Shown piece after piece: positions 1 to 64,000 of a stretch of DNA of 64,000 nt (its first letter is position 1; the number at the start of each line of letters is the position of its first letter). The position numbers were made by a program, and so were the translations under genes. The notes below the pieces were generated by a model that saw nothing but the letters and a program-made list of their open reading frames with translations, was not told the DNA's origin and did no database searches. This DNA comes from Pseudocercospora fijiensis CIRAD86 (Eukaryota > Ascomycota > Dothideomycetes > Mycosphaerellales > Mycosphaerellaceae): assembly GCF_000340215.1 (NCBI RefSeq), contig NW_006921535.1, positions 773,242 through 837,241 of the forward strand, given 5' to 3'.

Positions 1-2075
1 CGTTTTATAAGGTACTCGTAGTAGGCGTTATATAGGGTGTCCGCTAAAAGTAGTTCTAATGCTATTTACTATAGCCTATAGGCGTTTTAGATAGTATTTG
101 CTATAGGCGTTCCGGATAGTGCTACTCGCTATAGATATCTCGGATAGTTACCGCTATAAGCGTTTCGAATAATACTACTCGCTATAAGCGTTTTTAGTAG
201 CATTTACTATAGGCGTTTCAGATATAACTTGCTATAAGTATTCTAAATAGTACTTACTATAGGTATTTTAGAAAGTACTACTTGCTATAGGCGTTCTTAG
301 TAGTACTTACTATTAGCGTTCTATATTAGACTTACTATACGCGTTTCGGATAGTACTTACTATACGCGTTCCGGATAAGACTTAGTATAGGCGATCCGTA
401 TTAGAGTTACTATATAGCGCGTTCTAAATAAAACTTAGTATAGGCGTTATAGATAGTAGTACTAACTGTTAACGCTCCGGATTAGACTTACTATACGCGT
501 TCCGAATAGTACTTAGTATTATAAGCGTTCTAAATTAGAATTCCTATAGTTGTTTTCGATTAAAGTTGCTATAAGCGTTTTGAATTAGACTTACTATACG
601 CCTTGTAGGCAGTACTTGCTATAAGTGTTCCGACTCGGAAAGAACTACTTACTATAGATATTTCGAATAGTACTCGCTATAGGTATTCCGGATAGCAATT
701 ACTATAGGCGCATTCCGGCTCGCTATAGGCGTTTTTTAGGGCACTCGTAGTAGGCGTTATATAGGGTACTTGCTATAAATAGTTCGAATACTATTTAGCT
801 ATAGGCGTTTTAGATAGTATTTGCTATAAGCGTTCCGGATAGTACTACTCGCTTTAGGCCTTCCGGGTAGTACCTAATATAAGTATTTAGTTTCGGATTA
901 GACTTAGACTTACTATATATATTCCGGATAAGACTTTCTATAAGCGTTTTAAATTAGACTTGCTATACGCGTTCCGGCCTATATAGGACTAACTATACTA
1001 AGCGTTTAAAATAAGGCTTATCCTACGCGTTCCGGATAGTACTACTCGCTATAGGTATTCTATAGAGTACTTGCTATAGGCGTTTTATAAGGTACTCGTA
1101 GTAGGCGTTATATAGGGTACTTAGCGCTCGCTATAAGCAGTTCGAATACCTATAATCGTTTCGGATTAGACTTGCTATACGCGTTCCGGTTTATATAGAA
1201 CTAACTATACTAAGCGTTTAAAATAAGGCTTGTTCTACGCGTTCCGGATAGTACTACTCGCTATAGATATCTTAGATAGTTACCGCTATAGGCGTTTCGA
1301 ATATTACTACTCGCTATAGGCGTTTTTAGTAGTATTTACTATAAGCGTTTCGGATATAACTTGCTATAAGTATTCTAAATAGTACTTACTATAGGCATTT
1401 TAGAAAGTACTACTTACTATAAGCGTTCGTAATAGTACTTACTATTACCGTTCCGAATTAGACCTACTATACGCGTTCCGGATAGTACTTACTATACGCG
1501 TTCCGGATAAGACTTAGTATAAGCGTTTCGGATTAGAATTACTATATAGCGCGTTCTAAATAAAACTTAGTATAGGCGTTATAGATAGTAGTACTAACTA
1601 TTAGCGCTCCGGATTAGACTTACTATACGCGTTCCGAATAGTACTTAGTATTATAAGCGTTCTAAATAAGAATCCCTATAAGTGTTTTAGATTAAAATTA
1701 CTATAGGCGTTTTAGATTAGACTTAGTATCCGCCTTATAGGTAGTACTTACTATACGCCTTATAGGTAGTACTTACTATAAGCGTTCTAACTCGGAAAGA
1801 ACTACTTACTATAGATATTTCGAATAGTACTCGCTATAGGTATTCCGGATAGTAATTACTATAGGCATATTCCGGAAGTAGTTACTATAGATATTTAAGA
1901 CTATCTTGCTATAAGCGTTCCTAATAGTGCTCGCTATAAGCGTTTCTAAATAGTGCTTTCTAATATCTATAACGCGTTCCGGATTAATATTACTTTTTAG
2001 TATTAGCGTTTTAGATATAACTTACTATACGCGTTTTAGATTAGGCCTACTATAGGCGTCTAGATAAGACTTTAG
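1..2075. repeat. RIP'd satellite-like array with higher-order repeat
   Basis: Degenerate units of roughly 20-30 bp repeat throughout, built on variants of TACTATACGCGTTCCGGATA. A higher-order copy is visible: the block from about 134 to 715 recurs from about 1266 to 1875 at an offset of 1132 bp, with mostly transition differences and one extra unit in the second copy near 1740-1765. A third marker, ACTCGTAGTAGGCGTTATATAGGG, recurs near 15, 738 and 1095. No coding frame is supported. CpA and TpG are almost absent. Confidence 0.85.
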
Positions 2076-2101
2076 CTACTCGTCGCCTTAGGCTTCTCGT
2101 A

Positions 2102-2128
2102 TAGCTCTTCGAGCTACATAAGCCCTAG
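2102..2128 (+). other. Helitron 3' terminus (hairpin plus CTAG)
   Basis: Hairpin TAGCTC-TTC-GAGCTA at 2102-2116, spacer CATAAGCC, then CTAG ending at 2128 with host T next. The other terminus at 2940-2966 read on the minus strand has the same hairpin, spacer CATAAACA and CTAG. The two ends face each other across an 811-bp host segment (2129-2939). Confidence 0.75.
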
Positions 2129-2255
2129 TAAGGACTAGGAAGGTAGGAAGGGGCATGTTGAATGCGATTACTTTTAGATATATTGACTACATCTTTCTAG
2201 TAAATGAAGATGCTTGCTATTGACGCCGTCGCCAAACACTGCAATAATCCTAAGC
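2129..2255. other. Host 3' flank of the split MFS gene
   Basis: Short stretch between the second Helitron's CTAG terminus and the MFS stop codon. It keeps many TG and CA dinucleotides (for example GGGGCATGTTGAATGC), unlike the Helitron DNA on both sides, so it is host DNA only lightly touched by RIP. Confidence 0.6.
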
Positions 2256-2939
2256 TCACTTCTGCTAATGCGTCTCGTTAATAGCATACTTGCTCTTACT
2301 CCGAATCTAAGGTCTATACTTATAAAACACATATAGCACAGGTATAAGAGGAACCGAAATACAAGCTATAATCGTAATAGTGTAATGTACTCCCAGATTC
2401 TTATAGAAAGGCACGCTAACAATCGTTATAGCTCTAGACGTAACATATCGGATTAAAGTAATAGAAGCTAGAGCGCTCGCGGCGAAAGTCTCGTACGAGT
2501 CGATAATATATTAATAGCAGCTAATAAAGACGCACAAAATCCCGTATCCGAAGAGGACTAATGCTGCTAATAGTAACTAAATGCTGATATGTAGATACGC
2601 TGTCCAAGCTATCTAGAAGAGACTTATAGGGATCGCAATAGAACCGCCTAGCATAGAATACTATAGACGGAATTCTAGAGGTAGACGTAAGCCGCCTTGT
2701 TCTTAGATCTTGGCCAGATCTCGCTTCGCCTATTTGTAAATAATCGGGACGAGTGCTAATGCGCCGCATAGACTAATAATAATGCCGACGAAGCAGACTC
2801 CGGTTAGACCTTGTAAGATTCCGTAGGTGTCCTCGAAGATGTAGGTATATCCGTCTAGGAATGTAAAGAGCACGATATAGATAACTGTAAGGTAGAGTGC
2901 TAGTAGGATAATAATCGGCTCGCGGAATGTTAGGAGGAA
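2256..2939 (-). pseudogene. MFS transporter, C-terminal part, separated and RIP-damaged
   Basis: Reading down from 2939, one frame of 228 codons ends at TGA (2256-2258) with no net indel. It reads FLLTFREPIIILLALYLTVI, then FLDGYTYIFEDTYGI, FGYGILCVFIS and YIIDSYETFAASALASITLI. These are hallmarks of the C-terminal half of fungal DHA1-type (polyamine/drug) MFS transporters. About eight in-frame stops are all TAG or TAA where the family has Trp or Gln, as expected from TGG to TAG and CAG/CAA to TAG/TAA. The first codon follows directly from codon 407 of the N-terminal part at 19640, so this is the same gene split by the Helitron. The 3' end (below about 2300) is less mutated than the rest. Confidence 0.9.
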
Positions 2940-2966
2940 CTAGTGTTTATGTAGCTCGAAGAGCTA
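2940..2966 (-). other. Helitron 3' terminus of the 16.7-kb element
   Basis: Read on the minus strand: hairpin TAGCTC-TTC-GAGCTA (2966-2952), spacer CATAAACA, CTAG (2943-2940), then host T at 2939. It matches the terminus at 2102-2128 except for the last three spacer bases. Confidence 0.85.
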
Positions 2967-5400
2967 TAAGTAAAGGACGAAGTGCTATAAGTAAAGGCTA
3001 AGGCGACGAGCGGGGTAGGGTAAGCTAGATTCTAGAAGATTCCACGGTAGGTATAGCCGTGCCGCGCTAGGTAATAAGGCGGAAATCGTTATAAATCGCG
3101 CTTTATAGATCGCGCGCCTTTCTAATAACAACTTCTTCTACTTACTACTACTTCTACTACTACTACTACTACTACGACTCGTTGCTACTCCCTTTCTATC
3201 TTTACTAAGCTAGATACTATACCTACCCCCTATACTAGCCCTATAGAAACCCCGAGCAAGATCTCGAGCGCTACCGGTAAGTTTAATATTGTCGCTAAAC
3301 CTTTATAACCGCGTCGCTAACAGTGTTAGTAGCTTAAGTATTTAAGGGTAAGGAAGTTATCGATCTCGCCGGTACGTCCTTAGACGAGTCTCCCCCTCGC
3401 TCTACGAAGCGAGTTTTAGTTAAGAAGACCGGCTTTAAGAGGGTCGCGACTCTAGTAAGTCTCGTTTATAAATACATATTGCTAGATATACTAACCCTTA
3501 AAGCTCGTCGTAGGCGAAGTCTTCGTACGTTTCGTTAGCGGCGTAGTACGCCGCCTAACCTTCTACTATACCGTCGTCCTCTAAGACGGCGCTAAGACTA
3601 TCGAGTACTAGTAGTCGCTAGGCACCTCTACTGTTAACGCGCAGTCGAACGCTACCCTCCTAGTATCGGACTTTACGCGAGACTTCGGCGCTAGCTCTCC
3701 TTTCGTCTAGATAGGACCTAGGAATCGATTTGCTATAGGAATCTGTATCGCCGCTGCTCGGAAGAACGCGATAATCTAAGAATAGTATACTAATTAAGAA
3801 GTTAAAAGTTAGAAAAAGCGAGAGGAAATGAGATAAGATATGCTATCTACGCTATAGGGCGCGGACCGATGTATATACTCTACGGAGGTTGGTTAGCTCT
3901 CCGTAAAAAATGAAATCTATAAAGTAACTTACAATCTTCTCGTTCCTATTTTTATCTCGTCTGTCTATATAATAGATATATACTAGGCCTATAATGTCGG
4001 TCGGCGAAGCTAGCAATGTTCAATCTCGCGTTTCTTAGTACGTTACCGCCGTTGTTGCTATTCGTATCGTAGTCGGTTTGAAATGTGTACCTAATCTAGT
4101 TAAGTCTGCTCTACTGCTGCGACGACTCCTATACGAGCTCGCTTACTGTCTGTTTTCCGTATATAACCGCTTACAATCTCGTTAACACTCTCGTAATATA
4201 TATCTCGAATATACTACGTCGGAAACGTAGGAGAATTAGAATACAACAATTCCGCTAGAAACTCGAAGAGTTGCTAGAGCTATACTTCGCTTATACTTCG
4301 CCTAAGTTCTTCTACTTTCTAAGACATGTCCGGGGTAAAGTCGTATTCCTACTAGTAGCTAGTATCCTTAGTAGAGATAGTCTCTTAATATTCTAGGGTG
4401 CTCTCTTCCTATTCGTACTCCGTAGACAGAGGTCGAGTATTCGATTTCGAAGCCCGCCCGCTGTCTTCGAATTCTAGTAATACTACTCTCTTTTGGTTAT
4501 AGTTTATATAGCTAGTATAGCTCCTAGGATCTCCTCTATAAGCGCAATTACTATATAGTAGCTTTAGCGCTAGGTTATAGGAATAACGGCACCCTTCGAA
4601 ATAACTACGGTTAGATTCGCAAGTTCTATATTTCGAAGGAAAGGGACAGTTTAGTATAGCGCAACTTCTAGCGTCTACGCCAAGGATATAGACTAGCGCC
4701 GCTCGCCTCGCTCTCTTGTCGGTACCCTTCTACGTTACGCCTTCTCCTAGTATACGTATATAGCCCTCTCGAAATACTAGATCTCGCCCTTTACCGCTTA
4801 CGATTTTCTTTGCTAGCGCGTAGTCCGTAGTTCTAGTTTCCTAAATTTCACCTTTTTAATATGCTTCTACTACTACTTATACGAACTGTTGCGCGTAATC
4901 CTTTCCCACTTTAGGTACGATATTAAGGCTCGATATTGTATTAGCGCTAGGAGTATAGCAGAGAACCCGAAGAGAAAGGAGGATAACTAAGAGAACTGCC
5001 GGGAACTTAGCTTATATAGACAGGGGATAGGCGGCTAAATAACAAGGTTCTCGGTGCCTCGGAGAAGTAGTAATACGCTAACCGTATTTAGGTAGCTAAA
5101 CTCTATACCTAAAGAGAAAAAAATGCTAGTATAGATAGAGAAGTTTTGTATATATATATTATAGAGAATAACTACTAATCGTAGCCTAAAAGTCTTCTAT
5201 ATCGAAGTCGAGATCTGCGTCTTAAAATATACTAAGGATCTTAGCTTCTTATTCATATACGATAACCGGAGCCTTTGCCTTAGTAATATCGCCTAGCCTT
5301 AGAGTACGAGGTAGCGTTAGAGCGTATAGTATCGAGGTCGGAGTAGAGACTTAAGTGCGGGATACAGGCTTCGAGAGCAATATAGGTTGTCCGGATAGTC
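2967..5400. other. RIP'd Helitron interior, no gene recognised
   Basis: TpA-rich, CpA/TpG-poor DNA between the 3' terminus and the Rep/helicase gene. Both strands are saturated with stops. A (TAC/CTA)n microsatellite sits at 3131-3175. I could not recognise a decayed protein here. The sequence just inside the terminus contains two copies of AGTGCTATAAGTAAAGG-like text (2968-3000). Confidence 0.5.
3131..3175. repeat. (CTA)n/(TAC)n microsatellite
   Basis: A run of CTACTACTACT and CTTCTACTTACTACTACTT inside the Helitron. It is simple sequence with no further structure. Confidence 0.8.
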
Positions 5401-8400
5401 GCTTCCTAGAGAACAAAGGACCTAGAATAGGCGTAGTGTTCTTAAAAATCTATTAGATTGTACGCGCCGTAGATACGGAACGAGGTGTCGGTATAGGTAC
5501 TAGCGTAGGTAGTGTCGACGAGGCCTTAGTTAGATCTGCCTACGCAATCTCCTTCGAAGGTGTTATTTTGCCCGTAACTTGTATTATCTATTAGGCGTTA
5601 CTAGGACCTAGGGCTAAGTTCTAGAGGTAGACTAAGGAGTCGTCTAGTTAGTATCTAGGAAGTTCTACGAATAACGGTCGGCGCGAAGTTTTCGCTAGTA
5701 CTATAGTTAGCGTAGTTTCTCGCTAGCTTAGCTATCGTCCGACTCTAGTATCGACTAACGTCCTATCTTCGTCGTTACCTAGCACGAATGCCCTAGGACC
5801 CCTTTCTACCCTACGCGGAAGGCTGCTATCGCTACCTACTTCGCGGTCTAGACCTACAAAGTTTCGAGTATACTAGTTAGGCTCGTCTTCGGGTTCTATA
5901 GCGTCTCGAGTAGAACCGGTAGGCGGTTTAGCGATTTCGGGAACGTACGCTCGAGGCATGTAGTTAAGTATACCCTACGGGCGTCGCGGTTGCTACGCTA
6001 GTCCGGTAGAGCTAGTAGGTATAGCGTGTATCGCTCCGCGTAATAGGACGTTCGAGGTTATACCTACGAACAGATTTCTATCCTTAAAAATAAAGTCGTA
6101 GAGACGCTTAGGTAGATATAATAGAGCCGAGCGAAACACCTTGTTTAGGGAGTCGCTGCCCTACGTTAAAGTATACTTTCCGTTAATAAGCACGCGGAGG
6201 TTGCATACGTCCGTAACGCGTAAGAATGCTACGAAGAGTTAGCCGTAGCTAAATACGGGCCGTCGAAGGTCGATGCCGATATATACTAGGGATTAACCCT
6301 AAGATTTGTTTATCGTTATTGCGAAACAAGGTCGAAGCGGAAGTTAATATCGCTTAAGGGTGAACGGTAGGCCTTTATTCGAATATATCTAGATTCGCGG
6401 TATCTAGTACACTTCCTAATTATCGTCGTCTAGCAGTTTCCGAACTTTAACCCCGAACTAGAGTGTTTTTACGACGATAACCCGCGTTCCGTTTACGAGT
6501 CCTACGGTCTTATAGATGTTCCGTATAATTATTATTAGTATACCTACCCGGATCCGTAGGCAAGGAATCTAGAGCTCGGTGTTCTAGATAGATTTTAAAA
6601 GGCTTAAGATTTCCGGAGGCTAGTCTTTATTGCTAGGCAACTTCTCTATCTTATCCTCGTAGCGATATTCGCGAATTGTACCGTACGGCAGGTCGTCTAC
6701 GATACGTTCGTTAATCTCGTAGGCGGTGTCGTTCGTTATATAAAGGATAGCTCGAGAACGATAGAATACTAAGTCGTACTTAGCCTTAATAACACCCTAT
6801 CTTAGAAAGACGAAATCGATAAGCTCGCTAAGGTCCTAGACTCTTCCGATATATGTTAGTAGCTTAATAAATCGATCGAATACGTCGTCGTATACAATAC
6901 GGAGGGTCTAGCGGTAGAAGTCGACGTTCCGCGGATTGCTATCTACGAGCCGTATATTTTGCTAGAGATAGAGCACCTTAATCTTATTCTAGATTAGGAA
7001 GGCTTTAAATATAATCGCTATTACGTCTGCTTCCTTCGAAGACTTCTTATACTCGGGAAGCACTAGAAGAGTCTATGCCTAGTCGCCGCCGAATACGACG
7101 GGGACTCCCGCGAAGAATAGTTCGTTACCCTAGCCGTTACTACCTAATCGTAACTTATAAAAGAGTCGATATATAGCTATAATATCGCGTCTATTCTGTA
7201 TCGCGGCTTCGTCCTAAATAACTAGATAAGTCTTTCGGATTAGCTTAGCGTCTATTATGTCTTACGTAATAGGACAGTCCTACTACCCGGTATTGCTTAA
7301 AGGAAGTTTAAATCGGGAGTGCGCTATACGACTACTAGGAAGCAGCTATACGGCGATACCTAAAGACGCGATATACAGTACGATAAGGCTACGTACTCTA
7401 TAGGTCGCTGCGAGTATACGGTATAGGAACGTCTTCCTGTAGCCTCCCGGACCTTAGATAAAAAAGTGCGCCGTTAACGGATTCTAGTCGATATCGTTCG
7501 TAATATCGGTAAAGGCTCGCCTTTGACCGTTATTAAGAAGGTAGGCGTTTTGTTGCATGTAGAGTTTGTTCCCGTCTTCGTTTCCTATATCGACTAGCGC
7601 TTCTTCTTAAGCGATAGCGTTATTGCTACTGCGCATTTTCGCTTACGAAGGATCGGGACTCGGCAGTCTATAGCCCGATACCTTATATCCGTTAGCAACC
7701 AATTCGGTATATAGCTACTACTTACTATAACTTTTAGTAGTAGCATTCATCTCCTTATACCTTCCTACGTAGCCTCCGCGCCGCAGTTCGATATATAGAT
7801 CTTTATATATATCCCTCTATAGAAGACTCTACTATCGCGTAGAGTCGGCTCCGGATATCGCATCCGTTAGGATAAGTAGCACGAATATAAGACGCAATTG
7901 TCGGGAGGTATATATCTTCTCGGCCTCCCGGAACGTATCGAGCTATTTATCTTCCGATCTTATAAGACTAGATACAATCGCTGCCGCTCGAAAGCTCTTA
8001 TATACGGTACCGCTATATATCCTTAAGTCGCGGAAACATTTAGCACCCCGAACGATATAGAGTAATTTAATTAAGTATAGCATCTTGCCTTTAGGACGTA
8101 GGGGCGGGTTAAGACGCGCGATAGAGTACACTACGCGCTTAGAACGTTTCTTCTACGCTTTATTATACAGCGTATAGTGTTTTAGAAACTTAAGATACGT
8201 TAAGCGCTAGCAAGACACGTCGTTGTCTAGTAGTAACGCGTTATACCGAAACTACGCGACGAGCGTAGTACGTTATCGTCTATCGCCGCGTAGGTCCGCT
8301 ATCGTCGCGTTATAGTTAAATACGATATTACCCTTAGGGCGCGGTAGGTAGACGTCTAGTCGAATAACCGCGGGCTATTCTTTATAGCGCTTGCCTCCTA

Positions 8401-10650
8401 AGATGTTATATATCGCTATCGTAGGACTAATATATCGTATATTAACGTAGTTAGCGATCTCGTTGCCGGGAATCTCGAGGCGGGCAGTCGCACGGTCGGC
8501 GCCCTTATAGACGTACTTATTAATGTATTTAATCGCCCGTAATAAGCGGACCTGCTCGACGTTAATATAGGCGTTAAACCGCTTTAGTAGGTATAGATTG
8601 TACGGTACGATATAACGATTATCGAAGAGGAACGCGCGATTCCTCCTCTTATTCTATATCCTCCTATTACGGCGTCTACGATATTTCGGAAACGCGATGT
8701 TAGTTACTACCGTCTCGTCCGAGAACTCTATAGGGAATCCCTTAGAACACGTCCCTTCGGAGTGTCGAGGTAACTGTATATACGGGACGTATAGAAAGCC
8801 CGCGCTATAAGGTCTATAATATATATGTTCCTTAACTAAGTTCGTTACGCTGCTATCCGGGTCCTCGGCTAGGCTCGGAAGCTTAGCGCGGATGAAGTTA
8901 TCGATCTTAGATACAGTATCTAGCGCTTAATAGGGCGCGATCTATAGTAAGAGGTAAAGGTAAGGGAGGCTACGCTTCTAGTATTCGACCGTCTAATATC
9001 TCGCGATATAGCGACCGAATACGTTCCTATAGTAGACCTCGTACAAAAACTCCCTAGCTTTCTAAATAAAGACCCTTATCGTAATGTCCGGGCGGTCTAT
9101 CGCGTCCTAATAGTCGAACAAATAACGCTTAATCTCCGGCTAGTTAGGGTTAGCCGTAAACGTAATAAAGTACGTAGGGACGCCGAAGTAGCCGACGATA
9201 GCTATAGAATCTCGGTAGCACTATAAAATCTACCGATCGCCGCCGACGTACGAGGACGGGAGAACTATTCGTAGAGCTTATAGGATGCTATCGGATAATA
9301 GAGCCCCGTTCGTAGGGACGACTAAACGGTTCCGCTATAGCAAACCGTAACGTACGCTTCCCTCGCATTCCCCGTACTATACCTTAGTTCGAAGAACATC
9401 GTAACGTAGGTCTTCGCTAATCTATCGAGACAACTCTCGTTAGATGTCGTATTTATTCTTATTGCCTAATAGTGCGCGCGTGCTACGCTGTTTTGGTTGT
9501 TTTAAGTCGTACGTATCCGCCTATACTTCTTTCTAATAGTTACCTAGGAAAAGCAGGTCGTTTAAGTCTACTACAGTATATACGTCGACGTACAATTGTT
9601 ATAGGAGCCGGCGACCGTAGAAGATAGTAGGAAATTGGTTTAGTCGATAGTGCAAAATATACCTAAAGTAATCCCTAAGCGTAACGTGCCTCCTACTACG
9701 CGTACGAAATTGGTTCTCCTACGAAAACCTAGGAGTTCTAGCCGCCTAGAGGAGGACGTAATATATAAGGAAGTAGTATAGATAGTAGCGATTTATACGA
9801 TATAGAGTAGTAGACACCTCTCCCGTACTTAACCGCTCTGCTACTATAAAATCCCTTATTCCGCTAATAGCTTCCGGATCGTAATCCGGATAGAGGGCGG
9901 CTACTTCGTTTACGACCGGCTTATTATATCGACGCGCGTCCTATATACCTTCGTAGACCAAACTAAGGTCTATAGCCTTAAGAACGAGGCGCCTAGGTCC
10001 TTAGGAGGATATAAACATTTCCCGAGCCGCGACGAACTTATAATACAGCGCGTTGTATTACGTAATTATCTCATATAACGCGATTATAGTGCCGTAGTCT
10101 AGCTACGGCGATAGTACAGATTTCTGGTTCCGGCTAGCATATCTACGATCGCCGGATTTCTATATACGCCTCTTAGTAGTATATACGGGGTCGTAAAAGT
10201 ATAGCTACGCGTATTAGGGATCTTCCGTCGGAGCGAAGAGACCGCTACCTAAATAATACGCTTCCCCGTAGATCTAGAACGAACTATACCCTAATACCCG
10301 TATATTACGCTTAGCTATAAACGAAGTTATTGCGAGGCGGTAATTATAGGCTCGAATGTTCTCCTAGAACGTTCTTGCTTCTATATCCTTAGATAGGTCT
10401 ATAGTAAGCAGTCGCCGCAGCAACGGAGGTAGTTTAGGGATCGGAAACATACCTTTTACCGCGCCGCTACCGCAATATATTATAAATACTATACCGTTCT
10501 TATCTGTAGAAGAAGACGGTTTACTATCTACTCGGACGTTCGATGCTTTACGGATCTAATACTTAGCTTAACAGTATTAGCAGGTATACACTATATCGCT
10601 AATATTAAGTATTACTACCTTGTATAGTATCGAGACATACGCCTTAGGAA
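5400..10650 (-). pseudogene. Helitron Rep/helicase (RepHel), RIP-decayed
   Basis: Six family motifs read in one minus-strand frame (first codon base congruent to 1 mod 3), so there is no net indel over more than 4 kb. N-terminal Cys-rich segment at 10590-10390 (CGSGAVKG..FPIPKLPPLLRRLL). Rep core YFGVPTYFITFTANPN then stop at 9190-9129. HUH region LPYLYLLL at 8968-8945, where both catalytic His codons read TAC (Tyr). Pif1 Walker A GPGGYRKTFLY at 7453-7421, Walker B I-stop-DEAA near 7213, FGGD near 7100. Motif VI ITINKS-stop-G-stop-S, then VYIGIDLRRPVFS, at 6320-6240. The frame appears to run on past the helicase to about 5.4-5.6 kb as an unidentified C-terminal extension. Rolling-circle transposase activity is family knowledge. 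This copy is dead: many TAG/TAA stops at former Gln/Trp positions and no catalytic HUH. The start is not identifiable. Confidence 0.9.
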
Positions 10651-13600
10651 GAGTAGACCTCTCCGGGCGTAAGAGGTCGGCGTTAGTAGCCTGCGATCGA
10701 CCTAGGCTACGGTACGCCTCGGCGACCGCCGTAGGGAGGGTGTTATAATCGTTTAGACGTTTAAAAGATATCCGCCCTAGAGAAGGCTAACTAGCTCGTA
10801 CCTAAGGACTAGAACCGCTAGCTCTAGCCCTACTAGTAGGGGCAGTAGTAGTGTCCGTCGGTATTGCTCTAGGGGTAAAAAGAAGGCTCGGTAGAAGTAG
10901 CGGTTAGATAGGCCCTAGCGATAGAGCTATAAGCGCGATAGAGCTACTATTCTTAATTAAACTCGTAGAGTTAGCGTTATAGGAAGGCTCCGTAAATTCA
11001 ACGTCTATCGGTCTAGAAGGATCGAGAAGGTCGCCGAAGTCGTAGTAATTATCGAAAGCGTCTAGACCGTATTTATTAGGAACCTCTATATCCGGCAGCG
11101 TCGGACCTTGCCTCTCGGCGTCCTATATAACGGTGTCTCTAGGCAAGATAGACTAATCGTCCTAGTTATAGTCGCGACCTATCGGACTTAGTAGAGTATA
11201 GATGCTAGAAGCGCCGCTTGCTAATATAGATATAGAATCGGACCTACGACTAACGCTCGGAATTATAACGGTAGGTAAACTCTACGCCGAATGCGACAAA
11301 GGAGATAGTATTAGACGTAACGGGTCGACAGTGTATAACTCGTACGTAGGCGGAGTATAGGGACGCTTAGCAGATAAAGATATAAGAAAGGGGGAACGAT
11401 CGGATAGCGTTTTAGATAAAACACCTTACGTATATAGCGATAATGCGCTAGGGAGGTCGCGCGTCGTCCCTAACGCCTCTAACGTATCGTTAACGACAGG
11501 ACTTGCTCGACGTAACCTAGGTAATAGTCCGGTAGATGCGTCGTCGTACGCTAACTATAGATATATAGCATTAGAATCGTAGTTGCTACGGGTAGAAAGT
11601 TAAGCTTTCTATTAAAGTTAGGGAATGTTATCGCTCGAATGCTAACCTACGCGCTAATATACTACTAGAGTATAGACCCTATAGAATCGTCCGTTCTTCC
11701 TCTAGAAGTTAGACACTAGTTTAACGATCTAATAGAATTTGCATTAACGCAGTTCGACTACTAGTCTAGGAGCGGGACCGGTAACGGGAACACGGTTATA
11801 CGGAAACGATAGCCTAGCGGAAGATTAGGAGATACCCGCTCTATACTTCGTCTTTTTATCTCTATACGATATCGTTTAGAACGGATTATCGTCTTATACG
11901 ACGTTTATCCCCGTCGATATTTTAACTAGTAATAGGGAACTAGATCTCCGCTTCGGCTTCGGCTGTCGTTACGAACGCCGTAACTTAGATAGACTGTCGT
12001 CCGATGTTAGGTTAATCGTAAAGTCGGGCGGTACGAAAGAGCTAGGTATTGCTCGCTTCTTACCTTTCCTCGCGCTCTTTATATCCGGTAGCGTAAGCAT
12101 CGGGCGCTTAGATCTAGAAGAAGATAGAGTAGATAGAGAAGATATTTTAGGTAAGGAAGAGCTAAGCGAGTACGCCGTACTATAGAGTTCGAAGAATCGC
12201 GGCCTTTCGTACGAAAAGCGAGGTAATTACGACGTACTATTAGTAGACCGACGACATCGAGGCGTCCTTATATACTACCTCTCGGAGATAGGGACAATTC
12301 TAAGAGCGAGCCGTTGTTTTCTCGTAGAGATCGTCGATAATATAAGCGTTAAGGTACGCCTCGGAAATTAGGATCCTAGAGCGGTATAAGGTATACGAAT
12401 CGTAAAGAGTCGATATTAGGGATCTCGGTTAGAAGGGACCGCGGCTATTAGCCTACCTACCTCTAATGCTTACTAGTCCTAAGTTGTTTGTAGATAGAAT
12501 AGCTAGATATTCGATATTACGAAAGAAGTCTAAGATCTAGGGAGGACGAATCGCGAAGAATCGATAGCGGAGACCCTAGTTAGGAGGGCCTATACGATTA
12601 GTGCTTGCTTACGAATCGTAATAATTCGGAAATTAATACTAGGAAGTTCCTTTAACGGAGCTAGTTAGATTATTAGAATCCGTAGATTAGAAGATTCCTA
12701 GATCCTAAGATAGTATTAGCGGAGTATATAGATTAAATAAAGGTTACCTAGAATGCTACTCCTATACGAGCCCTCGAGATCTAGTTTAGACAAATTATCC
12801 CTAACTAGTTAATCAAATCTAGGGTATATAGTTTGCGAGAGTAGTAGGATACTCGCCGGCCGAGATTACGGAGGAGGACTAAGTACGAATAGTAGGTTCG
12901 TATAGGGTAGTTCATATAGAGGGGAGAGAGAGACCGAGAGTATTCGGTAGATAGGCGCCTCTTTAACCGATCCTAAGAAAGCTCTACGTTTACCGGCGTA
13001 ATCTAATCTTACGTAGTATCGATCTCGTAATTTCTCGACGCGGAAAGGCTATAGGCACCCTATAAAGCGCCTAAAGTTAGGAGACTAGTAGGATAGCTGC
13101 TAGATTCCTTAGGCGTTAAGTAGATTGCTCTATACGGGTCCTACCGGGAGTACTATCCTCTAGTCGCCGATTATTAAAGAGAGATGCGTATATAGCTAGG
13201 GGCTATTTAGAAAACTAGATCCTACTAGAGCTAGTAGTGTTAGTAATAGCCGATTAGAGGTATTAGGCGAGGACGCCTATAACTCGCCTTTAAGCGTCTA
13301 AGACATTAGCTCGCTAAACGATAGTCCGGCATGTCTAGAGATAGTGTCGTAGGCGGCGGATACAGAGGATTTTAATATAGAAGAAGGTAAAGAAGCTACA
13401 ACGGTGCCTACTACGCCTAAAGGAAGGCAGATCGCGGTTAAATATATAGACTAAGCGCCGGTTAAGACTGTGCGTTCTAGGAGGGCAATTTCGGTATCAA
13501 AGGCCTAGATTAGCGACACAGTACGTATACGCTAGCTCGGATAGTGTGTTCTTCGGCTTGATTTCCCGTACTCGGCGCTCTTAAAGAGCGATGTTCGTTC

Positions 13601-15008
13601 GGGTAGTATCGCGCAATTCTAAAGACCTTTATTTCGAAACCCCCTAGTCCTAAGTATATCTCGAAGTAATATACGCGACGCGTATACGTAGCTGCCTGTT
13701 TGTTTGTGTACGTAACGCGATCTAGAAGTAATATATTAACGCGATTGTTAATACGAACTTAGAGCGCGATACGGACATTAACCGTTATTCTATCGACCGC
13801 CGCCCTTCTATATACTTTATATAGTCTAGTACGACTATTTCCCCCTCGATTTCCTTCGCCGATACTATTATATTAGCGATTGGAACGCGCGCGATAGTAG
13901 ACTAGGAGGACGTCGATTTTACAGCTATTTAGTAGTAGGAGCTAAACTTCGCCGCTAAGTCGCTTCGTAACGAGAACAACGGCGTTAAGCCGGAGACTAG
14001 CTCTATCTTCGATCGCCTAAGGGAGAACCGTAGAATAGGCCGGTAACCGGACATAGCGTATCGCGATAACCGCCGCTACGATATATACGCTAACGAGATC
14101 GTAATAGCGGTTAATAGAAGGATAAACGCGAAACTAGATACTAAGTTTGTAAGTATTAGCGCTGTATATAGATATCGAAACTAGAGCTAATAGTAACTAG
14201 ACGTACTAGTACGAAATAGTAGACGGCGGCGTAGTCGAGCTTACCTTTTAGCTAAAGGACGATAGCTCTCCCTACCCCTTCGATCGTTATAACTTCTTAG
14301 AGGCAGATAGCAAGATTCCGGCCCTAAAGAGATTCGTAAGTTAGCCCGTCGGGAAGGATTGCCTATTTTTAATCTCGTACTAACCTCTATAGGCTCGGAT
14401 AGGTATATTAGGGCGAGCTCCGTTTCCGGACTATCGCCGTAGAAGACTACCCCCTCGCCGAATACCCCCTCCTACTTCTCGTATACCCTGTCCTCGACCC
14501 GCGGTCGCCTTCCTTCGAATTAGTAGGCAAGGTGTAGCTATTCTATACCTTCGACCCGAGGTAGCTAAGCTATATCTCGACTAGCGGACCCGGCACTAAT
14601 CTAACCCTACCTAGCAAATAGGCCCGCCTGTTCTATTTTCTAGTAGAAGGTACTTAAGGCCTCTAATACAATATTACGTTCCGCTCTATATAAGATAGGG
14701 AGAATAAGTATCGGCCCTAGATATTAGAGAAGGCGTAGAATAAGGCTAGCTTTAGATATACGGACTAGCAACCTAAGATATTATAGAAGTAGGGAGTTAG
14801 CGACGTATACCTAAAGGCTATTAACGAGCTAGAGTTTAGAGGTAATTAACGGCCGTATCTAAAGATATCGCGATTCCGGTAGCACCTAAATCGGTAGAAA
14901 TAAAATAAAAATAGTCTTACCCTTACCGTCGCCCGTATCTAACTATATATTTTACTCTCCTCTCCTATACTCGCTACTACCGCGAAAATTGCACCGACCG
15001 CGTACGCC
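10651..15008. other. RIP'd Helitron cargo, unresolved
   Basis: Dense TpA-rich DNA upstream (minus sense) of the Rep/helicase. Short coherent coding traces exist, for example a + strand frame near 13890-14220 (LNFAAKSLRNENNGVKPETS, then RDNRRYDIYANEIVIAVNRR) with stops at likely Gln/Trp codons. I do not recognise the protein, nor whether it is Helitron cargo or a nested element. The N-terminus of the Helitron protein may extend into the left part. Confidence 0.4.
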
Positions 15009-15285
15009 GCTAATCCTCTATTTACTCCCTACTCTTTCGGCGTCGCGAAATGCTAGTAAGACGTATCGATCCGCGCTATCCTAACGGCGAAAAGGGAGTC
15101 CCTCTCCTAAACCTCGCCCGCTCCTCGCGTCGTCTCCGCTAGTCCTCTATTTACTACCTACGCTTTCGTCGTCGCGAAATACTAGTAAGACGCATCGATC
15201 CGCGCTATCCTAACGGCGAAAAGGGAGTCCCTCTCCTAAACCTCGCCCGCTCCTCGCGTCGTCTCCGCTAATCCTCTATTTACTC
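15009..15285. repeat. 129-bp tandem repeat, two copies plus a partial third
   Basis: Copies start at 15009, 15138 and 15267, each with GCTARTCCTCTATTTACT. Copies 1 and 2 differ at only a handful of positions; several differences are C/T or G/A. The period (129 = 43 codons) keeps a reading frame, so it could be a repeated protein segment, but no protein is recognised. Confidence 0.85.
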
Positions 15286-15410
15286 TCTACCGATACTATA
15301 TATACTCCTATAGCGAAGAAAGGCGAGGTCGGATAGGAGCGGCTTTATAATACGTAACCGGAGCTAAGCGAGCGGGGACGCTTATAGCCGCTACGTAAAT
15401 AGAGACCTCT

Positions 15411-15601
15411 AGCTAATTAGGTAGTCCTAAAGGTTATACTCTCGCTAGTTATTTAAAGCTAGCCCTAGTTAGCGAGATACCGAACTATATTCGCTCGAAT
15501 ATATTAGCCGACCGTACCTTTAAGGGTGCGGTAAAATTAGTATAAGGCGATCTACGATCTGCTAAATCGTCCGGATAGGGGGTTCAATTCCCTTATTAGC
15601 T
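15411..15601 (+). pseudogene. tRNA-like element 1 with perfect B box
   Basis: GGTTCAATTCC (15581-15591) fits the tRNA B-box consensus and sits in a GGGGGTTCAATTCCC stem-loop like a T-arm. It is followed by ATTAGCT (15595-15601), which pairs with AGCTAAT at 15411-15417 as a 7-bp acceptor-like stem, then a short T run (15606-15616) like a Pol III terminator. The 191-nt span is far longer than a tRNA, so a tRNA-derived SINE or a tRNA with an insertion is more likely than a working tRNA. Confidence 0.45.
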
Positions 15602-15650
15602 ATACCTTTTTTTTTTAATCTATATAATAATCTATATTCTGTAACCCTCT

Positions 15651-15770
15651 AGCTAATTAGATCGGTTCTAGATAGTAAGAGTTATTCGCTCGTAGTCCTT
15701 ATAGAGACACGGGGTAGCGACTAGCGAGGGTATAACTTTTAGTATTAGAGGTTCGAATCCTCTATTAGCT
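15651..15770 (+). pseudogene. tRNA-like element 2 with perfect B box
   Basis: GGTTCGAATCC (15750-15760) is an exact B-box match inside a T-arm-like stem (AGAGGTTCGAATCCTCT). AGCTAAT (15651-15657) and ATTAGCT (15764-15770) again form a 7-bp acceptor-like stem. The span is 120 nt. No convincing anticodon arm was found; RIP may have changed it. It lies 50 bp after element 1 and shares its terminal stems. Confidence 0.45.
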
Positions 15771-15804
15771 ATCCTTTTGCGCTCGCGTAAGGCGGCTAGC
15801 TATA

Positions 15805-15905
15805 GCCGCGAATTCTAGAGTTCCTGTACGTGATTTTCCCCGCATCCGGGAGCTGCCGCGCTAAGCGGGAGCGCCTGCGTGTTTTAAGGATACTAGAACT
15901 TTATA
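15805..15905. other. Patch with little RIP inside the Helitron
   Basis: This stretch keeps TG and CA (for example CCCGCATCCGGGAGCTGCCG and GCCTGCGTGTTTTAAGG), unlike the DNA around it. It contains a GC-rich inverted element (CCGCGCTAAGCGGGAGCGCC). It could be a late insertion or a segment that RIP did not reach. Confidence 0.4.
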
Positions 15906-15919
15906 TATATAAAAAAAAA

Positions 15920-16211
15920 CCCCTAGCCTTCTAAGGTGCGTGCTTTCTTATCTGTACTAAGACGAGATAGAGACTAAAACCAAACGTGTCGGTCTATCTA
16001 GGGCCTCTAACTTGTCCGGTACCGCCGTCTATTTAGAGAGCGTATTGTCTTTACGCGTAGCAAAACCCCTAGCCTTCTAAGGTGCGTGCTTTCTTATCTA
16101 TACTAAGACGAGATAGAGACTAAAACTAAACGTGTCGGTCTATCTAGGGCCTCTAACTTGTCCGGTACCGCTGTCTATTTAGAGAGCGTGTTGTCTTTAC
16201 GCGTAGTAAGA
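15920..16211. repeat. 146-bp direct tandem duplication
   Basis: CCCCTAGCCTTCTAAGGTGC starts at 15920 and again at 16066. The two copies are nearly identical through TTGTCTTTACGCGTAG; the few differences seen (CTGTA/CTATA, CCAAAC/CTAAAC, CGCCG/CGCTG, GTATT/GTGTT) are all transitions, consistent with RIP acting on a duplicated unit. Confidence 0.9.
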
Positions 16212-19200
16212 ACGAGATGCAGCTTTAAATATACCCTACGCGCCGCTACGCTATCGAAGACGTCGCGTAAGGGCAAATTACGGCCTAGAGACGATAACAA
16301 GTACAGAAAGTTTATAGACTAAAGGAGATAGATTGCTCTACCTACGATACCGTACTTAGGCTCCTCCGCCTTCTTTCTAAGTTACGATAGCGTCTGTCTC
16401 TAGGGCGCGAGCACCGTGCTTATAGCAGTCCTAAGGAAACGTACTACTCTCCCGTTCCTATATATATCTCTAGACGATAAAACTCTCTATTCCTACGCCC
16501 TATATTAAGGATTACTATCGCGTCGTCCGTATCGATTTAAGTATAACCGAAATTAGCCGCATTCTATACTAACTATAGCCTCCTTTTTATATCGAAGTCC
16601 CTTCCTGCCTCTACGTCGAAGAAGTCGTAGTATTTAATATAGCTATCGTTTCGCGGAAAGTCGAAGAGTTAGTTATATTATAGTAAAGCATCGATAGCGC
16701 TAGGAAGACAGATTTCCTCTAACAACCGTAGGTCGCACCTAACTAGGACCCTCTATACAAAGGTGCTATCCGTTTAGCTCGTTATAGTAGGATACGCGCG
16801 TAGAGGAACGACGACGAAGCGATCTATACCGAACGGCTATATAGTAGCAAGCTTTATCTACGCGAATTCGATCTAGAACCGGTTAGCAAAAGCGCTATAT
16901 TCTTAGGGTACGCGACGGATATACCTAGCGACAATACCGAGGAAATAGCGAGTTAGACTTTTAGAGGTACAGTCTTAGCTCGAACTCGTCGAGTTCGTCG
17001 AGCCTATTAGTATTCGTATATAGATTAACGTAGACGATAGATCCTTCTATTTACTCTTCCCGTTACGCCTAAGTAGTAATAACGTTAAGGTTACCGTCTA
17101 GGTACTTATCCTACGACTACTTAGGTACGGAGATCTATAGGAGTTAGCTTTCTACTACTATATACTAGACGATATGCGAGAATACGTACTACGTATTCTT
17201 CGTCCCGAGACTCCGTCCGCTAGTAGATCTTATTTATAACTAGAGATACCAATCTCGATATATGCCTAGACGGCCGGTAATCTATAACGCCGTAGTACGG
17301 AGGTTTAGGAGAGAAGCCGTTATTCTTGTCTATATTACGGTTCTCGCGTACGCGGCGCAATACCTTCTTAGTAACTAGCTTATATATGTCTTATAGCGCT
17401 TCTTAATATACCGGGGCCCGGCCCGTAGCGAGTAGTTAGCGAAGTCGTATAGAAGCGCGAGGGTGCTTAATCTCGGCTATAGCGCGATTCAATTCCTAAT
17501 ATTAAAAGGCTCGCTACGGTATACTATATAGAACGTCTATCTCTATAGCTCGATATTAGCGAAGGTAGCGTACGGCGACCGATACGCTAGAGACTTACTA
17601 TTAGGGAGGGCTATAGTAGCTAAGACCGTATAGGAGGGGCGCCTTTATCGAGGTCGCTACTAGTAATATCGACAACTAGAAGGAGGTAGATATAGCTACG
17701 TAGAAGTAGTCGCTATATTAGTTATTATAGTAGTAATGTTTAGACGACGCGTAACGCCGCAACATTACTATTTGTATACGTAACCGTCGCTACGCGCTAA
17801 GCCTATACTAGCTAATAGATATAAAGCGACGATATAAAGCGACGATATAAAGCGACTCGCGATAACAATAACGGTCTCTCGCGACGCGACGACGAACACT
17901 CGACCTTGCGCTTACTACTCTAGCTTAGATCCTACTACTATAACGTCGGTATCGTCGCTAGGGAGGTATTAATACGAACGAAGTCGTTAAGGACTCGAGT
18001 TAAGGCGAAGGAGCGCGTCGTCTACCTCTAGCGGTATAATTCGGTAAGATATGTCTTCTAGAGCTATAAATTTATATCGTATCGAGGGATATAAAAAGAT
18101 GTCCGTTAAGTAGATAGTACGCTAAAAATCACAACAAATGTACTAAGATTATCGTAGATTTCCTTCCGTAACCTCCCTAAATACTATATTCTCCCTTACG
18201 CTCGGTACTACGATTGCCCGCGCCTTAGTTTATTATAACGCTCGACTCGCTACGATACTCCTCTAGCGGGGCGAGACCGAATAATAATAATAAAGGCTTT
18301 CGCCGGACGGGAGCGCTATATATAGTTAAGAGACAACTCCGCGTCGCTACCTAGTCGAAGCCTATACCGTTACGGAGGAGCCGGAAATAGTCTAAGAAGT
18401 AGGTTATCTTAGCGTACTTATCGCTAAACAGGGCCGGGAGCTATACCGTCCGTTCTTAATCGCGAGTAGTACTCTCTAAGAGCAAGGCGACGCTAATACT
18501 ATAGCCGGATATCGTATCGAATTAATACTAGATCTCGAGGACCTTTATAGCCGCCTTATTAGCGACGTCGTTATAGAAAAGGCTAGTAGCGATATAAAAC
18601 ACCTTAAGAGGCTTCGCGATAGTCGATCCTTCTACTAGCTGCGATTCGAATATCTATCTAAGGTCTAGCTTCCGAGGGACGATACTAAACGAAGGAAATA
18701 AGCCGAACCGCCGTAGATCGAGAATCCTCTATAGCGGGCTAAGTAGTAGCGAGTCTTACTATATCTTCGTAAAGAAAACTACCGACTTTTACGGTAATTC
18801 CTACTAAGTACCGTAAACCTCCTTATACTAGAATTGTTAGCCGCTATATCGGGGTACGACCGCTACCGTACTACTTACTATAGCTTTCTATACCTCGGAC
18901 CCTTTAAGACCTTAATCTTAAGCGTACGTCTTCGCGAGTATTACGGTAGGCCTCGAGAGACTGCGATAGGTAGTTAGTAGCGGGCCCTCGTTAGATCTAT
19001 ACCGGTACGACGCGAATAAGTACCTAGCGGCTAGGGAAGTTAGATCGAGGTCGGTTCTAGTAGAGTCTATAATAGTCGATCGCGATATTAGGTTGTTATA
19101 GTAGCAATTAATAACCGCGCGCCTACTAAAGTCGTTATATCTCCGGACGTAGGCGCGTTATACGCGGCTGCTATAGTCGTATACGTAACGCGCGCCTTCC

Positions 19201-19545
19201 TTAGGACTCGCGAGCGAAGGATACCGCAATTTCGTATAGCTTCTCGAAGGCCGTAGAGGTCGATAGAGCTACGATAGCGACTAAGAGGGTCGATAGTATT
19301 GTATTTATAAGACCCCGATAGCGGAGCTCGCGATAGTAGGGCCTCGGTACCGGTCGTACGTACTAAATTACGCTTCCTATAGGGCTACTAGCGCGATCGA
19401 GTATACCGCTTCGAGTAAATACCGCCGGATAAGGTATATACGACGAAGACGCCCTTTTCGAGACTACTATCGAAGTTATAGCTCGTCGCGGTATATACTA
19501 CGACGTCTACGCCCTTCCGAATCGCTAAGGTATTAACGTTCCTCG
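16212..19545. other. RIP'd Helitron cargo near its 5' end, unresolved
   Basis: TpA-rich DNA with stops in all frames. A + strand coding trace is visible near 16612-17030 (YVEEVVVFNIAIVSRKVEEL; later YTERLYSSKLYLREFDLEPV, FLGYATDIPSDNTEE) with TAG/TAA at probable Gln/Trp sites. I cannot assign the protein. A 13-bp triplication lies at 17818-17856. Confidence 0.4.
17818..17856. repeat. Three tandem copies of a 13-bp unit
   Basis: GATATAAAGCGAC is repeated three times without interruption. The function is unknown. Confidence 0.9.
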
Positions 19546-19639
19546 CGTCCACTAATTAGAGGCCGCCGTTGGCCCGTTTTAAGCCGCACTAAGCCTAAAG
19601 GGGCCCCAACTTTTGTTAAGTTGTCATATTATTAATAGA
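19546..19639 (-). other. Helitron 5' terminal segment
   Basis: On the minus strand the element starts TCTATTAATAATATGAC at 19639, next to host A at 19640. The last ~95 bp keep TG/CA dinucleotides (for example AACTTTTGTTAAGTTGTCAT on +), so RIP fades before the boundary. A GGGGCCCC palindrome lies near 19602-19609. Confidence 0.75.
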
Positions 19640-20860
19640 TAGACGATAAAGTGCACGGCTGAGTCGAGAAGCCAACGAGTCCTGTCGGACTTCGATCGCA
19701 GCCCGGTATCTGTCGTCGCCAGTAATTGCTCGGAGATGCTCTGCTTTCCATTTCAGCAGCGTCTGAGGGTATGTTTCGGGCTGGAATAGGACTACTAATC
19801 CTAGTACTAGACCTGAAATTATCAACGTGATCCATTCGACCCAGCGCCAGGACAATCGGTCGGATTGTGCAATGTATCCTCCTACAATTGGACCTAGCAA
19901 CGGGCCGGTGAATGCCGCGTTCGCAAAGACTGGGAATGCATAGACGCGCTCCAGAGGGTTCCACATATCAGAGATGCTCCCGCCAGCACAGGTCAAAGGC
20001 GTGGAGCCGAAAAGTCCGGCAAAGAATCGCAATGTGAGCTGGGTCTGGATATTTGGTGCCAGGCCACATCCCATGATGAACAGCATATAAATCGCCAAAG
20101 TCGCAATATAGACCGGATTCCGTCCTACAGTCTCACTAATCGGTCCGGCAAATAATGCACCGCATCCGAAACCGATCAAGAAGAGACCGGTAGCCATTGA
20201 CTCGACCACTTCAGCCACTCCAAACTCTGCCGCTGCTTGGGGAAGAGCGCTACTGTCAATGGCGCTGGCTAGTCCGACCACACATCCGATCGATGCTACG
20301 ATGGAAGTACATCGAATTCGCTTGAGCATAGTCCAGTTGTGAGGATCGCTGGGATCATCTGGTCCTTCGTAATCGACGACGAACACTTGTCCGTCGCCTC
20401 CTTCGATCGTCTTTCGTTTTCGTACTTCGATTCCTGTGAGGACTTGACCTAGACGGACGCCAGCACTTTGCTGCGTTGAGATCCTGGAAAGGGCGCCAGT
20501 GGTGCGATGGGCTGCCAGCTCGTAATCGTCACCGTCGTCATCGTCGTCTTGCTCCTCAGCGGTTGGAGTGTCCTCGGCAGGTTCTTGATTGTCGTCCTTC
20601 TCAGCTGCAGTATTGCGAAGGACATGGTTAGGATCCCGTCTGCCCTGAGGTTCTAGTACTGCACTGCTAGTGGCAAACTCGCCTCGTTCAATGTCTTTCT
20701 CTAATTCATGTTTGCTGTGGTCTGAGGTGGTCGATTGCGGCGAGTCTGGTTGGAGCTCTGGACGTCTTCCCGTCCGCAAAGCCTGTGCTTTTGCGCGATC
20801 TCTTTCTAGTTGTGCTTCGACTGTAGTTTTGAATCTCTTGTATTGTAAGAAGGACTGCAT
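19640..20860 (-). pseudogene. MFS transporter, N-terminal 407 codons, cut by Helitron
   Basis: ATG at 20858-20860. Residues 1 to about 170 are a long hydrophilic, acidic N-terminus (run of Asp near 105-112). This leads into DPSDPHNWT and six predicted membrane segments: GCVVGLASAID, SMATGLFLIGFG, GPISETVGRNPVYI (motif A region), ATLAIYMLFIMG, FANAAFTGPLLGPIVGGYIA and ITLIISGLVLGLVVLF. The central loop PETYP..LLKWKAEHLR..TGDDRYRAA is typical of fungal DHA1 polyamine/drug antiporters. Codon 407 (CTA, 19640-19642) is followed by Helitron DNA, giving only seven foreign residues before a stop. The rest of the gene is at 2256-2939; the intact protein would be about 634 aa. This half is not RIP-damaged. 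A truncated six-helix product is unlikely to transport. Confidence 0.9.
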
Positions 20861-21512
20861 GATGAGTGTGAGTGATCAATGCCCAAGAATTCCCAGCAGA
20901 GAGGAGAGACAGAAGAAAATGGGCATGTAGACGTCACTGGCTCGAAGTGAAAAGAACACTACTCACACCATTGGTGCCGACGCGTCTAGTCTACTATCAG
21001 CAAGAAAGGGCAATGATTCATCGTTTGATTTCTAAAGAGCCAACGAAAGTCTGTGTGCCCTCGTGCATGGAAAGACTGTGACCCGGCAGCCCGCAGTGCC
21101 CGCATTGGCGCCGCAAAAGTACAAAATAATATGACTAAAGCGCGAAGGGAAGAGAAGGGAATGTACTAGCAGAGATCCTCCCACGCAACCTACTCGGGAG
21201 TCGGCACTGGGCGCACAAAGACCGTAACGAGATGCATTTTTGGACTGCTGAATAATGGACAACCGGCTTACGTGGAATGCAGCATTTGGGGGGTTGGAAG
21301 ATGATCCACATGAATTGATCAACCATTCGGAAGTGTCGCATTGCTGCTCCGTTATCGTTTTCACGTCGTGTCCAGTCGACATGCTCCACAGAACAGCCTG
21401 ATCGAAGCGTGAGCGCCAGTCTTATCCAACGCAAACAGATGGCTCTTTACTCTATTGTAACATGCACGATCGTGCTCTAGGTATCTGTACATGGTCGCTG
21501 ATGACATCTGCC
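20861..21512. other. Intergenic region upstream of the split MFS gene
   Basis: Normal-composition DNA between the MFS start codon and the reductase stop codon, both genes being on the minus strand. It should hold the MFS promoter and the reductase 3' UTR. Open frames here have no recognisable features. Confidence 0.5.
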
Positions 21513-22621
21513 TTAAAACTTGAACACCTGGTCCTTCTCGTAACCAAGTTCTTTCAGGATGCCGCTCAGCTCGCCCTGGTCAGCCGGGCTCTTCTTCGCG
21601 CCCGAGATGGCCTTGTATAGACCAGGTGGTCCGCAAACAAACACCTTGATGTTCTCCTCGTCAGGAGCTGGCATCACGGTCTTGAGCAGATCCTTGGTGA
21701 TGTGGCCCTTTCCCTGCTTCCAACCCTTCGGTGGGTTGTCAAGGACGTAGAATGCACGGAATCGCTGTGGAAACTGCTGTTCCAGATCTTGAAATTCCTT
21801 CTTGAGCAAAATGTCCTCCTCAGTGACGTTGCCAAAGACTAGCGTTACCTTTGTCTTGTCCGCTGGGTTCTTGAAGATTTGTCGGCAGAGTTGATACATT
21901 GGAGTGATACCGGTTCCACCAGCGAGAAGCGCGATGTGGTTGTGCTTGTTGGCTTCCCAGGGATATTTGGGAATAGGTCCCTTGAACTCGAGTGTTTGAC
22001 CTGTCTCCATCTCGTGCAAGTGTGTGGACATTGGACCTCCCTTGTACTGCTTCACGAGCAGATCCAAAAAACCTCGCTCTTCCTCGTCGCTGACTGGTGT
22101 ATATGGTCTGATTGTTGGCTTCTCATCCTCTGGGCCCTTGAATTTTGTAATGAGTGCGCTGGCTACGGGAAGTCCGCTGACTGCATCTGGGTTCTCGAAT
22201 GCGAATCGCAGCCTCTTGGTGTTGTGGCTCACGGACTCAGACTTGTCCAACTTCAACTTGACGAAGCCCTGGTCGCCGCCGATGAAGACCTTGTCTGGCG
22301 GACCTCCCATCGATGGAGGCTTGTTCTCGTATGCAGCTGCCGTGAGCTCCTCTGCCTTTGCGACTGGGTCTTTTGTGCCTGACATGAAGTAGTAGCCACC
22401 GCCTAGTGCTGCCGCAGCAATGCCTCCGATGAGGAGTCCATTGCCGCCCCCAGACTTTGGTGCTTCGGAAGCGTATCTTCGAACGTGCTGCAAGTTTGTC
22501 AGCCATTGACGTTGCCGTCACAGGTTATGGTGAAGCGGAGGAGGGCAGAATGCATGGCTTTCACGTTCACTTACACTCGAGAGCTGCTGTGCAGGTCGAA
22601 AGAGGCGTGTGGAGAACATTG
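21513..22621 (-). CDS. MCR1: NADH-cytochrome b5 reductase, mitochondrial type
   Basis: Two exons. Exon 1 (22621-22577) encodes [15 protein letters not shown] and ends at a GTAAGT donor. The intron is 22576-22488 (89 nt, ending TTGCAG). Exon 2 (22487-21513) continues [10 protein letters not shown] in phase; total 339 aa, the usual size. The leader is rich in Arg/Ser and precedes a membrane anchor ([18 protein letters not shown]), as in Mcr1 of outer membrane and intermembrane space. FAD-binding RPYTPVS, NADH-binding [11 protein letters not shown] and CGPPGLYKA are all present. Mcr1 transfers electrons from NADH to cytochrome b5 or other small acceptors; some roles touch sterol synthesis and erythroascorbate recycling. 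The start was chosen because the exon 2 frame has no good ATG and exon 1 gives a leader with a consensus donor. Confidence 0.92.
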
Positions 22622-22856
22622 TCGCAATGCTATGTGAAACAAGTGATCCAGGATGGCGTTCGCAGAAGCAGCCCGGGAAACAGAAATGCGGCTCACTTGA
22701 TGAAGCTCAGCAAGGTTGTCGCTGACGACATCCATCACAAATCTCGGACTCGACTCCGGCTCGGCTATAAAAACATTCCCAGCCACCCATCTCACACTCA
22801 GCCTATGTAGCATAGCTCGCGTTTCGAAGAGACACAGCTATGGCCATGTTCATCTG
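22622..22856. promoter_or_regulatory. Divergent promoter region, MCR1 / HET gene
   Basis: A 235-bp gap separates the start codons of the reductase (minus) and the HET gene (plus). A TATA-like box (TATAAAAA, 22766-22773) lies about 85 bp before the HET start, on the + strand. No other motif is claimed. Confidence 0.4.
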
Positions 22857-24158
22857 ATGTCTAGCGTTGTAGCTACACTCAGATCGAGCTCGTCATGTCG
22901 ACCTTTCTGGACCCAATACCTTGGAGGACTATCCCGTCCATTCAGCATAAGCCACAGCAATCCAACTCTTCACAGCCATGTCCGTCTCAAGAAGGGCGAA
23001 ATTCGACTTCTAGAAGTCCATGAGCGAAATTCGAGCACAAGAAACCCCGAATTCTCCATCCAAAACTTTCCCCTAAACAAAACACCTCCATACACCGCAA
23101 TCTCATATGCCTGGGGCGATGAACCACCTAGCAAGAACATCACCCTCAACAACCAAAACATCGCCGTACGACCCAACCTCTACGCTTTCCTCGACCAAAT
23201 AACCCGAAAATCCGAATGGCAGCATATCTAGGTCGAGTTCGACGCTCTGTGCATAAACCAACAAGACATACAAGAACGTAACCAACAAGTGCGTATCATG
23301 GACCAGATTTTTTTCGAAATGCCTTGACAGTCACCGCATGGCTTGGATCTGCGCCCAAAAACGGAGACTGGTCGTTGGCAGAAAATTTCCCCGAAATTGC
23401 TGGCCGACCACACTGGAAACGGATGTGGATCGTACAAGAATTGCTTCTCGCGAGGGAAGTTCAGCTCGCGGTGGGAAAGCAGACGTTTGATTTCGAGCAC
23501 TTCAGATCTCTATTATCGTCAGCGCACCATCGAACACAGGTTGAAGGATGGCTGGCTACCGTGCCTTTCCTGCGAACCCGGAATCCAGATCGATTTCCGA
23601 TTCATCGACAGCCGCTTTTGAATCTCCTTGCCAACTATCGACATAGTCAGTGTGCGGATGCGCGAGATAAGGTCTTCTCGCTACTGAGCCTGATCCCGGA
23701 TGAAGAGCTGAAAACGCTGGGTCGATATTTTTCCTGACTACTCATTAAGCGTCGAGGAAGTTTTTGCGATTACTCTGGCTTTCTTACGATCGAGAGAGGA
23801 AAAATCCAAGTCGGCAGGATCGGATTATCAGGATGCTTTGGCTGCTTTTGGCGCGTACACAAGTCAGGCGAGGGTCAAGCTCGAAGAGGCTTCGAAAGCT
23901 CATGATCAAAAGTTTACGGCCGCATCAAACACCACTTTCCAGCCCAGTTTCTCGCAGCAACAGGCCACGCCGAACACAAGTAAACCCACATTCGACTTCA
24001 AATCCAAACGCATAATCCAGTCCGCTCACAATCTTCCCAGCCTTTTTGCGGCTCAGGACTGGCAAGCAAGGTCGAAAAAACGCATCTCCTCACTGTGTGC
24101 ACTGCTCGCTGTCATTATTGCTTATGCAAGCTGGTACCTTGCGCAACAACCATTCTAA
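22857..24158 (+). pseudogene. HET-domain protein gene with stop and two frameshifts
   Basis: HET (heterokaryon incompatibility) core motifs are clear: EIRLLEVHERN, PPYTAISYAWGDEPPSKNI, DALCINQQDIQERNQQVRIM, WIVQELLLAREV, and a C-terminal membrane segment (ISSLCALLAVIIAYASWYLA, about 24080-24140). The frame is broken three times. TAG at 23229-23231 sits where the family has Trp (IWVDALCINQ). A T run at 23308-23314 lacks one base. A T run at 23728-23732 has one extra base, restoring the frame to the stop at 24156-24158. HET proteins trigger cell death on recognising non-self, and loss of function is common. It is either a recent pseudogene or, for the homopolymer shifts, assembly error. The start at 22857 is the best ATG; an in-frame ATG also exists at 22716. 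Confidence 0.75.
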
Positions 24159-25023
24159 GGAAAACAGGCTTGCTTCTTCGCGATGTCCGTGTGACCGGTT
24201 CAAACCCCAAACTTCCAATCCGCACCTCATCAATTCGCAAGTCCTCCACTCCCCAAACTTCCTTGCAAGGGAGATAAAGTAGGTCCTACGAAACAACACA
24301 ACCAACATATTCTTCCAAAGCCCGTAAAATCCAGCACCTTTAATCGAACCAAAAACTTCGCCTAAAACCCAAAAACCCAAAAGCCGCTTTCACGACTTGA
24401 CATTATGAGAGAAAAACAAACTTTTTTTTCCGAGGATATCGATGTGAGAAAAGGGAAAAAAAAAGAAATTCGAGATAAAAGGCCGAAAATTGAAAAAAAA
24501 AGAAGAGGCCGTGAGAAAAGAATACAACTAGCGTAAGTAACATCGAGCTGCAAGTAAAGGTAAAGAAAGGTAAGCGGTAAGAATATCTCTGCTGCAGCGC
24601 TCACTTGTATATACATAATGCCAAGCCAAAAAAAATTTAATTTGAATACAGTACAGTACAGTACAGTAGAGTTTAGAGAGAAGTGTTCAGAGATAGAGAT
24701 CATGAGTGAAGGCGCGTATCGCCGGATTCTGAAACCGGCAGCACAAATGAATGCTTGCTTTCCTCTCGCTAGTAAAAATATTTGCTTCGAAGCTGTTGTC
24801 TGCCTGCCCTTTGGTGTCATCGTGTCTCATGAAATGGCTTCACGGTTCATCCTCCCTCAGAACCAACCTTGCCGCAATGCCGTAAATACAACCAACCAGA
24901 CGCCTCGCTCGAATGCGCAGTTTTTATGTACAAATATACAATTCAATGTGGGGTATCATAAATGAATGAAATAGCAATGACCGAAACCATCTCTGAGCCT
25001 TCGAGATATGAAGTCCAAGATCA
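24159..25023. other. Convergent intergenic region
   Basis: Region between the HET pseudogene (+) and the RING protein (-), so probably two 3' UTRs. It contains A-rich low complexity (24415-24510) and a short GTACA repeat (24649-24668). I see no gene. Confidence 0.5.
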
Positions 25024-26950
25024 TCATCTTCGCGGGAAAAGTCCATGGAGAGCTTTTCGCCACGCCGAAGACCGCTGTGCTTCTTCCGCCTCTGGATCTT
25101 CAGGCGCCCGGCGTCCAAGCATATTCTCTGCCCGCCTCTGCGCCCAATTGCGATGACTGGCACTGGCTGGTGGCTGTACCTGTTGCACAGGCTGTATCTC
25201 TGCAGTCGAAGCGTCCGGGCGTTGCAGAGGTATCCCGCTGTTCGCTGTTGCTGGGGCCGGTCCAAATTGGGTCATTTGCTGGCTATTGGTTGCGGGCGTC
25301 ATGCTGTTCATCCGGCTTTGTCGATAGTGTCGAATTCCTGGCATTCTCCGAACACGCTGGCCAAAAGATGTCGGATCGACATCATCCTCGACAGTGTCGG
25401 GATCCAAAGTGACACGTTCTCGAACTTGTCTGATCATGCGCTCCCTCCTAACCATCGCATTCGTGATGACTCGAGGACAGTAGCCTTTGGGTAAAGCAGT
25501 CTTTTTGCACATCGGGCATAGACTGCTGCTATCTCGCAAGAAAGTGTCGACACACTCTGGGTGAAAGATATGGTGGCAAGGAAGCTCGCGCACGACGGTG
25601 CCTTGCTGTTCAGCGCTACCGGCTACAAAGTCGTCGAGGCAAATCGCGCAAGTCGGTTGGGACAATGGTGTCGGGCGGTAACTTGCAGTGCGGGCAGGGG
25701 TAGGCCGGCCGATAGAGTTCATCGACGAGTTGACCGATTCACTGTGAGTTGTACCGTCAAGCTTCTCGGCGTCCAGCATTGCCTGTTTGTTGGAGTTTCC
25801 AGATTTTGAGACTTCGGCCACGGCAGCACCAGTTCCGTAGGTGTAAAGTGGCATTTCACTGAGGAGGTCCTGAGGCACTGTAAGTCTTTTGATGCCAAGT
25901 GCTTCCAGGTCGACTTCGCCGCTCATGACGCGCCGACGCAGGGACTGTCGTCTACGACGCTGCAGCCAGTGCATGGTAAGACTCGTCGCGCCGATGATAA
26001 ATAGCAAAATGCCGAGTACCACAAGGAGGAAGACCCATAGTGATGGGAGCGAAGTGCCATTCCCTGCACCGAGATGAGTATAGTCCATATTTTTGGATAG
26101 TTGTGCGAGTTTAGGGGAGAGAAAACTCACCGGTATCGATATCCATGTACAAGCGAACGTAGTCACGAGCGTCGTAGAACTCGGTGAGCTGGTGGCCATA
26201 GGGTACGTCAGTCATGTTGCCACTGTATTGGGCACTTGCGTTCAACAGGATTTCGCCGCTGGCGCCATTGATGGCATACACGGGGAAGCCATTCTTCTGC
26301 TTCCAGCTTCCAGCATTGGGGATGTCCCACATGGGGTCTTTCTCATCGGGAGGCGTGCCCGTGTGGTTGGCGGGTGTGAAGAAGACCATGCCGCGAACGG
26401 GATCGCGTCGGGCTGCCTCCATGTATTCCAGCGAGCATTGTGGTGTCAGCCACGGCACCATGGCGATCAGATCGTAATCTGTGTTGGGCAAATTGGCCTG
26501 CCTGGTGACATTTTGCGGGACGTATGGGCTGCTCGCATTCACGCAAGCACTGTCGCGCGGCAGGTCGGGCACATACATCAGGCCGGTGACATCGTTGCCG
26601 TTGCTCGCGCTTTGGGTGGAGAGGGTGCGAATGTTGAAGGAGGTGAGGTAGTTGAAGGATAGCGAAGCATTGACGCGAGTTGTCTGATCGTCGGTGCCGA
26701 AGCCCTGCCATTCTGGGTTGGGTATGCAGAGGGTGACGACTTGCAGTGACTGAGCGGCTGAGTTGTAGAGCCAATTAGTGAACAAGTAGCCGGACATAGC
26801 ATGGCAGTGGTGGTCGCAGGCGTGGTTGGTGGAGATGGGCGGGGGTTGTGAGCGGGAGAGAGGTGTGAGAGGCGGCGAGGAGGAGGAGGAGGAGAAACAT
26901 ACTCATGGCGTTAGTGGCCCAAGGCAAGAAAAGCAGTGCGGAAGCAAATG
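25024..26950 (-). CDS. RING-H2 membrane E3 ligase with lumenal PA-like domain
   Basis: Exons inferred: 26950?-26903, 26757-26131 and 26063-25024. Introns: 26902-26758 (GTATGT..branch CTAAT..CTCAG) and 26130-26064 (GTGAGT..TGCAG); both keep frame. The first part encodes a signal-peptide-like FASALLFLPWATNA. Next comes a Cys/Asn-glycosylatable lumenal region (PA-like), a membrane span (WVFLLVVLGILLFIIGATSL), a basic stretch and a RING-H2 finger (CAICLDDF...CHHIFHPECVDTFL...CPMC). The tail is long, disordered and Gln/Arg-rich. Such proteins are transmembrane ubiquitin ligases of the endosome/vacuole/Golgi route. No in-frame ATG precedes the signal segment before a TGA near 27030, so a further 5' exon or a different start is needed. 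The RING part is certain; the N-terminus is not. Confidence 0.8.
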
Positions 26951-28037
26951 CGATGTTCGGGCGGTCTCTCGCGCTGCTGCTGGGGGTTTCAAGACGAGGT
27001 CGGAGGATGGTGGTGATGACGCTGACGCATGGCAGTCGTCATGCGCGGATGCAGCTGCCTTGCGGTGGACGGTGGACGGTGGACGGGGGACGGGGGACGG
27101 TGGGAGGCCAGGGAGATGCAGCGCTGCGCTGCGCTGCGCTGCGGGCGACACACTCGTCGCAGGGCCGTTTGCCGTGGTGGACTGCGCGCGCGGAGCTGAC
27201 ACAGTAGTAGTCGCGGAGCAGTTGGCAGTGGGCAGTGGAGTGCCACTAGCACGGCGCTGGCGTCCGTTCCTAGGCGAGCACGCGAACCTTCTTGCGGGAG
27301 CGTCGTCGGCGTCACCAAGAACCGGCCGGCCGATGCGCAGTGCCCAAGATTCCAGATGGGCGGGAGGACAAAGCACGAATACAGACACAAGACAGCAGCA
27401 GTGAGCACGTGTAGTCGCCCGCTCGCCGCCACGAACATCTGGGGCGGTGGCAGTAGGTCTATCGCACCACCGCGCCTTAAACACTGCTACGGGCCTTGGT
27501 AGTCTTGGTAAAAGCTTGGTATCGCCGCCTCTGCCCAGGTATTCTAAACTCCAACACAGCGGCTCGCTCAAATGCATGTACTGTGGCGGTATAGCATCGC
27601 AGACAGTGATGAGCCCGGGTCATGCTCACCTGTTTCATGCCCAATCGCTGTTGCTATTATTTATTGATGTCTTCAAACACGGATATTGCGAGACACGAGA
27701 CATGCCCCGGTGCATGTGTTCGGCAACTCGGTCTATATCTGTGCCATGCCATGCCTTGTCCTCTACCTAGAGCTTGGCGGCACGGCACGGTGCACGCTTT
27801 CTCCGCCTCAGTCGAGCATCGCGTAAACCACAGCGCATCCATGTAGTGCTTGATGAATGCTCTCTCGACTCACCGCGCCGAATGACTTGCTCGACTCCTG
27901 CTGCTTGATACTCCTCTTGTACGACTCGGCATGCGCAAGAAAGAGTCAGCCAGCTGCCCACCAGATTCGCCGGCACTCTTGTACGAAACACAAACGTGAC
28001 CTCAGCCTTTGTGTGCTGTAACGCGTAACCCGCCAGC
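26951..28037. other. Divergent intergenic region with GC-rich simple repeats
   Basis: Lies between the RING gene (-) and ADA3 (+). It holds a GGTGGACGGTGGACG / GGGGGACG minisatellite (27060-27102) and a (CTGCG)n run (27119-27143). It may contain the missing first exon of the RING gene. Open frames in it follow the low-complexity composition and show no domain. Confidence 0.45.
27060..27143. repeat. G-rich minisatellite and (CTGCG)n repeat
   Basis: GGTGGACGGTGGACGG-type units at 27060-27102, then GCTGCGCTGCGCTGCGCTGC at about 27121-27140. Purine-rich runs could form G-quadruplexes; this is inference. Confidence 0.7.
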
Positions 28038-30035
28038 ATGGCTCCCGCAGCGAAGAAAGGCTCGCAGGGCAAAAGCGGCGCAAAGAACAACGCAGACAGA
28101 CGCTCCGTCTCGCGCCACTCGACACCCGTATCTGCCCTCACAGATGCATCGCCTCCCACCCCTCTCACCGCAACGCCCTCGACCACTACCGCCCCGAGCA
28201 CCAGCATGGCGAAAGAGACTCCATATCTGCGGACCTCGACGGCCGCCCTCATCTCACAAGAACTGAGCATAGAAGCCCAAATAGAGAAAAGCCTTGCATC
28301 TTCCTCGAAGCCTGGCGACCCGCCCAGTGCGCGCGAGCTCCACAAATTGCATCACACCATCCGTGACACTGTAAATCGCTTCATGAGCAAGCGGGGCGAA
28401 GTATGCGACCGTTCCATGCGACAACTCGTCCAACGTCGGAAGGAGCGCATGCAAGAGGAGCGAGAACAGGAAGCCGCGCGCGCTGCTGCAGAAAGCGCAA
28501 GAGTCAAGAGAGAGCAGGAAGCAGGCAAGAAGGGCAAAGGAACGCCGCATAAGAAGCGCAGTCACGACGAAATGGAGCTGGACGACGAGAGGGAGAGAAA
28601 GATGAAGAGTGACGCTTTGCCCAGGGTTGGCGCACACGGTCTGGCTCGACAGGACGGCGTCGGCGTCTATCAAGGCGCTGCTGCTCCACCATCACCGCCA
28701 GTCCCGCCAGGTACCGTGCTGCCCGATCTCATGGATACCGCCGACTCGCCTGCCGACTCAGACGCCACTCAGCACGACCCTCCGCAGACCGCGCCGCTCT
28801 ACGAGCGCATATACGGTAAAGACCCCACCGCCGCCGAAGACCCGATCATCTACGACATTCGCGACATCAACCAAGCCGCCGACGAGGAAGAGAAGCGCCA
28901 AATCCTTCAGGTAATCCAGTGGCCCGAGAGCGATCTGCGTCACCTCACAGCTGGCGATCCTCCTGATAACGACTTCAGCAACGCGAAGCCTGCTAACCAG
29001 GTGAACGTGTCTACTTTTCAATCATATATTGAGCCGTACATTCGAGCTTTCACCGAAGAGGATGTGGCCTTCTTGAAAGAGCGAGGGGATCGGCATATGC
29101 CATATATCCTTCCACAGCGAGGCGCCAAAGACTACAAGGAGGTTTGGCAAGCGGAGGATGGAATCACTGGGTTGGAGCCAGCCAAACGACACGTGAACAA
29201 TCCCAATGAAGCCAGGGGCAGCATGGAAGACATGGAGGATGACATTGCGGATCAAGATACAATCAGCATGGGTCCCATTATGAGTCGACTAAACTCTCTC
29301 ATCCGTCCAGCTCCAAATGGTGCTAAGAAGGACGATGCTGAGGACGCAAATGGCGACACATCCATGGTGAACGGCGACGATGACGCTGCGACCGCTCTCA
29401 CGAATGGCAACACCGATGAACAGAAGCCTGTGACGTGCTTGCCACCAGATGCTCCACGACCGCCCAATTTACCATCACTCGATTACGACAGTCTAGAGAA
29501 TCGAGCGCTTGCAGAGCTCAGATTTCTCGGCATGATCGGACCAAACGAAAGCACCAACTTCGACGCGCGCGAAGACGACGAGGTCTCCGCTCGGCTGCGA
29601 ACGCTGCAGCACGAATTACGACGCGTCTCTCGCTTGAATAACATCAGGAAAGCACGGGTATTGGAACTCACCGAAGAGCGCATGGCGATGCAGGAGTACG
29701 CCAATATCGCAGATGATCTGGACAACCAAGTCAACGCGGCATATCTTAAGCGGAACCGAAGCTTGGCGAAACCAAATCAGAAGAAAGGCGGCGGTCACAG
29801 TTCAAGACCTGGACAGAAAGGCGTGGCTTCAGCGCCTGCCGGCAGAGGCGTATCCGATGGTGTTCGCGCTCTTATGCAGAAGCGAAGAGATTGGATTGAG
29901 ATGGTTGGGCCGGTTGTCAGTCATGGAAGACCTCCGATTCTTGGTGATCAGGAGACGATCTTCGATGAAGCGAGTCTGAAGAAATTCGAGAGGTTGGAGA
30001 AAGATGCGGAATTGGGCGAAGTGGAGGGAGAGTAG
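28038..30035 (+). CDS. ADA3: Transcriptional adapter Ada3/Ngg1 (SAGA/ADA)
   Basis: Single exon, 665 aa. The N-terminus is Ser/Thr/Pro-rich with a charged coiled coil (about residues 125-175, RRKERMQEEREQEAARAAAE). The C-terminal Ada3 domain (about 475-660) includes LDYDSLENRALAELRFLGMI, LRRVSRLNNIRKARVLEL, ERMAMQEYANIADDLDNQVN, AAYLKRN and GVRALMQKRRDWIEMVGPVV. In yeast Ada3 bridges Ada2-Gcn5 in SAGA and ADA and supports nucleosome acetylation in the nucleus. Length matches fungal orthologues (600-700 aa). An acidic, Asn/Asp-rich linker lies around 400-460. The start is the first ATG, shortly after an upstream in-frame stop region, and looks natural (MAPAAKKGSQGK). Confidence 0.93.
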   Translation: MAPAAKKGSQGKSGAKNNADRRSVSRHSTPVSALTDASPPTPLTATPSTTTAPSTSMAKETPYLRTSTAALISQELSIEAQIEKSLASSSKPGDPPSARELHKLHHTIRDTVNRFMSKRGEVCDRSMRQLVQRRKERMQEEREQEAARAAAESARVKREQEAGKKGKGTPHKKRSHDEMELDDERERKMKSDALPRVGAHGLARQDGVGVYQGAAAPPSPPVPPGTVLPDLMDTADSPADSDATQHDPPQTAPLYERIYGKDPTAAEDPIIYDIRDINQAADEEEKRQILQVIQWPESDLRHLTAGDPPDNDFSNAKPANQVNVSTFQSYIEPYIRAFTEEDVAFLKERGDRHMPYILPQRGAKDYKEVWQAEDGITGLEPAKRHVNNPNEARGSMEDMEDDIADQDTISMGPIMSRLNSLIRPAPNGAKKDDAEDANGDTSMVNGDDDAATALTNGNTDEQKPVTCLPPDAPRPPNLPSLDYDSLENRALAELRFLGMIGPNESTNFDAREDDEVSARLRTLQHELRRVSRLNNIRKARVLELTEERMAMQEYANIADDLDNQVNAAYLKRNRSLAKPNQKKGGGHSSRPGQKGVASAPAGRGVSDGVRALMQKRRDWIEMVGPVVSHGRPPILGDQETIFDEASLKKFERLEKDAELGEVEGE

Positions 30036-30519
30036 AGTTCTCGCCCTGCGTCTGGTGGCATATCGCCGCTTACTCGTCTTACGAGTTAGGGCGGCCTTGA
30101 ATAGGCAAACCGAGGCTGGCTCCGATTCATAAACAGAGCTGTGAGTTTTGCTTCTTGAAACAACATGAACGCAGACAAGGACTAGTGGTAGAGGCAGGCA
30201 CAGCACGCACCTTCCACCATCGCATTTTTAACCGATGTGCCTGCTTACTGCTCCTTTCGATGGAGATCAGAGAGGTAGAGCGTGGAAGGTGCATATGTAG
30301 CGGAAGAAGTCACCACGAAGAGCGTGGGAAGGAGGTAGAAGACACGCCCATACATTTCTTAATCGCCTTGATGAATTTACACACTGCTGCAACATCGCAT
30401 CAGGGCAATGCAGTGGCAAGGTGCATTCATGGTTGTCGATCCACTCACGCTGAGCGCTATCGTGCACGCCCAGCGAGAAGACAGTCGGGAATTAGCGTCG
30501 GGCGACGAGGGAAAGCAGC
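30036..30519. other. Region between ADA3 and RBR-like gene
   Basis: Contains the ADA3 3' flank. If the next gene once had a RING1/IBR half it should lie here, but I see no Cys/His-rich coding in any + frame. Confidence 0.4.
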
Positions 30520-31298
30520 GTGAGGGCACTGTCACCGACTCTCAAGTGGCCATGCAGATGTACCGGGAAGATTTATGAAGCTTTGCAGCAATTGCTCGAG
30601 ACAACAGAACAGCAGCAGTGGCAGAGGTGCCCTACGTGCAAAGCTATCGTGGAGCTCAACACAGGCTGCAATCACATCACGTCAGTGTCATGGGAAATCT
30701 TGCAAATCTCGTTCACTGACCCACCAACAGATGTCGATGCGGTGCAAACTTCTGCTACGTGTGTGCAGCACCCTGGCGGACATGTGGCTGCCCGCGATGG
30801 GAAGAGCGACGCCTGCTAGAGCGCACAACCGAGATCGTGGACCGCAACCCGAATCGTCGCCTCTTCAGACCACCTCGCATCGAACACGATCAGCCTGAAG
30901 CTCGACACCGATCACCATCCAGATCGGTCATAGCCCCCATGGCAGCTCCCACAACTCGACCCCGAGAACCCAGTCCGGCATCAAAACGGGAATCCGATTT
31001 CTCAGACCACTCAGAGCGGCAGCACAATCGTTGGCAAGATGGCAATCCCACCCCAAATGCGCCGCCAACTTTACACACACTCTCAGCCACGCCCTTTTAT
31101 GTTGTAGCACGCAACGAGCGAATCGCTAACGCAATTGAATTTTTACGAGAAAACCACGCGTGTACCCATGACAAGTGGCGATGGGTAAGAGGTCCACATC
31201 AGTGCGAGGAATGTCGACATGTGTTGAGACAGTATATTTTCGAATGTCGACATTGTTATCTTCAGGCTTGTAATCGGTGTCGGAGGAATCGGCTTTGA
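30520..31298 (+). CDS. RBR-type protein reduced to RING2, probably truncated
   Basis: Exon 1 30520-30680; intron 30681-30730 (50 nt, GTCAGT..CAACAG); exon 2 30731-31298; 242 aa. Across the splice the RING2 (Rcat) domain reads CPTCKAIVELNTGCNHITCR, then CGANFCYVCAAPWRTCGCPR. This includes the Cys of HITC that carries ubiquitin in RBR ligases. A disordered linker follows, and the C-terminal Cys-rich motif CEECRHVLRQYIFECRHCYL, QACNRC is typical of fungal IBR proteins. RING1 and IBR, needed to bind E2, are missing upstream. It is either a truncated gene remnant or one whose 5' exons I could not find; the start at 30520 is only the first ATG in frame. Confidence 0.65.
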
Positions 31299-31658
31299 AG
31301 ATGGAGGAGGAGGAGGAGGGGATTCGAGCTGGTAGATAGATAGAGTGAAAGTATATGGATGAGCAGACGGACAGATGATGGGTGATTATCAGGAATTTTG
31401 GAGCAGAATATAGGATACTGTCTGTCTATACTTCTATGCACGCACATTCTACTTCGTGAGAAGGGACGTAATTACACGCAGCCCATCCATCTCGCCTTCA
31501 AATCTTTCTCGAATTTTCCCAACGAACACGCAGGGGAGAAGAAGAAAACCAGGACCAAAAATTTTCACATACCAACTCGCCTTACCTACGTCCCAAAGGC
31601 CGACCTGCCGGTCTGGAAAACTGTTCCCGCCGAATCTAGACCAACTGACCAAACACAT
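31299..31658. other. Intergenic region before a RIP'd patch
   Basis: Normal dinucleotide composition; 3' flank of the RBR-like gene with a GGAGGAGGAGGAGG run near 31303-31320. No gene is seen. Confidence 0.4.
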
Positions 31659-32013
31659 CGATATCGATAACTAACTTTATTACAAGTTAAAGGCGATATT
31701 CTAAAGAAACCGACCTCGCTCTCGCAGTCCCTTTAAAAACTAGGCGAATAAGAGCGTATATATAAGTTGCCCTAGTTTTACCTATACGCCTATATAAATT
31801 CTGTCTATATATATAATTAACTACCTTTTCTACTCTATATTTGTTTAAGTTCGCTAAGTACAACCGGTATAATCTATAAAGGGATATAATATAAGGCTAC
31901 TCTAAGCGAGTATAGTTATATATACTTTACGTATATTTATATAGAAGAGAAAAAAAAGGAGATTTTTTTAGTATTTAAGATAGAGGGGGATTCTATTCTC
32001 GTCCAACGATATC
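31659..32013. mobile_element. Small RIP'd patch with 7-bp flanking repeat
   Basis: From about 31666 to 31995 the DNA is TpA-rich with almost no CpA or TpG, an isolated RIP-like island in normal DNA. CGATATC flanks it at 31659-31665 and 32007-32013, which could be a target-site duplication around a ~341-bp element. No coding capacity or recognised terminal structure. It could be a solo LTR, MITE or SINE relic. Confidence 0.45.
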
Positions 32014-32415
32014 CATACAGCTCTTCACAGCCCTTGTTTCATGCTGGAAGATGCAAATAGGTTGCTGACATGATCTGCACAAGTTTGCCAACATCTTGGC
32101 GGCGATGCTCGCGGGGCTAGAGCCTGCGGGCACACGATCTCGACAAGACCTTGTACATAGCGCTCCGGCCCCCGTTTTCGTTGTCATGGGCCCGAGAGTG
32201 CGGTAAATGCGACTCGTAAGCATTCCTTGGATCTTCACGTGCGTGTGAAATTCTGAAGTCAGATTCCGCGGAAAGAGCGTATGCTCATCATCAGACAAAT
32301 CAGCGATGCCGACAGAACGATCCAGCGAGAGGCGTGCCTGCGATTCGACAAATGTCTGGCTTAGGGGCAAGATGAGGTATTCCAAGACAGTCGGCTCACT
32401 GCGCTCTTTCGCCAC
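31993..32415 (-). CDS. Hypothetical ORF, 140 aa
   Basis: Open frame starting MAKERSEPTVLEYLILPLSQ and containing CRSCQQPICIFQHETRAVKSC, a possible Cys-rich motif. No family is recognised. Its 3' end touches the RIP'd patch, so it may be a gene fragment or a chance frame. Confidence 0.25.
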   Translation of the reverse strand: MAKERSEPTVLEYLILPLSQTFVESQARLSLDRSVGIADLSDDEHTLFPRNLTSEFHTHVKIQGMLTSRIYRTLGPMTTKTGAGALCTRSCRDRVPAGSSPASIAAKMLANLCRSCQQPICIFQHETRAVKSCMDIVGRE

Positions 32416-33165
32416 GACCGATGTTTTGTAGTATCAAAGTCATCAAAAGTTGCTTGATGAGCTGCATTACAATTTCGGTCACGCTCCATAAGTCAAGCCT
32501 GTGAAGCTCGCTGCAGAAGCTAGTGATGGGGTCCACCAACCTGTGGATGGTGTACACGCTCTGTAATACACTATGTATACGACCCTTTTAGGCGAGCTCG
32601 TTGTGTATATACAAGGCGGAGTTATCGGATACGCTGATATCCCGCCTACAACCCGCCAAGCTGCTTAATATTGCTCGGATATCCTGGTATTCGGGTATAC
32701 CCGATGTGTATCCATGGGTGTACACCAGTATAATATACGATGTACACAACCTCCATTTCTCAGGGGCTGTAAACCCACAACACTAGCAGAAGCACAGCTT
32801 GTCGAGTCGTGTGGTACGAAATCTCACGCCACCTAGTAAGACGTACGGCTACGCGCTTTTGTTGACAGCGGCCGTGTGCAGGTGAAGTGCGACTGCAGAC
32901 TGCTGTTTGTGCGAGGAAACACAAGCCTGCATCCCTTGTAACACGGCAGATTTTGACAGCTGCAAGTCGCCAACGGGCCGCGTAACCGTACCGCGGAAGC
33001 AAGGCCACAATTTATTCTGTGATGCGCACAGGCAAGGTCGGACTTTTCGTACGCCTCGCTTATTTGCATGCAAGTGCCGTTCAACATACAGGTTTCTGCT
33101 GGTCGTACTTCTGTAAATCCAGAAGACCCTTAATGGCGAAGAATGACTGTGACTAATAGTGTGCC
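32416..33165. other. Intergenic, partly TpA-rich
   Basis: No gene is recognised. Around 32540-32760 there are several GTGTACAC/GTATAC palindromic words and mild TpA enrichment, suggesting an old degenerate insertion. Confidence 0.35.
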
Positions 33166-34323
33166 TCAGACCAGGAATGTCCAGAAGCTCGGATAGACGA
33201 ATTCATCCTCGAAGATGCGCTGAACTTGCTCGAGAATGAATTTTTCGATCTTGCCGACATTTTTGAGGACTTGTTTTCCACTCTCGGTTTCGCCCATCTC
33301 GCTTTCAATCTTGATGGCTTCTAGCAGAGCCCCGACCTTGCCTGAATGCATATCGTGACTCGACTCATGTTCCGTCTTGGCATCCAGTGGATCGAGAATC
33401 GGTTCGCCACCAACAAGTGCCTCAGCGTCTTCCGGACCTAGAAAGCAAAGATTCGCACGTTTCTTGATGCAGGCCAGGATCCCGACGCCGTTGAACGTGA
33501 GCCCAGTGATCTTCAATTTCAGAGGAATTCCAACAAAGCTGGGCATGGGATAGTCCAGAAATACGTCGGCTGTAAGAGAGAGCTTGACATCACCTGCATA
33601 TGTTGCATGGAAAACAACTTGTAGATCATCTGGACTTCTCTCTGGGTGATCATGTTGCAAAGAATTGGAAGGCATGTCAAGATCATCAGCAACAGCTGAG
33701 CCTGGTCGTTGACTAAAGTATGCATGGTCTTGCGAGGATACTGGAGTGGCTGTGGAGGATGGCGAGACGGAGCTGGGCGAATCTGCATGGTGATGCGCGC
33801 CGTGGGGAGGCATTTGACCGTGTTGGAAGTGAGCGCCGGCGACGGCAGCCAAAGGAGTGTGCGTACCGGGCAAGCCAGCTGACAATGGCAGGTGAAAATA
33901 GCCTAGATTGGATGTATGCCCCAGAATGCCTGGCGTCGTACCTTGTGTGAGATTGTGCGTGCCCGATGGATGCAGGATATTCAGCTGCGACCGACGACGC
34001 GAGCCATCTGCGTCGCTGGGGTGCCGCGTGCTTGTAGGATGATGTTCTGGAACGCTGTCTGCAGTAGTGGCAGCATCTACAGGGTCGTCTACAGAATCTT
34101 CTCCCTCGCTCTCGTAAAAGTCGGGCAAGGGATCGCCAATATCCTTGAGAGTGATTTCAGGAGCTATTTTGCCGAATTCAAAGGCGTGCACCGAGACCGA
34201 TCTGATCAAATTGGGCAGTGAGATGGATTGAAAACGCTCGTGGACGAATTGTCGTATGGTCTCGGCCAGGGCAGCGCCGTCGTCGCCTCCAGTGAGCGCT
34301 TCCCAGTTGACGTCTACCGACAT
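33166..34323 (-). CDS. MDM12: ERMES complex subunit Mdm12
   Basis: 385 aa from ATG at 34321-34323. The N-terminus MSVDVNWEALTGGDDGAALA, then IRQFVHERFQSISLPNLIRS, VHAFEFGKIAPEITLKDIGD and PLPDFYE, is the Mdm12 signature. The SMP lipid-binding domain continues after a Ser/His-rich insert (about residues 80-210) with LQVVFHATYAGDVKLSLTAD, PSFVGIPLKLKITGLTFNGV and AILEQVQRIFEDEFVYPSFW-like text. Mdm12 joins Mmm1, Mdm10 and Mdm34 to tether ER and mitochondria and move phospholipids. A longer in-frame ATG exists at 34497, but the family's conserved start is the internal one. Length fits fungal orthologues. Confidence 0.93.
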   Translation of the reverse strand: MSVDVNWEALTGGDDGAALAETIRQFVHERFQSISLPNLIRSVSVHAFEFGKIAPEITLKDIGDPLPDFYESEGEDSVDDPVDAATTADSVPEHHPTSTRHPSDADGSRRRSQLNILHPSGTHNLTQGTTPGILGHTSNLGYFHLPLSAGLPGTHTPLAAVAGAHFQHGQMPPHGAHHHADSPSSVSPSSTATPVSSQDHAYFSQRPGSAVADDLDMPSNSLQHDHPERSPDDLQVVFHATYAGDVKLSLTADVFLDYPMPSFVGIPLKLKITGLTFNGVGILACIKKRANLCFLGPEDAEALVGGEPILDPLDAKTEHESSHDMHSGKVGALLEAIKIESEMGETESGKQVLKNVGKIEKFILEQVQRIFEDEFVYPSFWTFLV

Positions 34324-37300
34324 CTGATCCGAATTTGGAAGCTCGTAGGATGTTGATGATCCGCCGTCCGATGCGATCCGCGATATGTCGTCGTTCTTGT
34401 TCGTGACGACAGGGAAGAAGCAGCTGACGATGAGTGAATGCCAAGCATCAGAGCGGGTCCCGCGGCGCGGCGCCTTGACAAACGAAACCTTACTCATCCC
34501 GTGCTGTCTTTACAATTTCTCCGCAGCGTTGACTTCTGATGCTATGACTCGGTTATAACACGGGGCCGTTTGACGTCGGAAATAGCACCAGGGCTGGTCA
34601 ACTTTGCTATACCACCACGACACTCAATACTGGCTGTCCAGGGCGCATAGACAAGGACACGAATCCGTCGGAGCTATCGAGCAGCATCGGCGTGAACTGC
34701 GACGATTGGCCAGGGCCCAGTGCTCACCGCAGACAGACCGTTTACCGCCTGCTGACTACTACTGCCTACTGACTACTCTAATCTGACGGCACCATGGGAG
34801 GCCCTGCTGCCGCTCCAGGAAGTCCTGAGCCAAATGCCCCACGTCTCTTGTTCATGAGTTCAAGAGTCGCTGACAAACAACCCGACCAGGATTGTGACGT
34901 GCAGAACCTTGACGACTTCCTGCCGCGGGCGAATCATGTGCAGCAAACGGGATCGCACGACGGCTGCCCGCATCGCACATCCGTTGGCCGCATGAGCCTG
35001 TCTGTGAATGCGCATGCCCGACGCACTCGTCAACATACGATTTCTCACATTCCGTTACTGGCCTCGGAGGCACTGCCGCGTGCAAGCTGGCGCAAAGCCA
35101 ACATTTTCACGCAAGTGAAGTGGTCCTGTGATACTAGCCGGCACGTCCGGCACTCATGGATTCATCATCCCAGACAGAGACCGCTACACAGCTCCGCAGT
35201 GGCTCTGTACGACATCGTACGACTCCGGTATTACCAAAACATCGCTTGCGCCACGACAGTCCGTAGTATCAATAGCATTCGGTCGTTACCAGCTGTCGTT
35301 CAGTCGTGATAGTGTACAGCGTGATATGATCGCGTTATGATATGCCGCCCCGTATCAAGGGAGTCGTGAGACGGCGTCATTCTTCCCAACCGCAGCGCCA
35401 GGTCCCCTGCCGTTCAGATCGTTGCGCAGAAGGTACCGCATCTCCCTGCCACAAGCGACAAAACCCCAAGACATCGACAATGCGCTGTCCTGTCCTGTCC
35501 TGTCCTGTCGGAAGCCAGTATAACGAATGAACGGGAGACCTGATCTAGTAAGCCAACATGAACGCACGCATATGCCCCCCGCCTTTCCAATGCCCACTTA
35601 CGTGTTAACCACCAGAACACTTGGTGCATTTCGAATGATGTACAACGGTTCTCGGACTGAGCACGCCGCAGGGCCCCCTTCTCGAGGCCGCGCAAGGAAT
35701 CCTCTCGACAGTCTTGTGCTTGCAAACTGTGTACTCGTGGGTGACTTGAGTACACATGGTGGTGCGTGGGAATCGAGACGGCCTGAAAATGGCGCCAGAC
35801 GTTAGCAAAAGGCCGAGTCGACGAGGACGCTGATGGTCTGGAAACAGCGTACAGTACCGTGCAATCGGCGAGGGCGGCGGTCCGTGAACTCGTCGAGAAA
35901 GGTGAGTGATGATGGAGTGCACCTGCTCAGCGGTCGATATATATATTTCGAATCGTCGAGTAAAGCCTGAGGTCAAGGCCAGGGAGATGGGTAATGCTTT
36001 ATACTGAGTCGGGGCGCAAACAAATTCCATCACCACACCATCTGTAGTACGACGAGCTCTGCTGGGTTATGGGATGGGGATGCTTTCATGGCAGATAACC
36101 GCCGCAGTCCGCTGGTATGCTGAGCGAAGCAAGGAGCAGGTGTCAAGCTGCCACGCGGTGCAGGCATGTCCATTCTGCAGTGATCCATCTTGTGTCTTTT
36201 CAACGCTCTCTCTTTGCATCCACGGGCATCTGGCTACGAGCGAAAGCCACTCTGCGGGCCCGCATCCCCGGCGACGCTATCTGCGTCCCACGTTGAGGCC
36301 CAGGGCTAATGCCGGTCGAGTTGTGGTCGCCGTCGCCGTAGCGGTCGCAGTACCACAGGGCCCATCCTGGCGAGTGCAGTGAAGCTTGATCGAGGCCCCT
36401 CATCCAACGAACGATGGAGCCTGCGCGGAGTTCATGTGATTGCAGGCCTCCCAGGGCCAATGCGTGGCCTGCAGCGCCACAATGGCGATTGGGCAGGGCA
36501 GTTGATACATGTGTACACATACGTACTGATGAAAGGCAAGACGAAAGAGCGCCATCCCAGCCGACGACGACGCAGCCCGCTGCCTGAGGTTGTGGTCTCA
36601 TCAACGCCGCTGGCCGTCTGGCAGCACTGGACGCTGGGAGGCAGAGTAGAGTCGGGTGCGAAGTGGCTCGCCAAGCGGCAGCGGCAGGCCGACGCACTGG
36701 CAGCGATTTCGATGCGTTTGTTTTTCTCAAGGTTTGCCCATTTCCACTGCCGGCCTTGCCTTCATGCCACCGATGCCCTTTCACACTCGACCACTCCGCC
36801 CCTTACTGTTGACACGAAGCTCAGGATTGCGGGTCTAGACGGCAACTCGCTGGCTGGCAGAGCGCTTCGAGAGCGAACGCACACACCGCCGCCAACGCCA
36901 ACGCCAACACCCGCGCGCTCGGCTATGCGGTGCGCCGGCAATGAACTTGACAGCATGGGCGCACCGCATTCCATCCAGATGACGCACCGCAAGGCTGAGT
37001 GTAGCCTCAGAGCCAGCATGAATATTCTCCGCACCACACAAGCCGCGCCAGGACAAACAGAGGCAGAATCATGATATCTCAACCACCGCACAACCGCACA
37101 ATGCTGCTGCAGCTTTCCGCTCTCGCTTCCATGCTGCTTGCGACACACCTCAAAGACAATGCTTCCGCCATAGGCTCCGGCCTCCGTCCAAGCCAAGCGC
37201 AGCAACGCAAAGTCTCTTCCGAACGCTGCCAATATGACTAAGAACAAGCCTCATCAGAACTCTCTCTTCGCCACTCCCGCGCAGATCAGAAGTCGGCACG

Positions 37301-38302
37301 TCTGCATGAATGAATCGGGCCCGACACACGCTTGAAAGCATCACCTGGATTCGGCGTGCGCCTGAATGACTTCCGAGACACCATGGACGGGGTTCTTCGT
37401 GGAGCGCAGCACCATGACCACACCGCTTTCACCGACGCCCTGCGATGCCAAGACTTTTTCGAGGAAAGAACGCGCAAGTATCTTTCCCAAGTCTCTTCCT
37501 CCCTTGACGATCGACACAAACGCCAATTCTGCCTAGGTACTCTTCGATTATTCTTCTCATTGCACCATTAACTACGCACACGACAGTTCAATCTTAGCTG
37601 TCACTCCAGTCCAGTGCGGCGCCCACTAATACACAGTCATATCGCCAGAAATGCCGATCTCGAATTCAAAGTGTCCGCAACTCTGCGTGGAGTCTGCCGA
37701 CACACATCACGTTGTCATAACTGTGACGACTGTCGGGTTGCGAATTGCCCAGACTGCGCGTGTGCGCGTCATCCTCTACATCCAGAAAAGACGTCACGCT
37801 CCTGTGTCTATTCTACTATCACGAAAGCTGTAGCGACATCCCAGAATCGACATGGGTTCTCCGCAAAATCAGCCAGCTGGCTGTATGCCGAGGACAAGCG
37901 CGCTAGCCGGTCGAATCGCAGCACTGCATTGGCCACGATGTTTTTATTCCCGCTACTGCCTCCGAATGCTTTTCGTTCAAGCTCGCCTGGACAGACGGAT
38001 GGCTTTCGAATGGAGGTCGACTTTATCGTCTCATAGGCCTGCGATCGTGACTATAGGCCACTATCGCCAGACTACGATCGACAGCGAGTCGCTCGCTACC
38101 TTTCACTTGCGTGCTGGATCATTCATCGAATACAGCATCACGATAGCTGTATAAAGAATGCCTAGGTAGGTGCCCTAGTCCTCTGTCTTTAGGTCAACTT
38201 CCAGTCCGAAACAAAAGTCCAGAAAAGCTATCAACATCGCGCCAAGCCTTCTCCTTCAACCGCCACCATCCACTTGAGCAACTCAGACACAAGCTAGCTA
38301 CA
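34324..38302. other. 4-kb gene-poor region
   Basis: Many short overlapping frames on both strands, none with recognisable domain, intron structure or conserved start. Simple repeats occur: (TGTCC)n at about 35486-35508 and CCAACG units at about 36892-36911. Composition is normal (no RIP). It may contain long UTRs, non-coding RNA or genes I cannot recognise. Confidence 0.4.
35485..35509. repeat. (CTGTC)n pentanucleotide repeat
   Basis: About five uninterrupted CTGTC units in the gene-poor region. Confidence 0.85.
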
Positions 38303-38524
38303 ATGTCTGCACCAAGAAGAGAGTCCAGATACCTCAGCCTGGGTCCCGTCACCGGCCCTCTCTGGGCAGAGCCAGCATCTCCAACATCCTCCTCCTCGCA
38401 AAGATCTCCATCACCACCAGAGACCATCGAAGCAGTCAACAAGTCAACACGATCAGGCAGCCAATCCAGCACATCTAGCGAAAGACTAAAATTTCTTTCC
38501 AACGTCGACAAGCCGCAAGAGTAG
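38303..38524 (+). CDS. Small Ser/Pro-rich conserved fungal protein
   Basis: 73 aa: MSAPRRESRYLSLGPVTGPL, then a Ser/Thr/Pro-rich low-complexity stretch, ending LKFLSNVDKPQE. Small proteins of this layout (basic N-terminus with a LGPV motif, Ser-rich middle, short hydrophobic tail) are common in Pezizomycotina, function unknown. The A-rich context (CTACAATGTC) suits a fungal start. I cannot name a family. Confidence 0.5.
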   Translation: MSAPRRESRYLSLGPVTGPLWAEPASPTSSSSQRSPSPPETIEAVNKSTRSGSQSSTSSERLKFLSNVDKPQE

Positions 38525-39655
38525 TAGTTAAAAGAATCTCTACACATCTCACTTGACGGGCCAAGCCACCCAAACCTTGTCTATTCATCAGCCGGAATGG
38601 CAATCGCAAGCGTCCACGAGGGTTTTCTATGGGATAGTGTTTCATGTCGTTGGGGAAGGTTGCGCAGGGGAAGCTGCATAGTCAGGGCCAGAACGGTCTT
38701 TGCGTTTCAATTTTGTTTTTTGTGTATGAGCGCTGCGAGTCGCGGAGGATGATAAAAGCAAAGCATTGTACTGTATGTATGTACCTTGTATGGTAGTCTG
38801 ACATCTTACCTATTTGGTCGAATGCATATGTCGTGCCCCGTTTCGAGGCAATGACGAAGGAAACTTTTCTTTACAACAGCAATGTCGTGTCGTGTCGTTA
38901 AGTGCTACCCGTTTCGGTACAGGGTGTCATATGCATTTGCCAAGCCGCTCAGTAGTGCTTCCTTCCCGCCTACTCGTTTTTAAGGCTCCGTAGATCCGCT
39001 ATGATCTTCTCGCAGGTCCGTCTACAATGTCGTGTCGTGTTTCTTCAGCTGAAGCTTTGAGCCCCACCCGTTTCAGTGGTGTCGTATAAAACCTAGTCGT
39101 GAAGAACGATCTGCAACGAGAAAGGTTAGGTGGGAAGCAGGGTTTAGAAGTTCATGTGCATTGTGCATTCGTAGCATATTCCCTGTAGGATCTGATCAGT
39201 ATGCCAACATCTGTTATGTTAGAGACCTTTGAAATAACGCTCGAAATTCCCATGGTGCGATACCACCTAAAAGAAAGTTCAAGTTGATAGATTCTTGGAA
39301 TAACGTTGGTTGCACTTCGGCAGCGGTGTCAACAACGATGCCGTTGTAGGCAGTTTTATCGTCACAATCGGCGATGATGATCGCCTCGATGGTGGGCGTT
39401 CTCCAGGAGACTCGGTTGGGTCAAGGCCCTTGGCGTTCTTGCCGTGGTTCGGTCGGCCTTGCTTTTGCTGGGATCTTTGCACCAACGAGACTCGAGTTCG
39501 GCCGCTTGCTTTGCGAGATCCAGATCAATGTCAGCGAGCCGCTGAGACATGCGTTCGTACATGACCGGATCTTCGCAGTGATCAGGTTCGAAGGATAGAG
39601 CAAATGCGACGTACTGCTTCTCAGGCTCGAATAGCGAGTTGTAGAAGAGCTGAGC
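38525..39655. other. Intergenic region with related TGTCGTGTCGTGT segments
   Basis: CAATGTCGTGTCGTGT occurs at about 38880 and 39027, each followed some 20-40 bp later by CCCGTTTCGGTAC- or CCCGTTTCAGTGG-like text. A related CATATGTCGTGCCCCGTTTC lies near 38825. This is a weak local repeat. No gene is supported. Confidence 0.4.
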
Positions 39656-40431
39656 TTATTTGAAGTGCCCAGCGAACTTCTTGGACCTCAAGCGGTTTTC
39701 ATTCCATTGTCCTTTAGAGGAAAATCGATAAAGGACTCCTTTGGCTTCGCTGATGGTGCGACGCTGAATCTGTTGGGCCATCAGTTGACGGTGCCTTCTG
39801 GTGGTTGTGTGCCGCTGCTGCCGCACTTGACCATCCTTGTTGACGTTGTTGTTGCTCATTTTATTACTGGACACACTGGGCGACTGATCGGCAGTTCCTG
39901 GGAGTTGATGCCAAGACGAGACAGCTGCGTGTCTTGGGGGCTGAAGTATCGTCTGGAATGCCGATGCCTGGCACAAGGTGCCCTGTCCCGTTTGGGGAAA
40001 GTCCTCGTCGGGTTTATGATTGAGCTCAAGCTTGCCCACGTAGGCTACTGAACTGGCACGAAGTCTTCGGGCCAGACTTTAGTAGCAACTGTAGCATCGA
40101 GGATGCCAAATTCAAATTTGTCCTGTTCGGCTTCAACTGTCAGGTATGATTTGAACACTGAAGTCGCCCTTGGTGTATTACACGCTCCGCTCGGGACCGC
40201 TTCCCATAAGTCGGCTCGGTGAAAATCTGGGTTCTGCCCTGCCAGCTTCAGAGCTTCATCCCAGACAAGGCAGCAAGGCTGTGAAAACCAAGAGGTGGTG
40301 TGCAGTGCCCCTTGATGACAAAGAAAAGCTTCTGGATTTCTCTGGTTGATAATTGATTGATAAAGTGAAAGCATTGACTCCAAAGTTTGTTCCCGTAGAA
40401 CTTCATTGCGCGTTTGGTAACTTGAGAGCAT
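39656..40431 (-). other. Possible unrecognised minus-strand gene
   Basis: Two adjacent open frames (40431-40045, 128 aa; 40039-39656, 127 aa) have protein-like composition, for example SMLSLYQSIINQRNPEAFLC and WPEDFVPVQ. An upstream GTGAGT..CTGACAG intron-like segment lies near 40520-40475. I could not build a single model with a convincing start, and no domain is recognised. It may be a decayed or multi-exon gene. Confidence 0.25.
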
Positions 40432-41146
40432 CTTGGATGAAGAAGACTGGAAATTCCGGAATGTGTGCCCCTGTCAGTCGCTGTTTGGTTAAGCATGGGC
40501 AATTGTCAGACTCACGTTGTTGCCCACAACGTCCCAATTGCCCTCTGGGTGTGATGCTCGATGTTGAAGCCAGCCATGCCATCACGGAAAGTGCCGCGGC
40601 TGCCCAATGCCCAACACGGTGAAGAACCGAACGAAGACCGGCGTCGTGCGCGAAGTGTCTGTCATGTCTTCGCGGGGCAGGGCGATTCTGTCGAGGAGAC
40701 GCGAGCGCGGCGATGAGCTCTTCGCTGATCCAATAAGAATGGCTTGCTCTCTCGTGAAGAAGATTAGTCCCGTAGATGGAACAGCGAGGGAGAACTGGAG
40801 GGTTGGATCCTTGCTAGGCCGTGCCGCTCCGGCATTCCATCATTTCTTCTCGGAGCTGGCTCCGTCTCCTTTCGGCCTTTGTCCTTACTCGTTCGTCAAG
40901 TATACTGCGCGCAGTCGGCACCTGGATTCTCGTGCTGCCAACAGCATTGGAACAGCACTGACAGATCGGCCAAGACTAGCCGCCTTCACCTCACAACTGT
41001 AGTTCCGAAGTCCTGAGAGAGATGCGGTGCCCCGCAGCGTAGGTCATCTGCATTACGCTCTCTTTTGCTGCCTCCAAAGCCACCAGATATCATACCAGAC
41101 GCGAAACAAAGTCGATCACGCCCCACTTTACCAAAAGATAGGATCG
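40432..41146. other. Upstream region of NAS2
   Basis: Holds the putative NAS2 promoter. An open frame at 40607-41002 shows no domain and is treated as chance. Confidence 0.35.
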
Positions 41147-41949
41147 ATGGGGCTCAGAATGGACGATTTGCACGCGCCTACCGTGGCGTCTGGCCCGAGT
41201 TCGCACGCACTGTCAAATGGGACTGTCGAGAAGAAGTCGCTGCAAGAGCTTGTGGCTCAAAAGGACAACATCGAGGCTGAGTTATCAGCACTTGGCTCAG
41301 TTCTCGACTCGGTAAGGCAGACGATGACACAGGTCATGTGTGACGTTCTGACTGAAGTCCAGCATGGCGTCAATATGCAGACACCACTCACCGATCGCGG
41401 CGGCTTCCCTCGAGCAGACATCGACGTTGCGCAAATCCGGACGACAAGAGCACGAATTGTACGTTTGAAAAATGATCACAAGGCAGTCATGTCGAGACTG
41501 GAAGATGTTGTGCATGAACAATTTGCGGCTGGAAAAGCAGCCGAAGACCTTCCCTCGCTGCAGGCCAGAGGCCAGTCATCCTCAACAGGCAGCTCGCCAG
41601 CTCCAGTTGTCGAGCCTCCATTCGCGAAAGTGAATTCGGTTGTGCCAAACAGCCCGGCAGATCAAGCTGGTCTGAAGGTTGGGGATCGCATTACGAAGTT
41701 TGGTACAGCAAGCTGGACAAACCACGAGAGACTTACGAAGGTTGCAGAGGTCGTGCAGCAAAATGAGAATGTACGTAATGAAGGGCTGCCATCTCCGTCG
41801 TTGCTGACTCTGCTCAACAGCGACCCATCCTGGTCAAGATTTCACGAGACGGCGGGGGAGCCTCATCGCTTGGACAAGAATTACGCCTTACTCCGCGACG
41901 CAATTGGGGCGGTCGTGGTCTTCTCGGCTGTCATCTCGTCCCTCTGTAG
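41147..41949 (+). CDS. NAS2: Proteasome base assembly chaperone Nas2 (PSMD9/p27)
   Basis: Exon 1 41147-41770, intron 41771-41820 (50 nt, GTACGT..CAACAG), exon 2 41821-41949; 250 aa. The N-terminal helical part has KKSLQELVAQKDNIEAELSA and LTDRGGFPRADIDVAQIRTT, then RARIVRLKNDHKAVM. The PDZ domain follows: PFAKVNSVVPNSPADQAGLK, then VGDRITKFG. Exon 2 gives RPILVKISRDGG and ends LTPRRNWGGRGLLGCHLVPL, exactly the Nas2 C-terminus; reading through the intron would lose it. Nas2 binds Rpt5 and guides assembly of the 19S regulatory particle base. An in-frame ATG at 41027 exists, but 41147 gives the usual length. Confidence 0.95.
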
Positions 41950-43140
41950 AAGACCAAGAGCATTTGGCTCTCGACTGAAGGTGCCAAATGGCTTGCAGTG
42001 CACAATTCCCGGCCGACACGTGAGTTGGATGCAAAGGTTACTCTACTCCATCGCGTGTGAAGTGAAGCAGTGCAGTCCGGAGAAGAAACTCGCGTACTTC
42101 AGGCATAGGGACACGTGAAAACCACGCGAAGTACCAAACATCGGCATCAATACACGACCACGGTTGAGATACGTTTACGCGTCTCGTCTCGTACCAAACT
42201 TTGGCTTGGCAAATGATGCCGCGCAATGAGCAGGTGACGTCGAAATTGACGCGCGCTTTGACTTTCCCACCTTTCCTCTTGCACTAATGACCTTTCCTTT
42301 CTTCCACATCTTCCTTGCAAACAAATACAAGAACAAACAACTGCTTGCACGCTTCTAGCACCTATACGCGACACGTTCGCCTTTGCGGGATTTATGGGCG
42401 GACTCGGCCGGTTTCAGCGCGAAGCTGCAGTAGCTTTGCATGCATACCACGCCTATCCAGCACGCCATGCCAACCCGATTGGGCGACAGCTACCTTGAAA
42501 CACAGCTCCCCAGCCTCTTTGCAACCGCCCGCCAAACATCACGTCTATACCGTTCTACTTTCGCGATGTGGTCGTGTCTTCTGGTGTCGACGATCTCCTT
42601 GTCCTGCATGGAAACTCCAGCGTTTCTGTATCTCTCCGCCATTCGAGACTGCGTTGTGAGTCACTCTTCATGCAGCCAGCAAGTACAATGGACACACAAC
42701 ATGCATTTGCCGGTGAAGAGGTTGGCAGGTAGGACGTAGGTGAGAACTCTACCCGTTGCCATGCCTGGGTCATACACCGTTCATACCTTTCATTCTTCGC
42801 TGGACGAACTTACGATCGCGATCGCATTCTCATTTTGATCTTGGGCCACTGGATGACTCCATGAGCTACTACAGTCATAATGAATTGCAAGCAGGACAGA
42901 CGTTCACCACTTGTCCTGGCTAGCAAGCCGTCATCTTCCTTTTCCACCGTATCTTCGGCAGCATCGGCCACGTCAGCTGGGACCTCACGAAGTGGAGGCA
43001 GCAGGCTTTTATTTGGAGAGATCGATACCAGTAGTGATCGATGTACGCCTACACTCACACTCCCTGCTCATTGTTGCGATCCGACTCTAACGCAGGTACC
43101 ATGAACAGCTGTCGAAAGCTATGCATCAGTCTGCAGCTTT
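41950..43140. other. Intergenic region
   Basis: Short open frames only. A CTTTCGCGATGTGGTCGTGT-containing stretch (42400-42660) has coding-like texture but no recognisable domain. Presumed promoter of the following gene at the right end. Confidence 0.35.
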
Positions 43141-44544
43141 GTGCTTTGCGAAAGCAGCACGTTCCTCAAATTCTGGCTCGAAGACAGGTGCCGAGAGACC
43201 TTCCTTTCGATTCTGCCGAAGAAAGATCTGGCAAGTCTGCGACTGGCCTGTCATGACTTTTCCGTTCGAACAGCGCCGGCGCTGTTTTCCAACATGACAA
43301 TTACTTTCAAGACCAACACTTTCACCAAGCCTTCGAAATTGGTCGAGCTTGACAGACTCGGCTTCTACGTGAAAACATTACGATTCAATTTGCCACATAC
43401 ACCAGGGACGATTTTACCGCCTCTTATTGAGCCCGAGACTGGCGCCGAGCTCAGCTTCACATACACTCCCCAAGTGCAAGACTTCTCGAGCAGGAGGCCG
43501 AAATATGGAGACATTGGAACGACTGAGATACTTTCACGACAATACCCAGCACTGTTCCATGCGGCCACGAATGTTCCTGCCTTCGTTCGGGCATTCTCTT
43601 CCTTCGTCAATCTGGAGCATCTGATTGTCAACTGTCCAGGCTACGATGTCACGAACCGATACAGCCGGACCATTGTCGATTATGCCCTAATCTCGCTCCG
43701 TATCGCTGTCGAGAAGAACTCCTTGAATGCTCTGGACAGTCTGACTCTTGCACAAATCCACCCTGGAGGTCTGATTTACCTTTCACCTTTGCTGGGCTTC
43801 GGTGCATCGCCAAGGTCAGCAGCGCGTTGGTCTCGAATCAAGCATTTGAAAATCAATGCCATCCGCTTGCCAGCTGCGGAAGGAGCATCTCCAGAACCGA
43901 ACCAGTCCAAACTCCTCCAGACTTATCTACGTAATTTCCAGTCTAATCTAGAGAGCTTTCGTTTCCGTTGGATCGGACAAAAGGGACCGTTGCCAACAAA
44001 GCGACCAGTATCGAGGGCAGCCCCGGAGGGCCAACATCCTGCCCTCGCTCAACAAGATACGAGACCACGACCGCCACCAAGCTGTCGCAAGGCTGAGAAG
44101 CCGCTACACTTTCCCAGGCTGAAGAAGTTCAAGGTCGGAGGCATCGCTACTCCAGCCATCGACATCAGCACGTTCATCGCGGCTCACAAACCTACGATTG
44201 AAGAGCTTGATCTGGAAGACATAGAGCTCATTACGGGCACCTGGGATGATGCGCTCGCACCACTCCAGAGAAAGAGGAAGCCTAACCCTGCAAGGCGCGT
44301 TGAGGATGAAATTCCAATCATGCTATCGCCGACATTTGCCGCTTCACATGTTCCGGTGGCTATGGAACGTGTCGAGGCAGTGTCACATGATCTTGCACCG
44401 CACAGGAGTGTGCGAGTTTCAAAGTGGTTCGCGTCGAAAGGGAAGACGCCAACTGCCGCTAGGAAGTTGAGAGAAGGCCTTCAAGGGTGTGAAGAGCAGT
44501 TAAGGAAGGTCCTGAGAGGGAGTGCATTTCCAGCTTGGCGATGA
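43141..44544 (+). CDS. F-box-like protein
   Basis: 467 aa. Near the N-terminus FLSILPKKDLASLRLACHDF, followed by SVRTAPALFSNMTITF, matches the F-box pattern (Leu-Pro, then LxxLRLxC/S, then LF). A leucine-containing body follows (VELDRLGFYVKTLRFNLPHT; FVNLEHLIVNCPG; IEELDLEDIELITG), resembling degenerate LRR strands. F-box proteins connect SCF ubiquitin ligases to substrates, and fungi have many of unknown target. The exact start is uncertain: 43141 is the first ATG, and an upstream exon ending before GCTTTGTG or CACGTTCC is possible. A Lys/Arg-rich, probably disordered segment lies at residues 280-325. Confidence 0.7.
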   Translation: MLCESSTFLKFWLEDRCRETFLSILPKKDLASLRLACHDFSVRTAPALFSNMTITFKTNTFTKPSKLVELDRLGFYVKTLRFNLPHTPGTILPPLIEPETGAELSFTYTPQVQDFSSRRPKYGDIGTTEILSRQYPALFHAATNVPAFVRAFSSFVNLEHLIVNCPGYDVTNRYSRTIVDYALISLRIAVEKNSLNALDSLTLAQIHPGGLIYLSPLLGFGASPRSAARWSRIKHLKINAIRLPAAEGASPEPNQSKLLQTYLRNFQSNLESFRFRWIGQKGPLPTKRPVSRAAPEGQHPALAQQDTRPRPPPSCRKAEKPLHFPRLKKFKVGGIATPAIDISTFIAAHKPTIEELDLEDIELITGTWDDALAPLQRKRKPNPARRVEDEIPIMLSPTFAASHVPVAMERVEAVSHDLAPHRSVRVSKWFASKGKTPTAARKLREGLQGCEEQLRKVLRGSAFPAWR

Positions 44545-44800
44545 GACATGCTTATCGACGACCTTACGATGTCTGTTCATTACTTGGTGTAGGCTCTACA
44601 TACGAGATCTTGCATGGAATTAGTTTACGGCCATGAATGATGATGAATGATCAAACTTGAGAGTCCGATATCGCATCTGGACCCTCAAATCAAACCCATG
44701 TTGCCCGAAAAGGCAAGTCTCCCCGCATTGACTTCGACGTCCATGATGAGGAATGATGACTTCTCATGTCAAGATTGCGTGAAAGCATTGAGCTACTAAC

Positions 44801-45747
44801 ATGGCAATTTTCGACTACACCGGCAAAGTCGTGCTGCTGACTGGCATTGGAGCTGTTCGCGAAGGCTATGGAAATGGAACGGCAATGGCAGCCATAATGG
44901 CTCGGCAAGGAGCTATTGTGTTTGGATGCGATATCAATCTAGAGGCAGCGAATAAGGCAGCAAACAATATCAATAATGAGGAAGAAACCAGATCCCATCC
45001 GGCCAGAAGCAATGGAAAACTGCCGGTCGAGGTGTTTCAGCAGATTACAGTATGTTTCCAGAGCTATAATGGCCTAGCTACAATCACTCTCCTCGTTCTT
45101 AGTCATGCTGAGTGCTTTGCCAGGACGTGACCAAGAAATCTGCTTGCGAAGCTTTCGTCAATGCCTGTATGGAGAAGTATGGCCGTATCGATGTCCTTGT
45201 CAACAATGTCGGAAAATCCGAGCCGGGAGGACCTGCCGAGCTTTCTGAGGAGGCTTGGGACGGCCAAACAGATATCAACCTGAAGACGGTATATCTGATG
45301 TGCCATCTCGTGCTTCCGATCATGGAAAAGCAGGCCACGGGTGGTGCGGTGGTTAATGTGTCATCGGTCGCCGGGCTGAGGTACATTGGCAAGCCGCAAG
45401 TAGGCTATGCTGCCACGAAAGCTGCGGTAATCCACTTTACGAAGACTACAGCTGTGATATATGCGCAGAGGACAGGTGGCAAGGTTCGGCTCAACACTGT
45501 GGTTCCAGGACTGATCAACTCGCCACTGGTAGGTGTGCTTACCCACAAGTACGCTGACGGAGATGAGGAGGGATATAGGAAGATCCGCGATAAACAGAGT
45601 CCAACTGGTAAGATGGGAACCGTTTGGGACGTCGCGCATGCCGCTCTCTACCTTTGCTCCGATGAGGCGGGCTATGTGACCGGGCAGGAGTTGGTCGTTG
45701 ATGGTGCTATCACAGATAGCACCGGACAGCCTGATATGGGTAGATAG
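44801..45747 (+). CDS. Short-chain dehydrogenase/reductase
   Basis: Exon 1 44801-45049, intron 45050-45123 (74 nt, GTATGT..TTGCCAG), exon 2 45124-45747; 290 aa. Nucleotide-binding loop TGIGAVREGYGNGTA (longer than the usual TGxxxGxG), NNVGKSEPGGP, catalytic Ser in VNVSSVAGLR and YxxxK in GYAATKAA are all present. The C-terminal GYVTGQELVVDGA is typical of classical SDRs. The substrate is unknown; such enzymes oxidise or reduce alcohol/keto groups with NAD(P). The intron removes a stretch that would otherwise break the frame. The 60-bp gap to the convergent deacetylase gene is very short. Confidence 0.88.
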
Positions 45748-45806
45748 GTCCAAAGGACTGCGTCCAGAAACCATTGCATGCTTTCAAAAAGCAGAAACGA
45801 AGCAGC

Positions 45807-46589
45807 TCAAGTCTTGGCAAGCTCCAAGAATTTCGATACCGAGACCACCTGATAGCCTCGCTTCTTCATCTCCGGCACCACTTTCTTCAACATCGGCACG
45901 GTCCATGATCTTCGATCGTGACATATAATAATCCCGCCGGGCCGAAGCAGACTGAGAACGTGCCAGGCATTGATGCGCCAGTAGGGGATGAAAGGGTCGT
46001 GGGGATAGATGCTGCCTAGCACAGTCTTATAGTTGGCCATTGATGCCACGTCCAGTATTCTTCGACTGAAGACTCCAGATCCTGGGCGGAAGTAGCGGTC
46101 CGTACGCTCCTTTCCAGCGGCTTCGAAGGCATGCTCGATGTATTCATCGACCTGCTGAATCTCTTCCTCCAAAGTCGAGCTTGGCAGCTTCACTGATGGC
46201 TCGTCATGCATGGCATGGTTCCCTAGTTCCGACCCGGCTTTCACGATCTCCGAAAGCATAGTCTCATGCTGAGGGACCTGATTGCCAATTACAAAAAATG
46301 TCGCACTGGCCTCGTTTTGTTGCAAGATGTCCAAGATTGCGCGAGTATAGGGGCTCGGTGCATCATCAATTGTTAATGCTATGATCTTCTTGCCGGACTC
46401 GACCTGGAACAAAACCTCCGGGAAGCGGTTCTGGAAGTACCTGATGACTACTTTTGGTGGCTTATAGATGATGTATAAGGGAATCACGACCAATATGATA
46501 ACCAGGAGAATGGTGCTTTGCAAGGCCATGCGGGATCTCCGCGCTCTCCGCCGCGTCCAGCGTCCTGGTAGACGGAATAAGAGCGGCAT
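45807..46589 (-). CDS. Polysaccharide deacetylase (NodB), type II membrane protein
   Basis: 260 aa, single exon. A basic N-terminus (RRARRSRM) precedes one membrane segment (STILLVIILVVIPLYIIY), so the catalytic domain faces the lumen/outside. NodB motifs: ALTIDDAPSPYT (metal Asp pair), GNHAMHDEPS (His pair), YFRPGSGVF (Arg/Pro motif) and IICHDRRSW (late His). The family removes N-acetyl groups from chitin or related glycans; the substrate is not deducible. It is shorter than secreted chitin deacetylases and lacks chitin-binding modules. It shares a 180-220 bp divergent promoter with the DUG1-like gene. Confidence 0.87.
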   Translation of the reverse strand: MPLLFRLPGRWTRRRARRSRMALQSTILLVIILVVIPLYIIYKPPKVVIRYFQNRFPEVLFQVESGKKIIALTIDDAPSPYTRAILDILQQNEASATFFVIGNQVPQHETMLSEIVKAGSELGNHAMHDEPSVKLPSSTLEEEIQQVDEYIEHAFEAAGKERTDRYFRPGSGVFSRRILDVASMANYKTVLGSIYPHDPFIPYWRINAWHVLSLLRPGGIIICHDRRSWTVPMLKKVVPEMKKRGYQVVSVSKFLELAKT

Positions 46590-46766
46590 TACCGCGCCAT
46601 TGTGATGTTTCTATGTCGATGTCGATGTTGTCCGGTTGATCTGGGATGTGCTTTGTACTCTGATATTCAATGTCTGACCAATGGAGAGAGACGCGAAGTT
46701 GTTACCGCTTGGCACCGGCTCACGCAAATGCGCTAACCTGCTTTTGGTGACCCCCGCCAAACTCCG
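46590..46766. promoter_or_regulatory. Divergent promoter, deacetylase / DUG1-like gene
   Basis: Only 177 bp separate the two first ATGs on opposite strands, so the promoters must overlap. No specific binding site is claimed. Confidence 0.4.
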
Positions 46767-48404
46767 ATGTCCCTCCAAGAGGCAGTGTTTACCATTGCTG
46801 ATTCATTCATGTTGACACGAACACTGCGGCCGGCCATCACGACTATTGTCCAGCGAACACTCACAAGACATCAAGCGCCCATTGGCCGACGATTTGAAAG
46901 CACTCCCGTCTGGCCTTATCTGTACCGTTCGCAGCCATCGCCCAACATGGCACCAAACCTCAAGAACTTCTACGATACCGTCGATTCCCTGGCGGAACCA
47001 TTCATCGATCGTCTGCGAAAGGCCGTGGCAATTCCTTCCATTTCAGCGGATGAGGCAAGGCGCCAAGATGTCGTAAAGATGGGCTTGTATCTGAAGGACC
47101 AGCTTGAAGCACTGGGTGCACACATGGAGGCTCGGCCATTGGGCAAGCAGCCACACAAAGAACACTTGGAACTGCCTCCAGCGATTATCGGCAGATATCC
47201 AGCGAAGAAGGATGAAAGCAAGCGCACCATCCTGGTATACGGTCACTACGATGTACAACCCGCAGAGTTGTCAGACGGATGGGCCACGGAGCCATTCAAG
47301 CTCAGTATCGACGACAAGGGTCGAATGTATGGCCGTGGAAGTACTGACGACAAGGGACCAGTGTTGGGGTGGGTAAATGTGATTGAGGCGCATCAGAAAG
47401 CAGGCATCGAGTTCCCCGTCAACTTGCTCATGTGCTTCGAAGGCATGGAGGAGTACGGATCCGAGGGCCTTGACGACTTCATCATTGCCGAGTGTAAGCC
47501 AGGGAAATTCTTTGCTGACGCGGACGCTGTCTGTATCAGTGATAACTACTGGCTGGGGACGGAGAAGCCCTGTCTGACGTATGGTCTAAGAGGCTGCTCG
47601 TACTACTCCATCGAGATAAGTGGTCCCGGCCAGGATCTGCACTCTGGTGTCTTCGGGGGTACTGCTCAAGAACCTATGACAGATCTCGTTCGCGTCATGG
47701 GCAGCCTCGTAGATACTCATGGCAACATCCTTATCCCTGGCATCAAGGAGCTCGTAGCACCAGTTACTAAGGAGGAGCAGGCGCTGTACAAGGACATCGC
47801 CTTTGAGATGGACAACCTCTACGAGTCCTTGGGTAGCCAGACAAGCATCTTTCCCGACAAAGAGCGCACGCTCATGGGTCGCTGGCGTTTCCCATCTCTG
47901 TCGCTTCACGGTATTGAGGGAGCTTTCTCGCAGACTGGAGCGAAGACCGTCATTCCTGCGAAGGTGGTCGGCAAGTTTTCCATCCGAACAGTGCCAGATA
48001 TGGAGCCACCAGAGGTGGATAAGCTCGTTTTCGCTCACGTGGACAAAGTGTTCAAGCAGCTTGGTTCTAAGAACACCCTGAACTGTTATCTACAGCATGC
48101 AGGAAAGTGGTGGGTTGCGTCACCAAATCACTGGAACTTCACCGCGGCTGCTAAGGCTGTGGAAGACGTTTGGAGGGTCAAGCCAGATCTTACAAGGGAA
48201 GGCGGAAGTATACCCGTGACTTTAACATTCGAGCAAGCTACAGGCAAGAATGTCCTCCTCTTGCCGATGGGCTCCTCAACAGATGCTGCTCATTCTATAA
48301 ATGAGAAGCTCGACCGCCGCAACTACATCGAGGGTATCAAGCTGCTAGGTGCTTACCTTCACTATGTTGGCGAGGAACCGAGCGAGGAACCGATGAAGGC
48401 ATAA
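46767..48404 (+). CDS. DUG1: Cys-Gly metallodipeptidase, Dug1-like (M20A)
   Basis: 545 aa from the first ATG; internal in-frame ATGs at 46809 and 46947. From 46947 (MAPNLKNFYDTVDSLAEPFI) the product is 485 aa, the size of cytosolic Dug1. The upstream part (MLTRTLRPAITTIVQRTLTR) looks like a mitochondrial leader. M20 metal ligands: GHYDVQP, RGSTDDKGP, EGMEEYGSEG, CISDNYWLG, and the C-terminal GSSTDAAHSINE. The dimerisation-lid region has DLHSGVFGG. Dug1 cleaves Cys-Gly and, with Dug2/Dug3, degrades glutathione. No intron. Two starts could give mitochondrial and cytosolic forms; this is inference. Confidence 0.93.
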   Translation: MSLQEAVFTIADSFMLTRTLRPAITTIVQRTLTRHQAPIGRRFESTPVWPYLYRSQPSPNMAPNLKNFYDTVDSLAEPFIDRLRKAVAIPSISADEARRQDVVKMGLYLKDQLEALGAHMEARPLGKQPHKEHLELPPAIIGRYPAKKDESKRTILVYGHYDVQPAELSDGWATEPFKLSIDDKGRMYGRGSTDDKGPVLGWVNVIEAHQKAGIEFPVNLLMCFEGMEEYGSEGLDDFIIAECKPGKFFADADAVCISDNYWLGTEKPCLTYGLRGCSYYSIEISGPGQDLHSGVFGGTAQEPMTDLVRVMGSLVDTHGNILIPGIKELVAPVTKEEQALYKDIAFEMDNLYESLGSQTSIFPDKERTLMGRWRFPSLSLHGIEGAFSQTGAKTVIPAKVVGKFSIRTVPDMEPPEVDKLVFAHVDKVFKQLGSKNTLNCYLQHAGKWWVASPNHWNFTAAAKAVEDVWRVKPDLTREGGSIPVTLTFEQATGKNVLLLPMGSSTDAAHSINEKLDRRNYIEGIKLLGAYLHYVGEEPSEEPMKA

Positions 48405-49740
48405 TAAGTCCGTTTCGGCAAATGTAATCTCGCTTGCGGGACGCACCATACCACACAATTCAGGCCGATTCTGCAACAAGACCTTCCCTTGCCGCGTCTA
48501 CGACCAGCGCGGTGTATACCTAAAGCAGGAGTTCTGCCGAGGACTAAATTCGAAAAGGCGGTGTTGGGTTGTGGACGATTGTTCTCACCGATTCCTTGGA
48601 ATACGTCAGGGTTCGAAAATTGTGCAATGTGCACACAGACAGAAAGTCAGGCCGGACGTGCACGCCAGATAGGCTCAGCCGTAGGTGAAGAGTTCAATCA
48701 ATCGCAGTTCACGAATCGATGAAAAGTCCAAAATCGAATCGGCCGCATTTTCTTGTTGCCTTGCTTTCCCGACAACCTACTTTGCTGACAAGAAAGCATG
48801 ACTAATCTACTGACGCCAGCCATCATATCCAAGCTTTTCGCCAGCATTGAGACGCAGATATGAAGCGGCGTGAAAGTGCGTTCTCCACACTTTTTCCCGC
48901 GACTTGGGCGGAGGCAATCAAGTTATGATCGATATCACTGGAGAAAAAGCAATACTGATACTCTCAAACTCACTCTCAGCCGTGACAGCCAAGTCTCGCG
49001 CGAGACTTGCTGCCCTGTTACAGTGAGCTGTAGACGCGGGCACGGAGCTTGGGTCCATCAACGCAGAAAGTAATACCAAATCCAGAGTCCTGCAGTGCCG
49101 GCAGATTCGAGCAGAAGGCGGTCAACGTAGTCAAGCAAGCTCCTGAACTGGCCCCGAGAAAGGAAGCGAGGTATATTTATACTGACCAAGAATGCGAGGG
49201 TGGTGAACCGCCACGGCGGCTAGGTTTGCAGCGGCGGCTTGTCCACTTCCATGGTTGTTTACAGGCCATATATGGACCGCTAAAAGAGGTATCAAGGAAG
49301 CGCGCCTACGCCGCTTAGACAGCTTATTCACAGAGAGTATAACAGGGCATGACTCATGCAGTTTGACCATGGCTCCACATTGTGCCTCGGGTTGGACAAC
49401 CATTGAAGGCCAAGAACTTCGGTTTTCTTTGCGGCCTCACGTCAGGCTATCCTTGCGACCATAGTCCTTGGCTCTTCGAAGCTGGACACCAAACCGTCTT
49501 GTCATTGCTTCAAATGCCACACGCTATGAGAAGGATCTCGCAACTCGCAGAGCAAGGCGCTCCAGGCTGAAGGAGGCAGTGGTTCAAGTTTTAGACGCTT
49601 TGACGCGTACACAAGCCCTTCACCCCCCTTCACAAGTTGTACGGTTGCTAGGCCAGACATGCTAGCTAGAGCGCGCTCTCTCTCTCGAGTGTCAGAAGAG
49701 AGATATAAGTATATCAACCTAAACAAGGGTGTAGATCGCG
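48405..49740. other. Intergenic, right edge of the gene-rich segment
   Basis: Normal composition up to about 49735, where RIP'd DNA begins abruptly. Contains the un-mutated copy of a short repeat (49208-49290) and a CT-rich CGCTCTCTCTCTCTCGAG run near 49673. No gene is supported. Confidence 0.5.
49208..49290 (+). repeat. Un-RIP'd copy of an ~80-bp repeat
   Basis: Begins CCGCCACGGCGGCTAGGTTT and ends ACCGCTAAAAGAGGT. Its partner lies at 49741-49820 in the same orientation. Here the CpA/TpG sites are intact (CCACTTCCATGG, TTTACAGG, CCATATATGG). Confidence 0.85.
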
Positions 49741-49820
49741 CCGCTACGGCGGCTAGGTTTGCTACGGCGCTTGTCTACTTCTATAGTTATTAATAGGCTA
49801 TATATAGACCGCTAAGAGGT
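49741..49820 (+). repeat. RIP'd copy of the same ~80-bp repeat
   Basis: Aligned to 49208-49290, most differences are CpA to TpA or TpG to TpA (CCACTTCCATGG to CTACTTCTATAG; TACAGG to AATAGG; CCATATATGG to CTATATATAG), plus small deletions. It marks the left edge of the RIP'd block, probably one end of an element. Confidence 0.85.
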
Positions 49821-52800
49821 CTAATTTCGAGCTAATTTAAAGCCTTATAGTAGTATAGTATAGGCCTGCTTACAATAAAGCTAAACTAGACCTTATCTAG
49901 AGACTATTTCTACCTATTTGTTTATCGACCTATTCTATCTCTTCCTCGCATTACGTACCGCCTTTGTTTTAACCTTACTATCGCTAATTCTACGCTCTTT
50001 ATTATATATAAGCCTTCGTACGCTAGGTGCCTATCGCCTAAGGATATAGAGTTGTTGCTTAGTAAGCTAGAAGTTAAGCGGCCGGTACGTATATCTCGTA
50101 AACCGTAATAATCTCGTACTAAGCGTATTGTTATAGTTTAAGAGCCTATTTCTACTAAATCTATACGATCGAAGGCGCCTATTCTTCTACCCTACTAGTA
50201 GTAATAAGGGCATTCGAATAGAAGGCTTCGAATACGACGAATACCGCTATTTCGTATCGAACGTATAGTACTATAAGAACCGGCCGAACTACCTATCGAA
50301 TAATAGTAATAGGCGACTATATCGACGACCTAGCTTTAAGTATCGTATCTATAAGCGCTATACAGACTATTAGCGCGCGGAAATAGCTCTAGAAGTCGTT
50401 ATAACTGCTTAGATACGTAAGAGGCCTTAGCGGAAGCGTATAGCGTATACGAAGCCTTATTTCGACTATCGCGCGAAGTTAACTATTATCGAGGTCTATA
50501 AGAAGCGACTAAGAGCCGAATTTAGCGAGTTTCTCGATAACTGCGTACTACGTAGTCTACCTAATAGTTTAACGGTCGTAAGACCGGCTTACGTAATGCT
50601 TTTGCCGCTAAATAAGTGCTATTCGTATAGTCTCGAGTTTGTCGATAGTCTAGTAGTTAATAATAGTATAAAGGCTATATAGAAAGAGATACTCGATTTT
50701 CGAGCTAGTAAGTAGATTCTTAGTACCTTATAGACCTTATATTAACCTGTTTCTAGGCTTAATGTTAGTCGCTTAGTTAGTAGAAGAAATAAGACGGCCT
50801 AAATAGAAGCAAGTATAGTACGACGCTAGCGCCGTAGCAATTACTCGAGACCGCGTTAGTAACGCTAATCGGGAAGTCCTTTCTCGATTAAGTAATAAGC
50901 GAAGAGATAGTACGGAAATAGGGGTTATAGCCTAACTTTAGTAGGCATACGACTACTTAAGCGCTAAATTTAGCGGTAGACGAGGCCTCGTACAAATAAT
51001 TAAGTCTCGTAGACTTAATAGAAAGCTATATAGAGGCCTTATTTAGGCTTCTAACTAGCAACTTCGAGCCCTTCGCAACTATAGGTCTTTGTTTCTATTA
51101 GACTCGACCTATTATACGAATAAGCTAAAATAGCCTCTATCGATAGTCTACGTCCGCAATAACTACCTTAAATAGCTTCTAGCGGCTTACTTCCTTCTAG
51201 ACTACGAGCAGGCATACCTAATTAAGATAGCAATCTTAACCCTTCGAGAAATAGCTTAATCCGACTAGATTAAGAAGGTTAGCGAATACGATAGATATAG
51301 GAAGCACTTCTACGTTAACGACGGCTGTTCTAGTAAAGCTAAAGATTAAGACGATTTAAACTAGACTAAACAGTCTTCTTAGATACCGCTATAGTCGATT
51401 ACTAACGACTTAGCGAGTAAGCAACTCGGTATAATTCAAGGCCTTATAGGTTGTAGTATTATTTAGCGCCTCTACTAACGCTATCTTATTAAAACCCTCG
51501 AGAAGCACTTTAAGCGCTTTCTAACTACCTTTAAGGCTATAACTAACGTATTGTTTATTGCAAGAGACTAAGAAGAATGCTAGTAGTTTATTAAGACTGT
51601 ATAGAGCGACCTACTAAGCTATAATATACTAAAGGCGGTCGAGAAATTAGACTATTTAAAGAAGAAGTAGATAGCTTCTAAGAGCGATCGATAGGCGACT
51701 TAGGTACGGCTCGGAGATCCCCTTTTAATAGCCGTTCGAATAACTAGTCTACTAGAGGGCTATTATATACACTTAAAGCGCCGAGATAAGCGTTAGATAC
51801 GCAAATAGAGCTTGCAAGGTACGTATTCGTCCCCTATTTACAATGTTGTCCGAATTTATATAAAAGAAGCCCTCTTCTATATTTTTTAGAATAGCTAGAA
51901 TTCCTTAGAACGGCTCCTTCGACTATATTCTTCTTCCCTTCTATACTACAACTACTAACAACAACTAACTATTTCTAGGCCTTATAATGCACCTATTCTA
52001 ACTCGACGATTATATCCGCGAGCGCGTACGACAAAACGGTATTATTAATACCTACGGTTAGCTACTAATATAGCGGAAATATAACACTTCGGCCTTTAAA
52101 TACCTACTACTTTCGGTATAGAAGAAGATAGCTAATAAGCTTATATAGTGTTATAAGGATATAGACAATAACAAGCCTGCTTAGCGGATAGCTCTACCTA
52201 CTTTATACGACGACGTATATACTAAATGCTTCTGCTACTTCTAGTATAGCTATTACCTGCCTTATAAGTATATCTAGCGCTTCTATATTACTAGTGCGAG
52301 TGTTCTTACGCTACGACGTTGTTAGTTATATAAGAGCCGCTTTTAAGGTCTAAATAGCAATCTTGTATACCCTAAGTAGTATAATACTAGGCTTGTTATC
52401 GATAACGACAACTAGTATTAGCTAGTAACCGGCCCTACACCTATAGGCTAGTTTTGAGCCTATATAAGAGGCCTCCTTCTATAGAGTAGATAGATTATCA
52501 ACCTCGTATAGTATATTGTTTATATTACACTTCTACAATGCCTATATTACAGGGCTCTAGTTATTAGCCTAAGCGATAGTCTCGTTATCCTATCTTGCTA
52601 AACATAGCTGCCCGTATTGCTATAGGTTATATTACCCTCGGTAGCCTATACTATTGCTATAAGTAGTAGTAGTAGTATTAGTTTCCGTCCTTTATTAGAG
52701 CCGAAGGTAGGGCTATCTCTTTATATCTAATAGGTTCGGGTGTATTAAAGGTAGTCTCTAGGCACGAATAGCTATAACCGAAGCGAAGGTACGATAAGAG

Positions 52801-53323
52801 CCTACGATACGGACGATACCGAAGTATCTTAAGGGGCCGTTACGACAAGCAGAGAAACCTCTTAACGAGGGCATCGCTTTAACCCCGAAAAGCTGCAAAC
52901 CCTTAGGACTATTATAGCTTAGGGCCTAGTCTATAACGATAGCTAGCTTCTAAGGACTCGGCTCCGGGTCGAAGACCTATTTAGTACCGCTTGCTCGAGA
53001 TAAGCCCTGCCTAAGGAGGAGATAGACTAATTACCTATCGGCCTTACTTAGTTTGCTAAGACTATCTATACGATAGCAATTTCTAGATTACAGGTCGGAT
53101 GCCTAGACAGTTCCCCTATTAACCGGGTAGATTGTTTCGGGATTCGCTGCCTCGTTCGGATAGTACTTAGCCTTCTACTAGAAAAAGAAGGTCCCCGCCC
53201 CCCGCCTAGCTAAAGGAGATAACGATAGTTAGTAAGGTAGCTAGTTTCTAGGATCCAGGTATAAATAGAGATTACAGTTCCTTCCTCCGAGCGGCTTTTG
53301 TCTAAATTTACTAAACTAAAGCT
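49821..53323. other. RIP'd repeat DNA with unidentified coding remnants
   Basis: Two clear + strand coding traces. Near 50377-50751: AEIALEVVITA, later RKRIAYTKPYFDYRAKLTII and SEFLDNCVLRSLPNSL. Near 51350-51721: ITNDLASKQLGIIQGLIGCS and YLIKTLEKHFKRFLTTFKAI. Each has TAG/TAA at probable Gln/Trp codons; they are in different frames, so an indel or intron separates them. I do not recognise the protein. The region is a decayed mobile element or high-copy gene. Confidence 0.45.
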
Positions 53324-53387
53324 CCTAGGGGTGTCTAGGCGACCCCTAGGAGGCCAAACTCTAATGCTACCCTAGGGGTAATATTAG
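53324..53387. repeat. Double hairpin: palindrome copy 1 with a second inverted repeat
   Basis: CCTAGGGGT (53324-53332) pairs with ACCCCTAGG (53342-53350). Next to it, a 27-nt palindrome (53361-53387) has arms CTAATGCTACCC and GGGTAATATTAG around a TAG centre. The second palindrome recurs at 56601, 60608 and 61042. Confidence 0.75.
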
Positions 53388-53399
53388 AAGAAAACAGCC

Positions 53400-56300
53400 T
53401 AGTATACTATTTTCTCGCATAGCAATATCGAAACAAACCAAACCTACAATATATACTAAAAACACTTTCCTATAGCATTTCATTTCAACTACTTTATAAT
53501 AATCGAATAAGCTCTAGCGAAAGCGAGCATTACGAATTAGCGGAATCTTCGGAATCTAATAACCTACCGGACCCTATTAACGAAGAAATCAGGCGACGAC
53601 TAGTTATTATAAGCGCTATCGAACTAGGGGCTATCGAGCCTTCTACGCCCGAGGCCCTCTACAATATCGTTATAAAGATAATTTAAGGGCAAACTAACCT
53701 TCTCCGTTAGAATAGGCGTCGCCCGCTAGAGCCGGGAAGTAGTAGGAACCCTTTATTCGAAGGGTAGAACGCTACGGCGCACGTAGAACGCTTTAAGGAC
53801 AACTTAACCGAGTACGGACTCGAAGAAGGTCGGACTAGTATAAGGTCCGGTCCCTTACGAGGACTACTATTACTAAGCTTTACCGAACCCTTAGAACCCT
53901 AGTTAGCTACCTAGAAAAGGACGACAAGTCTAATACCGACTAGGAGGTCTTTAAGTAGGCCTTTATAAGGGAGTATCGGGATCGCGATAGCCGTCGCATT
54001 AAAGGCAGTCGTACGTAGCTTAAGAACCTCTATATAGAGAGGCGTACCGAAGATAACGACCTAAAGGAGTACGTCCGCGAGTTTGTTAAGTTAGCGGACG
54101 GTATCGACTAGTAGGACCTCGAGAATTCTTAGAGAACGAGGCTACTCCTTAAAGGGTTACCGTAGTCTACGGCTAAGCGTATCTTCCGTCGCTACAAGCT
54201 TAGCGAAGCTAATCCCGAGACCTTTAGGAAGTACAAAGAGGTCCTAGAGGCTATTAAGGACGACATTAACAGCTCCGCTAACGTAAAGAAGTTCATTTAC
54301 GGCGAGGACCGGAATAACCTAGCTTAGGTAAAGAGCGACGCCTCGGGAAGCAGAGGACCTAAGTTCCTTCCTAAGTCGTAGAGCGGTCCTAAGACCGTAA
54401 CTCCTACTATTACTAAGCACTCTTAGGACGTTGCGGACTTAGCTAAGTCCCTAGCCTAGCTCAACCTTAATACGAAAGCACTATAGCGAGTTAGGGAGGT
54501 TATTAATACTAGCATACTAAAGGATATACTACCGGTCTACTAGATTTCCGATCCTAACTACCCTAAGGCCCCTTTAGTTAACGTCTACGCTATACGAAAG
54601 ATCTATTCTAACTTAGATAGCAAGTGCTAGATATACGGCGGTTTTAAATATATTTAATTAGACTACCCTATCTAGAAAGAGCTTCTTAAGAGGAAGCTCG
54701 TTATATAAGTAAATAGTCGGTTCTACTATACCGATACCGGCGATAAGATTAACTTCGAGTAAGATCGCAGAGCTCCGAAGCTGCCTTAACTTAGGAGTCT
54801 TCTAGAGAAGAAGTATAGTAGTAAGATCGAGTTTAAGGATACTAGAAACAGTACCCTCGCCGCTATTACTAAACGAGAAACTTAGAAGGTTAGGGCAAAA
54901 CAGGTTAAGGAGCGGAGTAGTAATAGTACTACTAAGCCTATTAAAGTCAACTTTGTATCTTAGGACCCGGACGCAGTTACTAATGTTTACGCGGTTACTA
55001 AGAACAGTATAGATATCTACGCTGCGATAAGGTCCTAAACTTAGTCGTCCTAAACCTAGTTCTAGGGCAAGGACAAGAGCCCGTAGAACCCTACCCGCCC
55101 TAGTACGGCAGCCCCTACTAGGATACTTAAGAAGTAGGCAGCTAATAAGGCTAAGAAACAGCGAGAATCAGTCGCTAAGACTAAGACACTCTAGACAGCT
55201 AAAGACCGTACAACCCGAGCTAGTATAGCTACTCCGGAGGTACTAGAGACTCCCGATATCGATATAGAGGATAATACTACCGACCTTAGTAGTACCCTAG
55301 GCCTAGCTAACCCGCCGGCCTACAAACGAAAGTTAGCCGACCTAAAGAGCTTTCGCTTTAACGGGTATATAAAGAAGTATAGTACCGGGCCTACTAACTC
55401 TTACGATATAAAGGCAAATACTCTCTTCTAGGCTTTATAGTTCCTAGACCTTAAGTCTAACGTGTCTATAGGGGAGCTTCTAGTATACGGTTTACCTACT
55501 AACCTATTCTAGAGCCGGATTCCTAACGATGCTACCTTTATAAAAGACCTTATAGCCCTCCGACGTAAATAGAGGCGAGAGGACTATATCGACGTCTCTT
55601 CCCTATAGTTCCTTCCTAAATTTTTAGGGGCCTAGGAGTTAGCAGAAGGCGAATTAGTAACCTATAAGAGCTAGGAGACTATCGATAATACTAACGAAGA
55701 GGGGATTAAGGAGATAGGCCGAAGGAATAATAATAATGCCGACTCTGCTTCGGTTTTAGTTTCTATTAAGGCTATCCGATTTACTAGCTAATAAATCGGT
55801 CGAGCAGGACCTCCTCGACCTAAGGAACTTTACTCTATCCCTAATAATATAGACCTTTCCGTAGTTACCCGTTCCTTTGCTATCGTTCCCGCTATCTATA
55901 TTTAAGTTACTATCGGAAGCTATAGTCGGCAGTTGCTAGCAATGCTTAATAATAGTTTAGAGTTACTTATTATAAGTAAGCGCTAGGCTAAACAGCTCCG
56001 ACTGCTAATAAACAGAGATATTTCCCTTAGTATATAGGGAGTAAATAGGGAGGTTGCGCTAGTAGGTACCTACTATAATATTATAGTAGACGCTTTCGGT
56101 ATATGCTTTTCCTTTACCTTCTAGATTGCCGCTAACCCGAATACGCTAATTATTCTAGGTCGTCTATAGTCTCGTATAACCTAGGGTATCTAGCGCAACT
56201 ACGACGATAGCTCCTAGGAAGGAACTATCGCTAACTAGAAGGGTAACCGAGTCGTATTTACTAGTTATATCGGAAACACTAGCTACAAGTCCTACGAGGA

Positions 56301-59300
56301 TATCCTTGCTACTTCTAAGCGCTCTTCGGGAAACGCTATAGCGCGGTTATAAGACCGGCAATCTACGCTATAAGTTAGTATAGCTTAAATAGGTTATATC
56401 TAGAGGTGCGCCGCTCCGTACGTTAAGGCAAGTTTCTAGGCTCTATACTAAGGAGGCGAATACTCGAAGCGATAGCGAGTATAACAACCCGGTAACGACA
56501 ACCTAGTACACGAATCTCGGTAATAATGCTATCGTAGGCATCGCCGCTAGAAGCGGATCTACCCGAGCCCGAATCCGAACTAACTAATTAGAGCGCCGAG
56601 CTAATACTACCCTAGGGGTATTATTAGGAATCTAACGTTTTCGCTAGAATTATAAATCGGGATTACTAGCTATATACCTACCGACTTAAGGAGACTTCCG
56701 ATAAAGTTTACGCGCTATTCTATTATACTAATCTCCGGGCCTAACGTTAAAGAGAGAGGGCTCGGGTATTACGAGCGGTTAGTATATATACCCTATATAA
56801 GAGGGTAGCTAATAAGATTAAGCCCGTAAAAGGCAGCGTATATATAACCGATAGGTCTAATCCTAGCGGAAATCCTAACTAGCGACAAAAGTGTCTTAAC
56901 CGCGAAGCGATATTAACACCTAGGGATAGTCTATACGACTAGAGGTATATTACTAAAAAGTTCTCCGCTATTCCTAGGGGATCGAGGCTAACGCCGGAGA
57001 GACTAGCGAACATTAAACCTAGTATCGAGCTTTCGGATCTTAAACTAGATTTACTATACGAGCTTCTATATAACCGCGAAGCCGTATTAGTATATAACTT
57101 TACGTATCTAGGTAGGATTAACCCGGAGGTTGCCCCTCTATAGAGGATCCGAACGATCGAGTATAAGCCTTAGGCTCACCTAGGGTTTAAGCTAAACCTA
57201 AGCCTAAGAGGTATAGTTAAGGACATAATACGGCAGCGTATAAAGGCTAGTACCTTAGAGCCTTCCTATGCCTCGTATCGCAATCTATACTTCCTAGTTT
57301 AGAAGAAGATAGCTCCTAGGGAGCTAAAGAAGTATCGGCTAATTAACGCTATATAGAAGTTCAATATAGTTACGATTAGAGATACTAATCTTCCTCTAGA
57401 GACTAATAGGTTCTTAGAAGCCTTTGCCAACTATATAGTAGCCTCGCTAGTTAATATATTCTCGGGCTACGACCAGATACCTCTCTACCCTAATAGCCGG
57501 GACCTTACTAGTTTCGAGACACCTCTTAGGCTATATAGACAAACTACCCTTCCTTAAGGGGCAACTAACTCCGTAGCCTAGTTCGTTCGCATTATAAACT
57601 AAGTCCTCGCGGCCTATATCTCCTATATAGCGATGCCTTTCCTCGACGATATCGGTATTAAGGGCCCTAAAACTAGGTACGACAATAAAGAAGTAGAGCC
57701 TAGCATCCGTAGGTTCTTTCTCGAATACATTTAGAACCTCGATAGTGTCCTCTACGACCTAGAGCGAGCTAACCTAACGGTATATAGGGAGAAGCTTTAG
57801 CTCCTATATAAACGAATAAATATTGTCGGGTTTGTAACTAATAAGAACGGCCGCTATCCTAACAATATACGGGTCCTAAAGATTGTTTCCTAGCTAGACC
57901 CTACCTGTTAGAAAGATGTCCGGATCTAGCTTAGAGTAGTCTCCTACTTCCGTATCTAGGTCGAAAACTTTGCGTTAGTATACAAGCCTCTATACGCCTT
58001 GCTTAAGAAGGATGTAGAGTTTATATAGACCTCCGTTTACTAAGCCGCTAAGGACAAGGTTACTAAGGCGCTTATTAGCGCGCCTACGCTTACCTCTATT
58101 AACTACTCGGAAGGCGCAGGTCTACTAATTATTGCTATCGACTCGAGCGGGGAAGGCTACGGCAAGATACTAATATAGTATAATCGTAAGGAGCCCTCCT
58201 TACGTTACTCTATCTAGTACGAGTCCGGTCTATAGAAACCTATCGAGGCCCGATACGATACTAGTAAGCGAGAGTGCCTTAGTATCTATAAGGCTCTTAA
58301 GAAGTTCCGACCTTAGCTCTTTAGAGTATTCTTTCGCCTAGAAGTCGACGCTTAGACGCTAGTCTATTAACTTAACTGTACAGCCTCCGACCTGCCTAAC
58401 TCTACGATAGCTCGGTAGGTTGCCTAGATCTGTTTATTTAATTTCGACGTCTTCTATATTCCTAGCAAGAAGTATACTAGACCGGATAGCCTTTCTAGAA
58501 GGCCTACTATAGAAGAGGATATCGCCGAGATAATAGAAGAAGAGGATATCGACGCAGTTATTAACCGCACCTTCTTTACTACCTTCTATATTAATACTAT
58601 ACTAGTAATTACTAGGCCTACTACCGACGACTAACCTAGTAACTAGCCTAACGAAGACCCTGCTACTAACGACGAGGGCTAGGACGATACTAAGGCGGGC
58701 GAACTAGGTAGGGATAATATCCTTAATAGGGTCTACTCCGACGACTCCTATAATATCGCCTACTTTCTTACCTATACGAAGAGAGCTCCCGGTCTATTAA
58801 AGAGTTAATACCGTCGTATTATTCGCTATTCTCGGAGGTTCCTTATTAAGGATCGTATCCTTTAGCGATAGGCTATAGTTAATATACCGCTCTAGCGTGT
58901 TATTAACGATCTAGCAGCCTAATAAGAAATCCTTCGTTCCGTTTACAATAAGCTCGGCTACCGGGCGGCGGAGGGCACCTTCGATGTCCTTCGTCGACGC
59001 TACTAGTAGGACGGCGTATAGGCTAATATCTCCCGCTACTATAAGAGCTATCCTAAGTGCAACTTTAGGAACAGCTACCGGCGTCTAGGAGAGCTACGTA
59101 TCCCTACTACCTAGTTAGTTAGGGAGCGGTAGTATAGCGATAGGGTCTATCTTAGCCGCAATAATAGCCTATATATTATTCGAGAGAGTCTTTCTCGATA
59201 GCCGGAGGCCTATTATTTCTACAAAGGTTGCGGTACTATTAATACCCGTAATATAGCTACCTTCCTATTTAAGGATCTATTTTGCCGCTAGGGAACACCT

Positions 59301-60345
59301 TACAAGGTTATCTTAGACAACGCTACGAATAATATAGCTAAGGAGGTTTAAGCGCTATTTATTTCGTACGGGGCGAAGAACGTTCGCATCTCCCTATACT
59401 ATCCCTAGTCGAATACTATTGTTAAGCGCGGCTATCGGTCGTTAATTAATGCCCTATCTAAGATAACTAATAGTAGCGACAGATTAGTTCCTATTTCTAC
59501 CCGCGTCCTAGCCCTTCTCTAGGCGGACCGAACTACTATTATTGATACGACTAGACTTATACTAGCGGAACTTATAATTAGGAGGGACGCCGTTCTTCCT
59601 ATTAAATTGTCCTATTGCACGTACGGCGTTTACGATTAGGGGTCTGTTCGTACTAAGGCAGACCTTCTTACCCTACGGGCTAAGGCTCTTAAGGATATAA
59701 CTACGACTTCTTAAGAGGGTCTTACTCGACAACGTCGGCTTCGGGAAGAGGCTAAGTAGTATTTTAATAACTATAATACTATTAATTAGGAACCTCTAAA
59801 GGTTAGCGATATAGTCCTTCTATACCGGTCCGAACTAGAGTATAGTTACTCCTATAAGCTAGCCTTTAAGTAGAAGGGTCCTTATAGAGTAAAGGAGGTC
59901 CTTTACTCGGGTTCCGTATACCTTCTTTAGGAGCTAGATAGTGCTACCTTAAAGCACTCTTACCCTCGGGCTAATCTAAAGAAGATCGTTAAGTTACGCG
60001 AACCTGCCCGCCCTCCGCCGACCGAGGAGGAAGTTAGTGCCTCTATAGACCCTCTACCGTCCTTAAATGCCTATCGGGAGGAGGATCCTGCCGCTATTCT
60101 AGATCCTGTTCTACCTAAGAACTATGCCTATCCCTAGATTCGTCTTAGTAAGCTATTAGGAATAACTTAAGAACAAAGGGAGGGTTATATACGGATTAAC
60201 TATATATAGAGCGTTTCCGATATTGATTCCGATTCTAATAGTAAACTGGACTTCTAGCTATCTAACTCTAACTCCGAGGAACCTAACTAGTCTAGCGATA
60301 AAGACCGCCTAGAATTATAGCTAGACGACCCCGAGACTAAATAAT
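53400..60345 (+). pseudogene. Ty3/gypsy gag-pol remnant, RIP-inactivated
   Basis: Order gag - protease - RT - RNase H - integrase is that of Ty3/gypsy elements. The Gag region (53.75-54.25 kb) includes LKEYVREFVKLADGI. A CCHC knuckle lies at 54625-54666; its 2nd Cys, His and 3rd Cys codons now read Tyr. Protease region about 55.9-56.2 kb. RT about 57.25-57.9 kb has KKYRLINAI, NIFSGYDQI and FLDD (57639-57650). RNase H about 58.1-58.5 kb has IAIDSSGEGYGKI and YDTSKRECLSIYKALKKFRP. Integrase about 59.0-59.6 kb: Asp at 59316 and the D35E partner at 59424 exactly 36 codons later, now AAG (Lys). Stops are TAG/TAA at Gln/Trp positions, and at least one frame change occurs in gag. LTRs were not found; ends are approximate. 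Confidence 0.85.
56601..56627. repeat. Palindrome copy 2
   Basis: 27-nt imperfect palindrome, arms CTAATACTACCC and GGGTATTATTAG around a TAG centre, inside the gypsy remnant between protease and RT. Confidence 0.75.
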
Positions 60346-60607
60346 CGCATGTCCTTTCCTACCTCTACTACGTTGCTTTCCTTGCCTCTATTAACTATTC
60401 TCCGCGCTATTAATGTAGCGCTGCCCTTTAGCTTTAGTCCTTACTGCCTATTCCTAGTTCCTACGGATGTTAATACTCTTAGTTATTGCCCTCCTTTGCT
60501 TTTACCTTGTCTATTGTTTTGCTCTTTTGTCTTTTGCCTTCGATTAATGTTGCTATAGCTTTACTCTTTTTTGTATTTCCTTAGAAAAGAACTGTACGAG
60601 GCATAAC

Positions 60608-60640
60608 TTCCGAATAATACCCTAGGGGTAGCATTCGGAA
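60608..60640. repeat. Palindrome copy 3 (longest stem)
   Basis: 33-nt palindrome with outer arms TTCCGAAT / ATTCGGAA and core ACCCTAGGGGTA, about 260 bp after the end of pol. CTAG follows 2 nt later. Confidence 0.75.
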
Positions 60641-61486
60641 GCTAGCTGAACCTAACCTCCCGCCCTTCTAGGACTACTTCCCTCTAGTTTCCTAGTCTCT
60701 AGTAACCGCCCTTAGGTAGCAACGATAACAAGATACTCCGCTAGAGAAGATTGTTCCTGCCCTAATTAGTATTAGTTACGTAGGATACTAAGAAAGGGAG
60801 GATCCCTCTCCCTTCCTAGCTCTTAGATAGACGTAGCAACCTAGGCCTATAGCCTCTAAGAATAGGGACCTTAGGCCGCTAAGCTTAGTATCTAGAAGAA
60901 AGAAGAACGCACGGGCTACGTTTACATGCCTACTGCTATAAAAGGTAATGCTGCATCTACAACGATAGTGCTATAGGCTAATATAAGCTACGCTAGGCCT
61001 AGGCGATTTGCTCCTAATTGCCGAGCATCTTTAGAGAAAAGCTAATACTACCTCGGGGGTGTTATTAGTCCCGCTAGCCTTACTACTATAGATTACTACT
61101 AGGTACTCGAACTAACTAGTTACATTTCGAGTACGCGGGAATCTACGAAAGCTAGAGGTTAATAAAGGCGCGTAGTCGCTACTAGCAATTAGCTAGATCG
61201 ATTGTTAAACTTTAGTCGCCCTACTAATAAAAGAGTCTCGTATGTAGCTTTACTTTTTAGGGTCTATATATAATCGTTATCCGTTTGCTTTACCGGAATA
61301 TACGGACTACGCTACCTTCGCACCCTATTTAAAGCGAGCCTTCTAAGCTCTTTCTTCTACTCGAATACTAACTAACTTACTACCGCCTACCCCCCCTCTT
61401 CTATCTAAACCCTTTAATTATTATTAATAAGCTACGAACGTTTTTGCAAGCTCGTTACTAACTCCTTTCCGCTCCGGTCGACTAAG
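60641..61486. other. RIP'd spacer between gypsy remnant and next element
   Basis: Holds palindrome copy 4 and TpA-rich DNA. A long CT-rich stretch (about 61340-61410) precedes the next coding frame like a 5' leader. No gene is recognised. Confidence 0.4.
61042..61068. repeat. Palindrome copy 4
   Basis: 27-nt imperfect palindrome, arms CTAATACTACC and GGTGTTATTAG with a TCGGG centre, 402 bp after copy 3. CTAG follows within 8 nt. Confidence 0.75.
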
Positions 61487-64000
61487 ATGTCTTCCGGCGC
61501 CCTAAATCCGCTAGGTACTAGCAGTAGCAGTAACCTACTAGCCCTAAACCTAGGCGTACTAGTCCCGATCGAAGCCCTATCCGATAGCGCCTTAGCTACT
61601 ACAACTAGCCTCGAGCACTGCTTTTAGATCGTTACCGCCCTTAAAGACCCTTAAAAGAAGATCTAGAACGCTCGTACCCTACTACGCGTTATTAATAGGA
61701 ATATTAAGAAGGCTACTATCTTAGTTACATACGGTATAAATAACTTGCGTTAGTCTATCGGTAAGCGTATCTTTAAGCGCGAGGTTCTTAACGATATAGA
61801 TATCGAATAAGCCTTTCCTATCGTCTATAGCCTCGAGACGGCCGGTACCTAGATTCGTTTACGCTTTAAGACCCTCGACTAGGCCTTCGAATATTAGGGA
61901 GGACTAAGTAGTCTTCCTAAGAGCCTTATTAACTTCGCCTACGGTAGATAAGAGCGTACAAAGCAGGTCTCTTCGTTCGTTAACAAGTATAAGGTCTGTC
62001 GTTAAGGCGCCGAGCACCTTTCTTATACTATAATCTATCGTATGTCTACTGCTAGCAAGAAGGTAGGTAAGCAGTTACTTAACTTGTCCTTTACGCTTAA
62101 CGACTTTACGATATCCTACTAGAAGCGGTACTACGATACAATTGTCTAGATCGATCTTAATATATAGATAACTAAGGATCTACTAAAAGAGAAGGGCTAT
62201 CGCATTAATAGTATAGGTTTTATTATTAAAGGTTAAGAGGCTCCTATCGTTAATATCCTTAAACGTAAGGCTCTTCGCCTAGAAACAGAGGCCGATACGG
62301 CTACTAGTCTCGCGCTCGCTACGGAGATATAGGCTTAAGACCGTCGCTCGACCCGTAACTATAAGGTCCCTTAGGAAGTTAAGGACGAGCGTACTAAGGC
62401 CGAAGTAGCGCGTAAGAAGGCATTATATACTCGCTAGGCCCTCCGCAAGGCTACTAAGAAGTATAGCGCCCCTTCTAGGACTAACTATAGTACTAACTAT
62501 AGTAACTCGGATATTAATATACTAGATGTACTACTAGAAGATGTCTCCTCCGAAGGCTCCTTTAGCGAGCGTAGAGATAGAGGGCTCTCGCCGATCCTAT
62601 TAACTAAGAATATCTATAGTTCTTGCAAGGGCGACTCTATTACGCACCTTATTACTAAGATCGATATAGTTCCTAAAGCCGATATAGGCAAAGCTCCTAC
62701 CGCCCTATCTATCTATTAACAGCTCGACGACCTTAGCAAGCTAGGAGAAGAGCTATTCTCTATATACGCTAACTATGTTAAGAAGGCCGCTAAGGTCTAT
62801 AGTCTCTATACTAGTGCTAAGGCGAGTGTCCTCGTCGGTCGCCTATTAAAGATTAGTCGCGAGGTTCCTAATTAAGACGCCTTCGCTGCCCTTAAGGCTA
62901 ATTAGGCCTATACTAACTAGTTTCCTAGACGCCCTATTGCCGCCCCGACATCTCTAGGACTCTACGCGTTTAACCCTACTAGTACTATTACTCGCGCCCT
63001 TACGCTAACAGATCGCTAGAGCAAGTTCGTTACCGGTATCCTTAGCTAAGGCACCTCCTTCGACCGCTTTCGCTAAACTAGTAATACTATCTTCCTTTAA
63101 GTCTTTAGTTAGTTGCAAGAGCCTCGCGGAGTATATCTTCCTTTCCTTATCGATCTAATATAGGAGGAGTTTAAAATGTACCTCTAGTATATACGTATAA
63201 TGCCTAAGTCTAAGCAAGAAGGCCGTAATGCCCTTTAAACTTATAGTATAAGTAACCAAATCGTCCGCTAGTACCCTACCCTATAGCTCTTAGCTGTCGC
63301 CCTTCGACCTAATTACGTATACGAGCTTATCTCCGTCCCTAAGCCTACTAAGTTCTTTAAGGTTAGCGGTACTTACGAAAACTGTCCTTCTAAGGAGTCT
63401 ACTCGTCTCGGATAAGATATAGTTAAGCTCGCAGCTAGCGAGGGTGCTAGTTACCTACGTATTAAGGTCTGCCTTATATCTAAGGATAAGACTAGCTACT
63501 CTACTATTGTCGAAGGTATATATTAGCCCGAGGTCTTTACGAACTAGGTTAAGAAGCTTAAGGCTCGTAGGCTAGTCCTACTAAGCAAGATCGGCAAGCT
63601 TACTAATAAGCACCTTACCGACGACGACCTCGACTATATGTTCGATAGTTAGCCTAATAGTAAGGGGCGTAAAGCGGAGTAGATCCTAAACCCTCTAAAG
63701 GAGTGCGAGGTCTCTATTTAGATGCTATACCTACTATATAGTAATCTAAAGACTAAGAGCAACCGTATATTAATTAACCTAGGCTACTCTCGCGTTATTA
63801 ACGGTACTAAGGTTAAGGGCTACGAGAACTTAATAGTCTCTTAGGTTGCTAAAGCGCACCGCAATCTAACCGCCCTCCTAGCCTCTAACTCCTTCGTACT
63901 ATTCGCTTTCCCTACGGCTATCTTAGTCGAAGGCCTCGGCTACATCTCCGACGCCCTAGTTAGTAGGATTCCTTAGTTAAGTTACGTTATTTAGAACGAA
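61487..64000 (+). pseudogene. Unidentified decayed large protein, open to window end
   Basis: From ATG (61487-61489, MSSGALNPLGTSSSSNLLAL) one frame holds to the right edge with no net indel: codon starts at 61487 and 63941 agree modulo 3. It is interrupted by TAG/TAA at probable Gln/Trp codons. Readable parts: LNLSFTLNDFTISY, VKDERTKAEVARKKALYTR, ALRKATKKYSAPSRTNYS, VKKLKARRLVLLSKIGKLTN, SFVLFAFPTAILVEGLGYIS. A Lys/Arg-rich middle is followed by a Ser/Asp-rich stretch. At least 838 codons. I do not recognise the family; it could be a transposon-encoded protein or a repeated host gene. Confidence 0.6.

What the first reader, a model, noticed from the sequence alone, without database searches (positions are those of the whole stretch)
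2940..19639. A 16.7-kb Helitron splits an MFS gene at base resolution
The minus strand shows A|TC at 19640/19639 and CTAG|T at 2940/2939, with the expected 3' hairpin 8 nt before CTAG. Host sequence joins across it as CGT CTA | TTC CTC, restoring one frame (407 + 227 codons) of a DHA1-type MFS transporter with conserved text on both sides (SRALYR then FLLTFREP). Helitron ends are usually hard to place; here a disrupted gene gives both ends independently.
Basis: partly seen in the sequence, partly recalled or inferred. Interest (0 to 1): 0.92.

Follow-up and report, generated by a model that had tools for sequence, protein, structure and literature searches.

The report
Helitron transposon interrupting a fungal transporter gene
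A 16.7-kb rolling-circle transposon (Helitron), heavily mutated in the pattern of the fungal repeat-mutation defence, sits inside a membrane-transporter gene of the banana pathogen Pseudocercospora fijiensis, and the broken gene shows where it went in to the base, apart from four leftover bases at one end.

Summary
Confirmed in substance, with two corrections. The window lies in Pseudocercospora fijiensis CIRAD86. On the minus strand a canonical-looking Helitron (Rep and PIF1 domains, 3' hairpin, 8 nt, CTAG) interrupts an MFS transporter gene. Searched apart, the two gene pieces fall on adjacent residues in 112 of 112 homologues hit by both (8 more were hit by one piece only), so the host ends at 19640 and 2939 are right. 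The 3' element end (2940) is right too: in 39 collected family 3' ends the base after CTAG is T in 39. The family start, seen in the closest copies and in head-to-tail junctions, is at 19635, now TT as repeat-induced point mutation (RIP) would leave it. Four bases (19636-19639, TCTA) lie between and repeat the last four host bases. The gene is not one open frame: the 3' piece holds 8 in-frame stops. A second, 8.06-kb relative ends 811 bp away, facing it. The family is a recent burst (copies differ almost only by transitions), and 12 of the 39 3' ends directly abut another family 5' end. It is a well-resolved member of a known kind.

The parts
2940..19635 (-). Helitron, autonomous type, RIP-degraded (family-defined extent)
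   Evidence: Family copies and ends; domains
2940..2943 (-). 3' terminus CTAG, followed by host T at 2939
   Evidence: next base T in 39 of 39 collected ends
2952..2966 (-). 3' hairpin, 6-bp stem and 3-nt loop, 8 nt before CTAG
6467..6601 (-). Pif1 2B domain (PF21530)
   Evidence: E 5.5e-8, stops read as X
6935..7537 (-). PIF1-like helicase (PF05970)
   Evidence: E 1.1e-30, stops read as X
8948..9274 (-). Helitron Rep domain (PF14214), profile positions 80-190, 7 TAG inside
19636..19639 (-). TCTA, neither coding in homologues nor part of the family start; repeats host 19640-19643
19640..20860 (-). MFS transporter gene, 5' piece, codons 1-407
   Evidence: PF07690 E 3.4e-25
2256..2939 (-). MFS transporter gene, 3' piece, 227 codons plus stop, 8 in-frame stops
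1..2128 (+). 3' part of a second, 8,062-bp Helitron (C4:767308-775369) with 25-bp minisatellite; hairpin 2102-2116, CTAG 2125-2128

Best explanation
A canonical-type Helitron inserted between an A and a T inside the coding sequence of an MFS (DHA1-like) transporter gene of P. fijiensis, cutting it after codon 407. A shorter relative (8.06 kb, with 25-bp minisatellite) inserted 127 bp beyond the gene's stop, facing the other way. RIP then mutated both elements and, more mildly, the 811 bp of single-copy host DNA between them. Shown: gene continuity, 3' end, Rep/Hel domains, family burst, RIP pattern. Inferred: rolling-circle mechanism, order of events, loss of transporter function. Open: four bases at the 5' junction, most likely a local duplication of the last four host bases, otherwise a copy-specific 5' extension.
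For: Adjacent residues in 112 of 112 homologues hit by both pieces. Single locus for both halves at high identity. Hairpin, 8 nt, CTAG; base after CTAG is T in 39 of 39 collected ends. Rep, PIF1 and Pif1_2B in one frame. At least 12 copies with both ends 16.3-16.7 kb apart (hand pairing). A precedes the family start in 16 of 26 independent host junctions. Nearest copies differ by 55 transitions and 0 transversions in 1450 bp. CA+TG per 100 bp: element 2.6, trapped host 7.3, gene flank 13.4.
Against: The element's 5' dinucleotide is TT here, not TC, and four unexplained bases lie at that junction. No empty allele was seen. No open Rep/Hel frame is left in this copy (7 TAG in the Rep match), so activity cannot be judged. 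A precedes the start in only 16 of 26, so A|T is a preference.
Confidence: 0.93

Rival explanations
1. The four bases TCTA are part of the moved unit: in this copy the 5' end was taken 4 nt upstream at another TC, so the element is 16,700 bp and the reader's A|TC is its true terminus.
For: It starts with TC after an A, as the Helitron rule asks. L017 and L010 show 9 extra bases that look like a repeat of the family start. Multiple 5' termini are in print for Fusarium Helitrons (PMC5148889 section 10).
Against: The closest copies (L015, L022 at 0 transversions; L011, L016 at 2) lack the four bases. A|TC 2-10 nt upstream of the family start occurs in 7 of 26 junctions against 6 and 3 of 26 in control windows. 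TCTA equals the four host bases before it.
Confidence: 0.35
2. Assembly artefact: the element or one gene piece was misjoined.
For: The element is repeated in this genome, and repeats can be misjoined; no reads were available.
Against: This copy is distinct (55 or more transitions in 1450 bp to its nearest copies), and both junctions lie at family ends with the two halves of one gene outside.
Confidence: 0.03
3. The 3' gene piece is a captured or duplicated fragment carried by a mobile element and not the gene's own 3' half.
For: Helitrons are known to capture gene fragments (PMC6431247 passages); the piece lies between two Helitron 3' ends.
Against: It is single copy, lies outside both elements' CTAG ends, runs to the homologues' own C-terminus and meets the 5' piece with no residue lost or gained.
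Confidence: 0.03

Closest known systems
Canonical Helitrons, e.g. Helraiser/Helibat1 of bats (PMC4778049, passages)
   Same: 5'-TC in relatives, CTAG-3', hairpin near the 3' end, Rep plus helicase, insertion between A and T with AT not absolute
   Different: 16.7 kb; 8 nt between hairpin and CTAG (11 in Helraiser); this copy is RIP-degraded; about 8.3 kb at the 5' side without a recognised domain
Pleurotus ostreatus HELPO1/HELPO2 (PMC4289320, passages)
   Same: Fungal Helitrons with AT insertion, CTRR end and hairpin, up to 13.7 kb
   Different: Basidiomycete families, some transcribed and with captured genes; here a RIP-degraded ascomycete family
Fusarium oxysporum FoHeli, Helitron2-like (PMC5148889, passages and section 10)
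   Same: Ascomycete Helitrons with Rep/Hel, occasional tandem copies, multiple 5' termini
   Different: FoHeli have asymmetric terminal inverted repeats; here the TC/CTAG/hairpin ends of the canonical kind
P. fijiensis Helitrons as counted in PMC13041039 (passages)
   Same: Helitrons 2.7% of this species' genome
   Different: No description of this family or insertion in the passages seen

Membership tests
Helitron (canonical, Helitron1-type) | Rep plus PIF1-type helicase on one strand | tested here: met
   PF14214, PF05970, PF21530 in one frame, stops read as X
Helitron (canonical, Helitron1-type) | 3' CTRR with subterminal hairpin | tested here: met
   CTAG, hairpin 8 nt before it; same in family copies
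Helitron (canonical, Helitron1-type) | 5' TC | tested here: inconclusive
   Relatives start TC; this copy TT at the family start, or TC if the four extra bases belong to it
Helitron (canonical, Helitron1-type) | Insertion between A and T, no target site duplication | tested here: met
   Host A at 19640, host T at 2939, no residue duplicated or lost in homologues; TCTA repeat on the 5' side only. Family: T after CTAG in 39 of 39, A before the start in 16 of 26
Helitron (canonical, Helitron1-type) | Rolling-circle transposition | not testable with these tools
   Mechanism inferred from family membership
Helitron2/Helentron | Asymmetric terminal inverted repeats | not tested
   No dedicated search for them was made
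MFS transporter | MFS_1 domain | tested here: met
   PF07690 89.1 bits, cut-off 33.4
DHA1-type drug:H+ antiporter | Match to a DHA1-type family model | tested here: inconclusive
   TIGR00880 and Bcr/CflA models are the best NCBIfam matches but below their cut-offs; substrate unknown

The most novel reading that the evidence does not exclude
This Helitron family goes preferentially, to the base, directly behind the 3' end of a resident family member (CTAG|TC junctions). Twelve of 39 collected 3' ends are followed at once by a family 5' end, and in 9 of the 12 the downstream body is not shown to be the window element's type, so arrays would grow by self-targeted insertion, or by repeated read-through of a composite, and not only by rolling-circle concatemers.
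Probability: 0.4. Interest if true: 0.55.

Novelty: new member of a known kind. Interest (0 to 1): 0.35.

Why it matters
It gives both host ends of a fungal Helitron insertion independently of the element, from a gene with many uninterrupted homologues, and it shows a limit of family alignment: the element's family start and the gene's end differ by four bases. It explains why the public model (MYCFIDRAFT_2811, 'partial') stops where it does. RIP-type change in 811 bp of single-copy DNA trapped between two facing copies, against nearly clean outer flanks, is a clear case of RIP reaching beyond repeats. Otherwise it is an ordinary transposon interruption of one gene in one strain.

Tried and rejected
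A systematic 5' extension (an A|TC a few bases upstream of the family start in each copy) was suggested by eye and then tested: 7 of 26 junctions against 6 of 26 and 3 of 26 in two control windows, so it is not supported as a rule.

Head-to-tail arrays as concatemers only: not enough by itself. Of 12 junctions the downstream body is the window element's type over 1450 bp in 3; in 7 it matches only at about 70-84% over its first 86-237 bp (one of these read over 198 bp only); in 2 it matches only over the first 157-215 bp (one read over 288 bp only). The upstream type was not determined for the 12.

An earlier, stricter pattern counted 38 distinct 3' ends and 8 tandem junctions, with contig coordinates, gives 39 and 12, and I use. 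Loci L045, L065 and L066 gave no hairpin match and are not among the 39.

Captured genes in the 5' half: no Pfam match there in six frames with X at stops; the plus strand of the 3' half gave none either. RIP may hide them. A tblastn of the 5' gene piece against plasmids gave matches below 60% identity, none over 80% of the query; not used.

Full report
WHERE IT IS. The window is G000:C4:773242-837241 of a 73.9-Mb assembly in 30 contigs. The best database match to the 5' gene piece is 'MYCFIDRAFT_2811, partial [Pseudocercospora fijiensis CIRAD86]' on a contig of 6,264,405 bases, which is the length of C4. The organism is therefore P. fijiensis CIRAD86, a banana pathogen (PMC3562529 abstract start). 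The element is strongly RIP-like: CA+TG 2.6 per 100 bp against 13.4 in the neighbouring gene part.

THE GENE. The minus-strand frame 20860-19640 encodes 407 codons with an MFS_1 domain (E 3.4e-25). Its named relatives include proteins that sources call efflux pump kojT or cercosporin transporter CTB4; these are automatic names. DHA1-type models are the best NCBIfam matches but stay below their cut-offs; the substrate is unknown. The 3' piece (2939-2256) has 8 in-frame stops before its natural end. The pieces were searched apart. One search found 1004 homologues of the 5' piece among 7998 scored candidates and listed the best 120; all 120 were tested. 112 were hit by both pieces, and in 112 of 112 the projected place of the 3' piece's first residue directly follows that of residue 407; the other 8 were hit by the 5' piece only. 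In this genome the P. fuligena homologue matches this locus at 93% and 85% (and 77% at its N-terminus), the next paralogue at 47%, and the stretch 2129-2939 is single copy. The gene therefore fixes the host ends at 19640 and 2939. The public gene model ends with the residues that precede the insertion, at codon 406.

THE ELEMENT. On the minus strand lie a Rep domain (8948-9274), a PIF1 helicase (6935-7537) and a Pif1 2B domain (6467-6601), in one frame with stops. The 3' end is hairpin, 8 nt, CTAG. From the loci I collected 39 distinct 3' ends. The script found each end by the hairpin motif and the next CTAG, so CTAG itself is partly by construction; the free observation is that the next base is T in 39 of 39 and that what follows differs between places. 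The collection is not complete: one search finds 58 hairpin-type ends at up to 2 mismatches and none for the reversed control pattern. Pairing rows by hand gives at least 12 copies with both ends 16.3-16.7 kb apart (one of them without a recognisable hairpin). Over the first 1450 bp, 22 of 27 aligned rows have a nearest copy at no more than 2 transversions but 55-99 transitions; the window copy and its nearest differ by 55 transitions, 0 transversions and 0 gaps. That is a recent burst followed by RIP. The other five rows are diverged or rearranged (L018, L032, L035, and L033 and L034, which are one place). About 8.3 kb at the element's 5' side match no Pfam family in six frames.

THE 5' END. 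Other copies start T(C or T)AATAATAT, TCTATAATAT or TCTAAAATAT, with rarer variants. In 11 of the 12 head-to-tail junctions such a start with TC or TT follows CTAG directly; the twelfth starts TATAATAT. The window's closest copies (L015 and L022 at 0 transversions; L011 and L016 at 2) start T(C/T)AATAATAT with unrelated bases in front. That places the family start at 19635, where this copy has TT, as RIP of TCA would give. Between it and the gene's last base (19640) lie four bases, TCTA, for which the homologues leave no room and which repeat the four host bases before them. I favour a small local duplication; a copy-specific 5' extension is the rival. A general extension rule was tested and not supported.

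THE SECOND ELEMENT. On the plus strand the same hairpin and a CTAG end at 2128, followed by T. The 5' end found upstream is C4:767308, giving 8,062 bp, with long runs of a diverged 25-bp repeat. Its first 237 bp are 70% identical to the window element's. The two 3' ends face each other across 811 bp of host DNA. That stretch has 7.3 CA+TG per 100 bp, between the element's 2.6 and the gene flank's 13.4, while the outer flanks are nearly clean: RIP-type change reached single-copy DNA trapped between two repeats.

HEAD-TO-TAIL ARRAYS. Twelve of the 39 collected 3' ends are followed at once by a family 5' end. In 3 of 12 the downstream body is the window element's type over 1450 bp, in 7 it matches at about 70-84% over its first 86-237 bp only, in 2 over the first 157-215 bp only. 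Tandem Helitrons are in print for bat, Drosophila, rice and maize, and one case of three copies in Metarhizium (PMC5148889, passages). The phenomenon is known; its frequency in this family may be of interest. Composite read-through and insertion behind a resident copy were not told apart.

LITERATURE. For P. fijiensis I saw Helitrons given as 2.7% of the genome, with Helitrons and Gypsy-type elements making up the two families above 200 copies (PMC13041039, passages), and one general mention in PMC3562529 (passages). The searches listed 4 and 10 papers; I read passages of these two, and nothing I saw describes this insertion. A Fusarium survey states that most fungal Helitrons it identified group with Helitron2 (PMC5148889, abstract passage), whereas the ends here are of the canonical kind. 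A review gives 6-7 kb as typical and up to 14 kb for fungi (PMC6431247, passages), so 16.7 kb is large. Helraiser has the same TC/CTAG ends and A|T target, with AT not absolute (PMC4778049, passages), in line with A in 16 of 26 here.

VERDICT. A true and nicely resolved Helitron insertion in a gene, ordinary in kind, with a four-base puzzle at one end.

Noticed in passing
window 1-2128 and L087:4067-10000: A second Helitron of related type, 8,062 bp, plus strand, with long arrays of a diverged 25-bp repeat; its 3' end faces the first one's across 811 bp.
   Followed up: partly
12 places, e.g. G000:C1:7091349/7091350, C1:6277461/6277460, C6:3669867 and C6:3678268: Head-to-tail Helitron junctions with CTAG directly followed by a 5' start; C6 holds two junctions 8.4 kb apart, that is three elements in a row.
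   Followed up: partly
window 2129-2939: Single-copy host DNA between two facing repeats has about half the CA+TG of the flanking gene, as if RIP leaked into it.
   Followed up: partly
L010 and L017 (C1:7372080, C1:6294013): Nine extra bases that resemble a repeat of the family's own 5' start stand before it in two copies.
   Followed up: no
window 15007-15284 and 15916-16206: Tandem repeats of 129 bp (2.2 copies) and 146 bp (2 copies) inside the Helitron's 5' half.
   Followed up: no
window about 49500-64000: A second long RIP-like block (CA+TG strongly reduced, TA/AT about 2), content not examined.
   Followed up: no
G000:C1:6674438-6675022 (+): The best Rep (PF14214) match of the genome lies in a 1146-codon open frame without stops and covers profile positions 1-190, unlike the partial match (80-190) in the window element.
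   Followed up: no
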